Shown here: positions 1 through 64,000 of the stretch, one piece after another | How the letters are laid out: each line of letters begins with the position of its first letter | Numbering within the stretch: position 1 is the stretch's first letter | Assembly (NCBI RefSeq): GCF_006538705.1 | Contig: NZ_BJLP01000011.1 | Span: forward strand, 1-64,000 | Source: Cellulomonas uda | GTDB lineage: Bacteria > Actinomycetota > Actinomycetes > Actinomycetales > Cellulomonadaceae | DNA length: 64,000 nucleotides | Direction: 5' to 3' | The notes under the pieces: generated by a model | The model's input: the letters and a program-made list of their open reading frames with translations, nothing else | The model's database searches: none | Told to the model about the DNA's origin: nothing | Program-made: the position numbers and the translations under genes

Positions 1-930
1 TCGCGCAACCACGGCGGCAACATCCTGTACCGGATCGCCGCCGGCGCGGACTCGGGTGACCTGCACTGGACCGAGGCACTCATGCGCTCGTTCGACGACC
101 TCGCCGCCGACCCGGCCGCGCCCGCCGGTCCGTTCCAGGCCGTCTCGCTGCACTACTACACGATGTCGGGCTCGTGGGGCGACAAGGGCGACGCCACGGG
201 CTTCAGCACCGACGAGTGGTACACGACGATGGCCAGGGCGCACCGCATGGAGGAGCTGCTCACCCGCCACTCGACGGTGATGGACCGGTACGACCCGCAC
301 CGCAAGGTGGGCCTCGTCGTCGACGAGTGGGGCACCTGGTGGAACGTCGAGAAGGGCACCAACCCCGGCTTCCTGTACCAGCAGAACACGCTGCGCGACG
401 CGCTCGTCGCGTCGACCCACCTCGACGCGTTCCACCGGCACGCGGAGCGGGTCGTGATGGCGAACATCGCGCAGACCGTCAACGTGCTGCAGGCGATGAT
501 CCTGACGGACCCGGACACCGGCGCGCTCGTGCTCACCCCCACGTACCACGTGTTCGCGATGAACGCCGGGCACCACGACGCCGCAGCCCTCGCCGTGCAC
601 CTGCGTGGTGTGCAGACGCGTGTCGTCGACGGGACCGAGCTGCCCCTGGTCTCGGCCTCCGCGTCGGTCAAGGACGACGCCGCACTGGTCTCGCTGTCGA
701 ACCTCGACACGGAGAACGACCGCACGGTCGTGCTCGACCTGCGCGGTCGCGACGTCGTCGGGCACGACGCGCGGGTCCTGACCGCGTCCGCCCTCGACGC
801 GCACAACACGCCGCAGCAGCGCGACGCGGTCGCACCGCGGCCTCACGTCGGCGTGCGGCCGCACGCACGCGGGCTCGAGGTCGACGTCCCCGCCCACTCC
901 TACGTCACCGTCAGCCTGGGCTTGCGCTGA
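1..930 (+). CDS. alpha-L-arabinofuranosidase, GH51 family (C-terminal part, 5' end outside window)
   Basis: The reading frame is open from base 1, so the gene begins upstream and about 309 residues are visible. The text LVVDEWGTW matches the GH51 segment holding the catalytic nucleophile glutamate, and the preceding SLHYYT segment fits the family barrel. The last 100 or so residues fit the C-terminal beta domain. GH51 enzymes release terminal arabinofuranose from arabinan, arabinoxylan and related oligomers and are usually cytoplasmic. The stop codon TGA shares its A with the ATG of the following GH43 gene, so the two are translationally coupled and likely act on the same substrates. No signal peptide can be judged because the start is missing. 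Confidence 0.9.
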   Translation, partial: SRNHGGNILYRIAAGADSGDLHWTEALMRSFDDLAADPAAPAGPFQAVSLHYYTMSGSWGDKGDATGFSTDEWYTTMARAHRMEELLTRHSTVMDRYDPHRKVGLVVDEWGTWWNVEKGTNPGFLYQQNTLRDALVASTHLDAFHRHAERVVMANIAQTVNVLQAMILTDPDTGALVLTPTYHVFAMNAGHHDAAALAVHLRGVQTRVVDGTELPLVSASASVKDDAALVSLSNLDTENDRTVVLDLRGRDVVGHDARVLTASALDAHNTPQQRDAVAPRPHVGVRPHARGLEVDVPAHSYVTVSLGLR

Positions 931-2597
931 TGGGGCCGGGCGACCGGCCGCTCACCGTCGTCAACCCGGTCGTCCTCGCGGACGTCCCCGACCCGGACGT
1001 CGTCCACGACGGTCGGTACTACTACATGGTCAGCACGACCATGTACTTCGCGCCGAGCGTGCCGATCATGCGCTCGGACGACCTGGTGCACTGGTCGATC
1101 GTCGGGTACACCGGCCCGATCCTCGACGACACGGACGCGCTCGCCCTGCGCCACGGCCGCAACGCCTACGGACAGGGCAGCTGGGCCGCGAGCATCAGGT
1201 ACCACGAGGGGACGTACTACGTCTCGGTCGGGAGCCTGACCACCGACATGACGTACGTCTTCGCCACGCCCAGCATCGAGCACGGGCCGTGGACGAGGTC
1301 GGTCCTCGACGGCTACGCCCACGACCAGTCGCTGCTGTTCGACGGCGACGACGTCTTCCTCGTCTACGGCGGGGGAGTGATCGACCTGCGCCGGCTCCGC
1401 CGGGGCGACGACGGGACCTTCGCCTGGGACGGTCCGGCGACGCGGCTCGTCGAGCACGCCGACGTCGACCAGAGCAGCGGGCTGCACGCCGAGGGCGCGC
1501 ACGCGTACAAGATCGCCGGCAGCTACTACGTGTTCATGATCGAGTGGCCGACCGACGGGATCCGCCAGCAGGTCGTGTGGCGCTCGACGTCGTTGACACC
1601 GCAGTCCGAGGGCGGTGACTGGGAGGGCAGGGTCGTCCTCGCCCGGGCCGTGCCGGTCGCGGGGCGACAGGGCGACGGCGTCGCCCAGGGCGGCGTCGTC
1701 CAGGCGCCCGACGGGCAGTGGTACGCGATGCTGTTCCAGGACGAGGGCCCGCTCGGGCGCTCACCCCAGCTCGCGCGCGTGTCCTGGGACGAGGACGGAT
1801 GGCCCGTCTACACGCTCGACGCGGGGACGACCGACCCCGGAGCGGCGACGTCCGTGCGAGCGACCGACCTGCTCGTCTCGGACGACTTCGACAACCGCCC
1901 CACGCCGGCCGGCTACTGGAGCACCGCGGACCCCGGTGCCCTGACGGCGTCGGACGAGAACGCCTGGAACGGCTCGAGCCTCGGGCTGTCCTGGCAGTGG
2001 AACCACAACCCGGACAACCGGTTCTGGTCGCTCACCGACCGGCCCGGCCATCTGCGGCTCACCACCGGCAGCCTCGCGTCGGGCATCCTCGACGCACGCA
2101 ACACGCTCACCCAGCGCACGTACGGTCCGACGAGCGCCGCGGCGATCTCGCTCGACGTCTCCGGCATGAAGGACGGCGACGTCGCCGGCCTGTCCGCCTA
2201 CCAGCAGAAGTACGGGTACGTCGCCGTCGAGATGGCCGACGGCGCGCGCCGGCTCGTGATGCGCCGCGCCGACCGGCAGGGGCACGTCGCCTTCACCAGT
2301 GCGCCCGTGCCCCTGACGGCCGAGACGGTCCTGCTCCGCGTGGATGTGGACTTCCGAGACGCCGCCGACCGCGCCACGTTCGCGTACTCGCTGGACGGCG
2401 CCACCTGGACGCCGATCGGCGACGACCTGGCGATGGAGTACAGCCTCGACCACTTCACCGGGTACCGGTTCGCGATCTTCTGCTACGCCACGGCCGAGAC
2501 CGGTGGGCACGTGGACGTCGACTGGTTCCGCGCCGGCGACGCCATCGTCGCGAGCGCCTCGGACCGCGCGGCTGTCCCCAGCCTCAGCGAGGGGTAG
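930..2597 (+). CDS. glycoside hydrolase family 43 (xylosidase/arabinofuranosidase type)
   Basis: The 555-aa product opens with the GH43 hallmark VPDPDVV near residue 20, which carries the catalytic base aspartate. A DQSLLFDGDD segment near residue 131 fits the pKa-tuning Asp, and AEGAHAYKI near 188 fits the general acid Glu. Residues from about 310 on resemble the concanavalin-like C-terminal domain of GH43 xylosidases. The N-terminal text resembles the GH43_12-like enzymes, but the exact specificity (arabinofuranosidase or xylosidase) cannot be read from sequence. I chose ATG at 930 because it overlaps the GH51 stop (TGATG) and starts directly before the conserved domain; the open frame upstream is only a shadow of GH51. 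There is no signal peptide, so the enzyme is probably cytoplasmic. Its 3' end overlaps the tail of the convergent Doc gene by 14 bases. Confidence 0.92.
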   Translation: MGPGDRPLTVVNPVVLADVPDPDVVHDGRYYYMVSTTMYFAPSVPIMRSDDLVHWSIVGYTGPILDDTDALALRHGRNAYGQGSWAASIRYHEGTYYVSVGSLTTDMTYVFATPSIEHGPWTRSVLDGYAHDQSLLFDGDDVFLVYGGGVIDLRRLRRGDDGTFAWDGPATRLVEHADVDQSSGLHAEGAHAYKIAGSYYVFMIEWPTDGIRQQVVWRSTSLTPQSEGGDWEGRVVLARAVPVAGRQGDGVAQGGVVQAPDGQWYAMLFQDEGPLGRSPQLARVSWDEDGWPVYTLDAGTTDPGAATSVRATDLLVSDDFDNRPTPAGYWSTADPGALTASDENAWNGSSLGLSWQWNHNPDNRFWSLTDRPGHLRLTTGSLASGILDARNTLTQRTYGPTSAAAISLDVSGMKDGDVAGLSAYQQKYGYVAVEMADGARRLVMRRADRQGHVAFTSAPVPLTAETVLLRVDVDFRDAADRATFAYSLDGATWTPIGDDLAMEYSLDHFTGYRFAIFCYATAETGGHVDVDWFRAGDAIVASASDRAAVPSLSEG

Positions 2598-2967
2598 CCC
2601 TCGCCTCCAACCACGACGTGATGGTGGCCAGCTCCGGATGTACGTCGCCCCCGACCTCGCGGACGAACGCGTCGCCGTCCTCGGGGTCGATCGCGAGGTC
2701 GAAGCCGTTGAGCCGGTAGAGCAGGAGGACGAGCAGGATCGACAGTCGTTTGTTCCCGTCGACCAGCGGGTGCGAGCGGTTGATCGCCTCGAGCAGGGCC
2801 GCAGCCTTGGCGTGGATCCCGACGTATGCCTCTGTGCCCCACACGACCTGGGCCGGGCGTTCGATGGCGGAAGCCAGCGCGCCGACGTCCCGGATGTGCA
2901 GCCGCAGCTGCTCGCAGATGTCGAGAGCGTCGGCGAGCTCGGGATAGGCGAGCGGCGTCGAGGTCAT
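2584..2967 (-). CDS. doc: Doc-type toxin (Fic/Doc fold kinase-like)
   Basis: The 127-aa length equals that of phage P1 Doc, and HPLVDGNKR at residues 66-74 is the Fic/Doc active-site motif. Doc proteins phosphorylate EF-Tu and halt translation unless bound by their antitoxin. The start ATG overlaps the antitoxin stop by four bases (ATGA), the usual coupled arrangement with the antitoxin first. The motif lacks the Phe usual after HP (Leu here), which is a tolerated change in the family as far as I know. The 3' end runs 14 bases into the convergent GH43 gene. Toxin assignment is firm; activity is inferred. Confidence 0.88.
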   Translation of the reverse strand: MTSTPLAYPELADALDICEQLRLHIRDVGALASAIERPAQVVWGTEAYVGIHAKAAALLEAINRSHPLVDGNKRLSILLVLLLYRLNGFDLAIDPEDGDAFVREVGGDVHPELATITSWLEARATPR

Positions 2968-3170
2968 CGAGAGAGTCGCTCCAGGAGCTCTCGGTTGCCC
3001 TCGATGAGCTCACCGATGATCACCGTGCGCTCGGCCCGGCGGGTGACGGCCGCAGCGCGGTCCCGGATCGCGAGGACGGTGACGTCGTTCATGGAGCGGT
3101 GCTCGATCTCGGCCTGCTTACGCAGGGCGGCCAATGTCTCCTCGTCGAGGCGCAGGGTGAGCGTGGGCAT
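2964..3170 (-). CDS. antitoxin of the Doc module (ribbon-helix-helix/Phd-like)
   Basis: This 68-aa protein begins TLTLRLDEET, a strand followed by helix typical of ribbon-helix-helix DNA-binding antitoxins, and continues with an acidic/basic helical tail that would wrap the toxin. It precedes doc by a four-base overlap. The start has a good ribosome site (GGAAGGA) about eight bases upstream. It most likely represses its own operon through the repeated AGTG/CACT half sites at 3247-3277. Whether it is closer to Phd or to CopG/Arc-type antitoxins cannot be settled here. Confidence 0.82.
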   Translation of the reverse strand: MPTLTLRLDEETLAALRKQAEIEHRSMNDVTVLAIRDRAAAVTRRAERTVIIGELIEGNRELLERLSR

Positions 3171-3246
3171 GGTGGCGTTCCTTCCTTGCCCTGCCGCCGA
3201 CGTCGTGTGTGCTCCGGCGGTGGGTCCGGCAGGGCGTGGGCCCGGT

Positions 3247-3277
3247 AGTGTCGAAGTGAAGCCACTCTAGTGTCACT
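3247..3277. promoter_or_regulatory. candidate operator array of the toxin-antitoxin operon
   Basis: AGTG or its complement CACT occurs five times in 31 bases (3247, 3255, 3263, 3269, 3274). Two copies form AGTG-AAGC-CACT and two form AGTG-T-CACT. Such repeated palindromic half sites are what a dimeric antitoxin would bind. The array overlaps the last codon of the DUF262 gene. Confidence 0.5.
3264..3269 (-). promoter_or_regulatory. candidate -10 box (TAGAGT) of the antitoxin-doc operon
   Basis: On the minus strand the hexamer TAGAGT fits the TANNNT consensus and lies inside the AGTG/CACT array, as expected for an autorepressed promoter. No clear -35 was identified. The leader to the antitoxin start would be roughly 85 bases. 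Confidence 0.35.
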
Positions 3278-5075
3278 CTGAAGCCACCCGCAATGGGTAT
3301 GGCGTCGAGACGGTTGCACCGATCCGGTTGGGCACGCCGAGCGCCTTCGTGAGTCGATCTCGGAGTTTGCTCTTGCGCAGGTCGAAGAACGCGTCGAACT
3401 CGGTGATGCCCTCCGGCAGCTCGGCGAGGTCGTTGTCGTTGACGTACGTCTGCGCCCTCTGCGGTGTGGGGAACGCCGAAGAAATCCATTCCGCCGGGAG
3501 CATGTCCTGCTTCTCGACGTTCGCGGTGCCCGCCAGCAGTTGGAGGTTCGGCAGCAAGTCGCACAAGTCGATAAAGTGCTCGATCTTGTCCGGGGGCACG
3601 CCGACGGCGGCCAGCTTCTTCCGGGTGAATCTCGATCTCGGGAAGATGTGGTCCTCGTGGAACTGCTTGCTCAGGTCGAGGCCCGGGTAGAGTACGGACA
3701 GGACCGAGAACGTGCGCTGGCCGCCGTACTTGAGGTTGAGCAGCTCGTCGATCTCCGACGCTTCGAATGACAGCGCCTTCCCGGCAGATGCCATTGCGGC
3801 TTCAACCTCAGCAACGGGGAACCCTCCCGCGGCGTGGACTGATAGGACCTCGCGGATGCGCGTGAGCAGCGTGTCCAGTCCGGAACCCCAGACCCCGCGC
3901 TTGATCAGCGACCGCGTCACCCAGCCGTGCACGGCGAGGCGATCGGGGGCGTGCTTGGTCGCGTCGAGATAGCCGTCGCCGACACCGCGACGATGCAGGT
4001 AGTACGCGAGCGGGATGATCACGCTGCTTGCCGTGAGGTTGCGCTCGTTGTAGCCGAACTGCTGCAGCAGGGTGGCCGCGCGCAGGAGGGCTGAGCGGGT
4101 AGCAGGCCACACCGCTTCGACTGCGGCCATGTTTGCCTGTGTGAAGTTCGAGACTTTGAACCGGAGGTCGACGCCCGCGATCGCCAGGGCGGACTTCAGC
4201 ACGAGGTCCTTGGTGAACGCGAACTGACGTCCGGCGTTGGTGTTGATCTCGCTGACCAGGGAGCGGACTTCTTCGCGTGCGTCGAGGTCCTTCCACTGGT
4301 TGGTCGCCATCGATAGCAGCAGGTCGGAGTAGGACAGCGGCGTGCCGCCGCTATTCACTCGGACGAAGATCTCCAAGACCTTGTCGGGGTCTTGGTCCGT
4401 GACCAGGAAGTAGTTCATCGGCTTGAGCACGCGGACGGCCTCGTACAAGTCGTAGAGGCGCTGGAAGGCCGATGTGGAGTTCGCGATGCCGCGTGAGTCA
4501 AGCTCGTGCATGATCGCGGGACCGGAGTTCGCGAGGTCGAGCACGGCACCGACGCGGAACCAGACATGCGGCTCACCTTCGTTCGGCGCAGCTTCCTTGT
4601 CGGTGAAGAACTGCAGGTCGTACCGCAGGCCCAACTCCTCATCCTGGGGATCGTTGGCAATGTTGAGGTAGAGCCGCTTGACCGGGAAGGCATCGGGGCT
4701 GCTCCACCACGCGTACTTCTTCTTCTCCGCGAAGCTGCCGTACAGCGCGATGTTGAGCGACGTGAGGCGCTGCTGCCCGTCGAGCACGGCGACGGTCCCC
4801 GCGCCGGCCGGCACCGTCGCCTTGCCGGCGTATGGGTTGTCTCGCTCGTGGAAGTGGGTCAGGAACTCGTAGAAGGTGTACGACTGCGCCGTCTGCGGTT
4901 GGACTTCCCACAGCAGGAACGACCCAACCGGGTACCCGCGCATGAGGCTGTCGACGAGCCGGATGATCTGCTGCGGGCCCCAGACGAACTCGCGCTGGAT
5001 CGCCGGCATGAGGTACTCGTGCTTGTGGATCGACGTCAGCATCTCTTCGATGCTCTTGGGCGTCTGGAACGCCAT
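3273..5075 (-). CDS. DUF262 plus C-terminal HNH (DUF1524) protein, GmrSD-like
   Basis: The N-terminal half is a DUF262 (ParB/sulfiredoxin-like) domain with the diagnostic VLDGQQRLTS near residue 100. The C-terminal part has EDHIFPRSRF near residue 475 followed by NLQLLAGTANVEKQ near 510, the His-Asn-Asn layout of the DUF1524 HNH nuclease. Fused DUF262-DUF1524 proteins include GmrSD-type type IV restriction enzymes and SspE, which use nucleotide binding to sense modified DNA and nick or cut it. A longer frame begins at ATG 5099, but that start has no ribosome site, whereas ATG 5075 follows GAAGGGA. It is third in a helicase, helicase, nuclease run and probably works with them. The cellular trigger is unknown. 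Confidence 0.88.
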   Translation of the reverse strand: MAFQTPKSIEEMLTSIHKHEYLMPAIQREFVWGPQQIIRLVDSLMRGYPVGSFLLWEVQPQTAQSYTFYEFLTHFHERDNPYAGKATVPAGAGTVAVLDGQQRLTSLNIALYGSFAEKKKYAWWSSPDAFPVKRLYLNIANDPQDEELGLRYDLQFFTDKEAAPNEGEPHVWFRVGAVLDLANSGPAIMHELDSRGIANSTSAFQRLYDLYEAVRVLKPMNYFLVTDQDPDKVLEIFVRVNSGGTPLSYSDLLLSMATNQWKDLDAREEVRSLVSEINTNAGRQFAFTKDLVLKSALAIAGVDLRFKVSNFTQANMAAVEAVWPATRSALLRAATLLQQFGYNERNLTASSVIIPLAYYLHRRGVGDGYLDATKHAPDRLAVHGWVTRSLIKRGVWGSGLDTLLTRIREVLSVHAAGGFPVAEVEAAMASAGKALSFEASEIDELLNLKYGGQRTFSVLSVLYPGLDLSKQFHEDHIFPRSRFTRKKLAAVGVPPDKIEHFIDLCDLLPNLQLLAGTANVEKQDMLPAEWISSAFPTPQRAQTYVNDNDLAELPEGITEFDAFFDLRKSKLRDRLTKALGVPNRIGATVSTPYPLRVASE

Positions 5076-5124
5076 CCCCTGTTCCCTTCGTCGTGCCATG
5101 ACTGACTATCGCGGTGGGCGACGC

Positions 5125-7116
5125 CTATCTCCGTCGTCCTCGCAGTTCCTCGGGCAGTGGCTTCTGATGGACGATTACGAGTTCCCGGTTCGGTCGCGTC
5201 AGCGCGGTGTAGAGCTGGCCTTGCCGCCCTAAGTTCGGCGGGAAGGCCCATGGCTCGACGACGACGACTCCATCGAACTCCAGCCCGCGCGCGTGGTCCG
5301 GGTCGATGACCGTCAGCATTCGGCTGTCGCGCCGCCACCTGGTCACATCGGCACGGTCGGCGATCCAGCCGCGAGCGCGCAGTTCCTCGCGGGTGGGCTC
5401 TGGGTCGGTGTCGATGATCGCCACCGTCCCGTGCGGATGCCGGTCGAGCAGGCCGGACGCCTGGGCGACGGCTTCTGGCGACAGTGTCTTGGTCGTCACC
5501 ACGAGCGGCTCTGGGCCCTCGTTCTGCAGCGACGCCAACTCGCGCTCAGTCTTCGGAAGCAGCTTGTTGGCGAACTGGATGATCGGTCGGGTCGAGCGGT
5601 AGCCGCGCTGCAGCCGCACGAGCGGCAGGTCCTCGTCCTCGATCGCGAGCGCCGCCGCGACGTTCTTCCAACTGCCTTCGGTGTGATCCGAGCGGCGCTG
5701 GTTCAAGTCGCCCAATAGCGTCCAGTATCCGCCGGCGTTGATCTCGGTCAGTACGGCCCACTCGAGGGGATGCACGTCCTGAGCTTCGTCGACGATCACA
5801 TGTCCGATGCCCTGCAGTGCGCGCAACGGCTGGACCTGGCCGCCGATATAGGCGAGCAGGGGCTGGAGAGAACGGTCATCCTGGGCGTCGCGAAAGCGTG
5901 GCAAGCGTCGCAGGTACTCGCGCCATTCGTGCTCGGTCGTGAGGGGGCGGTCGCCGCCGTTGACGCGAAGCGTCTCGTAGACGTGTTCGACGGCGTCCCG
6001 CAGCTTGGCGTATTTGGGCCGACCCGCGCTCGTGATTCGACGCCAGGCCTTGAATGCGAAGTCGGCCAGTTCCTGGCTGACGTCTTGCCAGGAGTAAGAA
6101 GGCGGTCCCCAGACGCGATTCTCCGAGCGTCCGGTGAGTTGTTCGAGGAGTTCCTGAAGTGACACGACGATCAGGTCTCGAGTTGCGGGCGCAAGCCGCT
6201 CTAGCAGGTGCGCGACGTGGTGCGAGTACTGCCTGGACGGGCCGACGAGCATCACCTTTCCTTCGGGCTTGTCCTGATCCTCGATCGCAGGGCTGACGAG
6301 GAACGCTGCGCGATGGGCCGCGATGATCGTCTTGCCGGTGCCGGGTTGCCCTTCGATGATGCAGTTCGTGCGACCCGGCGCTGCGACGACTTCGTACTGG
6401 TCGGGCTGCAGGGTGGAGAGTACCGACGCGAGTTGGTCGCTCCGTGGCGCAGCTAGGCGCGCGTGAAGCAAGTCGGCCGCCCTAAGCCCGTCCTTCTCGG
6501 GGCTGCCCGGCCCCTTGGCAGACGCTGCCTTCACGGGTTCCGGACCCAGGGGCTGCGTTTTTGCAGCATCGGACTTGCCCGGCGCGGATTGGGCCGCAGG
6601 TTTCGTCGACAGGCTGCGCCCGGTTGTGGGCAGCACCGCCCGGGTCGGCGCCGCCGGAATACTGAGGACGCGCCGCCGGAACGGGACACCCGGCGGGTCG
6701 TCAACGATCGCCTCGTCGTAGAACTCCGAGATGCCGCCGTTCCTGTGGGCGTACGTGCGGATGACCGCGACCCGTTCGCACAGCGGGTGGTGGGTGCTGC
6801 CCCGGAAGAACGTGCACGCGACTCGCGCGGACCAATGAAAAACCTCGACGCCGTCGAGCTCGTAGTGGCCGTCCCCGATGTAGAAGTCCGACCGGCCGTC
6901 CAGGTGCTCCGGGTCGGGCCCGACAAGGGCGACTCGACCCACGAACTGCCCGAATCCTCCGACGGGGAGCTTGACCTGGCCTGTCCCGGTCCACAGCGTG
7001 TTGCGCGCGCCCTGAGTAGGGATCGGCATGCGGGCTCGACGATCCATCGCCTCCTTGTACTGGTTCTCGGCAGCGCGCTCGTCGGCGAGCTCCTGGGCGT
7101 GAGGGTCACTCGCCAT
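5125..7116 (-). CDS. HelD-like UvrD/Rep-family ATPase
   Basis: The 663-aa product has a Walker A EGQPGTGKTIIAAHRAAFLV near residue 255, DEAQD (motif II) near 440, a RGYRST motif IV-like segment and the C-terminal QLYTALTRPNRELVIVH (motif VI). The region after residue 70, with FYIGDG followed by VFHWSARVACTFFR, matches the HelD pattern of a YIG strand and a VDWRAP-FY strand. HelD proteins are RNA polymerase-associated ATPases with a long N-terminal coiled coil; here only about 30 residues precede the conserved part, so that coil is nearly absent. The ATG lies within the end of the SNF2 gene (11-base overlap). It may have been adapted to a defence complex; a general UvrD-like role cannot be excluded. 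Confidence 0.85.
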   Translation of the reverse strand: MASDPHAQELADERAAENQYKEAMDRRARMPIPTQGARNTLWTGTGQVKLPVGGFGQFVGRVALVGPDPEHLDGRSDFYIGDGHYELDGVEVFHWSARVACTFFRGSTHHPLCERVAVIRTYAHRNGGISEFYDEAIVDDPPGVPFRRRVLSIPAAPTRAVLPTTGRSLSTKPAAQSAPGKSDAAKTQPLGPEPVKAASAKGPGSPEKDGLRAADLLHARLAAPRSDQLASVLSTLQPDQYEVVAAPGRTNCIIEGQPGTGKTIIAAHRAAFLVSPAIEDQDKPEGKVMLVGPSRQYSHHVAHLLERLAPATRDLIVVSLQELLEQLTGRSENRVWGPPSYSWQDVSQELADFAFKAWRRITSAGRPKYAKLRDAVEHVYETLRVNGGDRPLTTEHEWREYLRRLPRFRDAQDDRSLQPLLAYIGGQVQPLRALQGIGHVIVDEAQDVHPLEWAVLTEINAGGYWTLLGDLNQRRSDHTEGSWKNVAAALAIEDEDLPLVRLQRGYRSTRPIIQFANKLLPKTERELASLQNEGPEPLVVTTKTLSPEAVAQASGLLDRHPHGTVAIIDTDPEPTREELRARGWIADRADVTRWRRDSRMLTVIDPDHARGLEFDGVVVVEPWAFPPNLGRQGQLYTALTRPNRELVIVHQKPLPEELRGRRR

Positions 7117-10100
7117 CGCTGACCTCCAGAAGGCAGACCGCGAGTGGCTCCAGCCGGATCTCGGGGTGGGCTTGCGCCTCGAGGTCCGCGAGGAGCGCGG
7201 CGTGTCGCTCGGTGGCGCGTGCTCGCTGGCTCTCGAACAGTCGAATCGCGGAGGCGTGACGGCCGCGCGAGCGGGCCGTGCGGATGCGCTGCTCGATGGT
7301 GCGTACGCGACGGTCGTACTGGTCGGAGAGAACCACCTTGCGCGCCTCGGAGAGCGCGCGAGCCTCGGCGTCCCGCCGGGCCTGCTCCCGGTCGTGTCGG
7401 ATGTCGAGCAGATCGCGGGCGCGTGAGGCCGGCCTGACCAGGTCCTCGGGTGTTGCCGGCTCTCTGCCCTGTTCGAGCGCGCCCTTCGCGAGACCGGCCA
7501 AGACTAGGTCGACAACCTCCGTCGGAGCTTGGCGACCGGTCAGGTCAACGGCCGTGCCCCAGATCTCGTCTCCTCCCCGCGAGGCGGCGAGGGCCTGGCT
7601 GAGCACGACCACGTAGGTCCCCGCCGGCGCGACCGCCTCGCGGTCGACGATCCGGATGCTCGCGAATCGTGCTTGCCGGTGCCCGGGGACGTCCACTGCT
7701 GACATCACCAGCGGGCTGGTGGCGGTGAGCAGATCGCCCCCGCCGGTGCGGGCCCGTTCCTGGTCGAGGACGAACGTCAGTGGAAGTTCGTTGCGAAGGC
7801 CCGCGGTGAGCGGTTCGAGTTCGGCGCGCGACCGGCGACCGGAACGCGCGAGCTGGTCGAGGCGTTCGGCCATCGCGGGGTTCCCGCGCAAGGTCAGCGC
7901 CTGCCCGTCGGCGGTGAAGGCCACGCCTTCGGCGCCGTCCGTCTTGGCCCAGTCGTCGAGCAGCAGGCCGAGCTCGCGCTGTCCGACGTAGCGCCCGGTC
8001 CGGATGAGGTCGTCCTCGAGCCCCGAGACGTCCACGTCGTTGCTGACCATGAGCGCCGAGGATGCATCCGCGACCTCGCGCAGTCCGGCACGCTGGTTCT
8101 CGATCGCTTCGAGAACTCGCTGTACCTTCCGCTCGCGCTCGTCCTCGGTCAGGTCGAAGTCGAAGGCCGCTCGAAGCGCGGGCATCTGCGACTCGATGAT
8201 CGGTTCGAGCGCTCCGATCGAGGACTCGAAGATCTTGATGCGTTCGAGCACTCGGATGAGGATCCGCTCGTCGATGGTCGCCTCGTTGTAGAAGTTGACG
8301 ACGAGGATCTTCTCCTCGGGCTGCCCGATGCGGTCGATGCGACCGATGCGCTGCTCGATCTCCATCGGGTTCCACGGAAGGTCGTAGTTGATCACCGCCG
8401 AGCAGAACTCGAAGTCCAGACCTTCGCTGGCCACCCGGTTGGCGAGCACGACGTCGTACTCACCTCGGCGGAACGCCGCCATGATGCGACGTCGCTCATC
8501 CCGGCGGACGCCTCCGTGCATGATCGCGACCCTCATGTGTGGCGCGAGCCGGTCTCGCAGGTAGGCGAGCGTCGGCTTGGAGAACGTGAACAGCAGGGCG
8601 CGGCGGCCTTCGTCGACGAGCGAGGTCAGGATCGGCAGCAGGAGGTCGAACTTGGAGTCGACCTCAGGTGCCAGCGCTTTCGCCGCGGCGATGAGTGCGG
8701 CGTGCGGATCCACCTGGACGGCCTGACCGTCGGCGTCGGCGTCGACGATTGCTCCGAATCCGACGGGGTCCAGCACGGCCTTACGCGCCATGGGCAGGCA
8801 CGCGCTCGCGAGGCGCAGCGGCATCTGCATCGCGAAGTAGACGGGCATGCCGACGGCATTGGCACGAGCCCGACACCAGGCCACGTACTCGTCGTAGAAG
8901 GCGGCCTCTTCGGGTGTCCACGTCACCTCGCCCGCCCGGGGTTCGCGGATTGCCTTCCGCTCGTCGACCTCGGCTTTCTTGGTGCGGGTGATAACGGTGG
9001 ACAGCGAGTTCAAGTCGGCCAGGTGCCGTCGCGCCTCCACGACGTCCGCAGGCGACATCTCTTCCTTCTCGAGCACCTTGCGCAGGAGCGGCACATCGGG
9101 CCGACGTGCGAGCACCATGCCGTAGGTGCTGTCGCCGAGGCGGGCGAGCGCCTCCACCCGGTCGGCGGCGGTTGATGTCGGGTCGTTCAACAGCGTCCCG
9201 ATGCGATGCAGGACGGCGTTCGGCTCGAGGCGAAGCTGGAGGTCCGCGAGGTCGTCGTAGTCCTCCGGTGCGAGCAGCTCGAGCAGGTTGAGCAGGTCTT
9301 CCTGTCGGAGGTTGATCGGCGTCGCGGTGAGGAACACCAAGGAGTCAGCCCACTCGGCGAGCTGCGTGCCAAGCTCGTAGCTCTTCGTGTTCGAGTTTCG
9401 CATCGAGTGCGCCTCGTCGACGATGACGAGATCGAACGCGGGCGGTGTCGTCGCCAGCTCGGCGAGACCACTCCAGGTGCGCAGACGTTCGAGGGTGCAG
9501 ATGTACGACTGTCGCTTGGGAAGCCGCCCTTCCCGGAAGCGCTCGAGGAAGCTGGTCAGGCCGGCGGTGTCCAGCTCGGTCAGGTCGAAGCCGAACCGCT
9601 CCTCCATCTCCTCCTTCCACTTGCCCAGCAGCGAGGACGGGCAGACGACGAGGACGCGATCGGCCTCGCGTCGAGCCTCCAGTTCTGTCCAGATCAGTCC
9701 TGCCTCGATGGTCTTGCCGAGTCCGACCTCGTCCGCGACGAGGAGCCGCGCCTTGCCCGTCTGCAGCAGTTTGAGCACGGGCTTGAACTGGTACGGACGG
9801 AACGTGGTCCGGGTCGCGCGGAACGAGTAGAGGGTGTCCGCGAACCTGCCGCGGAGCTTGCTGCGGGTCAGCGTCGCCCCGAAGCGCTCGACGGACGCCG
9901 CGCTGCCCCTGACCCAGGTCACGGGGTCGTCGTTCTGAGGCACCGCAGCAAGCTTGCTCTCGAGGACTTGCTCTGACCGCCCGCCGTGGAAGACCGCGTA
10001 ATTCCACTGCCCGCCGACGAAGCGTCGGCGCCGAATGATGACGTCGACACCGCCGGGCACGGTGATCGCGGACTCTTGCACCGAGAACTTGGGCTTGGGA

Positions 10101-10492
10101 ACATCCGTCGCGGTCGTCCAGTAGTGCTCCGCCCACCCGAAGGCGTGGGCAAGGGGATGGTCGTCCGTCAGCTCGTCAACCGGGAGCGACGTGGCGGCCC
10201 CTGAGCCGGTGCCCAGGCCGACCTGCAGCAGAAGTGGCTCGTCGATGCCGTCGAACCAGTACAGGCCGGCGGGCAAGGGAACGTCCGCGTCCCACAGCGC
10301 CCGGCACTGGCCGACGTGGTCGATGAGGTCGACGACAGGCTCATCGAGCACCAACGCCCGAGAGAAACGTCCGCGCGACAGCACCGCTGAGACGTCGTCA
10401 ACGATCGGATGATAGCCGAAGCTCGCAGGTGTAGACCCTGAGTCCACGACTTCTGACCTCCGCTCTGAGGCGTCTCTTGCGTCCGGCTCCAC
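7106..10492 (-). CDS. SNF2/RapA-like superfamily 2 helicase
   Basis: The 1128-aa product carries ADEVGLGKTIEAGL (motif I) near residue 256, VIVDEAHSMRN (motif II) near 356, FLTATPI (motif III) and QRIGRIDRIGQ (motif VI) near 714, the full set of a SNF2/RapA ATPase. About 220 residues before and 400 after the motor are not recognisable to me; the tail is rich in Arg/Glu helices. It starts at GTG 10492, 60 bases after hsdR. Comparable SNF2 proteins occur in DISARM (DrmD) and Zorya (ZorD), but none of the other genes of those systems is here. It overlaps the HelD-like gene, so the two are probably made together and may form a DNA-tracking complex. Confidence 0.88.
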   Translation of the reverse strand: MEPDARDASERRSEVVDSGSTPASFGYHPIVDDVSAVLSRGRFSRALVLDEPVVDLIDHVGQCRALWDADVPLPAGLYWFDGIDEPLLLQVGLGTGSGAATSLPVDELTDDHPLAHAFGWAEHYWTTATDVPKPKFSVQESAITVPGGVDVIIRRRRFVGGQWNYAVFHGGRSEQVLESKLAAVPQNDDPVTWVRGSAASVERFGATLTRSKLRGRFADTLYSFRATRTTFRPYQFKPVLKLLQTGKARLLVADEVGLGKTIEAGLIWTELEARREADRVLVVCPSSLLGKWKEEMEERFGFDLTELDTAGLTSFLERFREGRLPKRQSYICTLERLRTWSGLAELATTPPAFDLVIVDEAHSMRNSNTKSYELGTQLAEWADSLVFLTATPINLRQEDLLNLLELLAPEDYDDLADLQLRLEPNAVLHRIGTLLNDPTSTAADRVEALARLGDSTYGMVLARRPDVPLLRKVLEKEEMSPADVVEARRHLADLNSLSTVITRTKKAEVDERKAIREPRAGEVTWTPEEAAFYDEYVAWCRARANAVGMPVYFAMQMPLRLASACLPMARKAVLDPVGFGAIVDADADGQAVQVDPHAALIAAAKALAPEVDSKFDLLLPILTSLVDEGRRALLFTFSKPTLAYLRDRLAPHMRVAIMHGGVRRDERRRIMAAFRRGEYDVVLANRVASEGLDFEFCSAVINYDLPWNPMEIEQRIGRIDRIGQPEEKILVVNFYNEATIDERILIRVLERIKIFESSIGALEPIIESQMPALRAAFDFDLTEDERERKVQRVLEAIENQRAGLREVADASSALMVSNDVDVSGLEDDLIRTGRYVGQRELGLLLDDWAKTDGAEGVAFTADGQALTLRGNPAMAERLDQLARSGRRSRAELEPLTAGLRNELPLTFVLDQERARTGGGDLLTATSPLVMSAVDVPGHRQARFASIRIVDREAVAPAGTYVVVLSQALAASRGGDEIWGTAVDLTGRQAPTEVVDLVLAGLAKGALEQGREPATPEDLVRPASRARDLLDIRHDREQARRDAEARALSEARKVVLSDQYDRRVRTIEQRIRTARSRGRHASAIRLFESQRARATERHAALLADLEAQAHPEIRLEPLAVCLLEVSDGE

Positions 10493-10552
10493 TACGACCT
10501 GTCATCGGCTTGGGAGCACTTGACCTGAAGAGGTATCAAGCGGTCAACGGCA

Positions 10553-13500
10553 TCAGGACGCCATCTCCAGTGCCGACTTTCCGGACGCCATGCGCGGCGC
10601 CATGCTCTCCATCTGCTCCATCACAAGCGTGATCGCGCCGGGCTGCTTGTCCGGCGGGTACTTGTACTTGACGAGTAGCCGCTTGATCGACGAGCGGAGC
10701 TTCGCGCGCACATCATCGCGAACGGTCCAGTCGGTCTTGATGTCGCGGCGCATGACCTCAACCAGCTCGCGAGCGATCTGCGCGAGCACGTCGTCCCCCT
10801 GGATCTCGACGGCCGACTCGTTCGCCGCAACCGCGTCGTAGAAGGCGAGCTCGTCTGAGTTGAGCGGGGGCGTGAACTGCTCGCCGCGATGCGCTTCGGC
10901 TGCGACCTCCTTCGCGAGCTCGATGAGCTCGGCGATGACCTCAGCCGACGTCAGCTGCTGGTTGGTGTAGCGGTTCATCAGCTCCTTGAGCTTCTCCGAG
11001 AACGCGCGGTGCCGGACCAGGCTGTTCTGCGTGACCCGCGCGGACTCTTCGGTGAGCAGATCGCGCAACGCCTCGATCGCCAGGTGCGCATTCTCGGCCT
11101 GCTGCGCTCGATGCACGTACTCAGGGCCGAGATCCGACAGCGAGGGCTTGGGAAGGCCCGCGGCCTCGTAGATGTCGACGATCTCGCCGGTCGCGGTAGC
11201 GGACGCGACGAGACCCGCGAGCATCCGGCTGATCTCCTCGGGCACGGGCTCGCCGGACGCCTGACGCTCCTGGGCGTCGAACTTGGCCATCCAGACCCTG
11301 ACCTCTTCGTAGAACTTCGCCGTCCTACGGAGGTCGTCGAGCGTCTCGGAACCGGCCGCGAGCGCCCAGGCCCTGGCGAGCTGGTTCGCCAGTCGGCGGA
11401 AGCGGACGCCGAGCGTCTCGTCGCCGTCCGCTACCTGGTTGCCGGCCGTCGCCGGAGAACGCAGGTAGTTGGTGACACCGACGGCGGCCTTGATCCAGCT
11501 GCGGGCGTCCGCGCCTATCTGCTCCTGCCACGGGTAGCCCGCGCAGATGGCGTCCAGCGACTCGATGAGAGTCCGCGCCAGTACCGCCGCTTCGTCGATG
11601 TTCCGACCGACAGGCTTCTTCTCCTGGTCCCGTTCGGTGTACTCGGCGAGCGCCTTGTTGAGGTTGTCCGCCAACGGCGCGTACGCGACGAGCAGACCGT
11701 CGGGCTTGCCGCGGAACGTGCGGTTCACGCGCGCGAGCGTCTGCATCAGCAGCGCGCCCTGCAGGGGGCGATCCAGGTACAGCGTGTGCAGCGGTGGTGC
11801 GTCGAAGCCGGTGAGCATCATGTCCTTGACGATGACGATCTGCAGCGGGTCCTCGGCGTCCTTGAGCCGCTTCTGGATGACCTTGTTCTGCGCGTCGCGG
11901 CGGACGTGCTTGGCGACGATGCCGGTGTCCGTCGCTGACCCGGAGTAGACGACCTTGATGACGCCCTTGTCGACGGCGTCGTCGTGCCACTCCGGCTTGC
12001 GGGCGATGATCTCGTCGTAGAGCTGGGCGCAGATCTCCCGAGTCGCGCCGACGATGAACGCCTTGCCCGGAGACTCCAGGAACGGGCGCATGGCGTCCGA
12101 CCGCTTCTGCCAATGGGCGAGCAGGTCGTCGGCGAGGGCGGAGACGCGTGCGGGCGCCCCGTAGACCGCGTTGATGACCGCCACCGACTTCTCGATCCGC
12201 TCCCGCTCGACCTCGTCGAGCCCCGTCGACGCCTCGTCGGCTGCAGCGTCGAGGTCCTCGTCGGTGACCGTGCCGGCCAACTTCACCGAGATGAGCCTCG
12301 GTTCGAAGTACACCTGAACCGTGGCGCCGTCGTCGACGGCGTGCTGCAGGTCGTAGGTGTCGATCGTGTCGCCGAACACGCGCTTGGTGTTTCGATCGGC
12401 GAACGAGATCGGAGTACCGGTGAACGCGATGAACGCTGCGTTCGGAAGCGCGTCGCGGATGTGGCGGGCGTAGCCGTCGAGGTCGTCGTAGTGGCTGCGG
12501 TGCGCCTCGTCGACGACGACGATGATGTTGCGCCGGTCCGTCAGGAGGGGATGGTCTGCGCCCGCCTTGCGCTCCTCGTCGGTCAGCCCGAACTTCTGCA
12601 GGGTCGTGAAGTAGATGCCGCCGGTCGCCCGTGTCGTGAGAGCGTCGCGGAGCTGCCCGCGCGATGTGACGTTGGTGGGGCTTTCGGGGAGCAGTCGCGA
12701 CCTGTTGAAAGCCTCGAATAGCTGGCTGTCGAGCTCGGTCCGGTCCGTGACGACGACGAGTGTCGGATTCTTCAGCTTGGGCTGCAGCGCGACGAGGTGG
12801 GCGTACAGCTCCATCTCCATCGACTTGCCGGAGCCCTGCGTGTGCCAGACGACGCCGGCCTTGCCGTTGCTCTCGACCGCGGTGACGGTCGAGCCGACCG
12901 CCTTCGTGACAGCGAAATACTGGTGCGGCTTGGCGATCCGCTTGGCGTACCCGTCGGCGCCCTCGTCGAACGCGACGAAGTTGCGCTGCAGCTGCAGGAA
13001 CCGCTCGGGGTTGCAGACGCCGTCGATGAGCAGCTCGATCTCCAGGCCGAGGCTGTCGTCCTGCACGTCGACGCCGGGCGTGACGCGACGGCCGTCGTCG
13101 TCGACGTTCCACGGCGAGTAGTGGTTGAGCGGCGTGAACGGCGTGCCGTAGCGGGCCGTGATGCCGTCGCTGACGATCGTGAGCACGACGAACCGGAACG
13201 CCATCGGGAACTCGCGCAGGTACGTCTCGAGCTGCGCGTGCGCAGCCGACACATCGGCGTGCCGCGAGCCCGCCTTCTTCAGCTCCACCACGACGACCGG
13301 CAGACCGTTGAGGTAGAGCACGACGTCAAAGCGACGCTCGTGCTCCACCGAGCGGATGATCATCTGGTTGACGGCCAGCCACTCGTTGTCCTCGACGCGG
13401 TGGCTGACGAACCGGATCGTCGGGTTCTGCTCGACGCCGTCGGGGTCGACGTACGTGATGCCGCGGTACCCGTGGACGAGCACCTCGTGCAGCCGGAAGT

Positions 13501-13747
13501 TCTCTGCGATCGGGTCCTGCGACGCCGGCGACAGCACCTCCGCCAACGCCTGCTCCAGGTATCCCTCCGGCACCAACGGGTTGAGGCGCCGCAGCGCGGC
13601 CAGCGCGCGCTCGCGCAGCACGATGTCGTCCCACGACGAGCGGCCGAGCTCGGCGCCTGGCGCGACCTGCGCGCCGGCGAGCGTGTCCCAGCCGTGCTCG
13701 GACAGCCGCTCGAGCGCGATGTCCTCCCACTCCGCCTCACTCACCAT
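10553..13747 (-). CDS. hsdR: type I restriction endonuclease subunit R
   Basis: The 1064-aa protein has an N-terminal PD-(D/E)xK nuclease, with the Asp in RRFDVVLYLNG near residue 139 and VVELKKAG near 154. The translocase follows, with HTQGSGKS (Walker A) near 300, VVDEAHRSHY near 412 and FTGTPI. The helical C-terminus fits the part that docks on HsdM. Length and motif order are those of intact HsdR. Its start ATG shares one base with the hsdS stop (TGATG). HsdR translocates DNA and cuts when the HsdM-HsdS complex meets an unmodified site. Confidence 0.95.
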   Translation of the reverse strand: MVSEAEWEDIALERLSEHGWDTLAGAQVAPGAELGRSSWDDIVLRERALAALRRLNPLVPEGYLEQALAEVLSPASQDPIAENFRLHEVLVHGYRGITYVDPDGVEQNPTIRFVSHRVEDNEWLAVNQMIIRSVEHERRFDVVLYLNGLPVVVVELKKAGSRHADVSAAHAQLETYLREFPMAFRFVVLTIVSDGITARYGTPFTPLNHYSPWNVDDDGRRVTPGVDVQDDSLGLEIELLIDGVCNPERFLQLQRNFVAFDEGADGYAKRIAKPHQYFAVTKAVGSTVTAVESNGKAGVVWHTQGSGKSMEMELYAHLVALQPKLKNPTLVVVTDRTELDSQLFEAFNRSRLLPESPTNVTSRGQLRDALTTRATGGIYFTTLQKFGLTDEERKAGADHPLLTDRRNIIVVVDEAHRSHYDDLDGYARHIRDALPNAAFIAFTGTPISFADRNTKRVFGDTIDTYDLQHAVDDGATVQVYFEPRLISVKLAGTVTDEDLDAAADEASTGLDEVERERIEKSVAVINAVYGAPARVSALADDLLAHWQKRSDAMRPFLESPGKAFIVGATREICAQLYDEIIARKPEWHDDAVDKGVIKVVYSGSATDTGIVAKHVRRDAQNKVIQKRLKDAEDPLQIVIVKDMMLTGFDAPPLHTLYLDRPLQGALLMQTLARVNRTFRGKPDGLLVAYAPLADNLNKALAEYTERDQEKKPVGRNIDEAAVLARTLIESLDAICAGYPWQEQIGADARSWIKAAVGVTNYLRSPATAGNQVADGDETLGVRFRRLANQLARAWALAAGSETLDDLRRTAKFYEEVRVWMAKFDAQERQASGEPVPEEISRMLAGLVASATATGEIVDIYEAAGLPKPSLSDLGPEYVHRAQQAENAHLAIEALRDLLTEESARVTQNSLVRHRAFSEKLKELMNRYTNQQLTSAEVIAELIELAKEVAAEAHRGEQFTPPLNSDELAFYDAVAANESAVEIQGDDVLAQIARELVEVMRRDIKTDWTVRDDVRAKLRSSIKRLLVKYKYPPDKQPGAITLVMEQMESMAPRMASGKSALEMAS

Positions 13748-14949
13748 CAGAGCACCTCCTCCACCCTCTTCTCGGCATCGCGGACCTGAACCTTGCCCGA
13801 CATCAGCAACGGAAGGAGCTCGTCGCGTGTCGTTGCCACAGCGGCGGATTCGAGAACGGTCTGGGCGGCGAGGTCGTGCAAAGGCCGGACGGTCTCGTTG
13901 AACGCGTCGATCCGATCGTCATCTGGCACGGCGACGTTAATCGACTTGAACCGTCCGCGAGAGAGCTCCAGGAACGTTGCGCCATTCGCGTGGGTCAGGA
14001 ACTCTGGCACGCGGGATCGCATGTCGTGGAAGAGCCACAGTTGGTGCCGCGCTTTCCGCGCGTTCACCACGATGAAGCCCTGGTTTACTGCCACCGGAAC
14101 CTGCGCGAGGGCGAACGCACCAATCGTCGCCCGTGACGTCATCAAGATCGACCCAGGGGGGTACGTGCTTGACGAGCAAGCGCCGAGCCCCGCGTCCGTG
14201 ATCGTGCGCGAAGTCTCGGAGAGATAGGGCGCGGAGAGTCGGGTCACGTCAGTCGGCGTGGCCCAACGAACGCCGCCGTCCCAGTACTCCGGCACTCGCG
14301 TGGATGGCGTGCCGCCGCCTGACACTTCGGCGATTTCTCCAAACGTCGTCACTCCGGGCTCAACCGCCGCAGACTGGGCGCGCCGGAAGATGGCGTCGGC
14401 GAGGCTCTCGATGTTTCGCACCACGCGGTCGTTGGCGGCGATCTTGTCGTCGAGCGCCCCGAGCACCTCAGCAATCGCCCGCTGCTCGTCCCAGCCCGGA
14501 GCCGGGATGCGGACAGTGCGCAACGCAGCTTGCCTAATCCCGAGGACGGTCGTACCAGTGGCGTGGCCTCGAAGGCTGGCTTGGACGGGGTCGGACTGAA
14601 GTGCGTAGTACAAGTAGCCCGTATCCAGAACGCCGCGCTTGCCGCGCAGACCGAAGATGCGCTGGCCAAGAACGACTGGGTCGTCGCTCGGCACGCGTGC
14701 CACTCTGCCGAGGGGCGCCTCGGACGTCAGAAGAACGTCTCCACGAGCGGTTGGGATGCTCATCCAACGTGCCGCGGTCTCGGCATCGACGAAGCGCGCT
14801 TCACCCAAGTCCAGGCGTCCAGCCTTCACGAGGAGTGCTGAAGCGACCGGAACACCCGAGTCGGTGAACGCGGATCCGAGCTTGGCGGGCGTCTTTCCGC
14901 GGTAGTCGATCAGAACCTCAAGACCGTCGCCGAGGGTCACGTCGTTCAT
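13747..14949 (-). CDS. hsdS: type I restriction-modification specificity subunit S
   Basis: The 400-aa protein has two target-recognition domains of about 150 residues each, split by the conserved helix WDEQRAIAEVLGALDDKIAA and followed by a second helical repeat at the C-terminus. The first TRD ends in VRIPAPGWDEQ and the second in INVAVPDD, the typical TRD-to-helix transitions. HsdS sets the bipartite DNA site for both methylation and cleavage. The gene overlaps hsdM by four bases and hsdR by one. The sequence recognised cannot be predicted from the protein alone. Confidence 0.93.
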   Translation of the reverse strand: MNDVTLGDGLEVLIDYRGKTPAKLGSAFTDSGVPVASALLVKAGRLDLGEARFVDAETAARWMSIPTARGDVLLTSEAPLGRVARVPSDDPVVLGQRIFGLRGKRGVLDTGYLYYALQSDPVQASLRGHATGTTVLGIRQAALRTVRIPAPGWDEQRAIAEVLGALDDKIAANDRVVRNIESLADAIFRRAQSAAVEPGVTTFGEIAEVSGGGTPSTRVPEYWDGGVRWATPTDVTRLSAPYLSETSRTITDAGLGACSSSTYPPGSILMTSRATIGAFALAQVPVAVNQGFIVVNARKARHQLWLFHDMRSRVPEFLTHANGATFLELSRGRFKSINVAVPDDDRIDAFNETVRPLHDLAAQTVLESAAVATTRDELLPLLMSGKVQVRDAEKRVEEVL

Positions 14950-16559
14950 GCGAGCCGCTCCAACTGCTCACGCACTACCTTCTCGAGCGCCGCCGATCCG
15001 TCCATTGCATCCAGGAGCTGGGTCCGGAGTCGTTCGAGCCTCGTTTCGAGTTCCTCGTCGTCGTCGTCACCGGCGGCCGAGCCGACGTAGCGGCCCGGCG
15101 TGAGCGCGTACCCAGCGGCTTCGATCTCGTTGAGCGGCACGGATCGGCAGAAGCCCGCCACGTCTTCGTAGTCGCTCGCCGCTGACACCACCCCCCGCCA
15201 CCGGTGGTACGTGTCGCCAATCCGCTTGATGTCCTCGGCCGACAGGTCGCGCTCGGCCCGGTCGACCATGTGGCCGAGCTCGCGGGCGTCGATGAACAGC
15301 ACCTGTCCGGTGCGGTCAATCGACCCCTGCGCACCCTTGGTCTTGTCCTTGGCGAAGAACCACAGGCACACGGGGATGCCGGTGCTGCGGAACAGCTGCG
15401 TCGGCAGGGCAACCATGCAGGAGACGAGGTCCGCCTCGACGATCTGCCGGCGGATGTCGCCCTCACCGTTGGAGTTCGACGACATCGACCCGTTGGCCAT
15501 CACGACGCCGGCGCGCCCGCCGGGCGCGAGCTTGGACAGGATGTGCTGGATCCACGCGTAGTTCGCGTTGGTGGCGGGCGGAACGCCGTACCGCCACCGC
15601 GGGTCCTCGACGTTGCGCGCCCAGTCCTTGATGTTGAACGGTGGGTTCGCCATGACGAAGTCCATGAGGACGTCGGCATGCTGGTCGCGGGCGAAGGTGT
15701 CGCCCCACCGGGCGCCCAGGCCCTTGTTGTCGATGCCGTGGATGGCGAGGTTCATCTTCGCCAGCCGCCAGGTCTCCTCGTTGAGCTCCTGGCCGTAGAT
15801 CGCGACGTTCTTCGGGTCGCCGTCGTGGTCGTGGACGAACTTCTCGGTCTGCACGAACATGCCGCCGGACCCGCAGCACGGGTCGTACACGCGGCCCTCG
15901 TGCGGCTCGAGCACCTCGACGATCACCTTGACCACCGACGGTGGCGTGAAGAACTCGCCGCCGCGCTTGCCCTCCGCCCGCGCGAACGCGCCGAGGAAGT
16001 ACTCGTAAACCTCGCCCATGAGGTCCCGCGCCTTGTGCTCGCCCTGCCGGCTGAACCGGGTGCTGCTGAACAGGTCGACGAGCTCGCCGAGGCGACGCTG
16101 GTCGATGTTGTCGCGGTTATAGATACGCGGCAGCGTGCCGACCAGGCTCGGGTTGGCACCCATGACGACGTCCATCGCGTCGTTGACGAGCGAGCCGATC
16201 GTCCGGGGCGGCTCGCTGCCGATCGCAGGCTTGCCCTTCGAGTTCTCCGACAGGTACGCCCAGCGCGCCTGCGGCGGCACCACGAACACCCCGTACCCTT
16301 GGTACTCCTCGGGGTCGTTGATCAGCTCGGTGATCTGCGACTCGTCGTAGCCCTCGGCGAGGAGGTCGGCGCGGATCGCCTCGCGTCGCTCCTCGTAGGC
16401 GTCGGAGACGTACTTGAGGAAGACGAGGCCGAGGATGACATCCTTGTACTGCGAGGCGGAGAGCGAGCCTCGCAGCTTGTCGGCGGCCTTCCAGAGGGTG
16501 TCCTTGAGCTCCTTCATCGTGGAGGGAGCGTCAGGTGCGGACTTGGTGCGGGGTGGCAT
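14946..16559 (-). CDS. hsdM: type I restriction-modification DNA methyltransferase subunit M
   Basis: The 537-aa protein contains the HsdM N-terminal helical domain (LWKAADKLRGSLSASQYK), the SAM-binding DPCCGSGGMF and the catalytic NPPFNIKDW, all intact for N6-adenine methylation. The annotated start is the ATG at 16559; the reading frame is open further upstream, but that part is a shadow of the preceding gene. The start lies one base after the stop of the HTH fusion gene, so the two are coupled. The C-terminal helices fit contact with HsdS. All three hsd genes look functional. Confidence 0.95.
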   Translation of the reverse strand: MPPRTKSAPDAPSTMKELKDTLWKAADKLRGSLSASQYKDVILGLVFLKYVSDAYEERREAIRADLLAEGYDESQITELINDPEEYQGYGVFVVPPQARWAYLSENSKGKPAIGSEPPRTIGSLVNDAMDVVMGANPSLVGTLPRIYNRDNIDQRRLGELVDLFSSTRFSRQGEHKARDLMGEVYEYFLGAFARAEGKRGGEFFTPPSVVKVIVEVLEPHEGRVYDPCCGSGGMFVQTEKFVHDHDGDPKNVAIYGQELNEETWRLAKMNLAIHGIDNKGLGARWGDTFARDQHADVLMDFVMANPPFNIKDWARNVEDPRWRYGVPPATNANYAWIQHILSKLAPGGRAGVVMANGSMSSNSNGEGDIRRQIVEADLVSCMVALPTQLFRSTGIPVCLWFFAKDKTKGAQGSIDRTGQVLFIDARELGHMVDRAERDLSAEDIKRIGDTYHRWRGVVSAASDYEDVAGFCRSVPLNEIEAAGYALTPGRYVGSAAGDDDDEELETRLERLRTQLLDAMDGSAALEKVVREQLERLA

Positions 16560-16560
16560 G

Positions 16561-18405
16561 TCAGCCAGCCTTCCGTGGGGTGGTGGAGACGAGTGCGAGG
16601 TCGCCGACGGCGACCCCTTGGACGAGATGGCGTACGAGCTCGTGCGCGGCGACTTCGCGCCGTCGCAGCTCGCGCAGGTAGGTCTCGGCTGCCACCAGCG
16701 TGGCCTCGACGTCCTCGACCTGGTTCGGCGCGAGCCGCGGAACCGACCAGGCGCGCCATTCGCCTGCCTGGTCGGGAAGCTGGTTGACCGACTCAGCGAA
16801 GGCGTGCGGCCCGATGGCTGCACGTTCCCCGAGTCGAACGATGAAGCTCGGGTAGCGGACGAGCGATCCCCCGATGTCGTCGACGACCGCGTGCGGCCGG
16901 GGCGTGGCGGTGACGACCACATCGGAGGGCTCCGTCCGGCGGGCATGGTCGTAGTGCTGAGCCGCGACGAGCGGGTCGATGAACCAGTCGGGATCCGTCG
17001 CCACCGCCGACATGACTCGCACCGTGGCGGTCGGCTCCGTGTGTGTCGCGTCGATGCGGGAGCCGTTGATCCGACGCGCGGTCCGCTCGTCGATCATCTG
17101 ACCGAGCGACCGTGGGGCGGTCGCAAGCTCCGCCTCGGCTGGCGTCACGAGGAGGTCGAAGCCGTCGAGCGGGGCACTCGTGACGAGCGTCGCGGCCGTC
17201 ACTGCGCCCCGGTGACCGGTGGCAGCACCCGGCAGGCGGGCAGGCGCCATGCCCGCCGGGACCAGCGGGTCACCCGCCGCAGCCCGGTCGTACGGCAGGG
17301 CACGGCCGTAGCGATACTGGCGGCGATCCGACTGCTCGAGCGCGCCGATCACGTCGTCGACGACGTCGTCGATCTCGATCTCTCGGCCGGTCAGGTCGGC
17401 CAGCAGGATCCGATGCGCCGACTTTCCTGCCCGCAGCACCCACAGTCCGAGCGCCTGGCGGTGGGCGTGCCGCCACATCCCCCGCGGCAACCGCACGGCG
17501 GCGACGAGATTGCCGACGGCGAGCGTCGAACGACGTCGCTCGGCGTCGTGACCTCGAAGCCGATCGCAGAGCACCGAAGAGGGGCCGAGAATCACCCCGA
17601 CACTGCCCGACGCCAGCTCGTCGGCGATGTCGTCGACCCGGTCGAGCACGTCGTCGTCCTGACCGAGAATGGCCGCCACGTGGACGACGCTCTCCGCTGA
17701 CGACGTCGTGTCGTTGCCGCGGATCGCCAGTAGGCGTCGCGCCGTGCGGTCCCTCGGCTCGACGATCAGCGCGTCCCGGCAGACGGCCTGCAGTGCGTCA
17801 TGCGGCACGTCGACGGCGAGCGCGCCGTCGCCCAGGTGCTGCCGGCACGCGGTGGCGACGGCCCCGAGGAGGGTCGCCGCATCCTCGGACAGCCCTCGCT
17901 CCGCCCGCTGTCGAGACAGCCGGCTCGACGCGAGGCGATCCAGGGCGTCCGAGGGCCCGAACGAGGCGGCGAGCAGCTCATCGACGTACCCCAGCAGCTC
18001 CGGCGATGGATCGATGGCTGCGATCTCGGTGGCGAGCATCCGGTCCTGAGGGTCGACGTGGCGGGCGAGCCGCGCGAGGTGGTCCGGCGCGAGCTCGGCC
18101 AGGTCTCGGTCGATCCGGCTCCGCAGCGCAAGCAGCGCGACGACGTCGTCGAGCACAGACCCGTCAGGCGGCGTGAGCGCGGGGGCGTCAAGCGCGGCCT
18201 GATCGTTGGTCCCTCTGCCGGTGAGCGACAGCCAGCGCATGACCTCGTCGCGGTCGAAGTGCTCGACGCCGCGCAATGAAGCGACGGGTGCCGGGAACGG
18301 TGTGGGAGCGCCGTGGACGGTCGGGCGTCGACGCCAGTTGGTGACCGCTTGGCGGGTCACCCCCGCCGCGATCGCCACATCACGCAGAGTCATCGTCGTT
18401 TCCAT
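16561..18405 (-). CDS. HTH protein with degenerate methyltransferase-like core and HsdS-like TRD tail
   Basis: I see three parts in this 614-aa protein. Residues 1-60 hold a MerR/LacI-like helix-turn-helix (TLRDVAIAAGVTRQAVTNWR). The middle resembles an N6-adenine methylase: VRLPRGMWRHAHRQALGLWV aligns by eye with the corresponding segment of the adjacent HsdM. However, neither a glycine-rich SAM motif nor an (N/D)PP(F/Y/W) catalytic motif is present. From about residue 410 the text (SDVVVTATPRPHAVVDDIGG, later SVPRLAPNQVEDVEATLVAA) resembles one HsdS target-recognition domain plus its helix. It therefore may bind DNA or SAM-less complexes without methylating. Start ATG 18405 follows GGGAGG at five bases; GTG 18411 is possible. 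It may regulate the operon or modulate specificity; function unknown. Confidence 0.85.
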   Translation of the reverse strand: METTMTLRDVAIAAGVTRQAVTNWRRRPTVHGAPTPFPAPVASLRGVEHFDRDEVMRWLSLTGRGTNDQAALDAPALTPPDGSVLDDVVALLALRSRIDRDLAELAPDHLARLARHVDPQDRMLATEIAAIDPSPELLGYVDELLAASFGPSDALDRLASSRLSRQRAERGLSEDAATLLGAVATACRQHLGDGALAVDVPHDALQAVCRDALIVEPRDRTARRLLAIRGNDTTSSAESVVHVAAILGQDDDVLDRVDDIADELASGSVGVILGPSSVLCDRLRGHDAERRRSTLAVGNLVAAVRLPRGMWRHAHRQALGLWVLRAGKSAHRILLADLTGREIEIDDVVDDVIGALEQSDRRQYRYGRALPYDRAAAGDPLVPAGMAPARLPGAATGHRGAVTAATLVTSAPLDGFDLLVTPAEAELATAPRSLGQMIDERTARRINGSRIDATHTEPTATVRVMSAVATDPDWFIDPLVAAQHYDHARRTEPSDVVVTATPRPHAVVDDIGGSLVRYPSFIVRLGERAAIGPHAFAESVNQLPDQAGEWRAWSVPRLAPNQVEDVEATLVAAETYLRELRRREVAAHELVRHLVQGVAVGDLALVSTTPRKAG

Positions 18406-18468
18406 GCTCACCTCCCTCGGCTACCTCGACGATAGACCTACCGGACGCCGCCGCTGTGCGTCCACATG

Positions 18469-18486
18469 TGTTTAGTGGTCTAAACA
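18469..18486. promoter_or_regulatory. palindromic candidate operator between divergent genes
   Basis: TGTTTAG-TGGT-CTAAACA is a perfect inverted repeat with 7-base arms, AT-rich against a GC-rich background. It sits 64 bases before the HTH fusion gene and 89 before the divergent coiled-coil gene, a natural site for autoregulation by the HTH protein. Confidence 0.5.
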
Positions 18487-18574
18487 TGACCCAGCATTGC
18501 CGACGGCGCCACCACTTCATCACTCTCGTGACATTCGCTGCGAAAGGAGCAGGCCGAGAGGAAGGAGCGAGGCG

Positions 18575-20005
18575 ATGACCAAGCACGACACGGGCGCCCG
18601 GTTCGACGAGACCGGGAGCGCGCTGATCGTCGAGAACCTGTGCATCGACGACGCAGCGGTCATCCGCGAGGCCCAGCGATGGACCACCGGGGTGCGCGGC
18701 GAGGCGGTGGCCGACACCGACGAACTCGCGGGCGCCGACGTGACCAACTTTGCGACCGAGGCACTCATGCTCGGAGCGCGTGCGCTCACTGCGACAGCGC
18801 AGACGGTCGAGACCCGAGCGCTCGAGCGCATGGTCGCCGACGTCGGAGACCGCACAACGGCTGCGTCCAACGCAGCGGCCGAGCTCACGGCACGGGCCGC
18901 GAAGGACGCGACGGACGCCATGGCGAAGGTCACCGAGCACGCCCTCAAGGCGATCGTCGACGCGGACCGCGCGACGCGTGACGAGCTCACGGCGGCCGTC
19001 GCCGCGGCGAAGGGGCAGCTCGTGGAGGAGACGCGGCGCCTGTTCGGCGGTGACAGCCCCGAGCTCCTCGAGCGGCTCCAGCCGGTACTCAGCACGTTCG
19101 GCACCCAGCTCGAGAAGCACGTGAACGACGGCGCTCGTCAGCTGCTCGAGCAGGCGGCCAAGCAGCTCGACCCCGCCGACCCGACATCGCCGATAGCTCG
19201 GCACGCGGCCGGCCTGACCGAGCAGCAGCAGCGACTCGCGGCCCGGCTCGAGGAGCAGAACGCCGAGCTGGGCAGGAAGGTCGACGAGCTCGTGTCCCAG
19301 ATCAAGGTCCAGGAGGCGCGCGCCCGCCTCGCTCAGGTGACGCCCATCAAGGGCGGGTCGTTCGAGGGCACGCTGCACACGATCCTGCATGACATCGCCG
19401 CGGGCCTGGGCGACGAGTACACCGACACGACCACCACCACGGGTGCCCTTCCCCGGAGCAAGAAGGGTGATGGGGTGCTGAGCGTCGGCGGACAGGCCAC
19501 CAAGGTGGTGCTCGAGATGACGGACTCCTCTCGCACCGCATGGAGCGACTACCTCGACGAGGCCGAGCGGAACCGCGTCGCCCAGGCGTCGCTCGGGGTC
19601 GTGCGTAGTCCGGAGCAGAACGCAGGGCTCTCGGTCCGGGTCCTCGGCCCGCGTCGGGTGGTGCTCGCGTTCGACCCCGAGGTGGACGACCCGGAGCTTC
19701 TGCGCACCGTGGTCCAGCTGCTGCGCACCGCGGCGATCACGGAGTCGATGCGGTCCGGTGGGGTCGCCGCCGAGATCGTCACCGCGCAGGAACGCATCAC
19801 GGCCGCTGTCGCGCAGCTCGAGAAGCTGGGCGACATCAAGAAGGCCGCCGCCACGATCGGCAAGCAGGTCACCGCGATCGAGGGCAGCTGCACGACCGTT
19901 GCCCAGGCCATGCGCCGACTCCTGGACGAGGCGCTCGCCGCCCTCGCGGGAACCACCAGCGACACGCCGACCGCCCAGCACGCCGACGCGGCGCACGCGG
20001 CCTGA
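18575..20005 (+). CDS. coiled-coil protein with RmuC/DUF2130-like C-terminal region
   Basis: The 476-aa product is helical and Ala/Glu-rich to about residue 270, with long runs fit for a coiled coil. It then has GGSFEGTLHTILHDIAAGLG, and KKGDGVLSV followed by KVVLEMTDSS. That layout (a helix, an Asp, then a strand ending in Glu) recalls the restriction-nuclease-like core of RmuC and DUF2130 proteins. The usual E-x-K lysine is not present (E-M-T), so nuclease activity is doubtful. ATG 18575 has AAGGAG eight bases upstream; the upstream in-frame ATG has none. The gene is divergent from the restriction operon and shares its regulatory region. I cannot assign a firm role. Confidence 0.82.
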   Translation: MTKHDTGARFDETGSALIVENLCIDDAAVIREAQRWTTGVRGEAVADTDELAGADVTNFATEALMLGARALTATAQTVETRALERMVADVGDRTTAASNAAAELTARAAKDATDAMAKVTEHALKAIVDADRATRDELTAAVAAAKGQLVEETRRLFGGDSPELLERLQPVLSTFGTQLEKHVNDGARQLLEQAAKQLDPADPTSPIARHAAGLTEQQQRLAARLEEQNAELGRKVDELVSQIKVQEARARLAQVTPIKGGSFEGTLHTILHDIAAGLGDEYTDTTTTTGALPRSKKGDGVLSVGGQATKVVLEMTDSSRTAWSDYLDEAERNRVAQASLGVVRSPEQNAGLSVRVLGPRRVVLAFDPEVDDPELLRTVVQLLRTAAITESMRSGGVAAEIVTAQERITAAVAQLEKLGDIKKAAATIGKQVTAIEGSCTTVAQAMRRLLDEALAALAGTTSDTPTAQHADAAHAA

Positions 20006-20012
20006 GGAGGAT

Positions 20013-20033
20013 GGGGGTGTACGTCACACCCTC
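20013..20033 (+). terminator. candidate terminator hairpin after the coiled-coil gene
   Basis: GGGTGT and ACACCC (20015-20020 and 20026-20031) face each other across five bases, and the stem extends by two further pairs including one G-U. It lies ten bases after the stop. There is no U-tract, which is common in high-GC actinobacteria. Confidence 0.45.
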
Positions 20034-20303
20034 ACCGCACGAGGGGCATTCGGGAGCTGCCCTCGGCTGCTGCGAGCGCCGCTACCCCGGATCGGTAGTC
20101 GGTAGCGACCCCAGGGACCTCCCAAGTGGCGGTCGACGATGACGCGCGCGCTCCCTGGCCGCAGCTAGCTGAAGCGGCTCGCCGCTTGCTTGAGGATCGA
20201 CGTCGCGACCGATCAGGATCGCGTGCCTCGTCGACCGGAGTTCACGGACCGAGAGCGACATTCGGCGCGTCCCGCCTCTGAGGTCGGATGGCGCACTGGT
20301 GCT
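20034..20303. other. gene-free stretch at the right edge of the island
   Basis: I see no convincing gene, repeat or integrase remnant here. Open frames on the minus strand that run into the tRNA give the nonsense translation typical of tRNA-flanking ORFs. The stretch lies downstream of the tRNA-Leu 3' end, where integrated elements often insert, but I found no copy of the tRNA 3' end near the left border. Confidence 0.6.
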
Positions 20304-20355
20304 GACGACGAACGCCCCTGATCTGCGTCTCCGCAAACCAGGGGCGTTCGTCGTC
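20304..20355 (-). terminator. strong hairpin terminator downstream of tRNA-Leu
   Basis: A perfect 17-base inverted repeat (20304-20320 with 20339-20355, extendable by a G-U pair) encloses an 18-base loop. It begins 15 bases after the tRNA 3' end in the direction of its transcription. It could also block read-through from the plus strand. Confidence 0.8.
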
Positions 20356-20369
20356 GCTGTCTCAACGAG

Positions 20370-20452
20370 TGTCCGGAGGGGGACTTGAACCCCCACGCCC
20401 TTTCGGGCACTAGCACCTCAAGCTAGCGCGTCTGCCATTCCGCCACCCGGAC
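20370..20452 (-). tRNA. tRNA-Leu (anticodon GAG)
   Basis: Read on the minus strand, the acceptor arms GTCCGGG and TCCGGAC pair over seven bases with discriminator A at 20370. The anticodon stem CTAGC/GCTAG holds the loop TTGAGGT, giving anticodon GAG. A long variable arm (GTGCCCGAAAGGGCGT region) and the T arm GGGGGTTCAAGTCCCCC complete a class II tRNA. CCA is not encoded. Confidence 0.96.
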
Positions 20453-20498
20453 AGGTGGTCACTGCGGGATCCCGGAGGAGCCCCGCGGTGCGGCAGAA

Positions 20499-20504
20499 AA
20501 CATA
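20499..20504 (-). promoter_or_regulatory. candidate -10 box (TATGTT) for tRNA-Leu
   Basis: On the minus strand TATGTT lies 46 bases before the tRNA 5' end in an unusually AT-rich patch. A -35 element could not be assigned with confidence. Confidence 0.35.
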
Positions 20505-20637
20505 GCACGGTGCGTCGCCGGGACACGCATCGGCCCCGAGGGGCAGACTCGTCAGCACAGGACGAGAGACGACGACACAGCACGAACCGGGCGGCGCCCC
20601 TGACAGGCGGCCCGACGTGCGCGAGGAGGGGTGCCGG

Positions 20638-21849
20638 ATGGCGGAGCCGGGCGTCGGGTTGCAGGGCGCTCGTCCCGCTCGACGGGTCGCCGGGTCGCCC
20701 CGCCGGACCCCCCCTCCGCTCGAGCCGGACGCACCCCGCTGGCTGCGCTCGCTCGCGGGGGTGTCGTGGCGGCTGATCGTCGCGGTCATCGCGGTCGGGA
20801 TGGTGTTCTACGCGACGTCGCAGGTGAAGCTCCTGTTCATCGCGGTGTTCCTGGCCCTGGTGTTCACCGCGGTGCTGCGTCCGCTCGTGGAGTGGTTCAG
20901 CAAGGTCATGCCGCGGTTCCTCGCGACCGCGCTCGCGATCATCTCCGGGGTGCTCTTCTTCGCCGGTCTGCTCACGTACGTGGGGTACTCGGTGGCGAAC
21001 GAGTGGGAGGACCTGTCGAAGCAGTTCAGCGACGGCATCGACCAGATCATCGACTTCCTCGAGAGCGACACGCTGCCGTTCACGATCACGAGCGACCAGA
21101 TCGCGGGGTGGATCAGCGACGGGCAGAAGTGGCTCCAGGACCACGCCACCGAGCTCGCGGGGCAGGCGGCGTCGCGTGCCGGGTCGGTCGTCGAGGTCTT
21201 CACGGCGCTGGCGCTCGCGATCTTCTGCACGGTGTTCTTCCTGGCGCGGGGCCAGGAGATGTGGACGTGGTTCCTCAACCAGCTCCCCGCGCGGTTCCGC
21301 GAGGGCTGGATCAAGGCCGGCGGCGCGGGGTGGTACACGTTCTCCGGCTACACGCGCGGCACGGTGATCATCGCCGTGACCGACGGGATGCTCGCGTTCG
21401 TCCTCCTGCTGATCCTCGGGGTGCCGCTCGCGGCACCGCTCGCGGTGCTCGTGTTCATCGGCGCGTTCATCCCGCTCGTCGGTGCGCCCGCCGCGATGGT
21501 CATCGCGATGATCGTCGCGCTCGCGGCCAACGGGTTCTGGTCGGCGGTGTTCGTCGGCATCGGGATCGCGCTCATCGGACAGTTCGAGGGGCACGTGCTG
21601 CAGCCGCTCGTGATGGGCAAGCAGGTGTCGATCCACCCGGTCGTCGTCGCGCTCGCGGTCGCGGGCGGCACGCTCACGGCGGGGATCCTCGGCGCGGTGG
21701 TGAGCGTCCCGCTGGTCGCGGTCGCGTGGGCGGTGTTCTCCCGGCTGCGCACGCTCGACCCGCCCATGGAGGCCGACGAGGCCGACGACGAGGTGCGCCC
21801 GCAGTCCGACGTCCCGCTGGAGGTCGACGACGAGGCCGCGGCACGCTGA
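20638..21849 (+). CDS. AI-2E family transporter (PerM/YdiK-like)
   Basis: The 403-aa protein has an N-terminal pair of membrane helices beginning WRLIVAVIAVGMVFYA, a soluble stretch with SDTLPFTITSDQIAGW, and at least five further helices. The late GVPLAAPLAVLVFIGAFIPL and GQFEGHVLQPLVMGK segments are the family signature. Members export autoinducer-2-like or other small molecules or act in Na+ exchange; the substrate here is unknown. ATG 20638 has GGAGGGG upstream and is preferred over GTG 20617. The C-terminal 40 residues are acidic and cytoplasmic. Its stop lies inside a palindrome shared with the convergent kinase gene. Confidence 0.9.
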   Translation: MAEPGVGLQGARPARRVAGSPRRTPPPLEPDAPRWLRSLAGVSWRLIVAVIAVGMVFYATSQVKLLFIAVFLALVFTAVLRPLVEWFSKVMPRFLATALAIISGVLFFAGLLTYVGYSVANEWEDLSKQFSDGIDQIIDFLESDTLPFTITSDQIAGWISDGQKWLQDHATELAGQAASRAGSVVEVFTALALAIFCTVFFLARGQEMWTWFLNQLPARFREGWIKAGGAGWYTFSGYTRGTVIIAVTDGMLAFVLLLILGVPLAAPLAVLVFIGAFIPLVGAPAAMVIAMIVALAANGFWSAVFVGIGIALIGQFEGHVLQPLVMGKQVSIHPVVVALAVAGGTLTAGILGAVVSVPLVAVAWAVFSRLRTLDPPMEADEADDEVRPQSDVPLEVDDEAAAR

Positions 21850-21860
21850 GCGCGCTCAGC
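21845..21860. repeat. perfect 16-base palindrome holding both stop codons of a convergent gene pair
   Basis: GCTGAGCGCGCTCAGC is self-complementary and contains TGA of the transporter gene and, on the other strand, TGA of the kinase gene. It may act as a minimal bidirectional terminator, though its loop would be very small. Confidence 0.6.
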
Positions 21861-22611
21861 GCACCAGGGGGTCGAGCAGCCGGGCCAGGTGGGAGACGTA
21901 GTGACCGCCGAACAGCAGCGCGTGCACGCCGACGGGGTAGAGCTGGTGCAGGCCGACGCGTCGCCGCCAGCCGGGCCGTAGCGGACGCTCGTCGTCGTAC
22001 GCCGCGAGCACGTCGTCGAGGAACGGCAGGCCGAACAGCGCGAGCATCGCCAGGTCGGTCTCCCGGTGCCCGCCGTGCGCGGCGGGGTCGATGAGCGTCG
22101 CACCCTGCGCCGTCCACATGACGTTGCCCGCCCACAGGTCGCCGTGCAGCCGCGCGGGAGGCTCGCCGTCGTCCCAGCGGCCCGCCTCCGCGCGGTCGGC
22201 GACGCGCAGCAGGTCGTCCAGCACCTCGTCGGGCGCGAACCCGACGAGGTCGCGCGCGAGCGGACGCAGGCGGGCGTGCGCGAGGTGCTCGCCCCAGTGC
22301 TCGGCGGCCCCCGCCGGCATGGTCAGCGGCGCCTCGAGCGGACCGAACCACGTGTCGCCCGTCCACCCGTCGGGCGGGACCCCGAACGCGTCCGCGCCCG
22401 CGGCGTGCGTGCGCGCGAGCGAGCGCCCCAGGTCCACCGCGGCGGCGCGCGTCGGTGGCACAGCGGCGAGCTGCTCGAGGTCGAGGTGCTCGTCGCCGAC
22501 GTCCAGCACGCGCACCACGCGCGCCCCGCCGGCGGCGCGCAGCCACTCGAGGCCCGCTGCCTCGCAGCGGAAGAAGCCGGGCGGTGCGCCGGCGCGTGTC
22601 TTGCGGAACAC
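21856..22611 (-). CDS. fructosamine kinase family protein
   Basis: The 251-aa protein begins VFRKTRAGAPPGFFRCEAAG, typical of bacterial fructosamine kinase relatives. It carries the kinase catalytic loop LHGDLWAGNV near residue 165 and the metal-binding Asp in LIDPAAHGGHRETDLAML. Family members phosphorylate protein-bound ketoamines so that they can be removed; some act on small aminoglycoside-like substrates. GTG 22611 follows AGAGGA and gives the family's usual N-terminus. It is convergent with the AI-2E gene and divergent from ald, with about 110 bases between the starts. Confidence 0.88.
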   Translation of the reverse strand: MFRKTRAGAPPGFFRCEAAGLEWLRAAGGARVVRVLDVGDEHLDLEQLAAVPPTRAAAVDLGRSLARTHAAGADAFGVPPDGWTGDTWFGPLEAPLTMPAGAAEHWGEHLAHARLRPLARDLVGFAPDEVLDDLLRVADRAEAGRWDDGEPPARLHGDLWAGNVMWTAQGATLIDPAAHGGHRETDLAMLALFGLPFLDDVLAAYDDERPLRPGWRRRVGLHQLYPVGVHALLFGGHYVSHLARLLDPLVR

Positions 22612-22722
22612 GTCGCCGATCCTCTCGCGTCTGCGGCCCGCGCGGCGGATGCTGGGACCGGCAGGTCCGCGACCCGGCCCTCGCCACCGCCCCGGGCACC
22701 ACCCTCGCCTGAAGGAGCCGAC

Positions 22723-23838
22723 ATGATCGTCGCCGTCCCCACCGAGACCAAGAACCGCGAGTACCGCGTGGCGCTGACGCCCGCGGGCGTGCACCACCTC
22801 GTGACTGACGGGCACCGGGTCCTCGTGCAGTCCGGCGCCGGCGTGGGCTCCGCGATCGGCGACGACGAGTACCGCGCCGCCGGTGCGGACGTCGTCGGCG
22901 ACGCCGCGACGGTGTGGGGCGAGGCGGACCTCGTCTGCAAGGTCAAGGAGCCGACGCCGGCCGAGCTCGCGTACCTGCGCGAGGACCTCGTGCTGTTCAC
23001 CTACCTGCACCTGGCCGCCGACCGCCCCGCGACCGACGCGCTGCTCGCCGCGGGCACGACGGCGATCGCGTACGAGACCGTCCAGCTGCCCGACGGGTCG
23101 CTGCCGCTGCTGGCCCCCATGAGCGAGGTCGCCGGCCGGCTCGCGGCGCAGGTCGGCGCGTACCACCTCATGCGCAACGAGGGCGGGGCCGGTGTGCTGC
23201 TCGGCGGCGTGCCCGGGGTCGGCCCGGCGCGCGTCGTCGTGCTCGGCGGCGGGACCGTCGGGTGGCACGCGGCGCAGATCGCGCTCGGCATGCGTGCCGA
23301 CGTCACCGTGCTGGACCTGTCCATGCCGCGGCTGCGGGAGATCGACGCCGCGAGCGCCGGCCGCATCCGCACCCTCGCGTCGAACCGGTGGACGCTCGAG
23401 CGCGAGGTCGCCGACGCCGACCTCGTCATCGGTGCGGTGCTGGTGCCCGGGGCGCGCGCGCCCCGCCTCGTACCCGACGAGCTCGTGGCACGCATGCGCC
23501 CCGGCTCGGTGCTCGTCGACGTCGCGGTGGACCAGGGCGGGTGCTTCGAGTCCACGCACCCGACGACGCACGACGACCCGACCTACCTCGTCGAGGGCTG
23601 CGTGTTCTACTGCGTCGCCAACATGCCCGGTGCGGTGCCCGTGACCTCGACGCGCGCCCTGACCAACGTCACCCTGCCGTACGTGCACGCGCTCGCGTCA
23701 CGCGGTTGGCGCGCCGCGGTGGCCGACGACGCCGCGCTCGCCAGCGGGCTCACGACGCACGGCGGGCATCTCGTCAACGCCGCGGTCGCCGCCGCGCACG
23801 GGTACCCCTCGGTCTCGGTCGCCGACGCGCTCGCCTGA
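22723..23838 (+). CDS. ald: alanine dehydrogenase
   Basis: The 371-aa enzyme shows [20 protein letters not shown] at its N-terminus with the pyruvate-binding Arg, KVKEPTPAE with the catalytic Lys near residue 74, and [20 protein letters not shown] as the NAD-binding loop. It ends with the [17 protein letters not shown] segment found in Ald. It converts L-alanine and NAD+ to pyruvate, ammonia and NADH. ATG 22723 follows GAAGGAG at seven bases. It is monocistronic, in front of the dehydrogenase-like gene at 23898. Confidence 0.95.
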
Positions 23839-23885
23839 GCCTCGTCGCCGGGCGGTGCCGTCACGTGCGCGCAACGAACGGCGCC

Positions 23886-23891
23886 TAGTCT
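23886..23891 (+). promoter_or_regulatory. -10 box (TAGTCT) of the MDH-like gene, leaderless
   Basis: TAGTCT ends six bases before ATG 23898, so transcription would start at the start codon itself. Confidence 0.6.
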
Positions 23892-23897
23892 CACGCC

Positions 23898-24992
23898 ATG
23901 GACGTGGCGGTGGTGGGTGCGACGGGCGACGTCGGGCGGCAGATCTGCACGCAGCTCGTCGAGCGGCGGGTCCTGCCGCCCACCTCGCGGCTCCAGCTGG
24001 TCGGACGGCCCGACGGGCGCTCGTCGCGCGCCACGTACGGCCTCGCAGCGGACCTCGTCGACGCCTACGACGAGCACGCGCCGCTGCTCGACGTCGCGCT
24101 CGACCCCGCGGACGTCGTCGCCGACGTCGTGGTCGTCGCGGCCGGTCGCACCGCGGGCACCCGGCCCGGCGAGTCGGTCGACCGGCACGCGCTCGCCGCC
24201 GACAACGCGCAGGTGTTCGCCACCTACGCCGACGCGCTCGCCCGGCACGGCTCGGGCCGCGAGGTCGTCGTGGTGGTCTCCAACCCCGTCGAGCTGGGGG
24301 TCGCGCTGCTCGGGGACGCGTTGGGCCGGCACCGCGTCATCGGCATGGGCGCGTGGCTCGACACGCTGCGGTTCCGCCGCGAGGTCGCCGCGTCGATCGG
24401 TGTGCGGCGGCACCGGGTCGGCGGGTTCGCGGTCGGCCAGCACGGCGACGACCTCGTCCCGCTGTGGTCGACCGTGCGGATCGCGGGCCTCGACGTCGCC
24501 GAACGTCGCGCCGAGGTCGCCCGCGTGCGGGGACCACGCACGCTCGCGACCTACGCCGACGAGATCGGCGCCGCCAAGCGTGCGCTGAGCACCGCCGCCG
24601 TGCAGGACCTCGCGGAGGCGTTCCGGCTGGTCGACACGTGGCCGCCCGACGTGCGGCTCGCCGCGCGCCCTTGGATGACGCAGCAGAGCGGTGCGAAGAC
24701 CGCGGCCGGCACCGCGAGCGCGACCATCGACCTCGTCGAGACCGTCCTGGACGGGCGCGACACCGTGGTCGCGGGGCAGGTGCTGCTCGACGGTGAGGTC
24801 ACGCTCGCGGGCGCGCACGTGCACGGGGTGCTCGGTGTGCCCGTGGTGCTCGGCCCCGAGGGGTGGACGCAGGTGCTGCTGCCCGCGCTCGCGGACGACG
24901 AGCACGAGCGGCTCGCGGCGGTTGCGCGGCGGATCACGGCGGCTGTGGCGCCGTGGACCGAGCGGGGTTCGGACGAGGAGGTCACGCGATGA
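23898..24992 (+). CDS. lactate/malate dehydrogenase family protein
   Basis: The 364-aa protein opens with a Rossmann loop VVGATGDVGRQI and has WLDTLRFRRE (catalytic Asp and substrate Arg) near residue 155 and GQHGDDLVPLWS (proton-relay His) near 180, as in malate and lactate dehydrogenases. The substrate-specificity loop (AGRTAGTRPGES) differs from typical MDH and LDH, so the substrate is open. It overlaps the following ACT gene by four bases. Since a separate NAD-dependent enzyme (ald) lies just upstream, it may belong to amino- or hydroxy-acid metabolism rather than the TCA cycle. Confidence 0.85.
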   Translation: MDVAVVGATGDVGRQICTQLVERRVLPPTSRLQLVGRPDGRSSRATYGLAADLVDAYDEHAPLLDVALDPADVVADVVVVAAGRTAGTRPGESVDRHALAADNAQVFATYADALARHGSGREVVVVVSNPVELGVALLGDALGRHRVIGMGAWLDTLRFRREVAASIGVRRHRVGGFAVGQHGDDLVPLWSTVRIAGLDVAERRAEVARVRGPRTLATYADEIGAAKRALSTAAVQDLAEAFRLVDTWPPDVRLAARPWMTQQSGAKTAAGTASATIDLVETVLDGRDTVVAGQVLLDGEVTLAGAHVHGVLGVPVVLGPEGWTQVLLPALADDEHERLAAVARRITAAVAPWTERGSDEEVTR

Positions 24993-25468
24993 GCCAGGAC
25001 CAGGACGTGCACGACGACCGCTGGGTCGTGTTCGTGCGGGGCGCGAACCGGCCCGGCATGGTCGCGGCCGTGACGGCGGTGTTCGCGACGCGCGGGATCA
25101 GCTTCGACGCTCTCGCCACGAGCGACCCGGGGCCGAGCGACGGTCTGGTGACGGTGACGTTCCGCACGACCGAGCGTCGCCAGCACGAGCTCGTGCGTGC
25201 CGTCGAGCGCCTCGCGGCCGTCTCGGGCGTCGTCGTGCGCCGGGCCGAGGACCTGGGCGTGCGGGCCGCCGCGGTCTGCCACCTGCCGCGCGAGGTGGCG
25301 TTCCGGCCGCCGCCGCACGCCGCGGTGAGCTGGTCGGGGGAGTCGCAGCTCGGCCAGCCCGTGCTCGTGGAGGGGCCGCTCGTCGACGTCGAGCACGTCG
25401 TCGCGGCAGCGCAGCGGGCCGGCGCGCTCTCGACCGCGATCGTCATCGAGCCGCCGTCGGCCGTGTGA
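24989..25468 (+). CDS. ACT-domain protein coupled to the MDH-like gene
   Basis: The 159-aa protein has an ACT-like ligand-binding fold in residues 10-85 (VVFVRGANRPGMVAAVTAVF, the usual start of ACT domains). A second half with VLVEGPLVDVEHVVAAAQRA may be another small alpha/beta unit. The ATG overlaps the dehydrogenase stop (ATGA). ACT domains bind amino acids and regulate enzymes, so it may control its neighbour. No catalytic motif is seen. The gene ends at a convergent terminator. Confidence 0.82.
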   Translation: MSQDQDVHDDRWVVFVRGANRPGMVAAVTAVFATRGISFDALATSDPGPSDGLVTVTFRTTERRQHELVRAVERLAAVSGVVVRRAEDLGVRAAAVCHLPREVAFRPPPHAAVSWSGESQLGQPVLVEGPLVDVEHVVAAAQRAGALSTAIVIEPPSAV

Positions 25469-25473
25469 CCCGC

Positions 25474-25510
25474 CTCGGGCGGGGCCGGACCGCGTCCGAC
25501 CCCGCCCGAG
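25474..25510. terminator. bidirectional hairpin terminator
   Basis: Arms of 16 bases (25474-25489 and 25495-25510) pair with one mismatch around a five-base loop, between the convergent ACT and M28 genes. Confidence 0.75.
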
Positions 25511-25534
25511 CCCCGCCCGAGCCCAAGCAGTGCG

Positions 25535-27082
25535 TCAGGACGCGCGCTCGAGCGTCCGGTGCTCCCCGGCCGGGTGGTGCCCGTGGCGCTTGCCGGGCTT
25601 GCCCGGACCGTGGTGACCGGGCTTGCCCGGGCCCTTCACCCCGTTGATCGCGGACGTGTCCTGCGCGAGGCTCGCGGTCGCGTACGCGACCGCCGGCGCC
25701 ATGATCCCGATGGCCGCACGACTCACGTTCGACAGGTCGTCGTCGGCCGTGTGGTAGTTCGGGTCGTGGCGGATCCCGGCGGTGCCGCCGAACAGCGCGG
25801 CCTCCGCGTCCGTCTTGATGTCGTCGGCACCCGTGAAGAGCCCGGACGCGGGCACGCCGTTGACGATGAACGCCTGGTAGTCCGAGCGCCCGGAGAACTC
25901 GGTGTCGACCCACGGCTGCCCGATGCCGTCGAAGTAGCCGGTCAGCACCGCCTCGGTCTGCGCGGAGCCTTCCGGGACGTCGACCGGGGCCGGGTAGGTC
26001 GACTCGTCGGCGTCGTAGACGCCGACGACGTAGTTCGGCGAGCCGACCATGTCGAAGTTCAGGTACGTCGCGATGCGGTCGAGCTCGCCCGGCTTCGTCG
26101 CGAGCTCGTCGACGTACGCCGTCGACCCGATCAGCCCGAGCTCCTCGGCGCCCCACCACGCGAAGCGGACCGTGTTGTGGTGCTTCTTCTGCTTGGCGAG
26201 CTGCACCGCGACCTCGAGGAGCACAGCCGACCCGGAGCCGTTGTCGTTGATGCCCGGCCCCTCCTCGACGCCGTCGAGGTGCGCGCCGAGCATCACGACG
26301 TTGTCGTCGCGACCCGTCCTGGTCTCCGCGAGGACGTTGAAGCTCGTTCGCTCCTCCTCGTGGAACCGCGTGTCGAGCGTGAGCATCACGTCGCCCTCGG
26401 TGACCGCCGCGACGACCGCGAGACCGTCCGCCATGCCCATGCCCGCGACGGGGATCTGCACCAGACCCTCCTCACCGAGCGTGCCGAAGAGCATCTCCTC
26501 GACGTTGTTGTAGACGACCAGGCCGACCGCGCCGGCGGCCTGTGCGGTGACGGCCTTCTGGGCGAACGGGCAGCTGCCGCGGCTGACGACCGCGATCGCG
26601 CCGACGGTCGCGACGTCGCCCCATGCCTCGGGCGTGCACCCGGTCGGGTCGACGGGCACCGCCGCACGCGCGCGCACGCCGCCGTCGGGGCTGTTCGGGG
26701 CGTACTGCATCTGGTCGACCTCGTAGGTCCCGCCCGGCTCGAGCGTGAGGCTCGCGGCGTCGACGACCTCGAGGCCGAACGTGAACGGGTCCCGGTGCGT
26801 GCGGTAGCCCGCGCGCTGCAGCGTGCGCTCGACGTACCGCGCGCTCGCCTCGTAGCCGTCGGTGAGCGCCGCCCGGTTGCCGTCGTGGCGGTCGGCGATG
26901 CGCTGGAGCTCCTGGAGGTGCCGCCACACCCCGCGGGTCGTGACCTGCTGCGCGAACCGGTCGGGGTCCAGCCGGTGACCGCCGCGGTCGTGCGCGGAGG
27001 CCGGTGGTGCGAGAAGTGCGCTCGTGCCGACCACGAGCGCGACCAGGGTGCCCGCGAGGGCTGAGGTACGTCGTCCTGCCAC
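25535..27082 (-). CDS. secreted M28 family zinc aminopeptidase with PA domain
   Basis: The 515-aa precursor starts with a signal peptide (ALAGTLVALVVGTSALLA, then ASA before HD). A PA insert around residues 150-250 contains GSCPFAQKAVTAQAAGAVGL. The M28 catalytic part follows with zinc ligands in GAHLDGV, GINDNGSGSA, AWWGAEELGL, NFDMVG and HDPNYHT. This layout matches Streptomyces-type aminopeptidases that trim peptides outside the cell. The tail after residue 480 is Gly/Pro/His/Lys-rich. GTG 27082 follows AAGGGA and gives the proper signal peptide; the longer frame adds an unsupported extension. Confidence 0.92.
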   Translation of the reverse strand: MAGRRTSALAGTLVALVVGTSALLAPPASAHDRGGHRLDPDRFAQQVTTRGVWRHLQELQRIADRHDGNRAALTDGYEASARYVERTLQRAGYRTHRDPFTFGLEVVDAASLTLEPGGTYEVDQMQYAPNSPDGGVRARAAVPVDPTGCTPEAWGDVATVGAIAVVSRGSCPFAQKAVTAQAAGAVGLVVYNNVEEMLFGTLGEEGLVQIPVAGMGMADGLAVVAAVTEGDVMLTLDTRFHEEERTSFNVLAETRTGRDDNVVMLGAHLDGVEEGPGINDNGSGSAVLLEVAVQLAKQKKHHNTVRFAWWGAEELGLIGSTAYVDELATKPGELDRIATYLNFDMVGSPNYVVGVYDADESTYPAPVDVPEGSAQTEAVLTGYFDGIGQPWVDTEFSGRSDYQAFIVNGVPASGLFTGADDIKTDAEAALFGGTAGIRHDPNYHTADDDLSNVSRAAIGIMAPAVAYATASLAQDTSAINGVKGPGKPGHHGPGKPGKRHGHHPAGEHRTLERAS

Positions 27083-27201
27083 GATGGTGTCCCTTCGTCG
27101 CGAGGACGGCGGCCGGTCGACCGCCGTCGGTGTCGCCCGAACGGGTGACACCGAGCCCCACGGTGGCCGATCCTGCCCGACTTGTCACGACATCCGCAGA
27201 C

Positions 27202-27236
27202 GTGCGCGCCCGTGCGTCCCGTGCTCGGGCGCGCAC
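27202..27236. repeat. 11-base perfect inverted repeat in a divergent promoter region
   Basis: GTGCGCGCCCG (27202-27212) is matched by CGGGCGCGCAC (27226-27236) across 13 bases, just upstream of the M3 peptidase. A second stem-loop of ten pairs lies at 27129-27152. Either may be an operator or mRNA structure. Confidence 0.5.
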
Positions 27237-27263
27237 GGGGCGGCGTGGGTGATGATGCGGGGC

Positions 27264-29348
27264 ATGAAGCGTGAGCCGCTCGACCCCGAGAACCCGTTCG
27301 CCGTCCCGTCGCCCCTGCCGTACGGGCTGCCCGACTACTCCCGCATCCGGACCGAGCACTACCGCCCTGCGGTCGAGTACGCCATGGCCGAGCACCGCGC
27401 GCAGGTCGAGATGGTCGCCTCGGACCCGAGCGGACCCACGGTCGAGAACACGCTCGTCGCGCTCGAGCGGGCGGGACGCACCCTGCACCGCGTCCTGACC
27501 GCGTTCTACAACCAGTCGAGCGCGGACTCCTCGCCCGAGCTCGACGCGCTCGAGGAGGAGCTCGCCCCACGGCTCGCCGCGCACCGCGACGCGATCCACC
27601 TCGACCAGCGGCTGTTCGCGCGGCTCGAGGCGCTCGTCGCGCAGGTCGAGGCGGGCACGCTCACGGTCGAGCCCGATACGGCGTGGCTGCTCGAGCGCAC
27701 GCACACCGCGTTCGTGCGCGCGGGCGTCCGCCTCGACGCGGCGGCGCAGGAGCGCCTGCGCGCGCTCAACGCCCGGATCACGACGCTCGAGACCGTGTTC
27801 GGCCGCGAGGTGCTCGCCGCGACGAACGCCGCGGCCGTGCTCGTCACCGACGAGGCCGAGCTCGACGGCCTGCCCGACGACGCCCGCGCGGCGGCCGCGC
27901 GCTCCGCACGCGAGCGGGGCCACGAGTCCGGGTGGCTGCTCGAGCTCCAGCTGCCCACGGCCCAGCCGCAGCTGGTCACCCTGCGCGACCGTGGCCTGCG
28001 CGAGCGGCTGCACCGCGCCTCGTCGTCCCGCGGGCTGGCCGGTGAGCACGACACGCGCGCGACGCTGCTGGAGCTCGCCCGGCTGCGCGCCGAGCGTGCG
28101 CAGCTGCTCGGCTACCCGCACCACGCCGCGTACGTCGCGGCCGACGCGACGGCGCGCTCCGCCGAGGCGGTGGGGGACATCCTCGGGCGCCTCGCACCGG
28201 CGGCCGTCGCGAACGCGCGCCGTGAGGCCGAGGAGCTGACCGCGGCGCTGCACGAGGACCACCCGGGCGCGACGCTGCAGCCCTGGGACTGGGCGTACTA
28301 CGCCGAGCGGGTCCGCTCGCGCGCCCGGTCGCTGGACGAGACCGCGCTGCGCCCCTACCTGGAGCTCGACCGCGTGCTGCACCAGGGCGTGTTCCGCGCC
28401 GCGACCGCGCTGTACGGGCTGACGTTCACCGAGCGCACCGACCTCGTCGGGTACCACCCCGACGTGCGGGTCTTCGAGGTGCACGACGTCGACGGCTCGG
28501 GGCTCGGCCTGTTCCTCGCGGACTACTGGACGCGCGAGTCGAAGCGGGGCGGCGCGTGGATGAACAACCTCGTCGACCAGTCGACGCTGCTGGGCGAGCC
28601 GCCGGTCGTCGTCAACAACCTCAACATCCCCCAGCCGCCCGACGGCCGGCCGACGCTGCTCGCGTGGGACGAGGTCATCACGATGTTCCACGAGTTCGGG
28701 CACGCGCTGCACGGCCTGCTCTCGGCCGTGCGCTACCCGTCGCAGTCCGGCACCGAGGTGCCGCGCGACTTCGTCGAGTACCCGTCGCAGGTCAACGAGA
28801 TCTGGGCGTGGGAGCCGCAGGTGCTGCAGGCCTTCGCGGTGCACCACGAGACGGGCGAGCCCCTGCCGTCCGCGTGGGTCGAGACGCTGCTCGCGGGTCG
28901 CCAGGACGGTGAGGGGTTCAAGACGACCGAGTACCTCGCGGCCGCGCTGCTCGACCAGGCGTGGTACCGCCTCGCGCCCGACGAGGTCCCGACCGACCCC
29001 GAGCAGGTCGAGGCGTTCGAGGCGGCCGCGCTCGAGCGTGCGGGCGTGGCGTTCGCACCCGTGCCGCCCCGCTACCGCAGCGCGTACTTCAACCACGTCT
29101 TCTCGAGCGGCTACTCCGCCGGCTACTACTCGTACATCTGGTCCGAGGTGCTCGACGCCGACACCGTCGAGTGGTTCCGCGAGAACGGCGGCCTGCGCCG
29201 TGAGAACGGCGACGTCTTCCGTGCCCGGCTGCTCGCGCGCGGCGGCTCGATCGACCCGATGGCGGCGTTCCGTGACCTGCGCGGACGCGACCCGCAGATC
29301 ACCCCGCTGCTCGAGCGCCGCGGCCTGTCCGCCGCGGCGGGCGCGTGA
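27264..29348 (+). CDS. dcp: M3 family peptidase (dipeptidyl carboxypeptidase-like)
   Basis: The 694-aa protein contains MFHEFGHALHGLL near residue 475, the HExxH zinc site of M3 peptidases, with the third ligand region in RDFVEYPSQVNEIWAWEP. YFNHVFSSGYSAGYYSYIWS near the C-terminus is the family's substrate-binding loop. Length and the absence of a signal peptide fit a cytoplasmic oligopeptidase that degrades peptides from the end, comparable with E. coli Dcp. Start choice is uncertain: ATG 27252, 27255 and 27264 are in frame and none has a good ribosome site. It is divergent from the secreted M28 enzyme. Confidence 0.93.
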   Translation: MKREPLDPENPFAVPSPLPYGLPDYSRIRTEHYRPAVEYAMAEHRAQVEMVASDPSGPTVENTLVALERAGRTLHRVLTAFYNQSSADSSPELDALEEELAPRLAAHRDAIHLDQRLFARLEALVAQVEAGTLTVEPDTAWLLERTHTAFVRAGVRLDAAAQERLRALNARITTLETVFGREVLAATNAAAVLVTDEAELDGLPDDARAAAARSARERGHESGWLLELQLPTAQPQLVTLRDRGLRERLHRASSSRGLAGEHDTRATLLELARLRAERAQLLGYPHHAAYVAADATARSAEAVGDILGRLAPAAVANARREAEELTAALHEDHPGATLQPWDWAYYAERVRSRARSLDETALRPYLELDRVLHQGVFRAATALYGLTFTERTDLVGYHPDVRVFEVHDVDGSGLGLFLADYWTRESKRGGAWMNNLVDQSTLLGEPPVVVNNLNIPQPPDGRPTLLAWDEVITMFHEFGHALHGLLSAVRYPSQSGTEVPRDFVEYPSQVNEIWAWEPQVLQAFAVHHETGEPLPSAWVETLLAGRQDGEGFKTTEYLAAALLDQAWYRLAPDEVPTDPEQVEAFEAAALERAGVAFAPVPPRYRSAYFNHVFSSGYSAGYYSYIWSEVLDADTVEWFRENGGLRRENGDVFRARLLARGGSIDPMAAFRDLRGRDPQITPLLERRGLSAAAGA

Positions 29349-29358
29349 GCCGCGCGGG

Positions 29359-29364
29359 TACGGT
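29359..29364 (+). promoter_or_regulatory. -10 box (TACGGT) of the M20 gene, leaderless
   Basis: TACGGT ends six bases before GTG 29371. Confidence 0.5.
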
Positions 29365-29370
29365 GGGCGG

Positions 29371-30708
29371 GTGCCCAGCCAGCCTGCTCCGACGTCCTCG
29401 ACCCTGACGGCCGCCGACGAGGTCGTCGACATCTGCCGCGAGCTCATCCGGTTCGACACGTCGAACTACGGGGACGGGTCGGGGCCGGGGGAGCGGGCGG
29501 CAGCGGAGTACACCGCGACGCTGCTGAGCGACGTCGGCATCGAGCCGGAGGTGTTCGAGAGCGCACCCGGCCGCACGTCGCTCGTCGCGCGGATCGAGGG
29601 CGTCGACCGCTCGCGGCCCGCGCTCGTCGTGCACGGCCACCTCGACGTGGTGCCCGCGCGCGCGGAGGACTGGAGCGTGCACCCGTTCGCGGGGCACGTG
29701 GACGGGGACCTGCTGTGGGGGCGCGGCGCGGTCGACATGAAGGACATGGACGCGATGGTCCTGTCGGTCGTGCGGCAGATGGCTCGCGAGGGCCGCAGGC
29801 CCGCGCGCGACGTGGTACTCGCGATGTTCGCCGACGAGGAGGCCGGCGGCACGTACGGCGCACGGTGGGCCGTGGACCACCGCCCCGAGCTGTTCGAGGG
29901 CGCGTCCGAGGCCATCAGCGAGGTCGGCGGGTTCTCGGTCACGGTCGGCGACCGCCGGGCCTACCTGGTGCAGACCGCGGAGAAGGGCCTCGCGTGGCTG
30001 CGGCTCGTCGCGGAGGGCCGGGCCGGGCACGGCAGCCAGGTCACGCCCGACAACGCCGTCACGCACGTCGCCGAGGCCGTCGCGCGGATCGGGCGGCACG
30101 CCTGGCCGCTCGACCTGACGCCCACGGTGCGGGCGCTGCTCGAGGGTGTCGCGGACCTCACCGGCCTGCCGTTCGACCCGGACGACGAGGCGGGCGTCGA
30201 CGCGCTCGTCGCGGCTCTCGGACCCGCGAGCCGGTTCGTCGGCGCGACGTTGCGGCACACGTCGAACCCGACGCAGCTGACCGCCGGGTACAAGGCGAAC
30301 GTCGTGCCCGGCCGTGCGGAGGCGGCGGTCGACACGCGGTTCCTGCCCGGCCGCGAGGACGAGTTCTGGGCGACGCTCACCGAGCTCGCCGGGCCGCACG
30401 TGCGCGTCGAGAAGATCCACCACGACGTCGCGCTGGAGGCGCCCACGTCGGGTCCGCTCGTCGACGCGATGACGCAGGCGCTGGTCGCGGAGGACCCCGG
30501 TGCCGTGGTGCTGCCCTACACGCTGTCGGGCGGCACCGACAACAAGTCGCTGTCCCGGCTCGGGATCACCGGCTACGGGTTCGCGCCGCTTCGTCTGCCG
30601 GCGGACCTCGACTTCGCCGGGATGTTCCACGGTGTCGACGAGCGCGTGTCGATCGACGCGCTGCGGTTCGGCACGCGCGTCCTGGACCGCCTGCTCGCCA
30701 CCTGCTGA
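29371..30708 (+). CDS. M20/M25/M40 family metallopeptidase
   Basis: The 445-aa product has VVHGHLDVVP (first metal ligand and adjacent Asp), WGRGAVDMKDMDA (bridging Asp), FADEEAGGTYGARW (catalytic and ligand Glu) and a late LSGGTDNKS, with the final metal His in GMFHGVDERV. This is the complete di-zinc site of M20 hydrolases such as succinyl-diaminopimelate desuccinylase or carboxypeptidase relatives; the substrate is unclear. It lies 22 bases after the M3 gene but has its own -10 box. GTG 29371 is chosen because the conserved domain begins about 30 residues later. Confidence 0.9.
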   Translation: MPSQPAPTSSTLTAADEVVDICRELIRFDTSNYGDGSGPGERAAAEYTATLLSDVGIEPEVFESAPGRTSLVARIEGVDRSRPALVVHGHLDVVPARAEDWSVHPFAGHVDGDLLWGRGAVDMKDMDAMVLSVVRQMAREGRRPARDVVLAMFADEEAGGTYGARWAVDHRPELFEGASEAISEVGGFSVTVGDRRAYLVQTAEKGLAWLRLVAEGRAGHGSQVTPDNAVTHVAEAVARIGRHAWPLDLTPTVRALLEGVADLTGLPFDPDDEAGVDALVAALGPASRFVGATLRHTSNPTQLTAGYKANVVPGRAEAAVDTRFLPGREDEFWATLTELAGPHVRVEKIHHDVALEAPTSGPLVDAMTQALVAEDPGAVVLPYTLSGGTDNKSLSRLGITGYGFAPLRLPADLDFAGMFHGVDERVSIDALRFGTRVLDRLLATC

Positions 30709-30735
30709 CACGCCGTCCCGCGTGCCGCGGGCGGC

Positions 30736-30969
30736 TCAGTCGAGCGTGCTGCGCACGCGCAGGATCTTGCGGCGCAGCCAGACGCGCCGCTCACCACCCT
30801 CGTAGAGCACCGTGCGGGCCAGCTCCCAGCGGCCGTACTCGGCCTGCTCGGTGAGCAGCTGACGGGCCTCGTTGCGGCTCGTGCTGCGCGGCAGCGTGAT
30901 CACGCGGTACTCGTACTGACCGCCCTGAGCGACCCAGTCCCGGCGCCGCGCACGCGTCCCGACCGTCAT
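30736..30969 (-). CDS. DUF5703 family small protein
   Basis: The 77-aa product reads YEYRVITLPRSTSRNEARQL and ELARTVLYEGGERRVWLRRK, as in the DUF5703 family that is confined to actinobacteria. It is basic, has no membrane segment, and its function is unknown to me. Its usual neighbourhood next to M20 peptidase genes is consistent with a conserved but uncharacterised role. Confidence 0.8.
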   Translation of the reverse strand: MTVGTRARRRDWVAQGGQYEYRVITLPRSTSRNEARQLLTEQAEYGRWELARTVLYEGGERRVWLRRKILRVRSTLD

Positions 30970-31120
30970 CCGTCACCTCGTCCCCTGTCGTGGCTGTCGT
31001 CGGACGTGCGGCCATTGTGCCCCCTGCGTCGCCGCGATCCACGCACGTGGAGAGATGCGTCACAACCGGTGGGGCGCGGCACCGGGTCCTGCTGCCCTGC
31101 CGGGCGACGCGTTGCGGCGG

Positions 31121-31126
31121 TAGCGT
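31121..31126 (+). promoter_or_regulatory. -10 box (TAGCGT), near-leaderless
   Basis: TAGCGT ends seven bases before ATG 31134. Confidence 0.5.
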
Positions 31127-31133
31127 TCGGAGC

Positions 31134-31484
31134 ATGACCGTCGACCCCCGTGCCGCGCTGGACCGATTCATCGCCGCGCTCGAGGCGCACTACAACGCCG
31201 TCGTCGCGCGCAAGGGCGAGGACGACCCCGCGGTCGACGACGCCTACGACGTCCTGGCCGACGCGTTCGAGGTGTACGACGACGCGCTCGGCACGATCCA
31301 CGGGGAGGCCACGCCGTTCTACCTCGCCGAGGAGGAGGACGACGAGGACGAGTACGACGACGACGCGGATGACGACGACGACGACACCGACGACGTCGAC
31401 GCGGACTTCGACGACGCGGACGACGCGGAGGGTGGCTTCGACGACGAGTACGACGACGAGACCGAGGTCGAGCCCGCCCGCTGA
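31134..31484 (+). CDS. small protein with acidic low-complexity tail
   Basis: Residues 1-70 of this 116-aa protein form two likely helices (RAALDRFIAALEAHYNAVVA, DAYDVLADAFEVYDDALG). The rest is a run of Asp and Glu, including a stretch of six Asp. Similar actinobacterial proteins are sometimes labelled primosomal, but I see nothing to support replication. The tail could mimic nucleic acid or bind cations. Codon use is normal for the window. It is convergent with the aldo/keto reductase gene. Confidence 0.78.
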   Translation: MTVDPRAALDRFIAALEAHYNAVVARKGEDDPAVDDAYDVLADAFEVYDDALGTIHGEATPFYLAEEEDDEDEYDDDADDDDDDTDDVDADFDDADDAEGGFDDEYDDETEVEPAR

Positions 31485-31506
31485 CGGCGGACCGTCGGGC
31501 GCGGGG

Positions 31507-32478
31507 TCAGAACCGCTCGGGGTACCCGACCGTCGGCGCGGAGACGTCGTCGAGCGCCTGCTCGATCTCGTCGGGCAGCTCGAGGTCGAGCGACGACAGC
31601 GCGCCACGCAGCTGCGCGGACGTGCGCGCCCCGACGACGGCGGCCGCCACACCCTCGCGGCGCGCGAGCCACGCGAGCGCGACCTCGAGTGGCTGGCGCT
31701 GCAGCCCGCTCGCGGCGGTGACGACCGCGTCGACCACCGCCGACGCGGAGCCGGTCAGGTACGGACGCACGAAGCCCGCGAGGTGCGGCGACGCCGCGCG
31801 TGAGTCCGCCGGGACCGTGCGGCGGTACTTGCCGGTGAGCACGCCGCGGCCCAGCGGGGACCACGCGAGCACGCCGGCCCCGAGCGCCCGCGCCGCCGGC
31901 AGCACCTCGCGCTCGATGCCCCGCTCCAGGAGCGAGTACTCCATCTCGACCGCCGCGAGCCCGACGTGGTCGCGCACGTCGTCGAGCAGGCCCGCGAGCC
32001 GCGCGACCTGCCAGCCGGGGTGGTTGGCGACCCCCACGTAGCGCGCGCGGCCCGAGAGCACGGCCTGGCGCAGCGCGGACGCGGTCTCCTCCAGCGGCGT
32101 GCGCGGGTCCGGCGTCTGCACGAGGAACAGGTCCACGTGGTCGGTACGCAGCCGCGCGAGCGACGCGTCCAGGGACGCGAGCAGGCCGCCGCGGGACGCG
32201 TCGACCGTCGGCCCGTCGGCCGTGCGCCGGACGCCCGCCTTGGTGCACAGCACCAGGTCCTCGCGCGGGACGACCGCACCGACCAACGAACCGAGGAGCT
32301 CCTCGGCGCCGCCGTCCGCGTACGACGCGGACGTGTCGACGAGCGAGCCGCCCGCGGCCACGAGGTCGCGCAGCAGCTCGGCCGCCTCGTGCTCGTCGGT
32401 GTCCCGGCTCCACGTCATCGTGCCCAGGCCGATCCGCGACACGCGCAGGCCCGTCCGGCCCACGTGACGATGCTCCAT
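31507..32478 (-). CDS. aldo/keto reductase family protein with altered catalytic His
   Basis: The 323-aa protein has the AKR barrel start [14 protein letters not shown], the catalytic Asp and Tyr in [11 protein letters not shown] and the Lys in LVLCTKAGV. Where the tetrad histidine is expected (usually VDLYQ(L/I)H) it has [10 protein letters not shown], so His is replaced by Gln. The C-terminal segment [20 protein letters not shown] binds NADPH in this family. ATG 32478 fits a near-leaderless start after TAGGGT. The Gln change suggests altered or reduced carbonyl-reductase activity; the substrate is unknown. Confidence 0.88.
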
Positions 32479-32486
32479 GGTGCGCC

Positions 32487-32492
32487 ACCCTA
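32487..32492 (-). promoter_or_regulatory. -10 box (TAGGGT) of the aldo/keto reductase gene
   Basis: On the minus strand TAGGGT ends eight bases before ATG 32478. Confidence 0.55.
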
Positions 32493-32534
32493 GCCCGGCG
32501 ACCTGCGCGGTGAGGCAGTCGCTCGTCGGGGAGA

Positions 32535-32540
32535 TATCGT
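32535..32540 (+). promoter_or_regulatory. -10 box (TATCGT) of uppP
   Basis: TATCGT ends eight bases before GTG 32549 and is divergent from the reductase promoter. Confidence 0.5.
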
Positions 32541-32548
32541 GGCGGCCC

Positions 32549-33451
32549 GTGGCAGAGATCAGCGGGTTCGACGCAATCATCCTGGGTCTGGTGCAAGGGC
32601 TCACCGAGTTCCTGCCGGTCTCCTCCAGCGCGCACCTGCGCATCGTGGGTGAGCTGATGGGCGGCGACCCCGGTGCCGCGTTCACCGCGATCACCCAGCT
32701 CGGCACCGAGACCGCCGTGCTGCTGTACTTCCGGCACGACATCAAGCGGATCGTGCTCGCCTGGTGGTACGCGCTGCGCGGGCGCTACGGGACGGACCTG
32801 CGCTCCCGGCTCGGCGCGCCGCAGGGGCAGGTGCCGGACCACGACGCGCTGATGGCCTGGTTCATCGCGGCCGGGTCGGTGCCGATCGTCGTGCTCGGCT
32901 TGCTGTTCCAGGACTCGATCGAGCACACGTTCCGCAACCTGTGGCTCGTCGTCGTGACGCTCGCGGTCTTCGCCCTCGTGCTCGGCTGGGCCGACAAGGT
33001 CGGACGGCACTCACGGCCGCTGGAGGAGCTCACCGTGCGCGACGCGGTGAAGTTCGGCTTCTGGCAGGCGCTCGCCCTCGTCCCCGGCGTGTCGCGCTCG
33101 GGCGGCACCATCACGGGTGGGCTGCTCATGGGGTACACCCGCGAGGCGGCCGCGCGGTACTCGTTCCTGCTCGCGATCCCCGCGGTGTTCGGCTCGGGCC
33201 TCTACCAGCTCGCCAAGTCCGTCGACGACTTCGGCACGGCCGGGACGCCGGGGTTCGGTGCCACGCTGCTGGCGACCCTCGTCGCGTTCGTCGTGGGGTA
33301 CCTCGTGATCATCGCGTTCCTCAAGATCGTCTCGACGTTCAGCTACCGGCCGTTCGTCTACTACCGCCTGGGCCTGGCCGCGCTCGTCGTCGTGCTGCTG
33401 CTCACCGGCGCGGTCGACGCGATGCCGGCCGCGGACGTGACCGCGGGCTGA
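32549..33451 (+). CDS. uppP: undecaprenyl-diphosphate phosphatase
   Basis: The 300-aa membrane protein contains [14 protein letters not shown] near residue 18 and [17 protein letters not shown] near 180, the two conserved active-site loops of UppP/BacA. The remaining text alternates hydrophobic helices in the usual eight-helix pattern. It removes a phosphate from undecaprenyl diphosphate so that the lipid carrier can be reused in cell-wall synthesis. GTG 32549 is in frame and starts directly at the first helix; the upstream in-frame ATG lies in the reductase gene's promoter region. As in mycobacteria it lies near mshC. Confidence 0.95.
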
Positions 33452-33457
33452 GCGGGC

Positions 33458-34507
33458 TCACAGCCAGCCGGAACGCCGGAACGCGCGGTACAGCAGCCCG
33501 CACGCGGTAGCCATGACCGTCAGCGCGAACGGGTAGCCGAAGCGCCAGTCCAGCTCCGGCATGTACCGGAAGTTCATGCCGTAGATCCCGGCGACGAGGG
33601 TCGGCACCGTGATCATCGCCGCCCACGCGGAGATCTTGCGCATGTCCTCGTTCTGCCGCACCGACACGGTGCTCAGGTGGACGGAGAGCATCGCGTCGAG
33701 CAGCCCGTCGTGCGCGGCCAGGTGCGCGTCCACACGGTCGGACCGCTCGCGCACCCGGCGCAGCCACGCGCTCGTCGCCTCGAGGTCCCGCACCGGCCGG
33801 TCCGCGGCACGGGCCTCCTGCGCCTCGGCCTCGAGCTCGGGCAGCGCGCTCGTCATCGGGCCCAGCGCGCGGCGCGCCTCGGCGATCTCCCGCTTGAGCC
33901 CGTACACCGCTCCCAACGACCCCTCGTCGGAGTCGGCCGTCCGGGACCGGTCGGGTGTCTCGACGACGAGCTGCTCGAGCTGGGCGACCGCGTCACCGAG
34001 CCCGGCCTCCACGTCCGCCGCGCGGGTCACGAGCGTCAGGAGGATGGCGGCGAGCACCTGCCGGGTGCCCGTGTCCGGCACCGGCAGCCCGCCGCACAGC
34101 TTGTGCGCCGCGGCCCCGAGCACGCCCGCCTCGCCCTGCTCCCACGCCACCACGACCCCGTCCGTGACGACGCACGTGAGCGCTCCGGTGCGCACGTCGC
34201 GGGACGCGTCCACGTACGTGACGGTGGGGAGCGTCAGCAGGATCTCGCCCGCGTTCGACCGGTTCACGTGGCCCCGCACGTGCCGACCGGAGTCGTCGAG
34301 CGGGCCCGTCGGGCTGGGCCGCAGGTCGGTCAGCGGGTGCTCGTCGAGCATCCGCAGACCCTGCTCGCTCAGCCCGCCGCGACGGGCCTCGTCGCGCAGC
34401 GCGGCGCCGTCGGGCACGACGACCCAGGTGAGACCTGCCGCCGGTGCCTCGGGCACCGCTCGCCACCCGCGCTCGTCGCCGGTGTAGACCTGTCGCTCGC
34501 CGCTCAC
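33458..34507 (-). CDS. corA: CorA family divalent-cation transporter
   Basis: The 349-aa product ends with two membrane helices joined by a loop; the first helix ends in GIYGMNF, the universally conserved GMN selectivity motif of CorA. The N-terminal 230 residues form the cytoplasmic alpha/beta domain, and a long helix (ATSAWLRRVRERSDRVDAHL) leads to the pore. It should import Mg2+ or a related metal. It begins at GTG 34507 with a -10 box six bases upstream. It is tail to tail with uppP and head to head with mshC. Confidence 0.92.
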   Translation of the reverse strand: MSGERQVYTGDERGWRAVPEAPAAGLTWVVVPDGAALRDEARRGGLSEQGLRMLDEHPLTDLRPSPTGPLDDSGRHVRGHVNRSNAGEILLTLPTVTYVDASRDVRTGALTCVVTDGVVVAWEQGEAGVLGAAAHKLCGGLPVPDTGTRQVLAAILLTLVTRAADVEAGLGDAVAQLEQLVVETPDRSRTADSDEGSLGAVYGLKREIAEARRALGPMTSALPELEAEAQEARAADRPVRDLEATSAWLRRVRERSDRVDAHLAAHDGLLDAMLSVHLSTVSVRQNEDMRKISAWAAMITVPTLVAGIYGMNFRYMPELDWRFGYPFALTVMATACGLLYRAFRRSGWL

Positions 34508-34513
34508 GGGCCG

Positions 34514-34519
34514 ATTGTG
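34514..34519 (-). promoter_or_regulatory. -10 box (CACAAT) of corA, leaderless
   Basis: On the minus strand CACAAT ends six bases before GTG 34507; it departs from TANNNT at its first base. Confidence 0.4.
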
Positions 34520-34565
34520 TCGCGGACCGCACCGCGGCGCTGCGCAGCGGGCGCGTCGGCCCCGT

Positions 34566-34571
34566 TAGGCT
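34566..34571 (+). promoter_or_regulatory. -10 box (TAGGCT) of mshC, leaderless
   Basis: TAGGCT ends six bases before GTG 34578. Confidence 0.6.
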
Positions 34572-34577
34572 GCGCTG

Positions 34578-35837
34578 GTGCTCACCTGGCCGGCCCCGCA
34601 GATCCCCGAGCTCCCCGGCCACGGCGGCCCCGTACGCGTGCGCGACTCGTCCTCGGGCGAGCTCGTCGTGGCGGCGCCCGGCGAGGACGCGTCGCTGTAC
34701 GTGTGCGGCATCACGCCGTACGACGCCACGCACCTCGGCCACGCGGCCACGTACGTCGCGTTCGACGTGCTCGGCCGCGCGTGGCGCGACGAGGGCAAGC
34801 GCGTGCGGTACGCGTCGAACGTCACCGACGTCGACGACCCGCTCCTCGAGCGCGCGGCCGCGACGGGCGTCGACTGGCGCGCTCTCGCCGACGACCAGGT
34901 GGCCCTGTACCGCGAGGACATGACAGCGCTCGGCGTCGTCCCGCCCGACGCGTGGGCGGGCGTCGTCGAGACGATCCCCCCGATCGTCGAGGCGGTCGAG
35001 AAGCTCGTCGCGGACGGCGCCGCGTACCGCGTGCCGGCCCCGGACGCGCCCGGCGAGGACGTGTACGCCGACCTGGCGTCCGACGAGCGCTTCGGCACCG
35101 TCGCGCACCTGGACGCGGCCACGATGCGCGCGCAGTTCGCCGAGCGCGGGGGAGACCCCGACCGGACCGGCAAGCGTGCGCCGCTCGACCCCCTGCTGTG
35201 GCGCGCGGCGCGCGCGGGCGAACCCTCGTGGGACGGCGGGTCGCTCGGCGCGGGCCGGCCCGGCTGGCACATCGAGTGCGCGGTCATCGCGGGGCAGGCG
35301 CTCGGCGGCTCGTTCGACGTCGAGGGCGGCGGCTCGGACCTGCTGTTCCCGCACCACGAGATGAGCACCTCGCACCTGCGCCTGCTCGAGGGCGGCACCG
35401 GCGGCTGCGTCCACGTGCACGCGGGGATGGTCGGCCTCGACGGCGAGAAGATGAGCAAGTCCCGCGGGAACCTCGTGCTCGTCTCCGCGCTGCGGGCCCG
35501 CGGCGTGGACCCGATGGCGATCCGGCTCGCGATCCTCGCGCACCGCTACCGCGACGACTGGGACTGGACCGAGGCGGGCCTCGTCGCCGCGCAGGAGCGG
35601 CTCGCCCGCTGGCGCCATGCGATGTCCGGCAACGGCGGTGTGGACGCGGCGCCCGTGCTCGACGCCGTGCGCGCGGCGGTGGCCGACGACCTCGACACCC
35701 CGCGCGCGCTGGCCGTGGTGGACGCCTGGGCCGCGCAGACGCTCGCCGGCTCCCGGGACGGGGGCGTGGGGTTCGTCGAAGGCGCCCCGGGCGTCGTCGC
35801 ACGCACCGTCGACGCCCTGCTCGGCGTGCGCCTGTAG
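34578..35837 (+). CDS. mshC: cysteine--glucosaminyl-inositol ligase of mycothiol synthesis
   Basis: The 419-aa enzyme resembles cysteinyl-tRNA synthetase but has the shorter length of MshC. It shows [17 protein letters not shown] (zinc Cys and HIGH-like motif), [10 protein letters not shown] (zinc Cys), LLFPHHEMS (zinc His) and EKMSKSRGN. It joins cysteine to GlcN-inositol using ATP, giving the penultimate precursor of mycothiol, the main thiol of actinobacteria. The C-terminal helical part is shorter than in CysS and lacks the tRNA anticodon-binding domain, supporting MshC. A near-leaderless start at GTG is used. Confidence 0.95.
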
Positions 35838-35874
35838 CGACCTGCCCCGCCACCCGACCGGGCCTGCCGGGCGC

Positions 35875-35891
35875 GACCCGACCGTCGGGTC
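35875..35891. terminator. short hairpin between convergent mshC and PAC2 genes
   Basis: GACCCGA and TCGGGTC pair across three bases; the right arm overlaps the PAC2 stop codon. A weak bidirectional terminator is plausible. Confidence 0.4.
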
Positions 35892-36744
35892 AGGCGCTGC
35901 CCGTGCCCTTGTCGCGGCGGCGCAGGTAGCGCTCGAACTCCTCGGCGATCGCGTCGCCCGACGCCTCGGGCAGGTCGACCGTGTCCTTGGCCTCCTCGAG
36001 CTGACGGACGTACTCGCCGATCTCGCCGTCCTCGCCCGCGAGCTCGTCGACCCCGGCCTGCCACGCGGCGGCCTCGTCGGGCAGGTCACCCATCTCGATC
36101 GGCTCGCCCAGCACCTCCTCGAGCCGGCGCAGGAGCGCGAGCGTCGCCTTCGGCGACGGCGGGTGCGCGACGTAGTGCGGCACCGCCGCCCACAACGACA
36201 TCGCGGCCAGACCCCGGGCACCCGCCTCGTGCTGCAGCACCCCGACGATCCCGGTCGGCCCCTCGTACGTGCTCGCCTCGACGCCGAGCAGGTCCCGCAC
36301 GCCGCGGTCCTCCGACGTCGCGGTCACCGGGATGGGGCGGCTGTGCGGCACGTCGGCCAGGAGCGCACCGACGGTCACGACGGTGTCCACCTCGAGCGTC
36401 GCGGCGATGTCGAGCAGCTCGTGGCAGTACCGGCGCCACCGCATCGACGGCTCGATGCCGTGCACGAGCACCACGCGTCGGCCCGAGCGGGGCGCGGTCG
36501 CCACGACCACCGCCGTCGTCGGCCACGTGATCTCGCGCGTGCCGTCGTCCCGCAGCGCGACGTGCGGGCGGTTGACCTGGAAGTCGTGGTACTCCTCCGG
36601 GTCGAGCTCGTCGACGTGCTCCGCGTGCCACGCGTCGTGCAGGTGCTCCAACGCGTGCGTCGCGGCGCCGCCCGCGTCGTTCCAGCCCTCGAAGGCGGCG
36701 AGCAGGACCGTGCGGTCCGCGGGCAGCTCGTGGGAGTCGCTCAT
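35890..36744 (-). CDS. PAC2 family protein (proteasome-assembly-chaperone-like fold)
   Basis: The 284-aa protein shows LLAAFEGWNDAGGAATHALE near the N-terminus and VVTVGALLADVPHSRPIPVT in the middle, the conserved PAC2 features. The C-terminal tail is acidic and helical. PAC2 proteins in actinobacteria (M. tuberculosis Rv2125) have unclear functions, sometimes related to the proteasome by fold only. ATG 36744 is preceded both by TACGCT at -10 and by GGAAGG. It lies on the mshC to proteasome stretch. Confidence 0.9.
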   Translation of the reverse strand: MSDSHELPADRTVLLAAFEGWNDAGGAATHALEHLHDAWHAEHVDELDPEEYHDFQVNRPHVALRDDGTREITWPTTAVVVATAPRSGRRVVLVHGIEPSMRWRRYCHELLDIAATLEVDTVVTVGALLADVPHSRPIPVTATSEDRGVRDLLGVEASTYEGPTGIVGVLQHEAGARGLAAMSLWAAVPHYVAHPPSPKATLALLRRLEEVLGEPIEMGDLPDEAAAWQAGVDELAGEDGEIGEYVRQLEEAKDTVDLPEASGDAIAEEFERYLRRRDKGTGSA

Positions 36745-36750
36745 CCTTCC

Positions 36751-36756
36751 AGCGTA
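36751..36756 (-). promoter_or_regulatory. -10 box (TACGCT) of the PAC2 gene
   Basis: On the minus strand TACGCT is followed by six bases (GGAAGG) and ATG 36744. Confidence 0.5.
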
Positions 36757-36826
36757 GGCCGCGCCGCCCCGGCGGCACGTCCGGCGTACCGCCGGACGGG
36801 TGATGCGGGCGCGACCGAGCGCCGGG

Positions 36827-37111
36827 TCAGCGGCGGCGGCTGCCGGCGATCACGGGTCCCGAGAACAGCGCGATCCCGAGCATGAAGCCGAAGTCGTACC
36901 AGTTGCCGTCGTTGTCGACCTCGTAGATCGACACCGTGTCGGTGAACAACGACACGATGAACGTCACCGGCAGGATCATCCCGTGCCACAGGCCCCACCA
37001 GAAGTTCGCCCCGCTCGGGCTCTGCCCGGTGTTGGCACCCGCGGCGCACGCACCCACCAGCAGCAGCACCCCTACGGCGACGACCAGCGCCGCTCCCGTT
37101 CGTCGGGTCAT
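36827..37111 (-). CDS. small putative lipoprotein/membrane protein
   Basis: This 94-aa protein starts with a hydrophobic segment ending in the lipobox-like LLLVGACAAG. A second hydrophobic patch (WWGLWHGMILPVTFIVSLFT) and a third (FGFMLGIALFSGPVIAG) follow. It could be a lipoprotein or a small polytopic protein. The ATG at 37111 has GGGAGGTG eight bases upstream, a strong site; the longer frame upstream lacks support. The family is conserved in actinobacteria as far as I recall, but no function is known to me. Confidence 0.8.
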   Translation of the reverse strand: MTRRTGAALVVAVGVLLLVGACAAGANTGQSPSGANFWWGLWHGMILPVTFIVSLFTDTVSIYEVDNDGNWYDFGFMLGIALFSGPVIAGSRRR

Positions 37112-37193
37112 GGCACCCACCTCCCTGCCCAGTGAACCGCGCGCGAGGCCCCGCGTCGAGGGACCCCGTCGTCGCGCCGGCACGACACGCGGA

Positions 37194-37199
37194 TAGGGT
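37194..37199 (+). promoter_or_regulatory. -10 box (TAGGGT) of the HAD phosphatase gene
   Basis: TAGGGT is followed by a leader of about 60 bases ending in GGAG before GTG 37268. Confidence 0.45.
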
Positions 37200-37267
37200 C
37201 GGCCACGACGACCGCGAGCCACCCGGACCGTTCGACCTGCTCGCGCCCGCACCCCCATGGAGACGAC

Positions 37268-37990
37268 GTGACCACGCCGCGCACGACCACGCCCGCCGAC
37301 CCGAGCACGTCCGGGTCGCGCCCGCTGCCGGCGGCCGTGCTGTGGGACATGGACGGCACGCTCATCGACACCGAGCCGCTGTGGATGGCAGCGGAGATCG
37401 AGCTCACGTCACGGTTCGGCGTCCCGTGGACGGCGCAGGACGCCACCGAGCTCGTCGGCTCCGCGATGGTGCACTCCGCGGGCGTGCTGCGGGCGCGCGG
37501 CGTGGACCTGCCCGTCCCGACGATCGTCGACGAGCTGACCGCGTCCGTGGCGCGCGGCGTCGCGCGGCAGGTCCCGTGGCAGCCCGGCGCGCGCGACGCA
37601 CTCCAGACGCTGCGTGCCGCCGGCGTCCCGCTCGCGCTCGTCACGTCGTCGTACCGCCCGCTCGCGGACCCGTTCGCGGTCGCGGCCGGCGTGTTCGACG
37701 TCGTCGTCGCGGGCGACGACGTGACCCGTCCCAAGCCGGACCCGGAGCCCTACCTCGCGGCGGCGCGCGCGCTCGGCGTCCCCGTCGAGCGGTGCGTCGC
37801 GGTCGAGGACTCGCGCTCGGGCATCGCGTCCGCGCTCGCCTCCGGGGCGCGCACCCTCGCGGTCGACGGCGTGCAGCACGTCGCCGACCGCCCCGGCCTG
37901 AGCCGCATCCGGTCCCTGCGCGACCTCACGCTGGACGTGCTGCGCGACCTCGCCGCGGGTGCCGTGCTGGAGGTCCCGCCGACCCGCTGA
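37268..37990 (+). CDS. HAD-superfamily phosphatase
   Basis: The 240-aa enzyme has LWDMDGTLIDTEP (motif I nucleophile Asp), LVTSS (motif II), TRPKPDPEPYL (motif III Lys) and VEDSRSG (motif IV Asp). The helical cap follows motif I, as in beta-phosphoglucomutase/gph-type enzymes that hydrolyse small phosphate esters. The exact substrate is not predictable. GTG 37268 has GGAG six bases upstream. Confidence 0.9.
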   Translation: MTTPRTTTPADPSTSGSRPLPAAVLWDMDGTLIDTEPLWMAAEIELTSRFGVPWTAQDATELVGSAMVHSAGVLRARGVDLPVPTIVDELTASVARGVARQVPWQPGARDALQTLRAAGVPLALVTSSYRPLADPFAVAAGVFDVVVAGDDVTRPKPDPEPYLAAARALGVPVERCVAVEDSRSGIASALASGARTLAVDGVQHVADRPGLSRIRSLRDLTLDVLRDLAAGAVLEVPPTR

Positions 37991-38014
37991 CCGCCGGGAC
38001 GGACGCGACGCGGG

Positions 38015-38977
38015 TCAGCCGGCCACCTCGGGGGCCACCGCATGCGGCCGCACGCCGGTGGCGCGCTCGACGGCGTCCGGGTCGACCAGCGGGGGAGTGC
38101 CGCCGTACTCGGGGCAGTGCGCACGGAACGAGCACCAGTCGCACAGCCGCGAGCGGCGCGTGCGCCAGTCGCCCGCCGCGGCGGCTTCCTGGATGCCCGC
38201 CCAGATGGAACGGATGCGGGCCTCGAACGTCAGCATCTCTGGCTCGGTCGGCTCGTGCTGCAGCATCGTCCCGTCGCCCAGGTACTCGAGCTGCAGACGC
38301 TTGGGCAGCACCCCGCGCGTGCGCCACAGGACGTACGCGTAGAACCGCATCTGGAACAGCGCCGAGCTCTCGTACCCGGCGCGGGGCGACTTCCCCGTCT
38401 TGTAGTCGACGACGCGCACCCAGCCGTTGGGGGCGACGTCGACCCGGTCGACGATGCCGCGCAGCTGCGGCCCGTCCTCGAGGTCGGTGACCACGTACAG
38501 CTCACGCTCGGCCGGCTCGAGGCGGCGCGGGTCCTCGAGCGTGAAGTACGTCGCCAGCAGGGCACGGGCGGACTCGAGCCAGCCGGCGAGAGCACCGTCG
38601 TCGGCGAACAGCTCGGCCACCTCGGGTGTGCGCTCACGCAGCAGCGCCCACTGCTCGGGCAGGAGCCCGTGCGCGGCCTCCAGCGTGCGGTCCACGGCGG
38701 GCAGGCCGAAGAGGTTCTCCAGCACCGCGTGCACGAGCGTGCCGCGCGCGGCAGCGCTGCTGGGCGGCTCGGGCAGACGGTCCACCACACGGAACCGGAA
38801 CAGCAGCGGGCACTGCAGGAAGTCGCCCGCACGTGACGGCGACAGGCCCGGTCGCGTCGCGGGGCGCGCGGCGGGCGCCTCGTCGGCCGGGGCGGGCGCG
38901 GACGGGGCGAGCGACGGCGGGGCGAGCGACGGCGGGGCGGGCGCGGGCGGGGCGAGCGCGGACGGAGCAGATGTCAC
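38015..38977 (-). CDS. RecB-like PD-(D/E)xK nuclease with Fe-S cluster motif
   Basis: The 320-aa protein has SPSRAGDFLQCPLLFRFR, GTLVHAVLENLF, RGIVDRVDVAPNG and VVDYKTGKSP, which supply the His, Asp, Asp and D-x-K residues of a RecB/Cas4-like nuclease. Cysteines in LQCP and CDWCSFRAHC fit a 4Fe-4S cluster. It corresponds to the stand-alone RecB-family exonuclease found beside trmI in mycobacteria (Rv2119). The first 40 residues are Ala/Pro repeats and may be disordered. GTG 38977 follows a -10 box at six bases, supporting this start despite the odd N-terminus. Confidence 0.9.
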   Translation of the reverse strand: MTSAPSALAPPAPAPPSLAPPSLAPSAPAPADEAPAARPATRPGLSPSRAGDFLQCPLLFRFRVVDRLPEPPSSAAARGTLVHAVLENLFGLPAVDRTLEAAHGLLPEQWALLRERTPEVAELFADDGALAGWLESARALLATYFTLEDPRRLEPAERELYVVTDLEDGPQLRGIVDRVDVAPNGWVRVVDYKTGKSPRAGYESSALFQMRFYAYVLWRTRGVLPKRLQLEYLGDGTMLQHEPTEPEMLTFEARIRSIWAGIQEAAAAGDWRTRRSRLCDWCSFRAHCPEYGGTPPLVDPDAVERATGVRPHAVAPEVAG

Positions 38978-38983
38978 CCGGCC

Positions 38984-38989
38984 AGGCTA
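38984..38989 (-). promoter_or_regulatory. -10 box (TAGCCT) of the RecB-like gene, leaderless
   Basis: On the minus strand TAGCCT ends six bases before GTG 38977. Confidence 0.55.
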
Positions 38990-39046
38990 GGTCGTGGCGC
39001 CGACAGGGCCGCACGACGCGCGGGCGGACGGCGCGCCCGGTCCGCC

Positions 39047-39052
39047 TAGGCT
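39047..39052 (+). promoter_or_regulatory. -10 box (TAGGCT) of the M50 gene, leaderless
   Basis: TAGGCT ends six bases before GTG 39059. Confidence 0.6.
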
Positions 39053-39058
39053 GGTGCG

Positions 39059-40195
39059 GTGAGCACCCCCGCACCGCCTCGTCGCACCACCCAGGGCTGG
39101 GTCATCGGGCACGTCGCGGGCGCACCCGTGATCCTCGCGCCGAGCTGGCTGCTCGCGGTCGCCGTGCTGACGGCGCTGTCGGTGCCCGCCGCCCGCGCCC
39201 TGACGGGGCTCGACGGGTCCGCGGTCTGGGTCGTCGCTCTCGCGTTCGTCGTGCTGCTTTTCGTCTCGGTGTTCCTGCATGAGGTCGCGCACGGGCTCGT
39301 GGCGCGCGCCCGGGGGCAGCAGCCGCACGAGTTCGTCCTCACGCTCTGGGGCGGGCACACCGCGTTCGGCGGCGCCGCCCCGACACCCGCGACCAACGCG
39401 CTCGTCGCGATCGTCGGGCCCGCCGTGAACCTCGCCCTGGGCGCGCTGTTCGGCGTCCTGCTGGTGCTGGACGTCGCGCCGCGCGGCACGGTGGTGTGGG
39501 CGCTGCTGTGGTCGGGCGCGGTGACCAACGGGTTCGTCGGGCTGTTCAACCTGCTGCCGGGGCTGCCGCTGGACGGCGGCCGGGTGCTCGAGGCGGTCGT
39601 CTGGGCCGTGACCGGCAGCCGGTACACCGGGACGGTCGCGGCCGGCTGGGTGGGCCGGCTCGTCGCGGCGGGCGTGGTCGTGTGGGCCCTGTGGGTGCCC
39701 GTGAGCGGCGGCGGGGGCGACGTGCTCGACGTCATGTGGGCCGTCCTCATCGGCGCGTTCCTGTGGGCGGGCGCGTCGGGCGCGATCCGTGGCGCGCGGG
39801 CCCAGCGCAACGTCGAGGGCGTGACCGTCGAGTCCGTCGGGCACCGCGCCGTGACCGTGGGCCACGCCGACTCGCTCGCGCACGCGGGCTCGGTGGCGGC
39901 GGCCGCCGGCGTGGCCGACGTCGTCGTCCTCGCGCCCGACGGCCGCCCCGCGGCGTACGTGGACCGCGCCGCGGCCGCGAGCGTGCCGCCGCAGGCCGCG
40001 GGCACGACACCGGTGACCGCGGTGAGCGTCCCGCTCCCCGTCGGCGCGACGGTCGACGGCACGCTCGTCGGGCAGGAGCTCCTGCGGGACCTCGCGCGCG
40101 CCACGCGGCTGTCGCCCGTCGTCGTCGCGCTCGTCGACGGCCGCGTCACCAGCCTGCTGCACGCGAACGAGGTCGTCGCCGCGATCCGTGCGTGA
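39059..40195 (+). CDS. M50 site-2 protease family protein
   Basis: The 378-aa membrane protein has VSVFLHEVAHGLVAR (HExxH zinc site) near residue 75 and NLLPGLPLDGGRV (the Asp ligand motif) near 165, with several flanking helices. Residues 250-378 form a soluble domain in the position of the CBS pair of group III site-2 proteases. Such proteases cut membrane-anchored regulators; Rip-type members are known in mycobacteria. No partner anti-sigma factor is visible here. Confidence 0.92.
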   Translation: MSTPAPPRRTTQGWVIGHVAGAPVILAPSWLLAVAVLTALSVPAARALTGLDGSAVWVVALAFVVLLFVSVFLHEVAHGLVARARGQQPHEFVLTLWGGHTAFGGAAPTPATNALVAIVGPAVNLALGALFGVLLVLDVAPRGTVVWALLWSGAVTNGFVGLFNLLPGLPLDGGRVLEAVVWAVTGSRYTGTVAAGWVGRLVAAGVVVWALWVPVSGGGGDVLDVMWAVLIGAFLWAGASGAIRGARAQRNVEGVTVESVGHRAVTVGHADSLAHAGSVAAAAGVADVVVLAPDGRPAAYVDRAAAASVPPQAAGTTPVTAVSVPLPVGATVDGTLVGQELLRDLARATRLSPVVVALVDGRVTSLLHANEVVAAIRA

Positions 40196-40226
40196 CGTGA
40201 CGTCCCGCAGCGCGACCCCGCGCACC

Positions 40227-40232
40227 TAGACT
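40227..40232 (+). promoter_or_regulatory. -10 box (TAGACT) of trmI, near-leaderless
   Basis: TAGACT ends eight bases before GTG 40241. Confidence 0.5.
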
Positions 40233-40240
40233 CGACCGCC

Positions 40241-41272
40241 GTGACCACGACCCCCGCGCCCTCCGCCCCCGCCCCTCGGCCGACGGGTGCCGACCTGCGC
40301 CGCGGGCCGTTCCGCACCGGCGACCGCGTACAGCTCACCGACCCGCGCGGCCGGCTGCACACCATCACGCTCGCGCCGGACGCGACGTTCCACACCCACA
40401 AGGGCTACTTCCGGCACGACGAGCTGATCGGCAGCCCCGAGGGCTCGGTCGTCGTGAGCAGCGGCGGGGTCGAGTACCTCGCCCTGCGCCCGCTGCTCGC
40501 GGACCACGTGCTCTCGATGCCGCGTGGCGCCGCGGTGGTCTACCCCAAGGACGCGGGGCAGATCGTCACGATGGCGGACATCTACCCGGGTGCGACGGTC
40601 GTCGAGGCCGGCGTCGGCTCGGGCGCCCTGACGATGTCGCTGCTGCGCGCCGTCGGGGACGGCGGTTCGCTGCACTCGATCGAGCGCCGCGAGGACTTCG
40701 CGGACATCGCTCGCGGCAACGTCGAAGGGTTCTTCGGCGGGCCGCACCCCGCCTGGCAGCTGTCGATCGGGGACCTCGCGGACGTCCTGCCGCAGGTCGC
40801 GGAGCCCGGCAGCGTCGACCGTGTCGTGCTCGACATGCTCGCCCCGTGGGAGAACCTGGCGGCCGTCGCGGACGCGCTCGCGCCCGGTGGCGTGCTCGTC
40901 TGCTACGTCGCGACGACGACGCAGCTGTCGCGGCTCGCGGAGGACGTGCGCGCCGACGGGCGCTACACCGAGCCGTCGGCGTGGGAGTCGATGGTGCGCG
41001 GGTGGCACCTCGAGGGCCTCGCGGTGCGTCCCGAGCACCGCATGATCGGGCACACCGGATTCCTGCTCACGACGCGCCGGCTCGCCGACGGTGTGGACGC
41101 GCCCCTGCGCAAGCGCCGCCCGGCCAAGGGCTCCTACCCGGTCGCGGAGGACGGTGCGCCCGTCGAGGACCCCGCGCTCTGGACGCCCGACGCGCTCGGC
41201 GAGCGCGAGACCTCGGCGAAGAAGGTGCGGCGCGCCCAGCGCGACGCGCACCCCGAGCGCCCTCGCCCCTGA
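40241..41272 (+). CDS. trmI: tRNA (adenine-58-N1)-methyltransferase
   Basis: The 343-aa enzyme has the TrmI N-terminal domain and then VVEAGVGSGALTMSLLRAVG, a SAM-binding motif, with HSIERREDFADIARGNVEGF after it. LDMLAPWENLAAVADAL holds the catalytic-pocket Asp. TrmI methylates A58 in the T-loop of tRNAs. The C-terminal 70 residues extend beyond the core, and are Arg/Lys-rich. In mycobacteria it also stands between a RecB-like nuclease and mpa (Rv2118c). Confidence 0.94.
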   Translation: MTTTPAPSAPAPRPTGADLRRGPFRTGDRVQLTDPRGRLHTITLAPDATFHTHKGYFRHDELIGSPEGSVVVSSGGVEYLALRPLLADHVLSMPRGAAVVYPKDAGQIVTMADIYPGATVVEAGVGSGALTMSLLRAVGDGGSLHSIERREDFADIARGNVEGFFGGPHPAWQLSIGDLADVLPQVAEPGSVDRVVLDMLAPWENLAAVADALAPGGVLVCYVATTTQLSRLAEDVRADGRYTEPSAWESMVRGWHLEGLAVRPEHRMIGHTGFLLTTRRLADGVDAPLRKRRPAKGSYPVAEDGAPVEDPALWTPDALGERETSAKKVRRAQRDAHPERPRP

Positions 41273-41354
41273 CGGCGCGTCCCGCTCGGTGTCGGTTACG
41301 TCACGGGATGCGGACACGGCCGCATTCGGCCTGCCACGGGCACAGACTGGTGGT

Positions 41355-41360
41355 TAGGGT
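41355..41360 (+). promoter_or_regulatory. -10 box (TAGGGT) of mpa
   Basis: TAGGGT is followed by a 51-base leader with GAGGAGG close to ATG 41412. Confidence 0.5.
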
Positions 41361-41411
41361 GGCGACCCCACGGCAGGTACGCCAGCCGAGGCACGACGCG
41401 AGGAGGCCGAC

Positions 41412-43046
41412 ATGACCGAACCGGCACCGACGGGACGAGACCTGCAGCGCGAGCTCGCGCTGCTGGCGGCCAAGAACGAGCGTCTCTCGGACGCCCTTCT
41501 GGCCGCGCGCGAGCAGATCGTCGAGCTCAAGCGTCAGGTGGACGACCTCGCCAAGCCCCCGGGCACGTACGCCGTGTTCCTCGGCGCGCGCCGGGACGGC
41601 TCGGTCGACGTGATCTCCGCCGGGCGCAAGATGCACGTGGGCGCGAGCCCCGCGGTCGACCTCACGCGGCTGCGGCCCGGCCAGGAGGTCATGCTCAACG
41701 AGGCGCTCACCGTCGTCGAGGCGGGCGGGTACGAGAACGTGGGCGAGATCGTCACGGTCAAGGAGCTGCTCGGCCAGGGGCGCGCGCTCGTCGTGGGGCG
41801 TGGTGACGAGGAGCGCGTGGTGCGCTTCGCCGGGCAGGTGTCCGACGCGGGCGTGCGCGTGGGCGACGCGCTGACGATCGACTCGCGCAGCGGGTTCGTG
41901 TTCGAGGTGATCCCGCGGGCCGAGGTCGAGGAGCTCGTCCTCGAGGAGGTCCCGGACATCGAGTACGAGGACATCGGAGGGCTCGGGCCGCAGATCGAGG
42001 CGATCAAGGACGCCGTGGAGCTGCCGTTCCTGCACCCCGAGCTGTTCCGCGAGCACGGCCTGCGTCCGCCCAAGGGCGTGCTGCTGTACGGCCCCCCGGG
42101 GTGCGGCAAGACGCTCATCGCGAAGGCCGTCGCGCACTCGCTGGCCGCGACGGCGGCGCGGGCTCGCGGCGAGGAGGGGCAGGAGGCGAAGAGCTACTTC
42201 CTGAACGTCAAGGGTCCCGAGCTGCTGAACAAGTACGTCGGCGAGACCGAGCGGCACATCCGCCTGATCTTCGCCCGCGCCCGCGAGAAGGCGTCGCAGG
42301 GGCACCCGGTCGTCGTGTTCTTCGACGAGATGGAGTCGCTGTTCCGCACGCGCGGCACGGGTGTGTCGTCCGACGTGGAGACGACGATCGTGCCGCAGCT
42401 GCTCGCCGAGATCGACGGGGTCGAGCGGCTGGAGAACGTCATCGTCATCGGCGCCTCGAACCGCGAGGACATGATCGACCCCGCGATCCTGCGGCCGGGC
42501 CGCCTGGACGTGAAGATCAAGATCGAGCGGCCGGACGCGGAGGGCGCCAAGGAGATCTTCTCCAAGTACCTGACGCCCGACCTGCCGATCCACCCCGAGG
42601 ACCTGGCCGAGCACGGCGACTCCAAGGCGGCCGCGGTCGAGGCGATGGTCGCGCGCGTCGTCGAGCGCATGTACTCCGAGTCCGACGAGAACCGGTTCCT
42701 CGAGGTCACGTACGCCTCGGGCGACAAGGAGGTCCTGTACTTCAAGGACTTCAACTCGGGCGCGATGATCCAGAACGTCGTGGACCGCGCCAAGAAGCAG
42801 GCGATCAAGGACCTGCTCGCGACGGGCCAGCGGGGGATCCGGGTCGAGCACCTCCTGGCGGCGTGCGTCGACGAGTTCAAGGAGAACGAGGACCTGCCGA
42901 ACACGACGAACCCCGACGACTGGGCACGCATCTCCGGCAAGAAGGGCGAGCGCATCGTCTTCATCCGGACGATCGTGCAGGGCAAGAAGGGCACCGACGG
43001 CTCGCGCACGATCGAGACGGTCACCAGCACGGGGCAGTACCTCTAG
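41412..43046 (+). CDS. mpa: proteasome-associated AAA ATPase (Mpa/ARC)
   Basis: The 544-aa protein begins with a coiled coil ([20 protein letters not shown]) that binds Pup. Two OB domains follow, then an AAA module with [14 protein letters not shown] (Walker A) near residue 225, [11 protein letters not shown] (Walker B) and [17 protein letters not shown]. It ends in GQYL, the motif whose penultimate Tyr docks into the 20S proteasome. It unfolds pupylated proteins and feeds them to PrcBA. It is followed by dop on the same strand after a gap of about 90 bases. Confidence 0.97.
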
Positions 43047-43122
43047 TCGAGCGGGTCTCGCACGGCGCCCGGCCGGGCGGCCCGGTCCGCGGACCAGGTC
43101 GTCCGGCCGGCGCGCGCCGTCC

Positions 43123-43128
43123 TAGGGT
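43123..43128 (+). promoter_or_regulatory. -10 box (TAGGGT) of dop, near-leaderless
   Basis: TAGGGT ends seven bases before GTG 43136. Confidence 0.55.
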
Positions 43129-43135
43129 GGGCGGC

Positions 43136-44743
43136 GTGACCGTGCGCCGCGTGATGGGGATCGAGACCGAGTACGGCGTGCTGCAGCCGGGCAAGCCCAT
43201 GGCCAACCCGATGCTCCTGTCGAGCCACGTCGTCGCGGTGCACGCCGCGGCGCGCGGGGCCGGCCGCACCAAGGCGCGCTGGGACTACGACGACGAGGAC
43301 CCGCTCATGGACGCGCGCGGGTTCCACCTGCAGCGCGCCGCGGCGCACCCCTCGCTGCTCACGGACGACCCGGCGCGTCCGGCGCCGTCGGGGGACGGGC
43401 CCCAGGAGCTCGAACGGCCCGAGGTCGAGGAGTACGAGGACCCGGGCGCGGCGAACGTCATCCTCTCGAACGGCGCCCGCCTGTACGTCGACCACGCGCA
43501 CCCCGAGTACTCCTCGCCCGAGGTCACCAACCCGCGCGACGCGGTCGTGTGGGACCGCGCGGGCGAGCAGGTCATGCTCGCGTCGGTGCGCGCGCTCGCG
43601 TCGGTCCCGGCACTGCCCGACGTCGCGCTGTACAAGAACAACGTCGACGGCAAGGGCGCGACGTACGGCACGCACGAGAACTACCTCGTCGACCGCGCGG
43701 TGCCGTTCGTGGACCTCGCGGCGCGCCTCATCCCGTTCTTCGTGACCCGGCAGGTGTTCACCGGGGCGGGCCGCGTCGGCATCGGGCAGCGGGGCGAGCG
43801 CGCGGGCTTCCAGCTGTCGCAGCGCGCGGACTACGTCGAGGCCGAGATCGGCCTGGAGACGACGCTGCGCCGCCCGATCGTCAACACGCGCGACGAGCCG
43901 CACGCGGACCCGACGCGTTGGCGTCGCCTGCACGTGATCGTCGGGGACGCGACGATGCTCGAGGCCGCGACGTACGTGCGGCTGGGCACGACGTCGCTGG
44001 TGCTGTGGCTGGTCGAGCGCGCGGTCGCCGAGGGCGGCGCGGGCGGGGCGCTCGCCGCGGTCGACCGGCTGGCGCTGCGGGACCCGGTCGCGGCGGTGCA
44101 CCAGGTCAGCCACGACACGACGCTGACCGCGCGCGTCGAGCTCGCGGACGGACGCCGGCTCACCGCGCTCGAGGTGCAGCGCGAGTACCTCGGTGCGGTG
44201 CGCACCGCGCTCGACCACGTGGGCGCACCGCTCGACGACGACACGCGTGACGTGCTGACGCGCTGGGAGTCGCTGCTCGACCGGCTCAGGACGGACCCGT
44301 CGTCGTGCGCGCGCGAGGTCGAGTGGCTGGCCAAGCTGCGGCTGCTCGAGGGCATGCGTCGGCGCGAGGACCTGCCCTGGGACCACCCGCGGCTCGCCGC
44401 GGTCGACCTGCAGTGGTCCGACGTGCGCCCCGAGCGCGGGCTGTACCACCGGCTGCGCGCGGCGGGCGCGGTCGAGGTGCTGGTGACGCCGCAGGAGGTC
44501 GAGCGTGCGGTCGCGCACGCGCCGACGGACACGCGCGCGTTCTTCCGCGGCGAGGCGGTCGCGCGGTACGGCGACCAGGTCTCGGCCGCGTCCTGGGACT
44601 CCGTCGTGTTCGACGTGCCGGGTGCGGCGACGCTCCAGCGGGTCCCGATGCGCGACCCGCTGCGCGGCACGCAGGCGCACGTGGGCGCGCTGCTCGACGC
44701 GAGCCCGGACGCGGCGTCGCTGCTGGCGGCCCTCGGCGCCTGA
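43136..44743 (+). CDS. dop: Pup deamidase/depupylase
   Basis: The 535-aa protein starts with RRVMGIETEYGVLQPGKP, the glutamine-synthetase-like first strand of Dop/PafA with the catalytic Glu, and has the [10 protein letters not shown] metal/ATP-binding loop near residue 250. The insert of about 40 residues after the first strand (SLLTDDPARPAPSGDG region) is the Dop-loop, absent from PafA. It deamidates the C-terminal Gln of Pup and removes Pup from substrates. GTG 43136 has a -10 box seven bases upstream; the ORF is open further upstream as a shadow of mpa. Confidence 0.96.
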   Translation: MTVRRVMGIETEYGVLQPGKPMANPMLLSSHVVAVHAAARGAGRTKARWDYDDEDPLMDARGFHLQRAAAHPSLLTDDPARPAPSGDGPQELERPEVEEYEDPGAANVILSNGARLYVDHAHPEYSSPEVTNPRDAVVWDRAGEQVMLASVRALASVPALPDVALYKNNVDGKGATYGTHENYLVDRAVPFVDLAARLIPFFVTRQVFTGAGRVGIGQRGERAGFQLSQRADYVEAEIGLETTLRRPIVNTRDEPHADPTRWRRLHVIVGDATMLEAATYVRLGTTSLVLWLVERAVAEGGAGGALAAVDRLALRDPVAAVHQVSHDTTLTARVELADGRRLTALEVQREYLGAVRTALDHVGAPLDDDTRDVLTRWESLLDRLRTDPSSCAREVEWLAKLRLLEGMRRREDLPWDHPRLAAVDLQWSDVRPERGLYHRLRAAGAVEVLVTPQEVERAVAHAPTDTRAFFRGEAVARYGDQVSAASWDSVVFDVPGAATLQRVPMRDPLRGTQAHVGALLDASPDAASLLAALGA

Positions 44744-44761
44744 ACGCCGCGTCGCGGTCGG

Positions 44762-47700
44762 TCAGCGCAGGCGGGCCACGTAGCGTGTCGCCTCGCGCGC
44801 GTCGCGCAGCCGTCGCTCGTACGTCACGCCCACGACCGTGAGCGCGACGCCCCCGACGAACAGCAGCGGCCACCAGCCGACGTGCGACACGACGGACGCG
44901 CCCGCGGCGACGAGCTGCAGCGCGACCTCGGCCGCGAGCACGACGCCACCGACCACGAGGGGCGCCTGCAGCCGCCGGCTCGCGCCGAGCAGCACGGCGG
45001 TGACCCCGCCGAGGACGACGACACCCCACCGCCACGGGGCGGGGGCCACCTGCAGACCGACGAGCGCGGGCGCCAGGACGAGCGCGCACGGGCCGCCGAG
45101 CGCGGGCCAGGACCGCGCTCGCTCGTCGTGCGCGAGCCACGTGCCGCCGACGCAGCCCGCGAGCAGCCCCCCGACCGCGAGGACGCCGTCGACGGGCAGC
45201 GGCCCCGCGCCGGCCACGCCGGCGAGGGTGGCGAGCCCGAGCAGCGTGAGTCCCTGCGCGGTCGCGACGGCACGTCCCCGGCGGACGCCGACGAGCGCGA
45301 GCGCGGTGCCGAGCACCGCGACCACCACCAGGCGCAGGACCGCGACCGGCGTCACCGCGTCGGCCAGGGCCGTGGCGGCGACGACCAGGCTCGGCCAGGT
45401 CGCGACGAGGACGGTGGCCCACGCACCGGCGAGCACGGCGGGACGCGGTGCGCCCGCGCGGTGCCCCGCGAGCGCCGCGAGGCCGAGCGCGAGCGCCGCG
45501 CCGAGGCCCCAGACCTCCGCGTCCCCGCCCTCGACCAGCGCCGTGGCGGCGCGTCGCACAGGCCCGAGCACGACGAGCAGCGCGACGCAGCCCGCGAGCG
45601 TGCGCGCCGCGGTGCGTGCACCCGTGGCGCCGCGCGCGAGGTGGCACGCGAGCGCGGCGACGCCCGCGAGCGCGACCGTCAGCCACCCGGTGCGGTCCAG
45701 GCGCACGGACCCCACGACCACGGGGTCCAGCACGAGCGCGGGCGGCAGCCCGACCAGCAGCACGCCGGCGCCGAGGAGTGCGGCGCCCGAGTGCCTGACG
45801 TCGCCGGGACGCGTCGGCGTCTGCCGCTGCGCGCGCCGCAGCCGGCGGGCTCCCACGCCGACGAGCACGAGGCCCAGCGGCGCGGCGTAGGCCTCGGGGA
45901 CGCCGACCTCGCGCGCCACGAGGCCGGTCCAGGACGCGACCACGGCCAGTCCCAGCGCCCACCACCGCAGCGGACGCCGGTCGGGTGCGAGGGCGACGAC
46001 ACCGGCCGTCGCGGCGAGGAGCGCGAGCTCGAGCGTGACGACGCCCCGGGTCGGTGCCGAGAGCAGGGCGAGCACCGCGACCACCGCGCCGCTGACCTCG
46101 ACCGCCAGGCGGAAGCCGATCCGCTCACCGTCCAGCGCCCGCGCGGCGAGCGCCCCGGCGCACGCGAGCACGCACACGACGAGCGAGGTCGTGCCGCGGC
46201 CGGGCGTGCCTGCGGCGAGGTGCGCGGAGACCACCGCGGCGGACGCCGCGGGCAGGACGAGCGTCGCGGCGGCGACCCGGGGCAGCGCACCGACCCGGCC
46301 GCGGCCCAGCGCGGCGAGGGCGAGCGCCTGCACCGCGGCGACCGCGGGCAGGACGACGAACGGGGCGCGCGCGCCCTCGTCGGCCCAGGACGCGAACGCG
46401 GCGAGCCAGGTGAGTCCCTGGACGGTCGCCGCGACGGGGAGCAGCGCCGTGCGGTGGGGGCGCGGGACGGCACGCAGCAGCACGAGGGTCACGACGACCA
46501 CGCCCAGGAGGGTCGCCGCGACGAGCGCCGCGTCGCGAGGGTCGGCCCCGCCGAGTCGCAGGGCGGTCGCGGCGGCTCCCGTCGCGAGCAGGGCTGTGAC
46601 GCACGAGACCGCGGCGCGTACGACGCGTCCGCCGGCCCGCGCGACCACGGTGACGACGACCGCCGAGGTGAGCAGGGCGACGAGGAGCGCGGCCAGCCCG
46701 GCGTCGCGCTCGCCGGACGTCCCCGCACCCGCGGCACCGGGCAGCGCCGCGACGAGCGCCGCGGACGCCGCGACCACGGCGAGCGTGCGCGTGTGGGTGC
46801 GCCAGGGGCGCGGCAGCGGGACGACGAGCGCGACGAGAGCGAGGGCGACGAAACCACCGACCGCGCTCTGGACGTCGTCGGCGAGCAGCGCGACACCCTC
46901 GAGCGCCGCCACGCACGTCAGTGCGGCCGCGACGTGCCGCAGCGGGCGTGAGATCCGCACGCCGAGCGCGGCGGCGAGCAGCACCGTGCTCAGCATCGTC
47001 ACCGCGGCGGACGCGACGGAGCCGTCGGTGAACCGCGCGGGGTCGAGCACGGCCGCCGTGGCCGCGACCGCGAGCACGCCGCACTCCGGCACGGCCAGCA
47101 CACCCGCGGTCACCGCGGCCGCGACCGCGGCGACGGTCGCCGTCGGGGCGACCCGGGCCGCCGTGGTGCCGGTACCGGGCGCGGGCCGCTCGGCAGGTCC
47201 CCGCACGGCCGACGGCAGGACGTCCGCTCGCAGCACGGCCACCGCCAGGGCGGCCACGGCGCCGACGGCCGCAGCGGCCGGTGCCGACCACACGACCACC
47301 GACCCCGAGACCGCGGGGGCGGCGACCGCGGCCGAGAGCGCCGCGAGCGCGCCCGAGGCGCCGGCCCAGGCACGTGCCGGGGTGCCGCGGGTCAGGACGG
47401 CCTGCGCGGCGAGCGCGACGAGGCACGCGAGCACGAGTGCGGTGACCAGCGCGCCACCCGCGGCGCCACCGCCGTGCGCGGCGGACCGCAGCGCGACCAG
47501 CTGGACGACGGCGAGCAGCGAGGCGAGCGCGACGGCGGCACCCGAGAGCACGCGACGCTCGGCGACGCGCGCCCGGACCGTCGGCAGGTGTCGCGCGGAC
47601 GTGAGCGCGAACGCCAGCAGCAGCGCGCCGAGCGCCCCCGCGGCCGTGCGGGAGGCCGCGGCGAGCGGCAGGGGAGCGGACGGCACGAGGAGCGCCGCGG

Positions 47701-48475
47701 CGACGGTCGCGCTGCGCAGGTCGGCGCGCGCGCCGTAGACCGCGAGCACGGCGCCGCACGCGAGCAGCCCGAGCCCGCCGACGAGCCACCCGGGAGCCGC
47801 ACCGAGCAGTCCCGTGGCCCACAGCGCCCACACGTCGAGCGTGAGCAGCGCCGAACCGAGGGCGCCGACCGCCTCGGCCGAGACCCGCAGCCCGCGTCGG
47901 CGCAGCACGACCGCGAGGGTCAGGACACCCGCGGTGCCGAGCGCGACGACGCCCGCACGTGCGGCGAGGGTCAGCAGGTCCCAGGTGAACACGAGGAACA
48001 CGAGGCTCGCGACCGCGAGCAGCGCCGCACCGAGCGTGACCAGCACGGTCTGCACGGGCCATGCGGCGCGCGTCGGCCGCGGCGGGTGGGCGGGCGGCGC
48101 GGGTCGAGCTGCAGGGGACGGCGGTGGGGGCGGCGGAGGGGGAACCGTGCGGGGGCCGTCCGGGACGCGGTACGGCTCGCCCGGGCTCGGCACGGGGTCG
48201 TGGACGCGCGCCTCGACCGCGGCGCCGGTGGGCACCGCGCCGGCGCGTCGCACGCCGTCGACCACGGTGCGCTGATGGGCGAGCGCCGCGGCGGCCGCTC
48301 GGGACGCCTCCCACACGGCCGCGCCGGCCGCGCCCGCGAGGTCGAGACCGCACCCCGGGCACCTGGCTCCCGCGAGGCCGGTCCCGCACCCGGGGCAGCG
48401 GGACGGGTCGAGCAGCAGGTGGCGAGCCTGCGCGAGCACGTCGTCACGCGGTCGGGGCACGGGCGGGTGGGTCAT
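44762..48475 (-). CDS. large polytopic membrane protein with N-terminal zinc ribbon
   Basis: The 1237-aa protein begins with CPGCGTGLAGARCPGCGLDL, two CxxC pairs that make a zinc ribbon, then a Pro-rich linker. The remainder is nearly continuous Ala/Val/Leu-rich hydrophobic segments, probably more than 25 helices. I do not recognise a transport or catalytic motif. It lies between dop and pup on the opposite strand, so it breaks the usual order of the pupylation genes. The start is uncertain: ATG 48475, 48484 and 48487 are in frame and none has a ribosome site. Function unknown. Confidence 0.82.
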   Translation of the reverse strand: MTHPPVPRPRDDVLAQARHLLLDPSRCPGCGTGLAGARCPGCGLDLAGAAGAAVWEASRAAAAALAHQRTVVDGVRRAGAVPTGAAVEARVHDPVPSPGEPYRVPDGPRTVPPPPPPPPSPAARPAPPAHPPRPTRAAWPVQTVLVTLGAALLAVASLVFLVFTWDLLTLAARAGVVALGTAGVLTLAVVLRRRGLRVSAEAVGALGSALLTLDVWALWATGLLGAAPGWLVGGLGLLACGAVLAVYGARADLRSATVAAALLVPSAPLPLAAASRTAAGALGALLLAFALTSARHLPTVRARVAERRVLSGAAVALASLLAVVQLVALRSAAHGGGAAGGALVTALVLACLVALAAQAVLTRGTPARAWAGASGALAALSAAVAAPAVSGSVVVWSAPAAAAVGAVAALAVAVLRADVLPSAVRGPAERPAPGTGTTAARVAPTATVAAVAAAVTAGVLAVPECGVLAVAATAAVLDPARFTDGSVASAAVTMLSTVLLAAALGVRISRPLRHVAAALTCVAALEGVALLADDVQSAVGGFVALALVALVVPLPRPWRTHTRTLAVVAASAALVAALPGAAGAGTSGERDAGLAALLVALLTSAVVVTVVARAGGRVVRAAVSCVTALLATGAAATALRLGGADPRDAALVAATLLGVVVVTLVLLRAVPRPHRTALLPVAATVQGLTWLAAFASWADEGARAPFVVLPAVAAVQALALAALGRGRVGALPRVAAATLVLPAASAAVVSAHLAAGTPGRGTTSLVVCVLACAGALAARALDGERIGFRLAVEVSGAVVAVLALLSAPTRGVVTLELALLAATAGVVALAPDRRPLRWWALGLAVVASWTGLVAREVGVPEAYAAPLGLVLVGVGARRLRRAQRQTPTRPGDVRHSGAALLGAGVLLVGLPPALVLDPVVVGSVRLDRTGWLTVALAGVAALACHLARGATGARTAARTLAGCVALLVVLGPVRRAATALVEGGDAEVWGLGAALALGLAALAGHRAGAPRPAVLAGAWATVLVATWPSLVVAATALADAVTPVAVLRLVVVAVLGTALALVGVRRGRAVATAQGLTLLGLATLAGVAGAGPLPVDGVLAVGGLLAGCVGGTWLAHDERARSWPALGGPCALVLAPALVGLQVAPAPWRWGVVVLGGVTAVLLGASRRLQAPLVVGGVVLAAEVALQLVAAGASVVSHVGWWPLLFVGGVALTVVGVTYERRLRDAREATRYVARLR

Positions 48476-48557
48476 GGAGGGCATCATGACAGCAGTCGTC
48501 GGCGCCGGGCGCGTCTCGCGCACGCGTCACCCGGGGCAGTCGCCTCCGGCTTGGGCC

Positions 48558-48563
48558 TAGGGT
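48558..48563 (+). promoter_or_regulatory. -10 box (TAGGGT) of the pup-prcBA-pafA operon
   Basis: TAGGGT is followed by a leader of about 37 bases with GAGGAGG before ATG 48601. No other promoter is apparent until after pafA. Confidence 0.5.
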
Positions 48564-48600
48564 GGGCGCAGGAGCACCAAGCGACGCCGAGGAGGTCCTC

Positions 48601-48792
48601 ATGGCAGGTCAGGAGCGGATCAACCCGCGCCGGGACGACGACGAGCCGGTCGACGACGCGCCCGAGCCGGTCGCACCCGCCGCGCAGGGCCGGGACGCCG
48701 AGGTCGACGCGCTGCTCGACGAGATCGACGACGTGCTCGAGCAGAACGCGGAGCAGTTCGTGCGGGGCTTCGTCCAGAAGGGTGGTCAGTGA
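48601..48792 (+). CDS. pup: prokaryotic ubiquitin-like protein Pup
   Basis: The 63-aa protein is disordered and acidic, with the Mpa-binding helix AEVDALLDEIDDVLEQNAEQ and the end FVQKGGQ. The C-terminal Gln must be deamidated to Glu by Dop before PafA can attach Pup to lysines. ATG 48601 follows GAGGAGG. It is the first gene of the pup-prcB-prcA-pafA operon, with six bases to prcB. Confidence 0.97.
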   Translation: MAGQERINPRRDDDEPVDDAPEPVAPAAQGRDAEVDALLDEIDDVLEQNAEQFVRGFVQKGGQ

Positions 48793-48798
48793 ACGTCC

Positions 48799-49641
48799 AT
48801 GACGCACCCTGACCCGCTCGCGTCGGGCCGGCTCCCGGCCGCGTTCATGACCCCGGGCTCGTCGTCGTTCGTCGACTTCCTCGCGGCTCACGCACCCTCG
48901 CTCCTGCCCGGCAACCGTCCGCTCGTCGGGGCCGAGCAGGTCCACGCGCCGCACGGCACGACGATCGTGTCGGTCGTGTGCTCGGGCGGCATCGTGATGG
49001 CGGGCGACCGTCGCGCGACGATGGGCTCGATGATCGCGAGCCGCGAGATCGAGAAGGTGTTCCCGGCCGACGAGTACTCGGCGGTCGGCATCGCCGGGAC
49101 CGCGGGCCTCGCGGTCGAGCTCGTCCGGCTGTTCCAGCTCGAGCTCGAGCACTACGAGAAGATCGAGGGCAGCCTCCTGTCCCTCGACGGCAAGGCGAAC
49201 CGGCTGTCGACGATGATCCGCGGCAACCTGGGCCTCGCGCTGCAGGGCCTGGCCGTCGTGCCGCTGTTCGGCGGGTTCGACCTCGAGCGCGGCATCGGCC
49301 GGATCTTCTCGTACGACGTGACGGGCGGCCGGTACGAGGAGCACGACCACCACGCGGTCGGGTCGGGCTCGGTGTTCGCGCGCGGCTCGTTGAAGAAGCT
49401 GTGGCGGCCCGGGCTGGCGCCGGCCGAGGCGGTGCGCGTCGCGGTCGAGGCCCTCGTCGACGCCGCGGACGACGACTCCGCGACCGGCGGTCCGGACACG
49501 ACCCGCCGCATCTGGCCGGTCGTCGCGACCGTGACCGAGTCCGGCTACCTGCGGGTGCCGGACGCCGAGCTCGAGCAGGTCGCCGAGGCCGTCGTCGCGG
49601 AACGCCGCGCACTGCACGCACGAGGGGGTGAGCGCGCGTGA
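48799..49641 (+). CDS. prcB: proteasome beta subunit
   Basis: The 280-aa precursor has a propeptide of about 55 residues ending HAPHG, followed by [19 protein letters not shown]. The first Thr after the Gly would be the catalytic N-terminal nucleophile, and the Asp and Lys-equivalent residues follow. It forms the peptidase rings of the 20S core. It overlaps prcA by four bases (GTGA). Confidence 0.96.
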
Positions 49642-50336
49642 GCATGCCGTTCTACGTCTCGCCCGAGCAGCTCATGAAGGACCGCGCGGACTACGCGCGC
49701 AAGGGCATCGCGCGCGGGCGCAGCGTCGTCGTGGTCCAGTACGACGAGGGCATCGCGTTCGCGACCGAGAACGCCTCACGCGCGCTGCACAAGGTCTCGG
49801 AGATCTACGACCGCATCGCGTTCGCGGCGGTCGGCAAGTACAACGAGTTCGAGAACCTGCGCGTCGCGGGCGTGCGGTACGCCGACCTGCGCGGGTACTC
49901 CTACGACCGCGAGGACGTCACGGCCCGCGCGCTCGCCAACGCGTACACCCAGACGCTCGGCACGGTGTTCACCACCGAGTCGAAGCCGCTCGAGGTCGAG
50001 CTCGTCGTCGCCGAGGTGGGCCGCACCGCGGAGGGCGACCAGATCTACCGCCTGACGTACGACGGCTCGGTCGCCGACGAGCACGGCTGGGTGGTCATGG
50101 GTGGGCAGGCCGAGCGGCTGGGCACGCTCGTGGGCGACGCGTGGCGGCCGGGGATGACGCTGCCGCAGGTGCTGCAGCTCGCGGTGCGTGCGCTGGGCTC
50201 GCCGGCCGACGACGGCGGCGAGCAGCGCGCGATCCCCGCGGCACAGCTCGAGGTCGCCGTGCTGGACCGGACCCGTCCGCGCCGCGCGTTCCGCCGCCTG
50301 GCGGGGCCGCTGCTGGAGGACCTGCTGGAGGGCTGA
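49638..50336 (+). CDS. prcA: proteasome alpha subunit
   Basis: The 232-aa protein starts [20 protein letters not shown], the gating N-terminus and H0 helix of actinobacterial alpha subunits, and has the family core without the catalytic Thr. Alpha rings cap the core and bind the GQYL motif of Mpa. It starts at GTG 49638, within the prcB stop, and shares one base with pafA (TGATG). Confidence 0.96.
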
Positions 50337-51697
50337 TGGACAAGCGGATCTTCGGCCTCGAGACGGAGTACGGCGTCACGTGCGCCGCGACGGACGGGCG
50401 GGGGCTGTCGGCCGACGAGGTCGCGCGGTACCTGTTCCGCAAGGTCGTGGCGTGGGGACGCTCGTCGAACGTGTTCCTGCGCAACGGGTCGCGGCTGTAC
50501 CTGGACGTGGGCTCGCACCCCGAGTACGCGACCGCGGAGTGCGACGACGTGCGCCAGCTCGTCACGCACGACCGTGCGGGTGAGCGCATCCTCGAGGGGC
50601 TCGTCGCGGACGCGCAGCAGCGGCTCGAGCACGAGGGGCTGCCGGGCACCATCCACCTGTTCAAGAACAACACCGACTCGGCCGGCAACTCCTACGGCTG
50701 CCACGAGAACTACCTCGTGCGCCGGCAGGGCGACTTCGCGCGGCTGTCGGACGTGCTGGTCCCGTTCCTCATCACACGCCAGGTGCTGACGGGCGCGGGC
50801 AAGGTCCTCGCGACCCCGCGCGGCGCGGTGTACTGCCTGTCGCAGCGCGCCGACCACATCTGGGAGGCCGTCTCGAGCGCGACCACGCGTTCGCGCCCCA
50901 TCATCAACACGCGCGACGAGCCGCACGCGGACGCCGAGCACTTCCGGCGCCTGCACGTGATCGTCGGCGACTCCTCGATGTCGGAGTCCACGACGATGCT
51001 CAAGGTCGGCGCGACCGACCTCGTCCTGCGCCTGATCGAGGCCGGCATCCCGATCCGTGACCTGTCGCTCGAGAACCCCATCCGCGCGATCCGCGAGATC
51101 AGCCACGACATGGCGGGCACCGCGCCGGTCACGCTCGCGAACGGGCGCACGGTCACCGCGCTCGACCTGCAGGAGGAGTACCTGGCGCGCGTCAGCGACT
51201 TCGTCGCGCAGCGCGGCGGCGGGTCGCCGCAGGACAAGCAGGTCCTCGAGCTGTGGGGGCGCGGGCTGCACGCGCTGCGCACGGGCGACCTGTCGCTCGT
51301 CGAGCGCGAGCTCGACTGGGTGATCAAGTACCGGCTGATCGAGCGCTACCGGGCGAAGCACGACCTGCCGCTGTCGGACGTGCGGGTGCAGCGGCTCGAC
51401 CTGGCCTACCACGACATCTCGCGCACCGAGGGCCTGTACAACCTGCTGGCGGCCAAGGGGCTCGTCGAGCGGCTGACGACCGACCTCGAGGTGTTCGAGG
51501 CGACGAGCGTCCCGCCGCAGACGACGCGCGCCAAGCTGCGCGGCGACTTCGTGCGTGCCGCGCAGGAGGCGCGTCGTGACTACACGGTCGACTGGGTGCA
51601 CCTCAAGCTCAACGACCAGGCGCAGCGCACCGTGCTGTGCAAGGACCCGTTCCGCAACGTCGACGAGCGTGTCGAGAGGCTCATCGAGTCGATGTGA
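50336..51697 (+). CDS. pafA: Pup--protein ligase
   Basis: The 453-aa protein has [12 protein letters not shown] with the catalytic Glu, [33 protein letters not shown] and [12 protein letters not shown], all typical of PafA. Compared with the neighbouring Dop it lacks the loop after the first strand. It uses ATP to join the deamidated Pup C-terminus to substrate lysines. Coupling with prcA through a one-base stop/start overlap keeps tagging and degradation together. Confidence 0.97.
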
Positions 51698-51735
51698 CGT
51701 CCCGCGCGCTGGTCGGGCCCACCGGGTGGACGCCG

Positions 51736-51741
51736 TAGAGT
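51736..51741 (+). promoter_or_regulatory. -10 box (TAGAGT) before the FKBP-hisF pair
   Basis: TAGAGT stands about 85 bases before GTG 51827. Confidence 0.4.
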
Positions 51742-51826
51742 GTCGGCCGGCCACCGCCGGGTGAGCCGCGGGCGGAACGCGGTGGCAGCAGCGGGCGGAC
51801 GGGCGACGACGAGAGGACGACGGCAG

Positions 51827-52705
51827 GTGCGAGGACTGCGAGGCGCACTGGCCGCCGCGTGCGTGGCGACGCTCGCCCTGGCCGGGTGCTCGGACCCCGA
51901 GCAGGTCCCGCCGGACGTCGTCGTCACGGGTGACGCGGGTGTCGCACCCACGCTGACGTACGTCGCGCCGCTGCAGGTCACCGAGACGTACCGCGAGACC
52001 GTGTGGCAGGGGACCGGACCCGCGCTCGTCGACGGCGACCCCATCCTCATCGACTACTGGCTCGAGAACGCCTCGGACGCGACGCTCGTGCGCGACAGCT
52101 TCTCGGGCAGCCCCCGCTCGCAGGTCCTCACGCGCGCCGACCTGGGCGCTGACCTGTACGAGACGCTCAGCGGCCAGCGCGTCGGGGCGCGGCTGCTGCA
52201 GGTCGCGCCCGCGTCCGAGCGCGGTGACGAGTACCCGACCGCGACGGTCGTCGACGTGCTGCCGACCCGCGCGGAGGGCAGCGCGGTCGAGCCGCTCGAG
52301 GGGTTCCCGGCGGTCGGCGAGACGAAGAGCGGCGCGCCGACGTTCACGCCCGTGGAGTCCAAGCCGCCGGCGACCCTGCGCGTGCAACCCGTGCTGCGGG
52401 GCACCGGTCGTCAGGTGGTCGCGAGCGACACGGTGACCGTGCAGTTCACCGGCTGGGCGTGGACGACGGGCGAGGAGTTCGACTCGACGTGGTCGTCGGG
52501 CGGTCTGCCCCTGTCGTTCTCGCTGCAGGACGTGCCGGCGTGGCAGGAGGGCCTCGTCGACCAGCCGGTCGGCAGCCGCGTCATGCTCATCGTGCCGCCG
52601 TCGTACGCGCTCGGTGTGACCCAGAGCGAGGAGCTCTCGGGTCAGACCGTCGTGTTCGTCGTGGACATCCTCAACGCCCGCACCCCCGGAGGGACCGCCC
52701 CGTGA
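51827..52705 (+). CDS. FKBP-type peptidyl-prolyl isomerase lipoprotein, two FKBP-like repeats
   Basis: The 292-aa precursor has a lipoprotein signal ending LALAGCSD, so it is anchored outside the membrane. The C-terminal domain ([20 protein letters not shown], then [20 protein letters not shown]) is a clear FKBP. The earlier half, with [12 protein letters not shown] and [16 protein letters not shown], follows the same pattern with weaker conservation and is probably a degenerate first FKBP domain. GTG 51827 gives the lipoprotein start and follows GAGAGGA. Its stop overlaps the hisF GTG by four bases, which couples a folding factor to histidine synthesis by location only. Confidence 0.9.
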
Positions 52706-53472
52706 GCCTCGCCCTGCGCGTCATCCCGTGCCTCGACGTCGACGCCGGCCGCGTCGTCAAGGGCGTGAACTTCGAGAACCTGCGCGACGCGGGTGACCCG
52801 GTCGAGCTCGCGCACCGGTACGACGCGGAGGGTGCCGACGAGCTGACGTTCCTGGACGTGTCCGCCTCGTCGGGCAACCGCGAGACGACGTACGACGTGG
52901 TGCGCAGGACGGCCGAGGAGGTGTTCGTCCCGCTGACCGTGGGCGGGGGCGTGCGCTCGGCCGACGACGTGGACCGGCTGCTGCGCGCGGGCGCGGACAA
53001 GGTCGGGGTGAACACCGCGGCGATCGCCCGCCCCGAGCTCATCGGCGAGATCGCCGACCGGTTCGGCTCGCAGGTGCTCGTGCTGTCGGTCGACGCGCGG
53101 CGGGTGACCGGTGACGTGCGCACGGACTCGGGGTACGAGGTCACCACGCACGGCGGCCGGCGCGGCACCGGGATCGACGCGGTCGCGTGGGCCGCGCGCG
53201 CCGCGGAGCTGGGCGCGGGGGAGATCCTGCTCAACTCGATGGACGCCGACGGCACCACGTCGGGCTTCGACCTCGAGATGCTGCGCGACGTGCGGGCCCA
53301 GGTCCGGGTGCCGCTCATCGCGAGCGGCGGGGCGGGCACGCCGCAGCACTTCGTCGAGGCCGCGCGGGCGGGTGCCGACGCGGTGCTCGCCGCGAGCGTG
53401 TTCCACTTCGGCACGCTCACGGTCGGTGACGTGAAGCAGGCGCTGCGCGAGGCGGGCATCACCGTCCGCTGA
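52702..53472 (+). CDS. hisF: imidazole glycerol phosphate synthase, cyclase subunit
   Basis: The 256-aa TIM barrel starts [20 protein letters not shown] with the catalytic Asp, and has [22 protein letters not shown] (second catalytic Asp) and [13 protein letters not shown] for the phosphate sites. With HisH it makes IGP and AICAR in histidine synthesis. The GTG start overlaps the FKBP stop (GTGA). hisI follows some 5 kb later, after a TIGR03085-type gene and an ABC pair. Confidence 0.97.
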
Positions 53473-53500
53473 CGCGTCGGGGCGCGCGGACGCCGGGTCG

Positions 53501-54157
53501 TCAGGGGAGCGGGAGCGCCCGCGCGAGCGCGGCGACGTCCGCCTCCTCGCCCTGCACGACGAGGTCCGTCGCGGCACCGCGTCCCGAGACCCACAGCAGC
53601 AGGTCGCCCGCACCGCCCCGGACGACGACCGTGCCGTGGTCGCCGCGCGGCTTGCGCACCCGGGCGCGCGGACCGTCGGGGCGCACGAGGACGAGCCCGA
53701 CGGGGACGCGCAGCGTGCGGGCGCGGGCGAACCGGGTCGCGTCGTGCCACAGCGCGTCGACGAGGGCGGGGTCCAGCGGGCGCTCGTGCGCCACGCCGTC
53801 GCCGCGGCGCACGTCCTCGCCGTGCACGTAGAGCTCGACCCGGTTCGCGGCGTCGCCCGCGAGGGCCAGGGGGTGCCAGCGCGACGGCCCCGCCTCGACG
53901 CGGTCGACGAGCGCGGCGTAGCCGGCGTCGTGCATCGCGGTGTCGGCGAGCTCGGCGACCGCGCGCTCGGCCACGTCCGTGAGCCGCGGCGCGGCGATCC
54001 CGAGGCCGACGCGCGCCGAGCTCTCACGCAGCACGACGTGCGCCGCCAGGTGCCGGGCCTGCCATCCGTCGCACAGCGTCGGCGCGTCCGGCGGGACGGC
54101 CCGCAGGGCCTCGACGAGGTCGGCGCGCAGCACGGGATGCCAGGTCATGCGCGTCAT
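53501..54157 (-). CDS. TIGR03085-like metal-binding (DinB/mycothiol-transferase fold) protein
   Basis: The 218-aa protein begins with DAPTLCDGWQARHLAAHVVL and later has NRVELYVHGEDVRR, the paired His residues of the maleylpyruvate isomerase/TIGR03085 four-helix fold that binds a metal. Related enzymes use mycothiol, which fits mshC in this genome. ATG 54157 or 54148 could be used; neither has a ribosome site. The long minus-strand frame above it is a shadow of the ABC gene. The substrate is unknown. Confidence 0.82.
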   Translation of the reverse strand: MTRMTWHPVLRADLVEALRAVPPDAPTLCDGWQARHLAAHVVLRESSARVGLGIAAPRLTDVAERAVAELADTAMHDAGYAALVDRVEAGPSRWHPLALAGDAANRVELYVHGEDVRRGDGVAHERPLDPALVDALWHDATRFARARTLRVPVGLVLVRPDGPRARVRKPRGDHGTVVVRGGAGDLLLWVSGRGAATDLVVQGEEADVAALARALPLP

Positions 54158-54265
54158 CGTGCCACCGGTCCGGGCGCCTCGCGTGGTGAGCGCTGCCCCG
54201 GGCAAGCTGTCGGACGTCCGTGAGACGATGACCGTCCCCCTCCTCCCCACCGGAAGGCCTTCGCC

Positions 54266-56209
54266 ATGCCTGCGCCCCGCTCGTCGTCGACGCCGACGCA
54301 GTCCGGGGCGATGCGCCTGACGGGGTCGACCTCGCGGCGTGCGGTCACGCTCGTCTGGCGGGGGATGCGGGCCCACCCGTGGACGTACGTCGCCGCCGTG
54401 GGCACGTCGGCGGTGTTCGGTGCCACCACGGTCGTGCTCAGCCGCGCCCTCGGCTGGGCGACGGACGACGTGGTGGTCCCCGCGCTCGCCGGCGACGAGG
54501 CCGCGCAGGGGCGCATCTGGTGGGCGGGCGGCGTCGTCGCGCTCGTCGCGGTGACCCTCGCGCTCGGTGTCGCGGGCCGGCGCATCTTCGCCGGCATCGG
54601 CTACGCGCAGATCCAGGAGGACCACCGCCTGCGCGTCACCCGCCAGTACCTGCGGCTGCCCATGTCGTGGCACCGCCGGCACCCGACGGGCCAGCTGCTG
54701 TCCAACGCGGGTGCGGACGTCGAGGCCGCGACGTCGGTGTTCAACCCGTTGCCGTTCGCGCTCGGCGTCGTGGTGATGCTCGTCGTCGCGACCGTCGCGC
54801 TGCTGCGCACCGACGTGTGGCTCGCGCTGGCGGCGCTCCTGGTCGTGCCCCTCGCGATCGTGGCGAACGCCTGGTTCCAGCGCCGCATGTCGCCCGCGAT
54901 CACGCACGCGCAGCAGCTGCGTGCCGAGGTCGCGGACGTCGCGCACGAGAGCTTCGAGGCCGCGCTGCTGGTCACGTCGCTCGGCACGCAGGCGCGTGAG
55001 GAGCGGCGCTTCGCGGAGCGGTCCGGCGCGCTCGCCGACGCGAACGTGCGGGTCGGCGTGGTGCGTGCCTTCTTCGACCCGGTGATCGACCTGCTGCCGA
55101 ACGTCGGGACGCTCGCGGTCCTCGTCGTCGGGACGTGGCGCGTCGCCGAGGGCGACATCGGCACGGGCGACGTCGTCGCCGCGGCGTACCTCCTGACGCT
55201 GCTCGCGGTACCGGTCCGCGCGTTCGGCTGGGTGCTGGGCGAGGTGCCCCGCGCGCTCGTCGGCTACGACCGTGTCGCGCGCGTGGTCGACAGCCGTGGC
55301 GCACTGCCCGAGGGCGACGCCCCCTGGGCCGGCACCGGCGCGGGCGCGCGCGTCACGTTCGACCACGTGACGCGGCGCGTGGAGACCGCTCAGGGACCGC
55401 TCACGCTCGTGGACGACGTCGACCTCGACGTCGAACCCGGGCGGGTGGTCGCCGTCGTCGGCCCGACGGGTGCGGGCAAGACGAGCCTGGTCGCGCTCGT
55501 GTCACGGCTCGCGGACCCGGACGTCGGCGCGGTGCGCGTCGACGGGGTGGACCTGCGGGACCTGGCGCCCGACGCGCTGGCCGCGCACGTCGCGCTCGTC
55601 GCGCAGCACGCGTTCGTGTTCGAGGACACCGTGCGTGGCAACGTGACGCTCGCGGACGCCGACGACCCCGCGGCGCCCTCCGACGACGAGGTGTGGGACG
55701 CGCTGCGCGTCGCGCGCGTCGACGGCGTGGTCCGCGAGCTGCCCGGCGGGCTCGACGCGCACCTCGGTGAGCGCGGTGCGAACCTGTCCGGCGGCCAGCG
55801 GCAGCGGCTCGCGCTCGCGCGTGCGCTCGTGCGCCGGCCGCGTGTGCTCGTCCTCGACGACGCGACCTCGGCCGTCGACCCCCGGGTCGAGCTGGAGATC
55901 CTGCGCGGGCTGCGCGGCGCGGCCGGCCGCCAGGGCCCGACCGTCCTGCTGGTGGCGTACCGCATGTCCTCGGTGCTGCTGGCCGACGAGGTCGTGCACC
56001 TCGACGGCGGGCGGGTCGTCGACCGCGGGACGCACGCGGAGCTGCTGGCGCGCGACCCGGGCTACCGCGACCTCGCGACCGCGTACGAGCGCGAGAGCGA
56101 GCGTCGCGCCGCGCAGGACTGGGACGACGCACCCGACGACGAGCAGGGTGACGGCCGGTCGGCACCGGCTCCCGGACGGGACGAGCTCGACGAGGTGGAC
56201 GCACGATGA
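54266..56209 (+). CDS. ABC exporter half-transporter, degenerate ATP site
   Basis: The 647-aa protein has a six-helix membrane domain in residues 25-330 and an ATPase with VVGPTGAGKTSLVAL (Walker A), NLSGGQRQRLALARAL (signature) and LVLDDATSAVDP. The catalytic Glu is replaced by Asp and the H-loop His by Tyr (LLVAYRMSS), so its own Walker site is degenerate. Together with the next gene, which overlaps it by four bases, it should form a heterodimeric type IV exporter such as TM287/288 or BmrCD. The N-terminal 25 and C-terminal 45 residues are charged. The substrate is unknown. Confidence 0.93.
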   Translation: MPAPRSSSTPTQSGAMRLTGSTSRRAVTLVWRGMRAHPWTYVAAVGTSAVFGATTVVLSRALGWATDDVVVPALAGDEAAQGRIWWAGGVVALVAVTLALGVAGRRIFAGIGYAQIQEDHRLRVTRQYLRLPMSWHRRHPTGQLLSNAGADVEAATSVFNPLPFALGVVVMLVVATVALLRTDVWLALAALLVVPLAIVANAWFQRRMSPAITHAQQLRAEVADVAHESFEAALLVTSLGTQAREERRFAERSGALADANVRVGVVRAFFDPVIDLLPNVGTLAVLVVGTWRVAEGDIGTGDVVAAAYLLTLLAVPVRAFGWVLGEVPRALVGYDRVARVVDSRGALPEGDAPWAGTGAGARVTFDHVTRRVETAQGPLTLVDDVDLDVEPGRVVAVVGPTGAGKTSLVALVSRLADPDVGAVRVDGVDLRDLAPDALAAHVALVAQHAFVFEDTVRGNVTLADADDPAAPSDDEVWDALRVARVDGVVRELPGGLDAHLGERGANLSGGQRQRLALARALVRRPRVLVLDDATSAVDPRVELEILRGLRGAAGRQGPTVLLVAYRMSSVLLADEVVHLDGGRVVDRGTHAELLARDPGYRDLATAYERESERRAAQDWDDAPDDEQGDGRSAPAPGRDELDEVDAR

Positions 56210-58038
56210 CGACGGCCCCGGCTGACGGCCCGACGCGCGGGCACGCGATGGCGCCCGCCTCCACGCTGGGCGTGCTCGCGACCCTGCGGCGCGGCGTCGA
56301 GGTCTCGCCGCGCCTCGTCGAGGGTCTCGGCCTGACCGTCGTGCTCGCGACGTTCGCGGCCGTGGGCCGGGTGCTCGTGCCCGTGGCCGTGCAGCAGACG
56401 ATCGACACGGGCATTCTCGCCGAGGGTGGTCCGGACGTCCGGCGGGTCGCGGTGCTCGCGGCCGTCGCGGCGCTCGGGCTCGTGCTCGGTGCCCTGTGCT
56501 CGGCGGCGGTGAACATCCGCCTGTTCCGCTCGAGCGAGGCCGGCCTGCTGCAGCTGCGCACGCGCGCGTTCCGGCACGTGCACGACCTGTCGGTGCTCAC
56601 CCGGGGCACGGAGCGCCGGGGCAGCCTCGTCTCGCGGGTCACCTCGGACGTGGACACGATCTCGCTGTTCGTGCAGTGGGGCGGGATCATGCTGCTCGTC
56701 TCGGTGCTGCAGATCATCGTCGCGACCGTGCTCATGGCGGTCTACTCGTGGCAGCTCGCGCTGCTGGTCTGGCTGGGCTTCGTGCCGCTCGTCATCGCGC
56801 TGCAGCCGCTGCAGAAGCGCGTGAACGCGCGCTACTCGACCGTGCGCGAGAAGTACGGCGCGATGCTCGGTGCGGTGTCCGAGTCCGTCGTCGGGGCCGA
56901 GACGATCCGTGCGTACGGCGTCGCGGCGCGCACGCAGCGGGCGACCGACGCCGCGATCCGAGCGACACGGCGCGCGATGGTGCGGGCGCAGACCCTCGTC
57001 GCGGCGGTGTTCTCCTCGGGTGTCCTGACCGCCAACCTCGTGCTCGCTCTCGTCGTCGTCGCCGGCACGTCGCTCGGCGTCGCGGGGGACCTGACGCCGG
57101 GCCGGCTGCTCGCGTTTCTGTTCCTCGTGCAGCTGTTCACCGGGCCGGTGCAGATGGCCACGGAGATCCTCAACGAGCTGCAGAACGCGGTCGCGGGCTG
57201 GCGGCGCGTGCTCGGCGTGCTCGAGACGCCCGTCGAGATCGCGGACCCCGTCGACGGCGCGACGAGCGCGCGCGGTCCCGCGCACGTCGAGCTGCGCGGC
57301 GTGGGCTTCGCGTACCCGGACGGCCCGCCGGTGCTGCACGGCGTGGACGTGACCGTCCCCGCGGGGACGTCGCTCGCCGTGGTCGGTGCCACCGGCTCGG
57401 GCAAGACGACGATCGCGCGGCTCGTCGCGCGGCTCGTCGACCCGACGCACGGCCAGGTGCTGCTCGACGGCACGGACCTGCGCGCCGTGCGGCACGCCGA
57501 CCTGCGCCGCCGCGTCGTGCTGGTGCCCCAGGAAGGGTTCCTGTTCGACGGCACCCTCGCGGAGAACATCGCGTACGGCCTGCGTCGCGACGACGACCCC
57601 GCGTGGGCGCCGCCGGCCGACGACCCCCGCGTGCGGGACGCCGTCGACGCGCTCGGGCTCGGGCCCTGGGTCGACGAGCTGGGCGCCGGGCTCGACACGC
57701 CCGTCGGTCAGCGCGGCGAGTCCCTGTCGGCGGGTGAGCGCCAGCTCGTCGCGCTCGCGCGGGCGTACCTCGCCGACGCCGACCTGCTGCTGCTCGACGA
57801 GGCGACCTCGGCGGTCGACCCGGCCACCGAGGTGCGGCTCGCGCGTGCGCTCGCCGGCCTGACGGCGGGGCGCACGACCATCACGATCGCGCACCGGCTG
57901 TCGACGGCCGAGGCCGCGGACGCCGTGCTCGTCGTCGACTCGGGGCGGGTGGTCGAGCACGGCCCGCACGACGCGCTGCTCGTCGCCGGCGGGCTGTACG
58001 CGACCATGCACGGGGCGTGGGTCTCGCAGACGCGCTGA
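56206..58038 (+). CDS. ABC exporter half-transporter, canonical Walker site
   Basis: The 610-aa partner has a membrane domain and an ATPase with [28 protein letters not shown] and ITIAHRLST, all canonical. Its signature is LSAGERQ, departing from LSGGQ. In the dimer the altered signature would face the degenerate Walker site of the first subunit, giving one inactive and one active site, a known layout. The ATG overlaps the preceding stop (ATGA). It is followed after about 90 bases by hisI. Confidence 0.94.
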
Positions 58039-58130
58039 CGCGTCCCGACGCCCGTGGACGCACCGCCGACGGCGTGCGGCGCGGTGGACGCGGCCCCGGG
58101 CGGGCGGCCCGGGCGTGGCAGGATTCTCCG

Positions 58131-58502
58131 GTGCCCACCCTGGACCCCGCAGTCGCGTCGCGTCTCAAGCGCGACGACCACGGCCTCGTCGCCGCGATCG
58201 TGCAGCAGCACGACACGCGCGAGGTGCTCATGCTCGGCTGGATGGACGACGAGGCGCTGCGCCGCACGCTCACGTCCGGTCGCGTGACCTTCTGGTCCCG
58301 CTCGCGCCAGGAGTACTGGCGGAAGGGCGACACGTCCGGCCACGTGCAGCACGTGCGGGGGGTGCGCATCGACTGCGACGGCGACGCGCTGCTCGTCGAG
58401 GTCGACCAGGTCGGCGCCGCGTGCCACACCGGCGCCCGCACGTGCTTCGACGCGGGTGGCCCGCTGCCCGTGACGGTCGACGAGGCGGAGGACGGACGAT
58501 GA
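58131..58502 (+). CDS. hisI: phosphoribosyl-AMP cyclohydrolase
   Basis: The 123-aa protein has [35 protein letters not shown] and the metal site [10 protein letters not shown] with [10 protein letters not shown], all diagnostic of HisI. It opens the adenine ring of PR-AMP in step three of histidine synthesis. Only the cyclohydrolase domain is present, so HisE is separate. GTG 58131 is chosen from the family length. The stop overlaps trpE by four bases, linking histidine and tryptophan genes. Confidence 0.95.
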
Positions 58503-60067
58503 GCGCCGGGACCTCGCCGACGCCGGACACCGCCCCGCAGGTCCCGTGGGGCACCACCTGGCCGACGCTCGACGGTTTCCGTGACCTCGCGCGCGACCGG
58601 CGCGTCGTGCCGGTCGTGCGCCGTCTGCTCGCGGACGACGTGACGCCGGTCGGCCTCTACCGCACGCTCGCGGCCGGGCGCCCCGGCACGTTCGTCCTCG
58701 AGTCCGCCGAGGCGGACGGGACGTGGGCGCGCTGGTCGTTCGTCGGCGTGCGGTCCCGCGCCACGCTCACGGTGCGCGACGGCCAGGCGGTGTGGACGGG
58801 CGACGTCCCGGTCGGAGTCCCGACGAGCGGCGACGTGCTCGACGTCCTCGGAGACACCCTCGACGTGCTGCGCACACCGGTCCTGCCCGGCCTGCCGCCG
58901 CTGACCGGTGGGCTCGTCGGCGCGCTCGGGTGGGACGTGGTGCACCACTGGGAGCCGACGTTGCCGCGCAAGGCCCCCGAGGAGCTGGACGTCCCCGAGG
59001 TCACGCTGCTGCTCGCGACCGATCTCGCGGTCGTCGACCACCAGGACGGGTCGGTGTGGCTCGTCGCGAACGCCATCAACTTCGACGACACCGACGAGCG
59101 CGTCGACGAGGCGTACGCGGACGCGGTGGCGCGGCTCGACGCGATGCAGGGCTCGCTGCTGCACCCGGCGCCGTCCGCGGTCGCCGTGCTCACCGACGCA
59201 CCCGAGCCCGAGCTGCGGTTCCGCACGACGCGCGAGGAGTTCGACCAGGCCGTGCGCTTCGGCAAGGACGCGATCCGCGACGGCGAGGTGTTCCAGGTCG
59301 TCATCTCCCAGCGCCTCGACCTCGACTGCCCGGCCGAGCCGCTCGACGTGTACCGCGTGCTGCGCACCATCAACCCCAGCCCGTACATGTACTACCTGCA
59401 GCTGCAGGACGCGGACGGGCACGACTTCGCGGTCGTCGGGTCGAGCCCCGAGACGCTCGTGAAGGTCGACGACGGGCACGTCACGACGTTCCCGATCGCC
59501 GGCTCACGGCCGCGCGGCGCGACGCCGGAGGAGGACCGCGCGCTGGCCGACGAGGTGCTCGCCGACCCCAAGGAGCGCGCGGAGCACATCATGCTCGTCG
59601 ACCTCTCGCGCAACGACATGGTCAAGGTGTGCGAGCCGACGAGCGTCGAGGTCGTGGAGTTCATGGCGGTGCGCCGGTTCTCGCACATCATGCACATCAC
59701 CTCCACGGTCGTCGGGCGCCTGCGTGCCGGGGCGACCGCGCTGGCCACCCTCATGGCGACGTTCCCGGCGGGCACGCTCTCGGGTGCGCCCAAGCCCCGG
59801 GCGATCGCGCTCATCGACGAGGTCGAGCCGGCCCGCCGCGGCATCTACGGCGGGACGGTCGGGTACTTCGACTTCGCGGGCAACATGGACATGGCCATCG
59901 CGATCCGCACGGCGCTGATCCGCGACGGGCGCGCGTCCGTGCAGGCCGGCGGCGGGATCGTCGCGGACTCCGTGCCCGAGCTCGAGTACCTCGAGTCCCG
60001 GAACAAGGCGCAGGCCGCGGTGCGCGCCGTCCAGGTCGCGTCCCGCCTGCGACGCGCGGATGTCTGA
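58499..60067 (+). CDS. trpE: anthranilate synthase component I
   Basis: The 522-aa protein contains the N-terminal [15 protein letters not shown] (Trp feedback site, with the LES motif), and the C-terminal chorismate-binding segments [44 protein letters not shown] and [14 protein letters not shown]. It converts chorismate to anthranilate with TrpG, which is not in this window. ATG 58499 overlaps hisI. The Trp-associated membrane protein gene begins inside its last eight bases. Confidence 0.96.
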
Positions 60068-60680
60068 CCGTTCCCGTCGTCCGGGCCGCGGGCGCGCCGC
60101 CGTGCTCCTGCTGCTCGCGGCCGCGCTGACCGGGCTCACGGCGCTCGTCCCGTGGCTCACCGTCGAGACCGTGACCGTGCTCGGCGAGCCTCGCACCGTC
60201 ACGGTGGCCGGCTCGTCGGCCGCGCCGTCGCTCGTCGCCGTCACGCTCGTGCTGCTCGCGGCCGCGGGTGCCGCCGCGCTCGTCGGGCGCGCCGGACGGT
60301 GGGTCGTGGTGGGCGTGGTCGCGCTGGCCGGTGCGCTCGTCGTCGTCGACGGCGTCGGGGTGCTGCGGTCGCCCGGTTCCGCGGCCGCCCCGAGCGTCGC
60401 CGACGAGCTCGGGGTCGAGCGCGTGGTCGAGGACGTCGCGGTCTCGGCCTGGCCGTGGGTCGCCGTGGTCGTCGGGGCGCTGGTCGTGCTGCTCGCGGTC
60501 TGGCTCGCGCGGGCGAGCGCCTCGTGGGCCGTCGGCCGCCGCCACGAGGGCGCGTCGACGACCGTGCCCGCCGGCGGTGCCGCGCCCGCGCCGCTCGACG
60601 AGCGTGACCAGTGGGACGCGCTGACCCGCGGCGACGACCCGACCGACGGTCCGGACGGGCCCGGGCGGCAAGGCCCCTGA
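60060..60680 (+). CDS. Trp biosynthesis-associated membrane protein
   Basis: The 206-aa protein has four hydrophobic segments, the first reading AAVLLLLAAALTGLTALVPW, and a charged C-terminal tail. It belongs to the TIGR02234 family, found between trpE and trpC in actinobacteria (M. tuberculosis Rv1610). Its role is unknown. It overlaps trpE by eight bases, so it is cotranslated. Confidence 0.88.
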   Translation: MSDRSRRPGRGRAAVLLLLAAALTGLTALVPWLTVETVTVLGEPRTVTVAGSSAAPSLVAVTLVLLAAAGAAALVGRAGRWVVVGVVALAGALVVVDGVGVLRSPGSAAAPSVADELGVERVVEDVAVSAWPWVAVVVGALVVLLAVWLARASASWAVGRRHEGASTTVPAGGAAPAPLDERDQWDALTRGDDPTDGPDGPGRQGP

Positions 60681-60788
60681 CGCGGCGCGGCGAACCCTTT
60701 CGCGTGGTCCGCACGCCTCCGCCGGGTGACTGCCGGGCTGTGGTCCGCGTCGCAGCGGACGTGCCGGGGCGCGAGGTCGGGCGCACGC

Positions 60789-60794
60789 TAGGGT
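60789..60794 (+). promoter_or_regulatory. -10 box (TAGGGT) of the small membrane protein gene
   Basis: TAGGGT stands 31 bases before ATG 60826, with GGAAGGG close to the start. Confidence 0.5.
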
Positions 60795-60825
60795 GAGCGG
60801 CGAACCTCGTACGGAAGGGTCGACG

Positions 60826-61131
60826 ATGGCCGACAACACCCTCGCGCACCGCGCGCAGAACCCCACGACCACCGAGGCGGTGCACCTGCCGCCGACGGCC
60901 CCGCCGACGAACCACGGCCACACCGTGGCGGCCTGGACCACCACGTGGGTCGTGGTCGGTGGCGCCGTCATCGCCGCGCTGGCGATGGTCTTCGCGCAGG
61001 TGTGGCTCTTCTGGGTCGGAATCGGTGTGTGCGTGCTCGGCCTGGTCGGCGGCAAGGTCCTCCAGGTCCTCGGCTACGGCCAGGGTGGTGCCGCGACGCT
61101 CGCTCGCCAGAAGGCGCGCGGGGGCCACTGA
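60826..61131 (+). CDS. HGxxPAAW-motif small membrane protein
   Basis: The 101-aa protein contains HGHTVAAWT followed by two membrane helices (VVVGGAVIAALAMVFA, VWLFWVGIGVCVLGLVGG). The motif defines a small actinobacterial family usually near trpC; no function is known. ATG 60826 follows GGAAGGG at six bases, and a GTG 33 bases upstream would sit on the -10 box. Confidence 0.82.
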   Translation: MADNTLAHRAQNPTTTEAVHLPPTAPPTNHGHTVAAWTTTWVVVGGAVIAALAMVFAQVWLFWVGIGVCVLGLVGGKVLQVLGYGQGGAATLARQKARGGH

Positions 61132-61135
61132 TCCG

Positions 61136-61975
61136 ATGACCTCCTCCGTGCCGCCCGCGCCCGACGAGCCGCGCGACCCGTCCGCGCCGTCCGAGCCGCT
61201 CGAGCCGTCCGCGCCCGCCGAGCCGGGTGCGGACGCGCCGTCGTCGGCACAGGAGGACGGCGGCACGGGCGCGATCGAGCCGGACGCGACGGGGTACACC
61301 CCGCCGTCGTACGAGGCTCCGCCCGCGTACGTCGCGCGGCCGGCCTACGAACCGCCCGCGACGTTCGGCGTGCCCTCGGGCGCGACCCCCGCGTCCGCGG
61401 TATCGCCGCCGTCGTCCGACGAGCCCGATGGCCCCGCCGAGGGCACGCCGGCCGGGAGCACGCCGGCCGAGAACGCGCCCGTCCCCCCGGCTGCGCAATC
61501 GGGCGGGCCGGAGGTGCCGCTGTACGGCACGCCGCCGGAGCCCGCGGACAACCCCTATGCGGCCCCGCCCGCATACGGCACGCCGCCGGCCGCACCGCCC
61601 GCCTACGGCGGCGCGCCCTCCTACGGCACCCCGCCGGCGGGCCCCGCGTACGGTGCGTCGCAGGGCCCGTACGGGGCGTGGCCCACCGACCCCTACGCGA
61701 CCCCGCCGCGGACGTCGAGCCCGCAGGCGACCTGGTCGCTCGTGCTCGGGATCCTCGGCATCGTCCTGGCGTGCGGGTGCTCGTTCGTCGGCTTCGCCGC
61801 CGCGGTGCCCGCGATCCTGCTCGGCAACCGCGTCAAGTCGGACGCGGCGCGCGGCCTCGTCGTCGCGAACGTCTCGGTCGCGCGTGCGGGTGTGATCCTC
61901 GGCTGGGTGGGCGTGGGTCTCGCGCTCCTGCGCACGCTCGGCTACCTCGCCTCCGTCACCCAGAACTCGATGTAG
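61136..61975 (+). CDS. DUF4190 membrane protein with Pro/Tyr-rich N-terminus
   Basis: Residues 1-195 of this 279-aa protein are disordered, rich in Pro, Ala, Ser and in YGTPP and PAYG steps. The C-terminus holds two helices (SLVLGILGIVLACGCSFVGF, AGVILGWVGVGLALLRTLGY) around ILLGNRVKSDA, the DUF4190 arrangement. The tail may bind cell-wall or polar proteins. A paralogue lies at 62519. It starts five bases after the HGxxPAAW gene. Confidence 0.82.
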   Translation: MTSSVPPAPDEPRDPSAPSEPLEPSAPAEPGADAPSSAQEDGGTGAIEPDATGYTPPSYEAPPAYVARPAYEPPATFGVPSGATPASAVSPPSSDEPDGPAEGTPAGSTPAENAPVPPAAQSGGPEVPLYGTPPEPADNPYAAPPAYGTPPAAPPAYGGAPSYGTPPAGPAYGASQGPYGAWPTDPYATPPRTSSPQATWSLVLGILGIVLACGCSFVGFAAAVPAILLGNRVKSDAARGLVVANVSVARAGVILGWVGVGLALLRTLGYLASVTQNSM

Positions 61976-61983
61976 CGGTCGCC

Positions 61984-62427
61984 ATGGACGCGCCGGTCGT
62001 CGATCCCCACGTCGCCGCGACACCCGCTCCGGCGCGTCGTCGGCGCGCCTGGCGGGGGCCCGCGCTGGCCGCCGGGGTCGTGCTCGTCGGGACCGCCGCC
62101 GTCGCACTGCGGGACCCGCACGTGTCCGGGAGCTACGGGTACTGCCCGCTCTACGCGGCCACGGGCCTGTTCTGCCCGGCCTGCGGCGGGCTGCGCGCGA
62201 CGCACGACCTCGCGCACGGCGACCTCGCGGCCGCGTGGTCCATGAACCCGCTGTGGGTCGCCCTCGTCCCCGTCGTCGTGGCTCTGTGGGTCTGGTGGGC
62301 CGTGCGCGTCGCGCGCGGGCGGGCGGCGCCCCTGCTGCCGTCCTGGTCGGCGTGGCTGTTCCTCACGCTGCTCGCCGTGTTCGGCGTGCTGCGCAACCTG
62401 CCCGGCCTCGAGGCGCTCGCCCCCTGA
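61984..62427 (+). CDS. DUF2752 family membrane protein
   Basis: The 147-aa protein contains [20 protein letters not shown], with three Cys in the C-x(10)-CPxC pattern that marks DUF2752, then two membrane helices. Members are found near trp genes in actinobacteria; the Cys could bind metal or heme, but there is no proof. It starts eight bases after the DUF4190 gene and is probably cotranscribed. Confidence 0.85.
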
Positions 62428-62518
62428 CCGCCTCGTCCTGCGCGGAGAACGGGGTCCGGCCTGGCAGAGTTACCCCAGCACGTCCGACACCCGCACCACG
62501 ACCGACTGGAGCACCGCG

Positions 62519-63148
62519 ATGAGCACGCCCGACCAGCCGACCGAGCCGCAGCAGCCGAGCGAGCCGGCGTCGCCGTACGCGCCCCCGCCCGCGGGGTCGT
62601 CGGGAGAGCAGACGTCGCAGCCCACGCCGGCCGCCGACCAGCCGCCGGCGTACGGGCAGCCGCCGGCCTACGGGCAGCCGCCCGCGGACCAGCCGCCCTC
62701 GTACGGGCAGCCCCCGGCGTACGGCCAGCAGCCCTACGGCCAGGCTCCGGCGTACGGCCAGCAGCCGTACGGGCAGGCTCCGGCGTACGGCCAGCAGCCG
62801 TACGGCCAGGCCCCCGCGTACGGCCAGCAGCCCTACGGCCAGGCTCCGGCGTACGGGGGGTACCCCGGGTACGCCCCGGGCGCCTACCCCAAGAACAGCC
62901 TCGGGGTGTGGTCGCTCGTGCTCGGCATCGCGAGCATCGTGCTGTGCGGTCTCTTCTCGGGCATCCCGGCGATCATCATCGGCAACAACGCGAAGCGCGC
63001 GGTCGCCGCGGGGGAGGCCGACAACGCCAGCCTCGCGACGGGGGGCGTGGTGACGGGCTGGATCGGCACGATCCTCTCCGTGGTCGGGGTCGCGTTCTTC
63101 CTGCTCCTCGTGATCGTGGCGCCCGACAGCACGGTCCGGACCTACTGA
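62519..63148 (+). CDS. DUF4190 protein with YGQ tandem repeats
   Basis: The 209-aa protein has a Gln/Pro/Tyr-rich N-terminal half made of near-identical [11 protein letters not shown] units, and the same two-helix DUF4190 module as the 61136 gene ([38 protein letters not shown]). The repeat part is probably cytoplasmic or surface-exposed and disordered. ATG 62519 follows TGGAGC at about six bases. Function unknown. Confidence 0.85.
62726..62857 (+). repeat. four 33-base in-frame tandem repeats
   Basis: Four units of 33 bases, each coding 11 residues ([11 protein letters not shown]), follow each other with only synonymous differences. They lie inside the DUF4190 gene and could expand or contract without breaking the frame. 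Confidence 0.9.
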
Positions 63149-63211
63149 CCACGCCCGCGGGGGACCCGGTCCACCAGTCGGGCCGTGGTCCGGGTCACTC
63201 CGCGGCGCCTC

Positions 63212-63217
63212 TACGAT
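63212..63217 (+). promoter_or_regulatory. -10 box (TACGAT) of trpC
   Basis: TACGAT stands about 72 bases before ATG 63290. Confidence 0.4.
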
Positions 63218-63289
63218 GACCGGGGGAGGGCCTCGCACGGCGGTGCGGCGGCGGGTCCACCCGGGACGCGAACGAGGGGTGTGGTGGCC

Positions 63290-64000
63290 ATGAGCGTGCT
63301 CGACGAGATCGTCGCGGGGGTCCGGGAGGACCTCGCGGCCCGGGAGGCGCGCACTCCGCTCGCCGAGGTCAAGGAGCTCGCGGCGCGCCGCGAGTCGGCC
63401 GTCGACGCGGTGGCGCGTCTGCGCGTCGAGGACGCGGTGACCGTCATCGCCGAGGTGAAGCGCTCGAGCCCGTCGAAGGGTGCGCTCGCGCAGATCTCCG
63501 ACCCGGCGGCGCTGGCCGCGGAGTACGAGAAGGGTGGCGCGGCCGCGATCTCGGTGCTGACCGAGGAGCGTCGCTTCAACGGCTCGCTCGCGGACCTCGA
63601 CGCGGTACGGGCGCGGGTCGACATCCCGGTGCTGCGCAAGGACTTCATCGTCACGCCGTACCAGGTGTGGGAGGCGCGTGCGCACGGGGCGGACGTGTGC
63701 CTGCTCATCGTCGCGGCGCTGGAGCAGACCGTGCTCGAGTCGCTCGTCGAGCGGGTCCACTCGCTCGGGATGACGGCGCTGGTCGAGGTGCACGACGAGG
63801 ACGAGGTCGCGCGCGCGGTCGACGCGGGCGCCCGGGTCATCGGCGTCAACGCCCGTGACCTGCGCTCGCTCGAGGTGGACCGCGGCACGTTCGCCCGCGT
63901 CGCGCCCCGGATCCCGTCCGACATCGTGAAGATCGCCGAGTCCGGCGTGCGCGGCCCGCACGACGTCGTCGACTACGCGCGCGCCGGCGCCGACGCGGTG
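63290..64000 (+). CDS. trpC: indole-3-glycerol phosphate synthase (3' end outside window)
   Basis: The first 237 residues are present; the frame is open to the window edge. [39 protein letters not shown] and [15 protein letters not shown] are the phosphate and catalytic (Glu, Lys, Lys) motifs of IGPS. It converts CdRP to indoleglycerol phosphate in tryptophan synthesis. ATG 63290 follows GAGGGG at about ten bases. About 20-30 residues are missing at the C-terminus. Confidence 0.95.

Follow-up and report, generated by a model that had tools for sequence, protein, structure and literature searches.

We identified a conserved two-motor operon, a gene for a SNF2-class ATPase followed by a gene for a HelD-like ATPase, in a 64-kb window (the whole stretch of DNA analysed here). 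The two genes have diverged together, and the pair recurs in Actinomycetota beside differing anti-phage systems, with a patchy distribution. We see an even chance that it is an exchangeable two-motor module for modification-based defences, with nucleases supplied by its neighbours, a function that we infer from gene content and context. The features of the locus are as follows:

2584-2967, minus strand: Fic/Doc-family gene, overlapping the ribbon-helix-helix gene, downstream of the BrxU-type gene
2964-3170, minus strand: ribbon-helix-helix antitoxin-like gene, downstream of the BrxU-type gene
3273-5099, minus strand: DUF262-HNH protein of the BrxU/HEC-05 family, 608 aa
5125-7116, minus strand: HelD-derived SF1 motor, 663 aa
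7106-7116, minus strand: overlap of the end of the SNF2 frame with the start of the HelD-like frame, exactly 11 bp
7106-10492, minus strand: SNF2 motor (SF2), 1128 aa
10553-13747, minus strand: hsdR, type I restriction subunit, 1064 aa
13747-14949, minus strand: hsdS, type I specificity subunit, 400 aa
14946-16559, minus strand: hsdM, type I N6-methyltransferase, start at 16559 or 16517
16561-18411, minus strand: 616-aa protein, directly upstream of hsdM

The SNF2, HelD-like and DUF262-HNH genes are three open reading frames (ORFs) running in the same direction, and their coordinates, the 11-base overlap and the domain calls given in the first-pass annotation were all confirmed. The HelD-like and DUF262-HNH frames are 25 bp apart, or 49 bp if the latter starts at 5075 (600 aa), its likely start because the alignment to BrxU begins at residue 11. 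Directly upstream of the SNF2 gene, on the same strand, lies a type I restriction-modification (R-M) set of HsdR, an HsdS with two specificity domains, and HsdM, for which the longest ORF starts at 16946. The 616-aa protein had no match in Pfam or PADLOC (E ≤ 0.001). Cellulomonas alba has a relative at the corresponding position, 70% identical across the 218 residues available. The pair in C. alba likewise follows directly after hsdR on the same strand, with identities to the window of 92% for HsdR, 79% for SNF2 and 61% for the HelD-like protein.

The SNF2 gene is directly upstream of the HelD-like gene at 16 of 17 loci, namely 15 of the 16 undecayed loci and a decayed copy in genome G700. At locus L040 it is split by a contig end, the remainder lying on contig C229 of the same genome (G540). 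The two frames overlap by 4-14 bp at 11 of the 14 loci measured, and gaps of 20, 41 and 116 bp separate the others. Across 14 loci, leaving out the cut, unpaired and decayed ones (L040, L057 and L085), the distance matrices of the two proteins were closely correlated (r = 0.968), and none of 10,000 permutations reached this value. Furthermore, FastTree phylogenies split 14 pair SNF2 proteins from seven others (outgroups included four plasmid relatives, a DpdE-like SNF2 at L081 and, at L037, the helicase of a type III R-M system) and 15 HelD-like proteins from five other HelD-family ORFs, each with a support of 1.0. The pairing is not absolute, as genome G184 has a HelD-like gene with no SNF2 gene within the 20 kb read; since this HelD-like protein is placed among the paired ones in the tree, loss of its SNF2 partner is likely. 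A further candidate, a SNF2 protein of G094 (33% identical to that of the window), had no HelD-like neighbour in the 20 kb read, fell outside the pair SNF2s and was not counted.

Full-length HelD-like genes occur in at least 3 of 396 genomes of the phylum, where the counts are lower bounds because two to three candidates were scored per genome. At class level they were found in 8 of 296 genomes (E ≤ 1e-60), one copy being decayed, and among closer relatives full-length genes were present in 3 of 148 genomes, 145 of which have some HelD/UvrD-family match. A match in G283 was left out of the counts (161 bits, residues 219-665 only, with the N-terminus of an ordinary HelD as judged by eye), and the SNF2 matches of G188 and G260 (250-352 bits) also stand outside them. 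Plasmid records matched the motors only in part (66 and 792 records), none of them spanning 80% of a query, and none of 57 phage records did so for the SNF2 query; among viral contigs, two stretches fitted a pattern for the HelD-like query and none was confirmed as a relative. Two Rhizobiaceae plasmid regions with distant SNF2 relatives carry an adjoining protein of about 1040 aa, one of them also a RecB-like nuclease, and two more such plasmid regions have other neighbours. Our literature searches found no description of the SNF2 and HelD-like pair.

Defence or candidate-defence genes were recognised at 14 of the 16 pair loci among the neighbours scanned. These comprise type I R-M at two loci, BREX, type III R-M, HmaB/HmaC at one locus and HmaC/DUF1156 at one (L087), together with McrBC, C5 methylase/Z1, GmrSD-type genes, DruE/DpdE-like helicases and PADLOC candidates; none was recognised at L084 or at L059, which stops at a contig end. 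At L036, the pair adjoins BrxB, BrxC, PglX, PglZ and BrxL. At L083, a single strand carries the C-terminal part of HmaB (at the contig end), DUF262, HmaC, SNF2 and HelD in this order, and no helicase besides the pair was recognised on the 12.8-kb contig. This order places the pair at a position that an Hma helicase could take; HmaA could also lie on another contig of that genome (G716).

The SNF2 protein has SNF2-rel_dom and Helicase_C domains and the ATPase motifs DEVGLGKT (residue 254), DEAH (359), TATP (389), EGLDF (690) and QRIGRIDRIGQ (714). Strands at 141-183 hint at a possible Tudor-like domain. Its closest models are DrmD, the best family in both PADLOC (423 bits) and NCBIfam (327 bits), and then BrxH, DpdE and HmaA. 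RapA is its best solved relative in a PDB sequence search (158 bits); given that the NCBIfam scores for DrmD (327 bits) and DpdE (200 bits) exceed that for RapA (177 bits), this likeness is probably a feature of the class. The structure model is poor (pTM 0.32). In VIA-align, RapA (Z 13.5, rmsd 24.5) and eukaryotic remodellers reach the same Z, which indicates a SNF2 fold only.

The HelD-like protein combines AAA_19/UvrD domains with the motifs GQPGTGKT (256), DEAQD (443), GDLNQR (469), RGLEFD (610) and YTALTR (636). It shares the SF1 core with HelD, and its N-terminal region matches weakly. Mycobacterium smegmatis HelD is its best PDB sequence relative (141 bits), and HelD chains fill the first seven Foldseek rows of its structure model (TM 0.33-0.40). 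The model is moderate (mean pLDDT 64, with residues 26-232 mostly under 50), and in VIA-align its match to HelD chain 8q3i_H (Z 19.4, rmsd 4.4, 367 residues aligned) is tied with PcrA and UvrD. The distance between motifs I and II is 186 aa in the window protein and 176-191 aa in all 14 pair HelDs, against 270-322 aa in the five other HelD-family ORFs, the only ones with a complete set of motifs among 18 loci tried; the segment is thus about 80-145 aa shorter. In HelD, it bears the domain responsible for opening the clamp of RNA polymerase.

These relationships bear on the strongest rival reading, in which the pair is an autonomous, non-cutting two-gene defence that clears invading DNA of RNA polymerase or replication proteins by means of its two motors. 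The best solved relatives of the motors, RapA and HelD, are both RNA-polymerase-recycling enzymes, as the leading HelD rows in Foldseek would also fit, and neither motor has a recognised nuclease or methylase domain (Pfam, E ≤ 0.001). On this last result, the pair is not a self-contained restriction system. Changing neighbours fit an autonomous island-resident system just as well as an exchangeable module. However, the motif I-II segment that is shortened here is the one bearing the clamp-opening domain in HelD, and the SNF2 protein scores higher with defence families than with RapA. We regard this reading as rather unlikely.

By sequence, the DUF262-HNH protein is a known kind of enzyme, a GmrSD-type type IV restriction enzyme of the BrxU/HEC-05 family. 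Residues 11-588 of 608 align with residues 2-579 of the BrxU structure 7p9k (552 bits), and the HEC-05 model matches at E = 5e-215 (713.6 bits). The Pfam domain GmrSD_N was found, while GmrSD_C stayed below the threshold of E ≤ 0.001. Motifs expected of a DUF262 NTPase (RLVDS at 47, DGQQR at 107) and an HNH nuclease (DHIFP at 483, N..K at 527) are present. Known BrxU adjoins BREX, whereas that of the window adjoins type I R-M and the motor pair; GmrSD genes within type I R-M loci have already been reported, as PMC11411939 states, citing Machnicka et al.

The first-pass annotation had described the three genes as one linked cassette, and a three-gene system would have the motors hand DNA to the DUF262-HNH nuclease. 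In the window, the genes do run in one direction, the first two overlapping by 11 bp and the third following after 25-49 bp. The linkage recurs elsewhere for SNF2 and HelD-like but was not seen for this third gene: a BrxU orthologue was found in none of the eight other pair genomes searched with a query that finds itself in its own genome, and the orthologue occurs together with the pair in at least 1 of 396 genomes. A looser version of the triple holds. In 6 of 16 genomes, the pair has some GmrSD-type gene no more than 10 kb away, against 0.07 expected at random placement (25.4 kb per genome, contig ends uncorrected; 14 GmrSD-type genes in all), but these genes belong to three subfamilies and stand upstream or downstream, some of them divergent or several genes away. 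Part of this enrichment reflects clustering in islands, because the type I domain HSDR_N is likewise commoner near the pair than chance would give (2 observed, 0.06 expected). In G404 and G709, a GmrSD gene is on a different contig from the pair. Moreover, BrxU is described as working independently in PMC11411939, and purified BrxU itself cleaves DNA with modified cytosine, and not plain DNA, according to PMC8565348. A dedicated three-gene system is accordingly improbable.

Still less probable is that the pair merely serves the type I R-M system of the window. Its position directly after hsdR on the same strand, here and in C. alba, would suit such an accessory, and the annotation had proposed that the cassette travels with type I R-M; yet of 16 pair genomes only two, both of them Cellulomonas, have HSDR_N within 10 kb, and other systems are found at most other loci. 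That the HelD-like protein is an ordinary HelD/HelR, acting in RNA polymerase rescue or rifampicin tolerance and encoded next to a SNF2 gene with which it has no connection, is scarcely credible: HelR and HelD are its top NCBIfam models, but at 102.5-122.7 bits against curated cut-offs of 419-1100, the same genome carries further HelD-type matches (e.g. C6:47916), and the protein stands apart from the five other HelD-family ORFs in the tree with SNF2 adjoining at 16 of 17 loci.

Comparison with named systems qualifies the earlier proposal of a separate system: the pair is supported as a conserved unit, and the DUF262-HNH protein is a member of the already named BrxU/HEC-05 family. The companion genes of DISARM, Zorya and Ssp had been called absent, and our searches agree. 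DrmD of DISARM is the nearest family of the SNF2 protein, yet the latter falls below the curated NCBIfam cut-off (327 against 610 bits), and PF09369 (MZB, formerly DUF1998), the domain of DrmB, is absent from the contig of the window (C11) and occurs in this genome on C9 and C28 only. Among the matches listed for the window proteins scanned, there was no ZorA/B, no SspB/C/D and no GajA; ZorD reached 28.5 bits against a cut-off of 1500, and SspE reached 26.5 bits for the DUF262-HNH protein against 713.6 for HEC-05. Gabija GajB shares a UvrD-like core with the HelD-like protein, with weak matches of up to 34 bits. From HelD/HelR, the HelD-like protein differs in its shorter motif I-II segment, in scores well under the family cut-offs and in its coupling to SNF2. 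BrxHII and HmaA are of the same RapA-like SNF2 class as the window protein, although the BrxH and HmaA models reached only 164-190 bits, and no HmaB/HmaC was among the PADLOC matches listed for 11 window proteins (the best 25 for three of these). In type 3 BREX and DUF499/Hma systems, the helicase is described as a RapA-like SNF2 protein, to which nucleases are fused or close by, and the accessible part of the source describing them has no occurrence of "HelD" or "UvrD" and mentions no HelD-like partner (PMC12839542).

In the exchangeable-module reading that we favour, the cassette would consist of a RapA/DrmD-class SNF2 translocase and an SF1 motor derived from HelD, in which the motif I-II segment has become much shorter. 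Marking of self and non-self would be left to the neighbouring system, type I R-M here and BREX, type III R-M or Hma elsewhere. The SNF2 motor may track along or remodel invading double-stranded DNA, and the HelD-like motor may work on the single strands, ends or bound proteins that it exposes, with nucleases acting in trans, presumably HsdR and BrxU in the window. The anti-phage role, the order of action and the dependence on the neighbouring system are what we infer in this model. A bolder form of it, possible but doubtful, is that the pair is a portable cartridge serving as the helicase for type I/III R-M, BREX and Hma, with GmrSD-type nucleases as frequent trans effectors and with the HelD half a domesticated RNA polymerase recycler that has mostly lost its clamp-opening insertion.

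SNF2 helicases are a recurring component of DISARM, BREX, Dpd and Hma systems. This rare cassette, with the same two motors amid changing restriction and exclusion systems, amounts to a natural experiment. If the pair strengthens several of these systems, the motor step would be separable from marking and cutting. The cassette would also exemplify how an ATPase family of RNA polymerase recycling came to be recruited to defence.

The SNF2 and HelD-like genes are a unit, and what is new here is their near-constant pairing. When the ORFs of the window were re-read, the coordinates and the 11-bp SNF2/HelD-like overlap of the first-pass annotation proved correct. The minus-strand gene order is:

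16561-18411, minus: 616-aa protein, directly upstream of hsdM
minus: hsdM, then hsdS, then hsdR
7106-10492, minus: SNF2 gene
5125-7116, minus: HelD-like gene
3273-5099, minus: DUF262-HNH gene
2584-3170, minus: ribbon-helix-helix antitoxin-like and Fic/Doc-family genes with overlapping frames, at the operon end

In a one-genome-per-species collection, the HelD-like profile confirmed 8 of the 82 stretches picked out by its two patterns; SNF2 lay directly upstream in all eight, cut by a contig end in one. Whole-genome searches gave the same order in genomes G404, G668, G709, G718, G716 and G748, broken copies of both genes in G700, and HelD-like alone in G184. Counting the window, SNF2 directly precedes HelD-like in 16 of 17 loci, with overlapping frames in 11 of 14. 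Identity matrices of the two proteins are correlated (r = 0.968, 14 loci; 0 of 10,000 permutations as high). Identities across loci range from 31 to 63% for HelD-like and from 42 to 78% for SNF2, and the association is therefore not recent. The decayed G700 copy occupies 8606-14978 of its locus, L085.

This linkage upholds one part of the first-pass interpretation, which had also proposed that the DUF262-HNH gene belongs to the cassette and that the three may travel with type I R-M. Neither of these further proposals was supported. The window DUF262 orthologue was not found at E<=1e-5 in any of the eight other genomes behind the HelD-like profile loci, while the same query matched in the C. 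uda genome (G000). Among 396 sampled phylum genomes, in which counts are lower bounds, the HelD-like profile matched at least 4, three of them at full length; at least 7 matched the DUF262 protein and at least 5 the SNF2 profile. HelD-like and DUF262 shared one genome, G000 itself. HSDR_N, the type I restriction-subunit marker, lay <=10 kb from the pair in 2 of 16 pair genomes. GmrSD_N genes of any kind occurred within that distance in 6 of 16 (G000, G668, G540, G537, G716, G541); with 14 such genes across the 16 genomes, random placement predicts 0.07, but since defence genes tend to sit together this null is not stringent enough. The nearby genes are of three types: BrxU (window), a type common to L041 and L083 (51% identical), and an Orf5/HEC-06-like type (L037, L080, L088).

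By sequence, the third gene is assigned to an already known kind, BrxU/HEC-05. Its product matched PADLOC HEC-05 (E=5e-215), carries both nucleotide-binding and HNH motifs, and matched 7p9k almost full length (552 bits), the sole PDB sequence at E<=0.01; this record, titled DUF262 domain-containing protein, we take to be the BrxU crystal structure. According to PMC8565348, BrxU degrades DNA that carries 5mC, 5hmC or glc-5hmC but does not degrade unmodified DNA, and BREX plus BrxU are reported there to give complementary protection. By analogy, the window BrxU most likely covers modified-cytosine phages that escape the type I enzyme.

Elsewhere in the island, the 616-aa protein is without Pfam or PADLOC match; a Cellulomonas alba relative occupies the same place, and it is possibly a type I R-M companion. 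A 476-aa protein (18575-20005, plus strand) diverges from the island, likewise without Pfam or PADLOC match, and its translation appears coiled-coil-like by eye. The Doc-like protein has a relative near the HelD-only locus too (L057, 14743-15060).

The best solved relatives of the HelD-like motor are M. smegmatis HelD (141 bits) and B. subtilis HelD (125 bits). With its AlphaFold model, HelD filled Foldseek rows 1-7 at TM of only 0.33-0.40, and VIA-align to HelD gave Z 19.4 and rmsd 4.4 over 367 aligned residues, PcrA and UvrD being tied. Motifs I and II are 176-191 aa apart in 14/14 HelD-likes versus 270-322 aa in five other HelD-family ORFs (those of 18 loci tried that yielded all motifs, with HelD identity assigned without family models). 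Alignments agree, with ~120 profile positions between two matched blocks versus ~250-260 residues in two solved HelDs; the missing stretch is presumably HelD's clamp-opening domain. For SNF2, the best family is DrmD (423 bits, PADLOC; 327 bits, NCBIfam, below the cut-off of 610) and the best solved relative RapA (158 bits). In a 2026 comparative study (PMC12839542), the helicase component of type 3 BREX and of DUF499 (Hma) systems is described as an SNF2 protein of the RapA-like class, to which nucleases are fused or near which they are encoded.

Defence or candidate-defence neighbours were recognised at 14 of 16 pair loci, and methylase-bearing systems within ~12 kb at at least 8 of 16 (window, L035, L036, L037, L038, L039, L083, L085), among the neighbours scanned.

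Neighbours of the pair
Cellulomonas alba: hsdMSR upstream, integrase downstream
Mycobacterium triplex: BrxB, BrxC, PglX, PglZ, BrxL downstream, same strand (BrxA left out of the search)
Promicromonospora: SNF2 helicase-DUF4391-Mod-Res (type III R-M), then DUF262
Luteimicrobium and G709: DruE-like and DpdE-like helicases (DpdE-like by scan in G709, by similarity in Luteimicrobium); Eco57I-type methylase in Luteimicrobium
Actinotalea: DUF1156, HmaC, MzaB-like, DUF4420, MzaC-like
G716: HmaB part, DUF262, HmaC
G668: McrBC, DUF262
Kineosporia: DUF262, HNH_2
G540: GmrSD, divergent from SNF2 start
L042: AAA_5 ATPase with PADLOC candidate match
G718: PDC-S68 candidate
G700: adjoining C5 methylase and Z1 protein
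L059: no neighbour recognised (contig end)
L084: dynamin-like GTPases only, no defence neighbour recognised

Related cassettes were also seen. L058 (G094) is a second SNF2/GmrSD neighbourhood, in which a HelD-less SNF2 relative follows a GmrSD gene and a gene that by eye resembles BrxL (1456-3510, 5304-7157, 7785-11039). Adjoining the motor pair in two genera, L081 (11073-19901) and L090 (5040-16326) share a ~1720-aa DruE-like helicase, a ~940-aa DpdE-like SNF2 and a third gene, in L090 a 1078-aa Eco57I-type methylase; this cassette may be an unnamed system in its own right. Among four plasmid regions read, two from Rhizobiaceae plasmids (L091, L092) encode a distant SNF2 relative with a hypothetical protein of ~1040 aa after it; L091 adds a TM0106 RecB-like nuclease. 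This may be a further SNF2-based defence operon.

The partner system changes from locus to locus, which would also fit an autonomous defence, independent of the neighbours. We favour a module that works with the adjoining system, because the pair adjoins HmaB/HmaC in L083 and at other loci immediately follows or precedes a co-directional R-M or BREX operon. Observed directly are the overlapping frames, the co-divergence, the ATPase motifs and the location in defence islands. In the proposed module, the SNF2 motor would move along double-stranded invading DNA, the HelD-like motor would act on whatever it exposes, and the neighbouring system would supply self/non-self discrimination and cutting.
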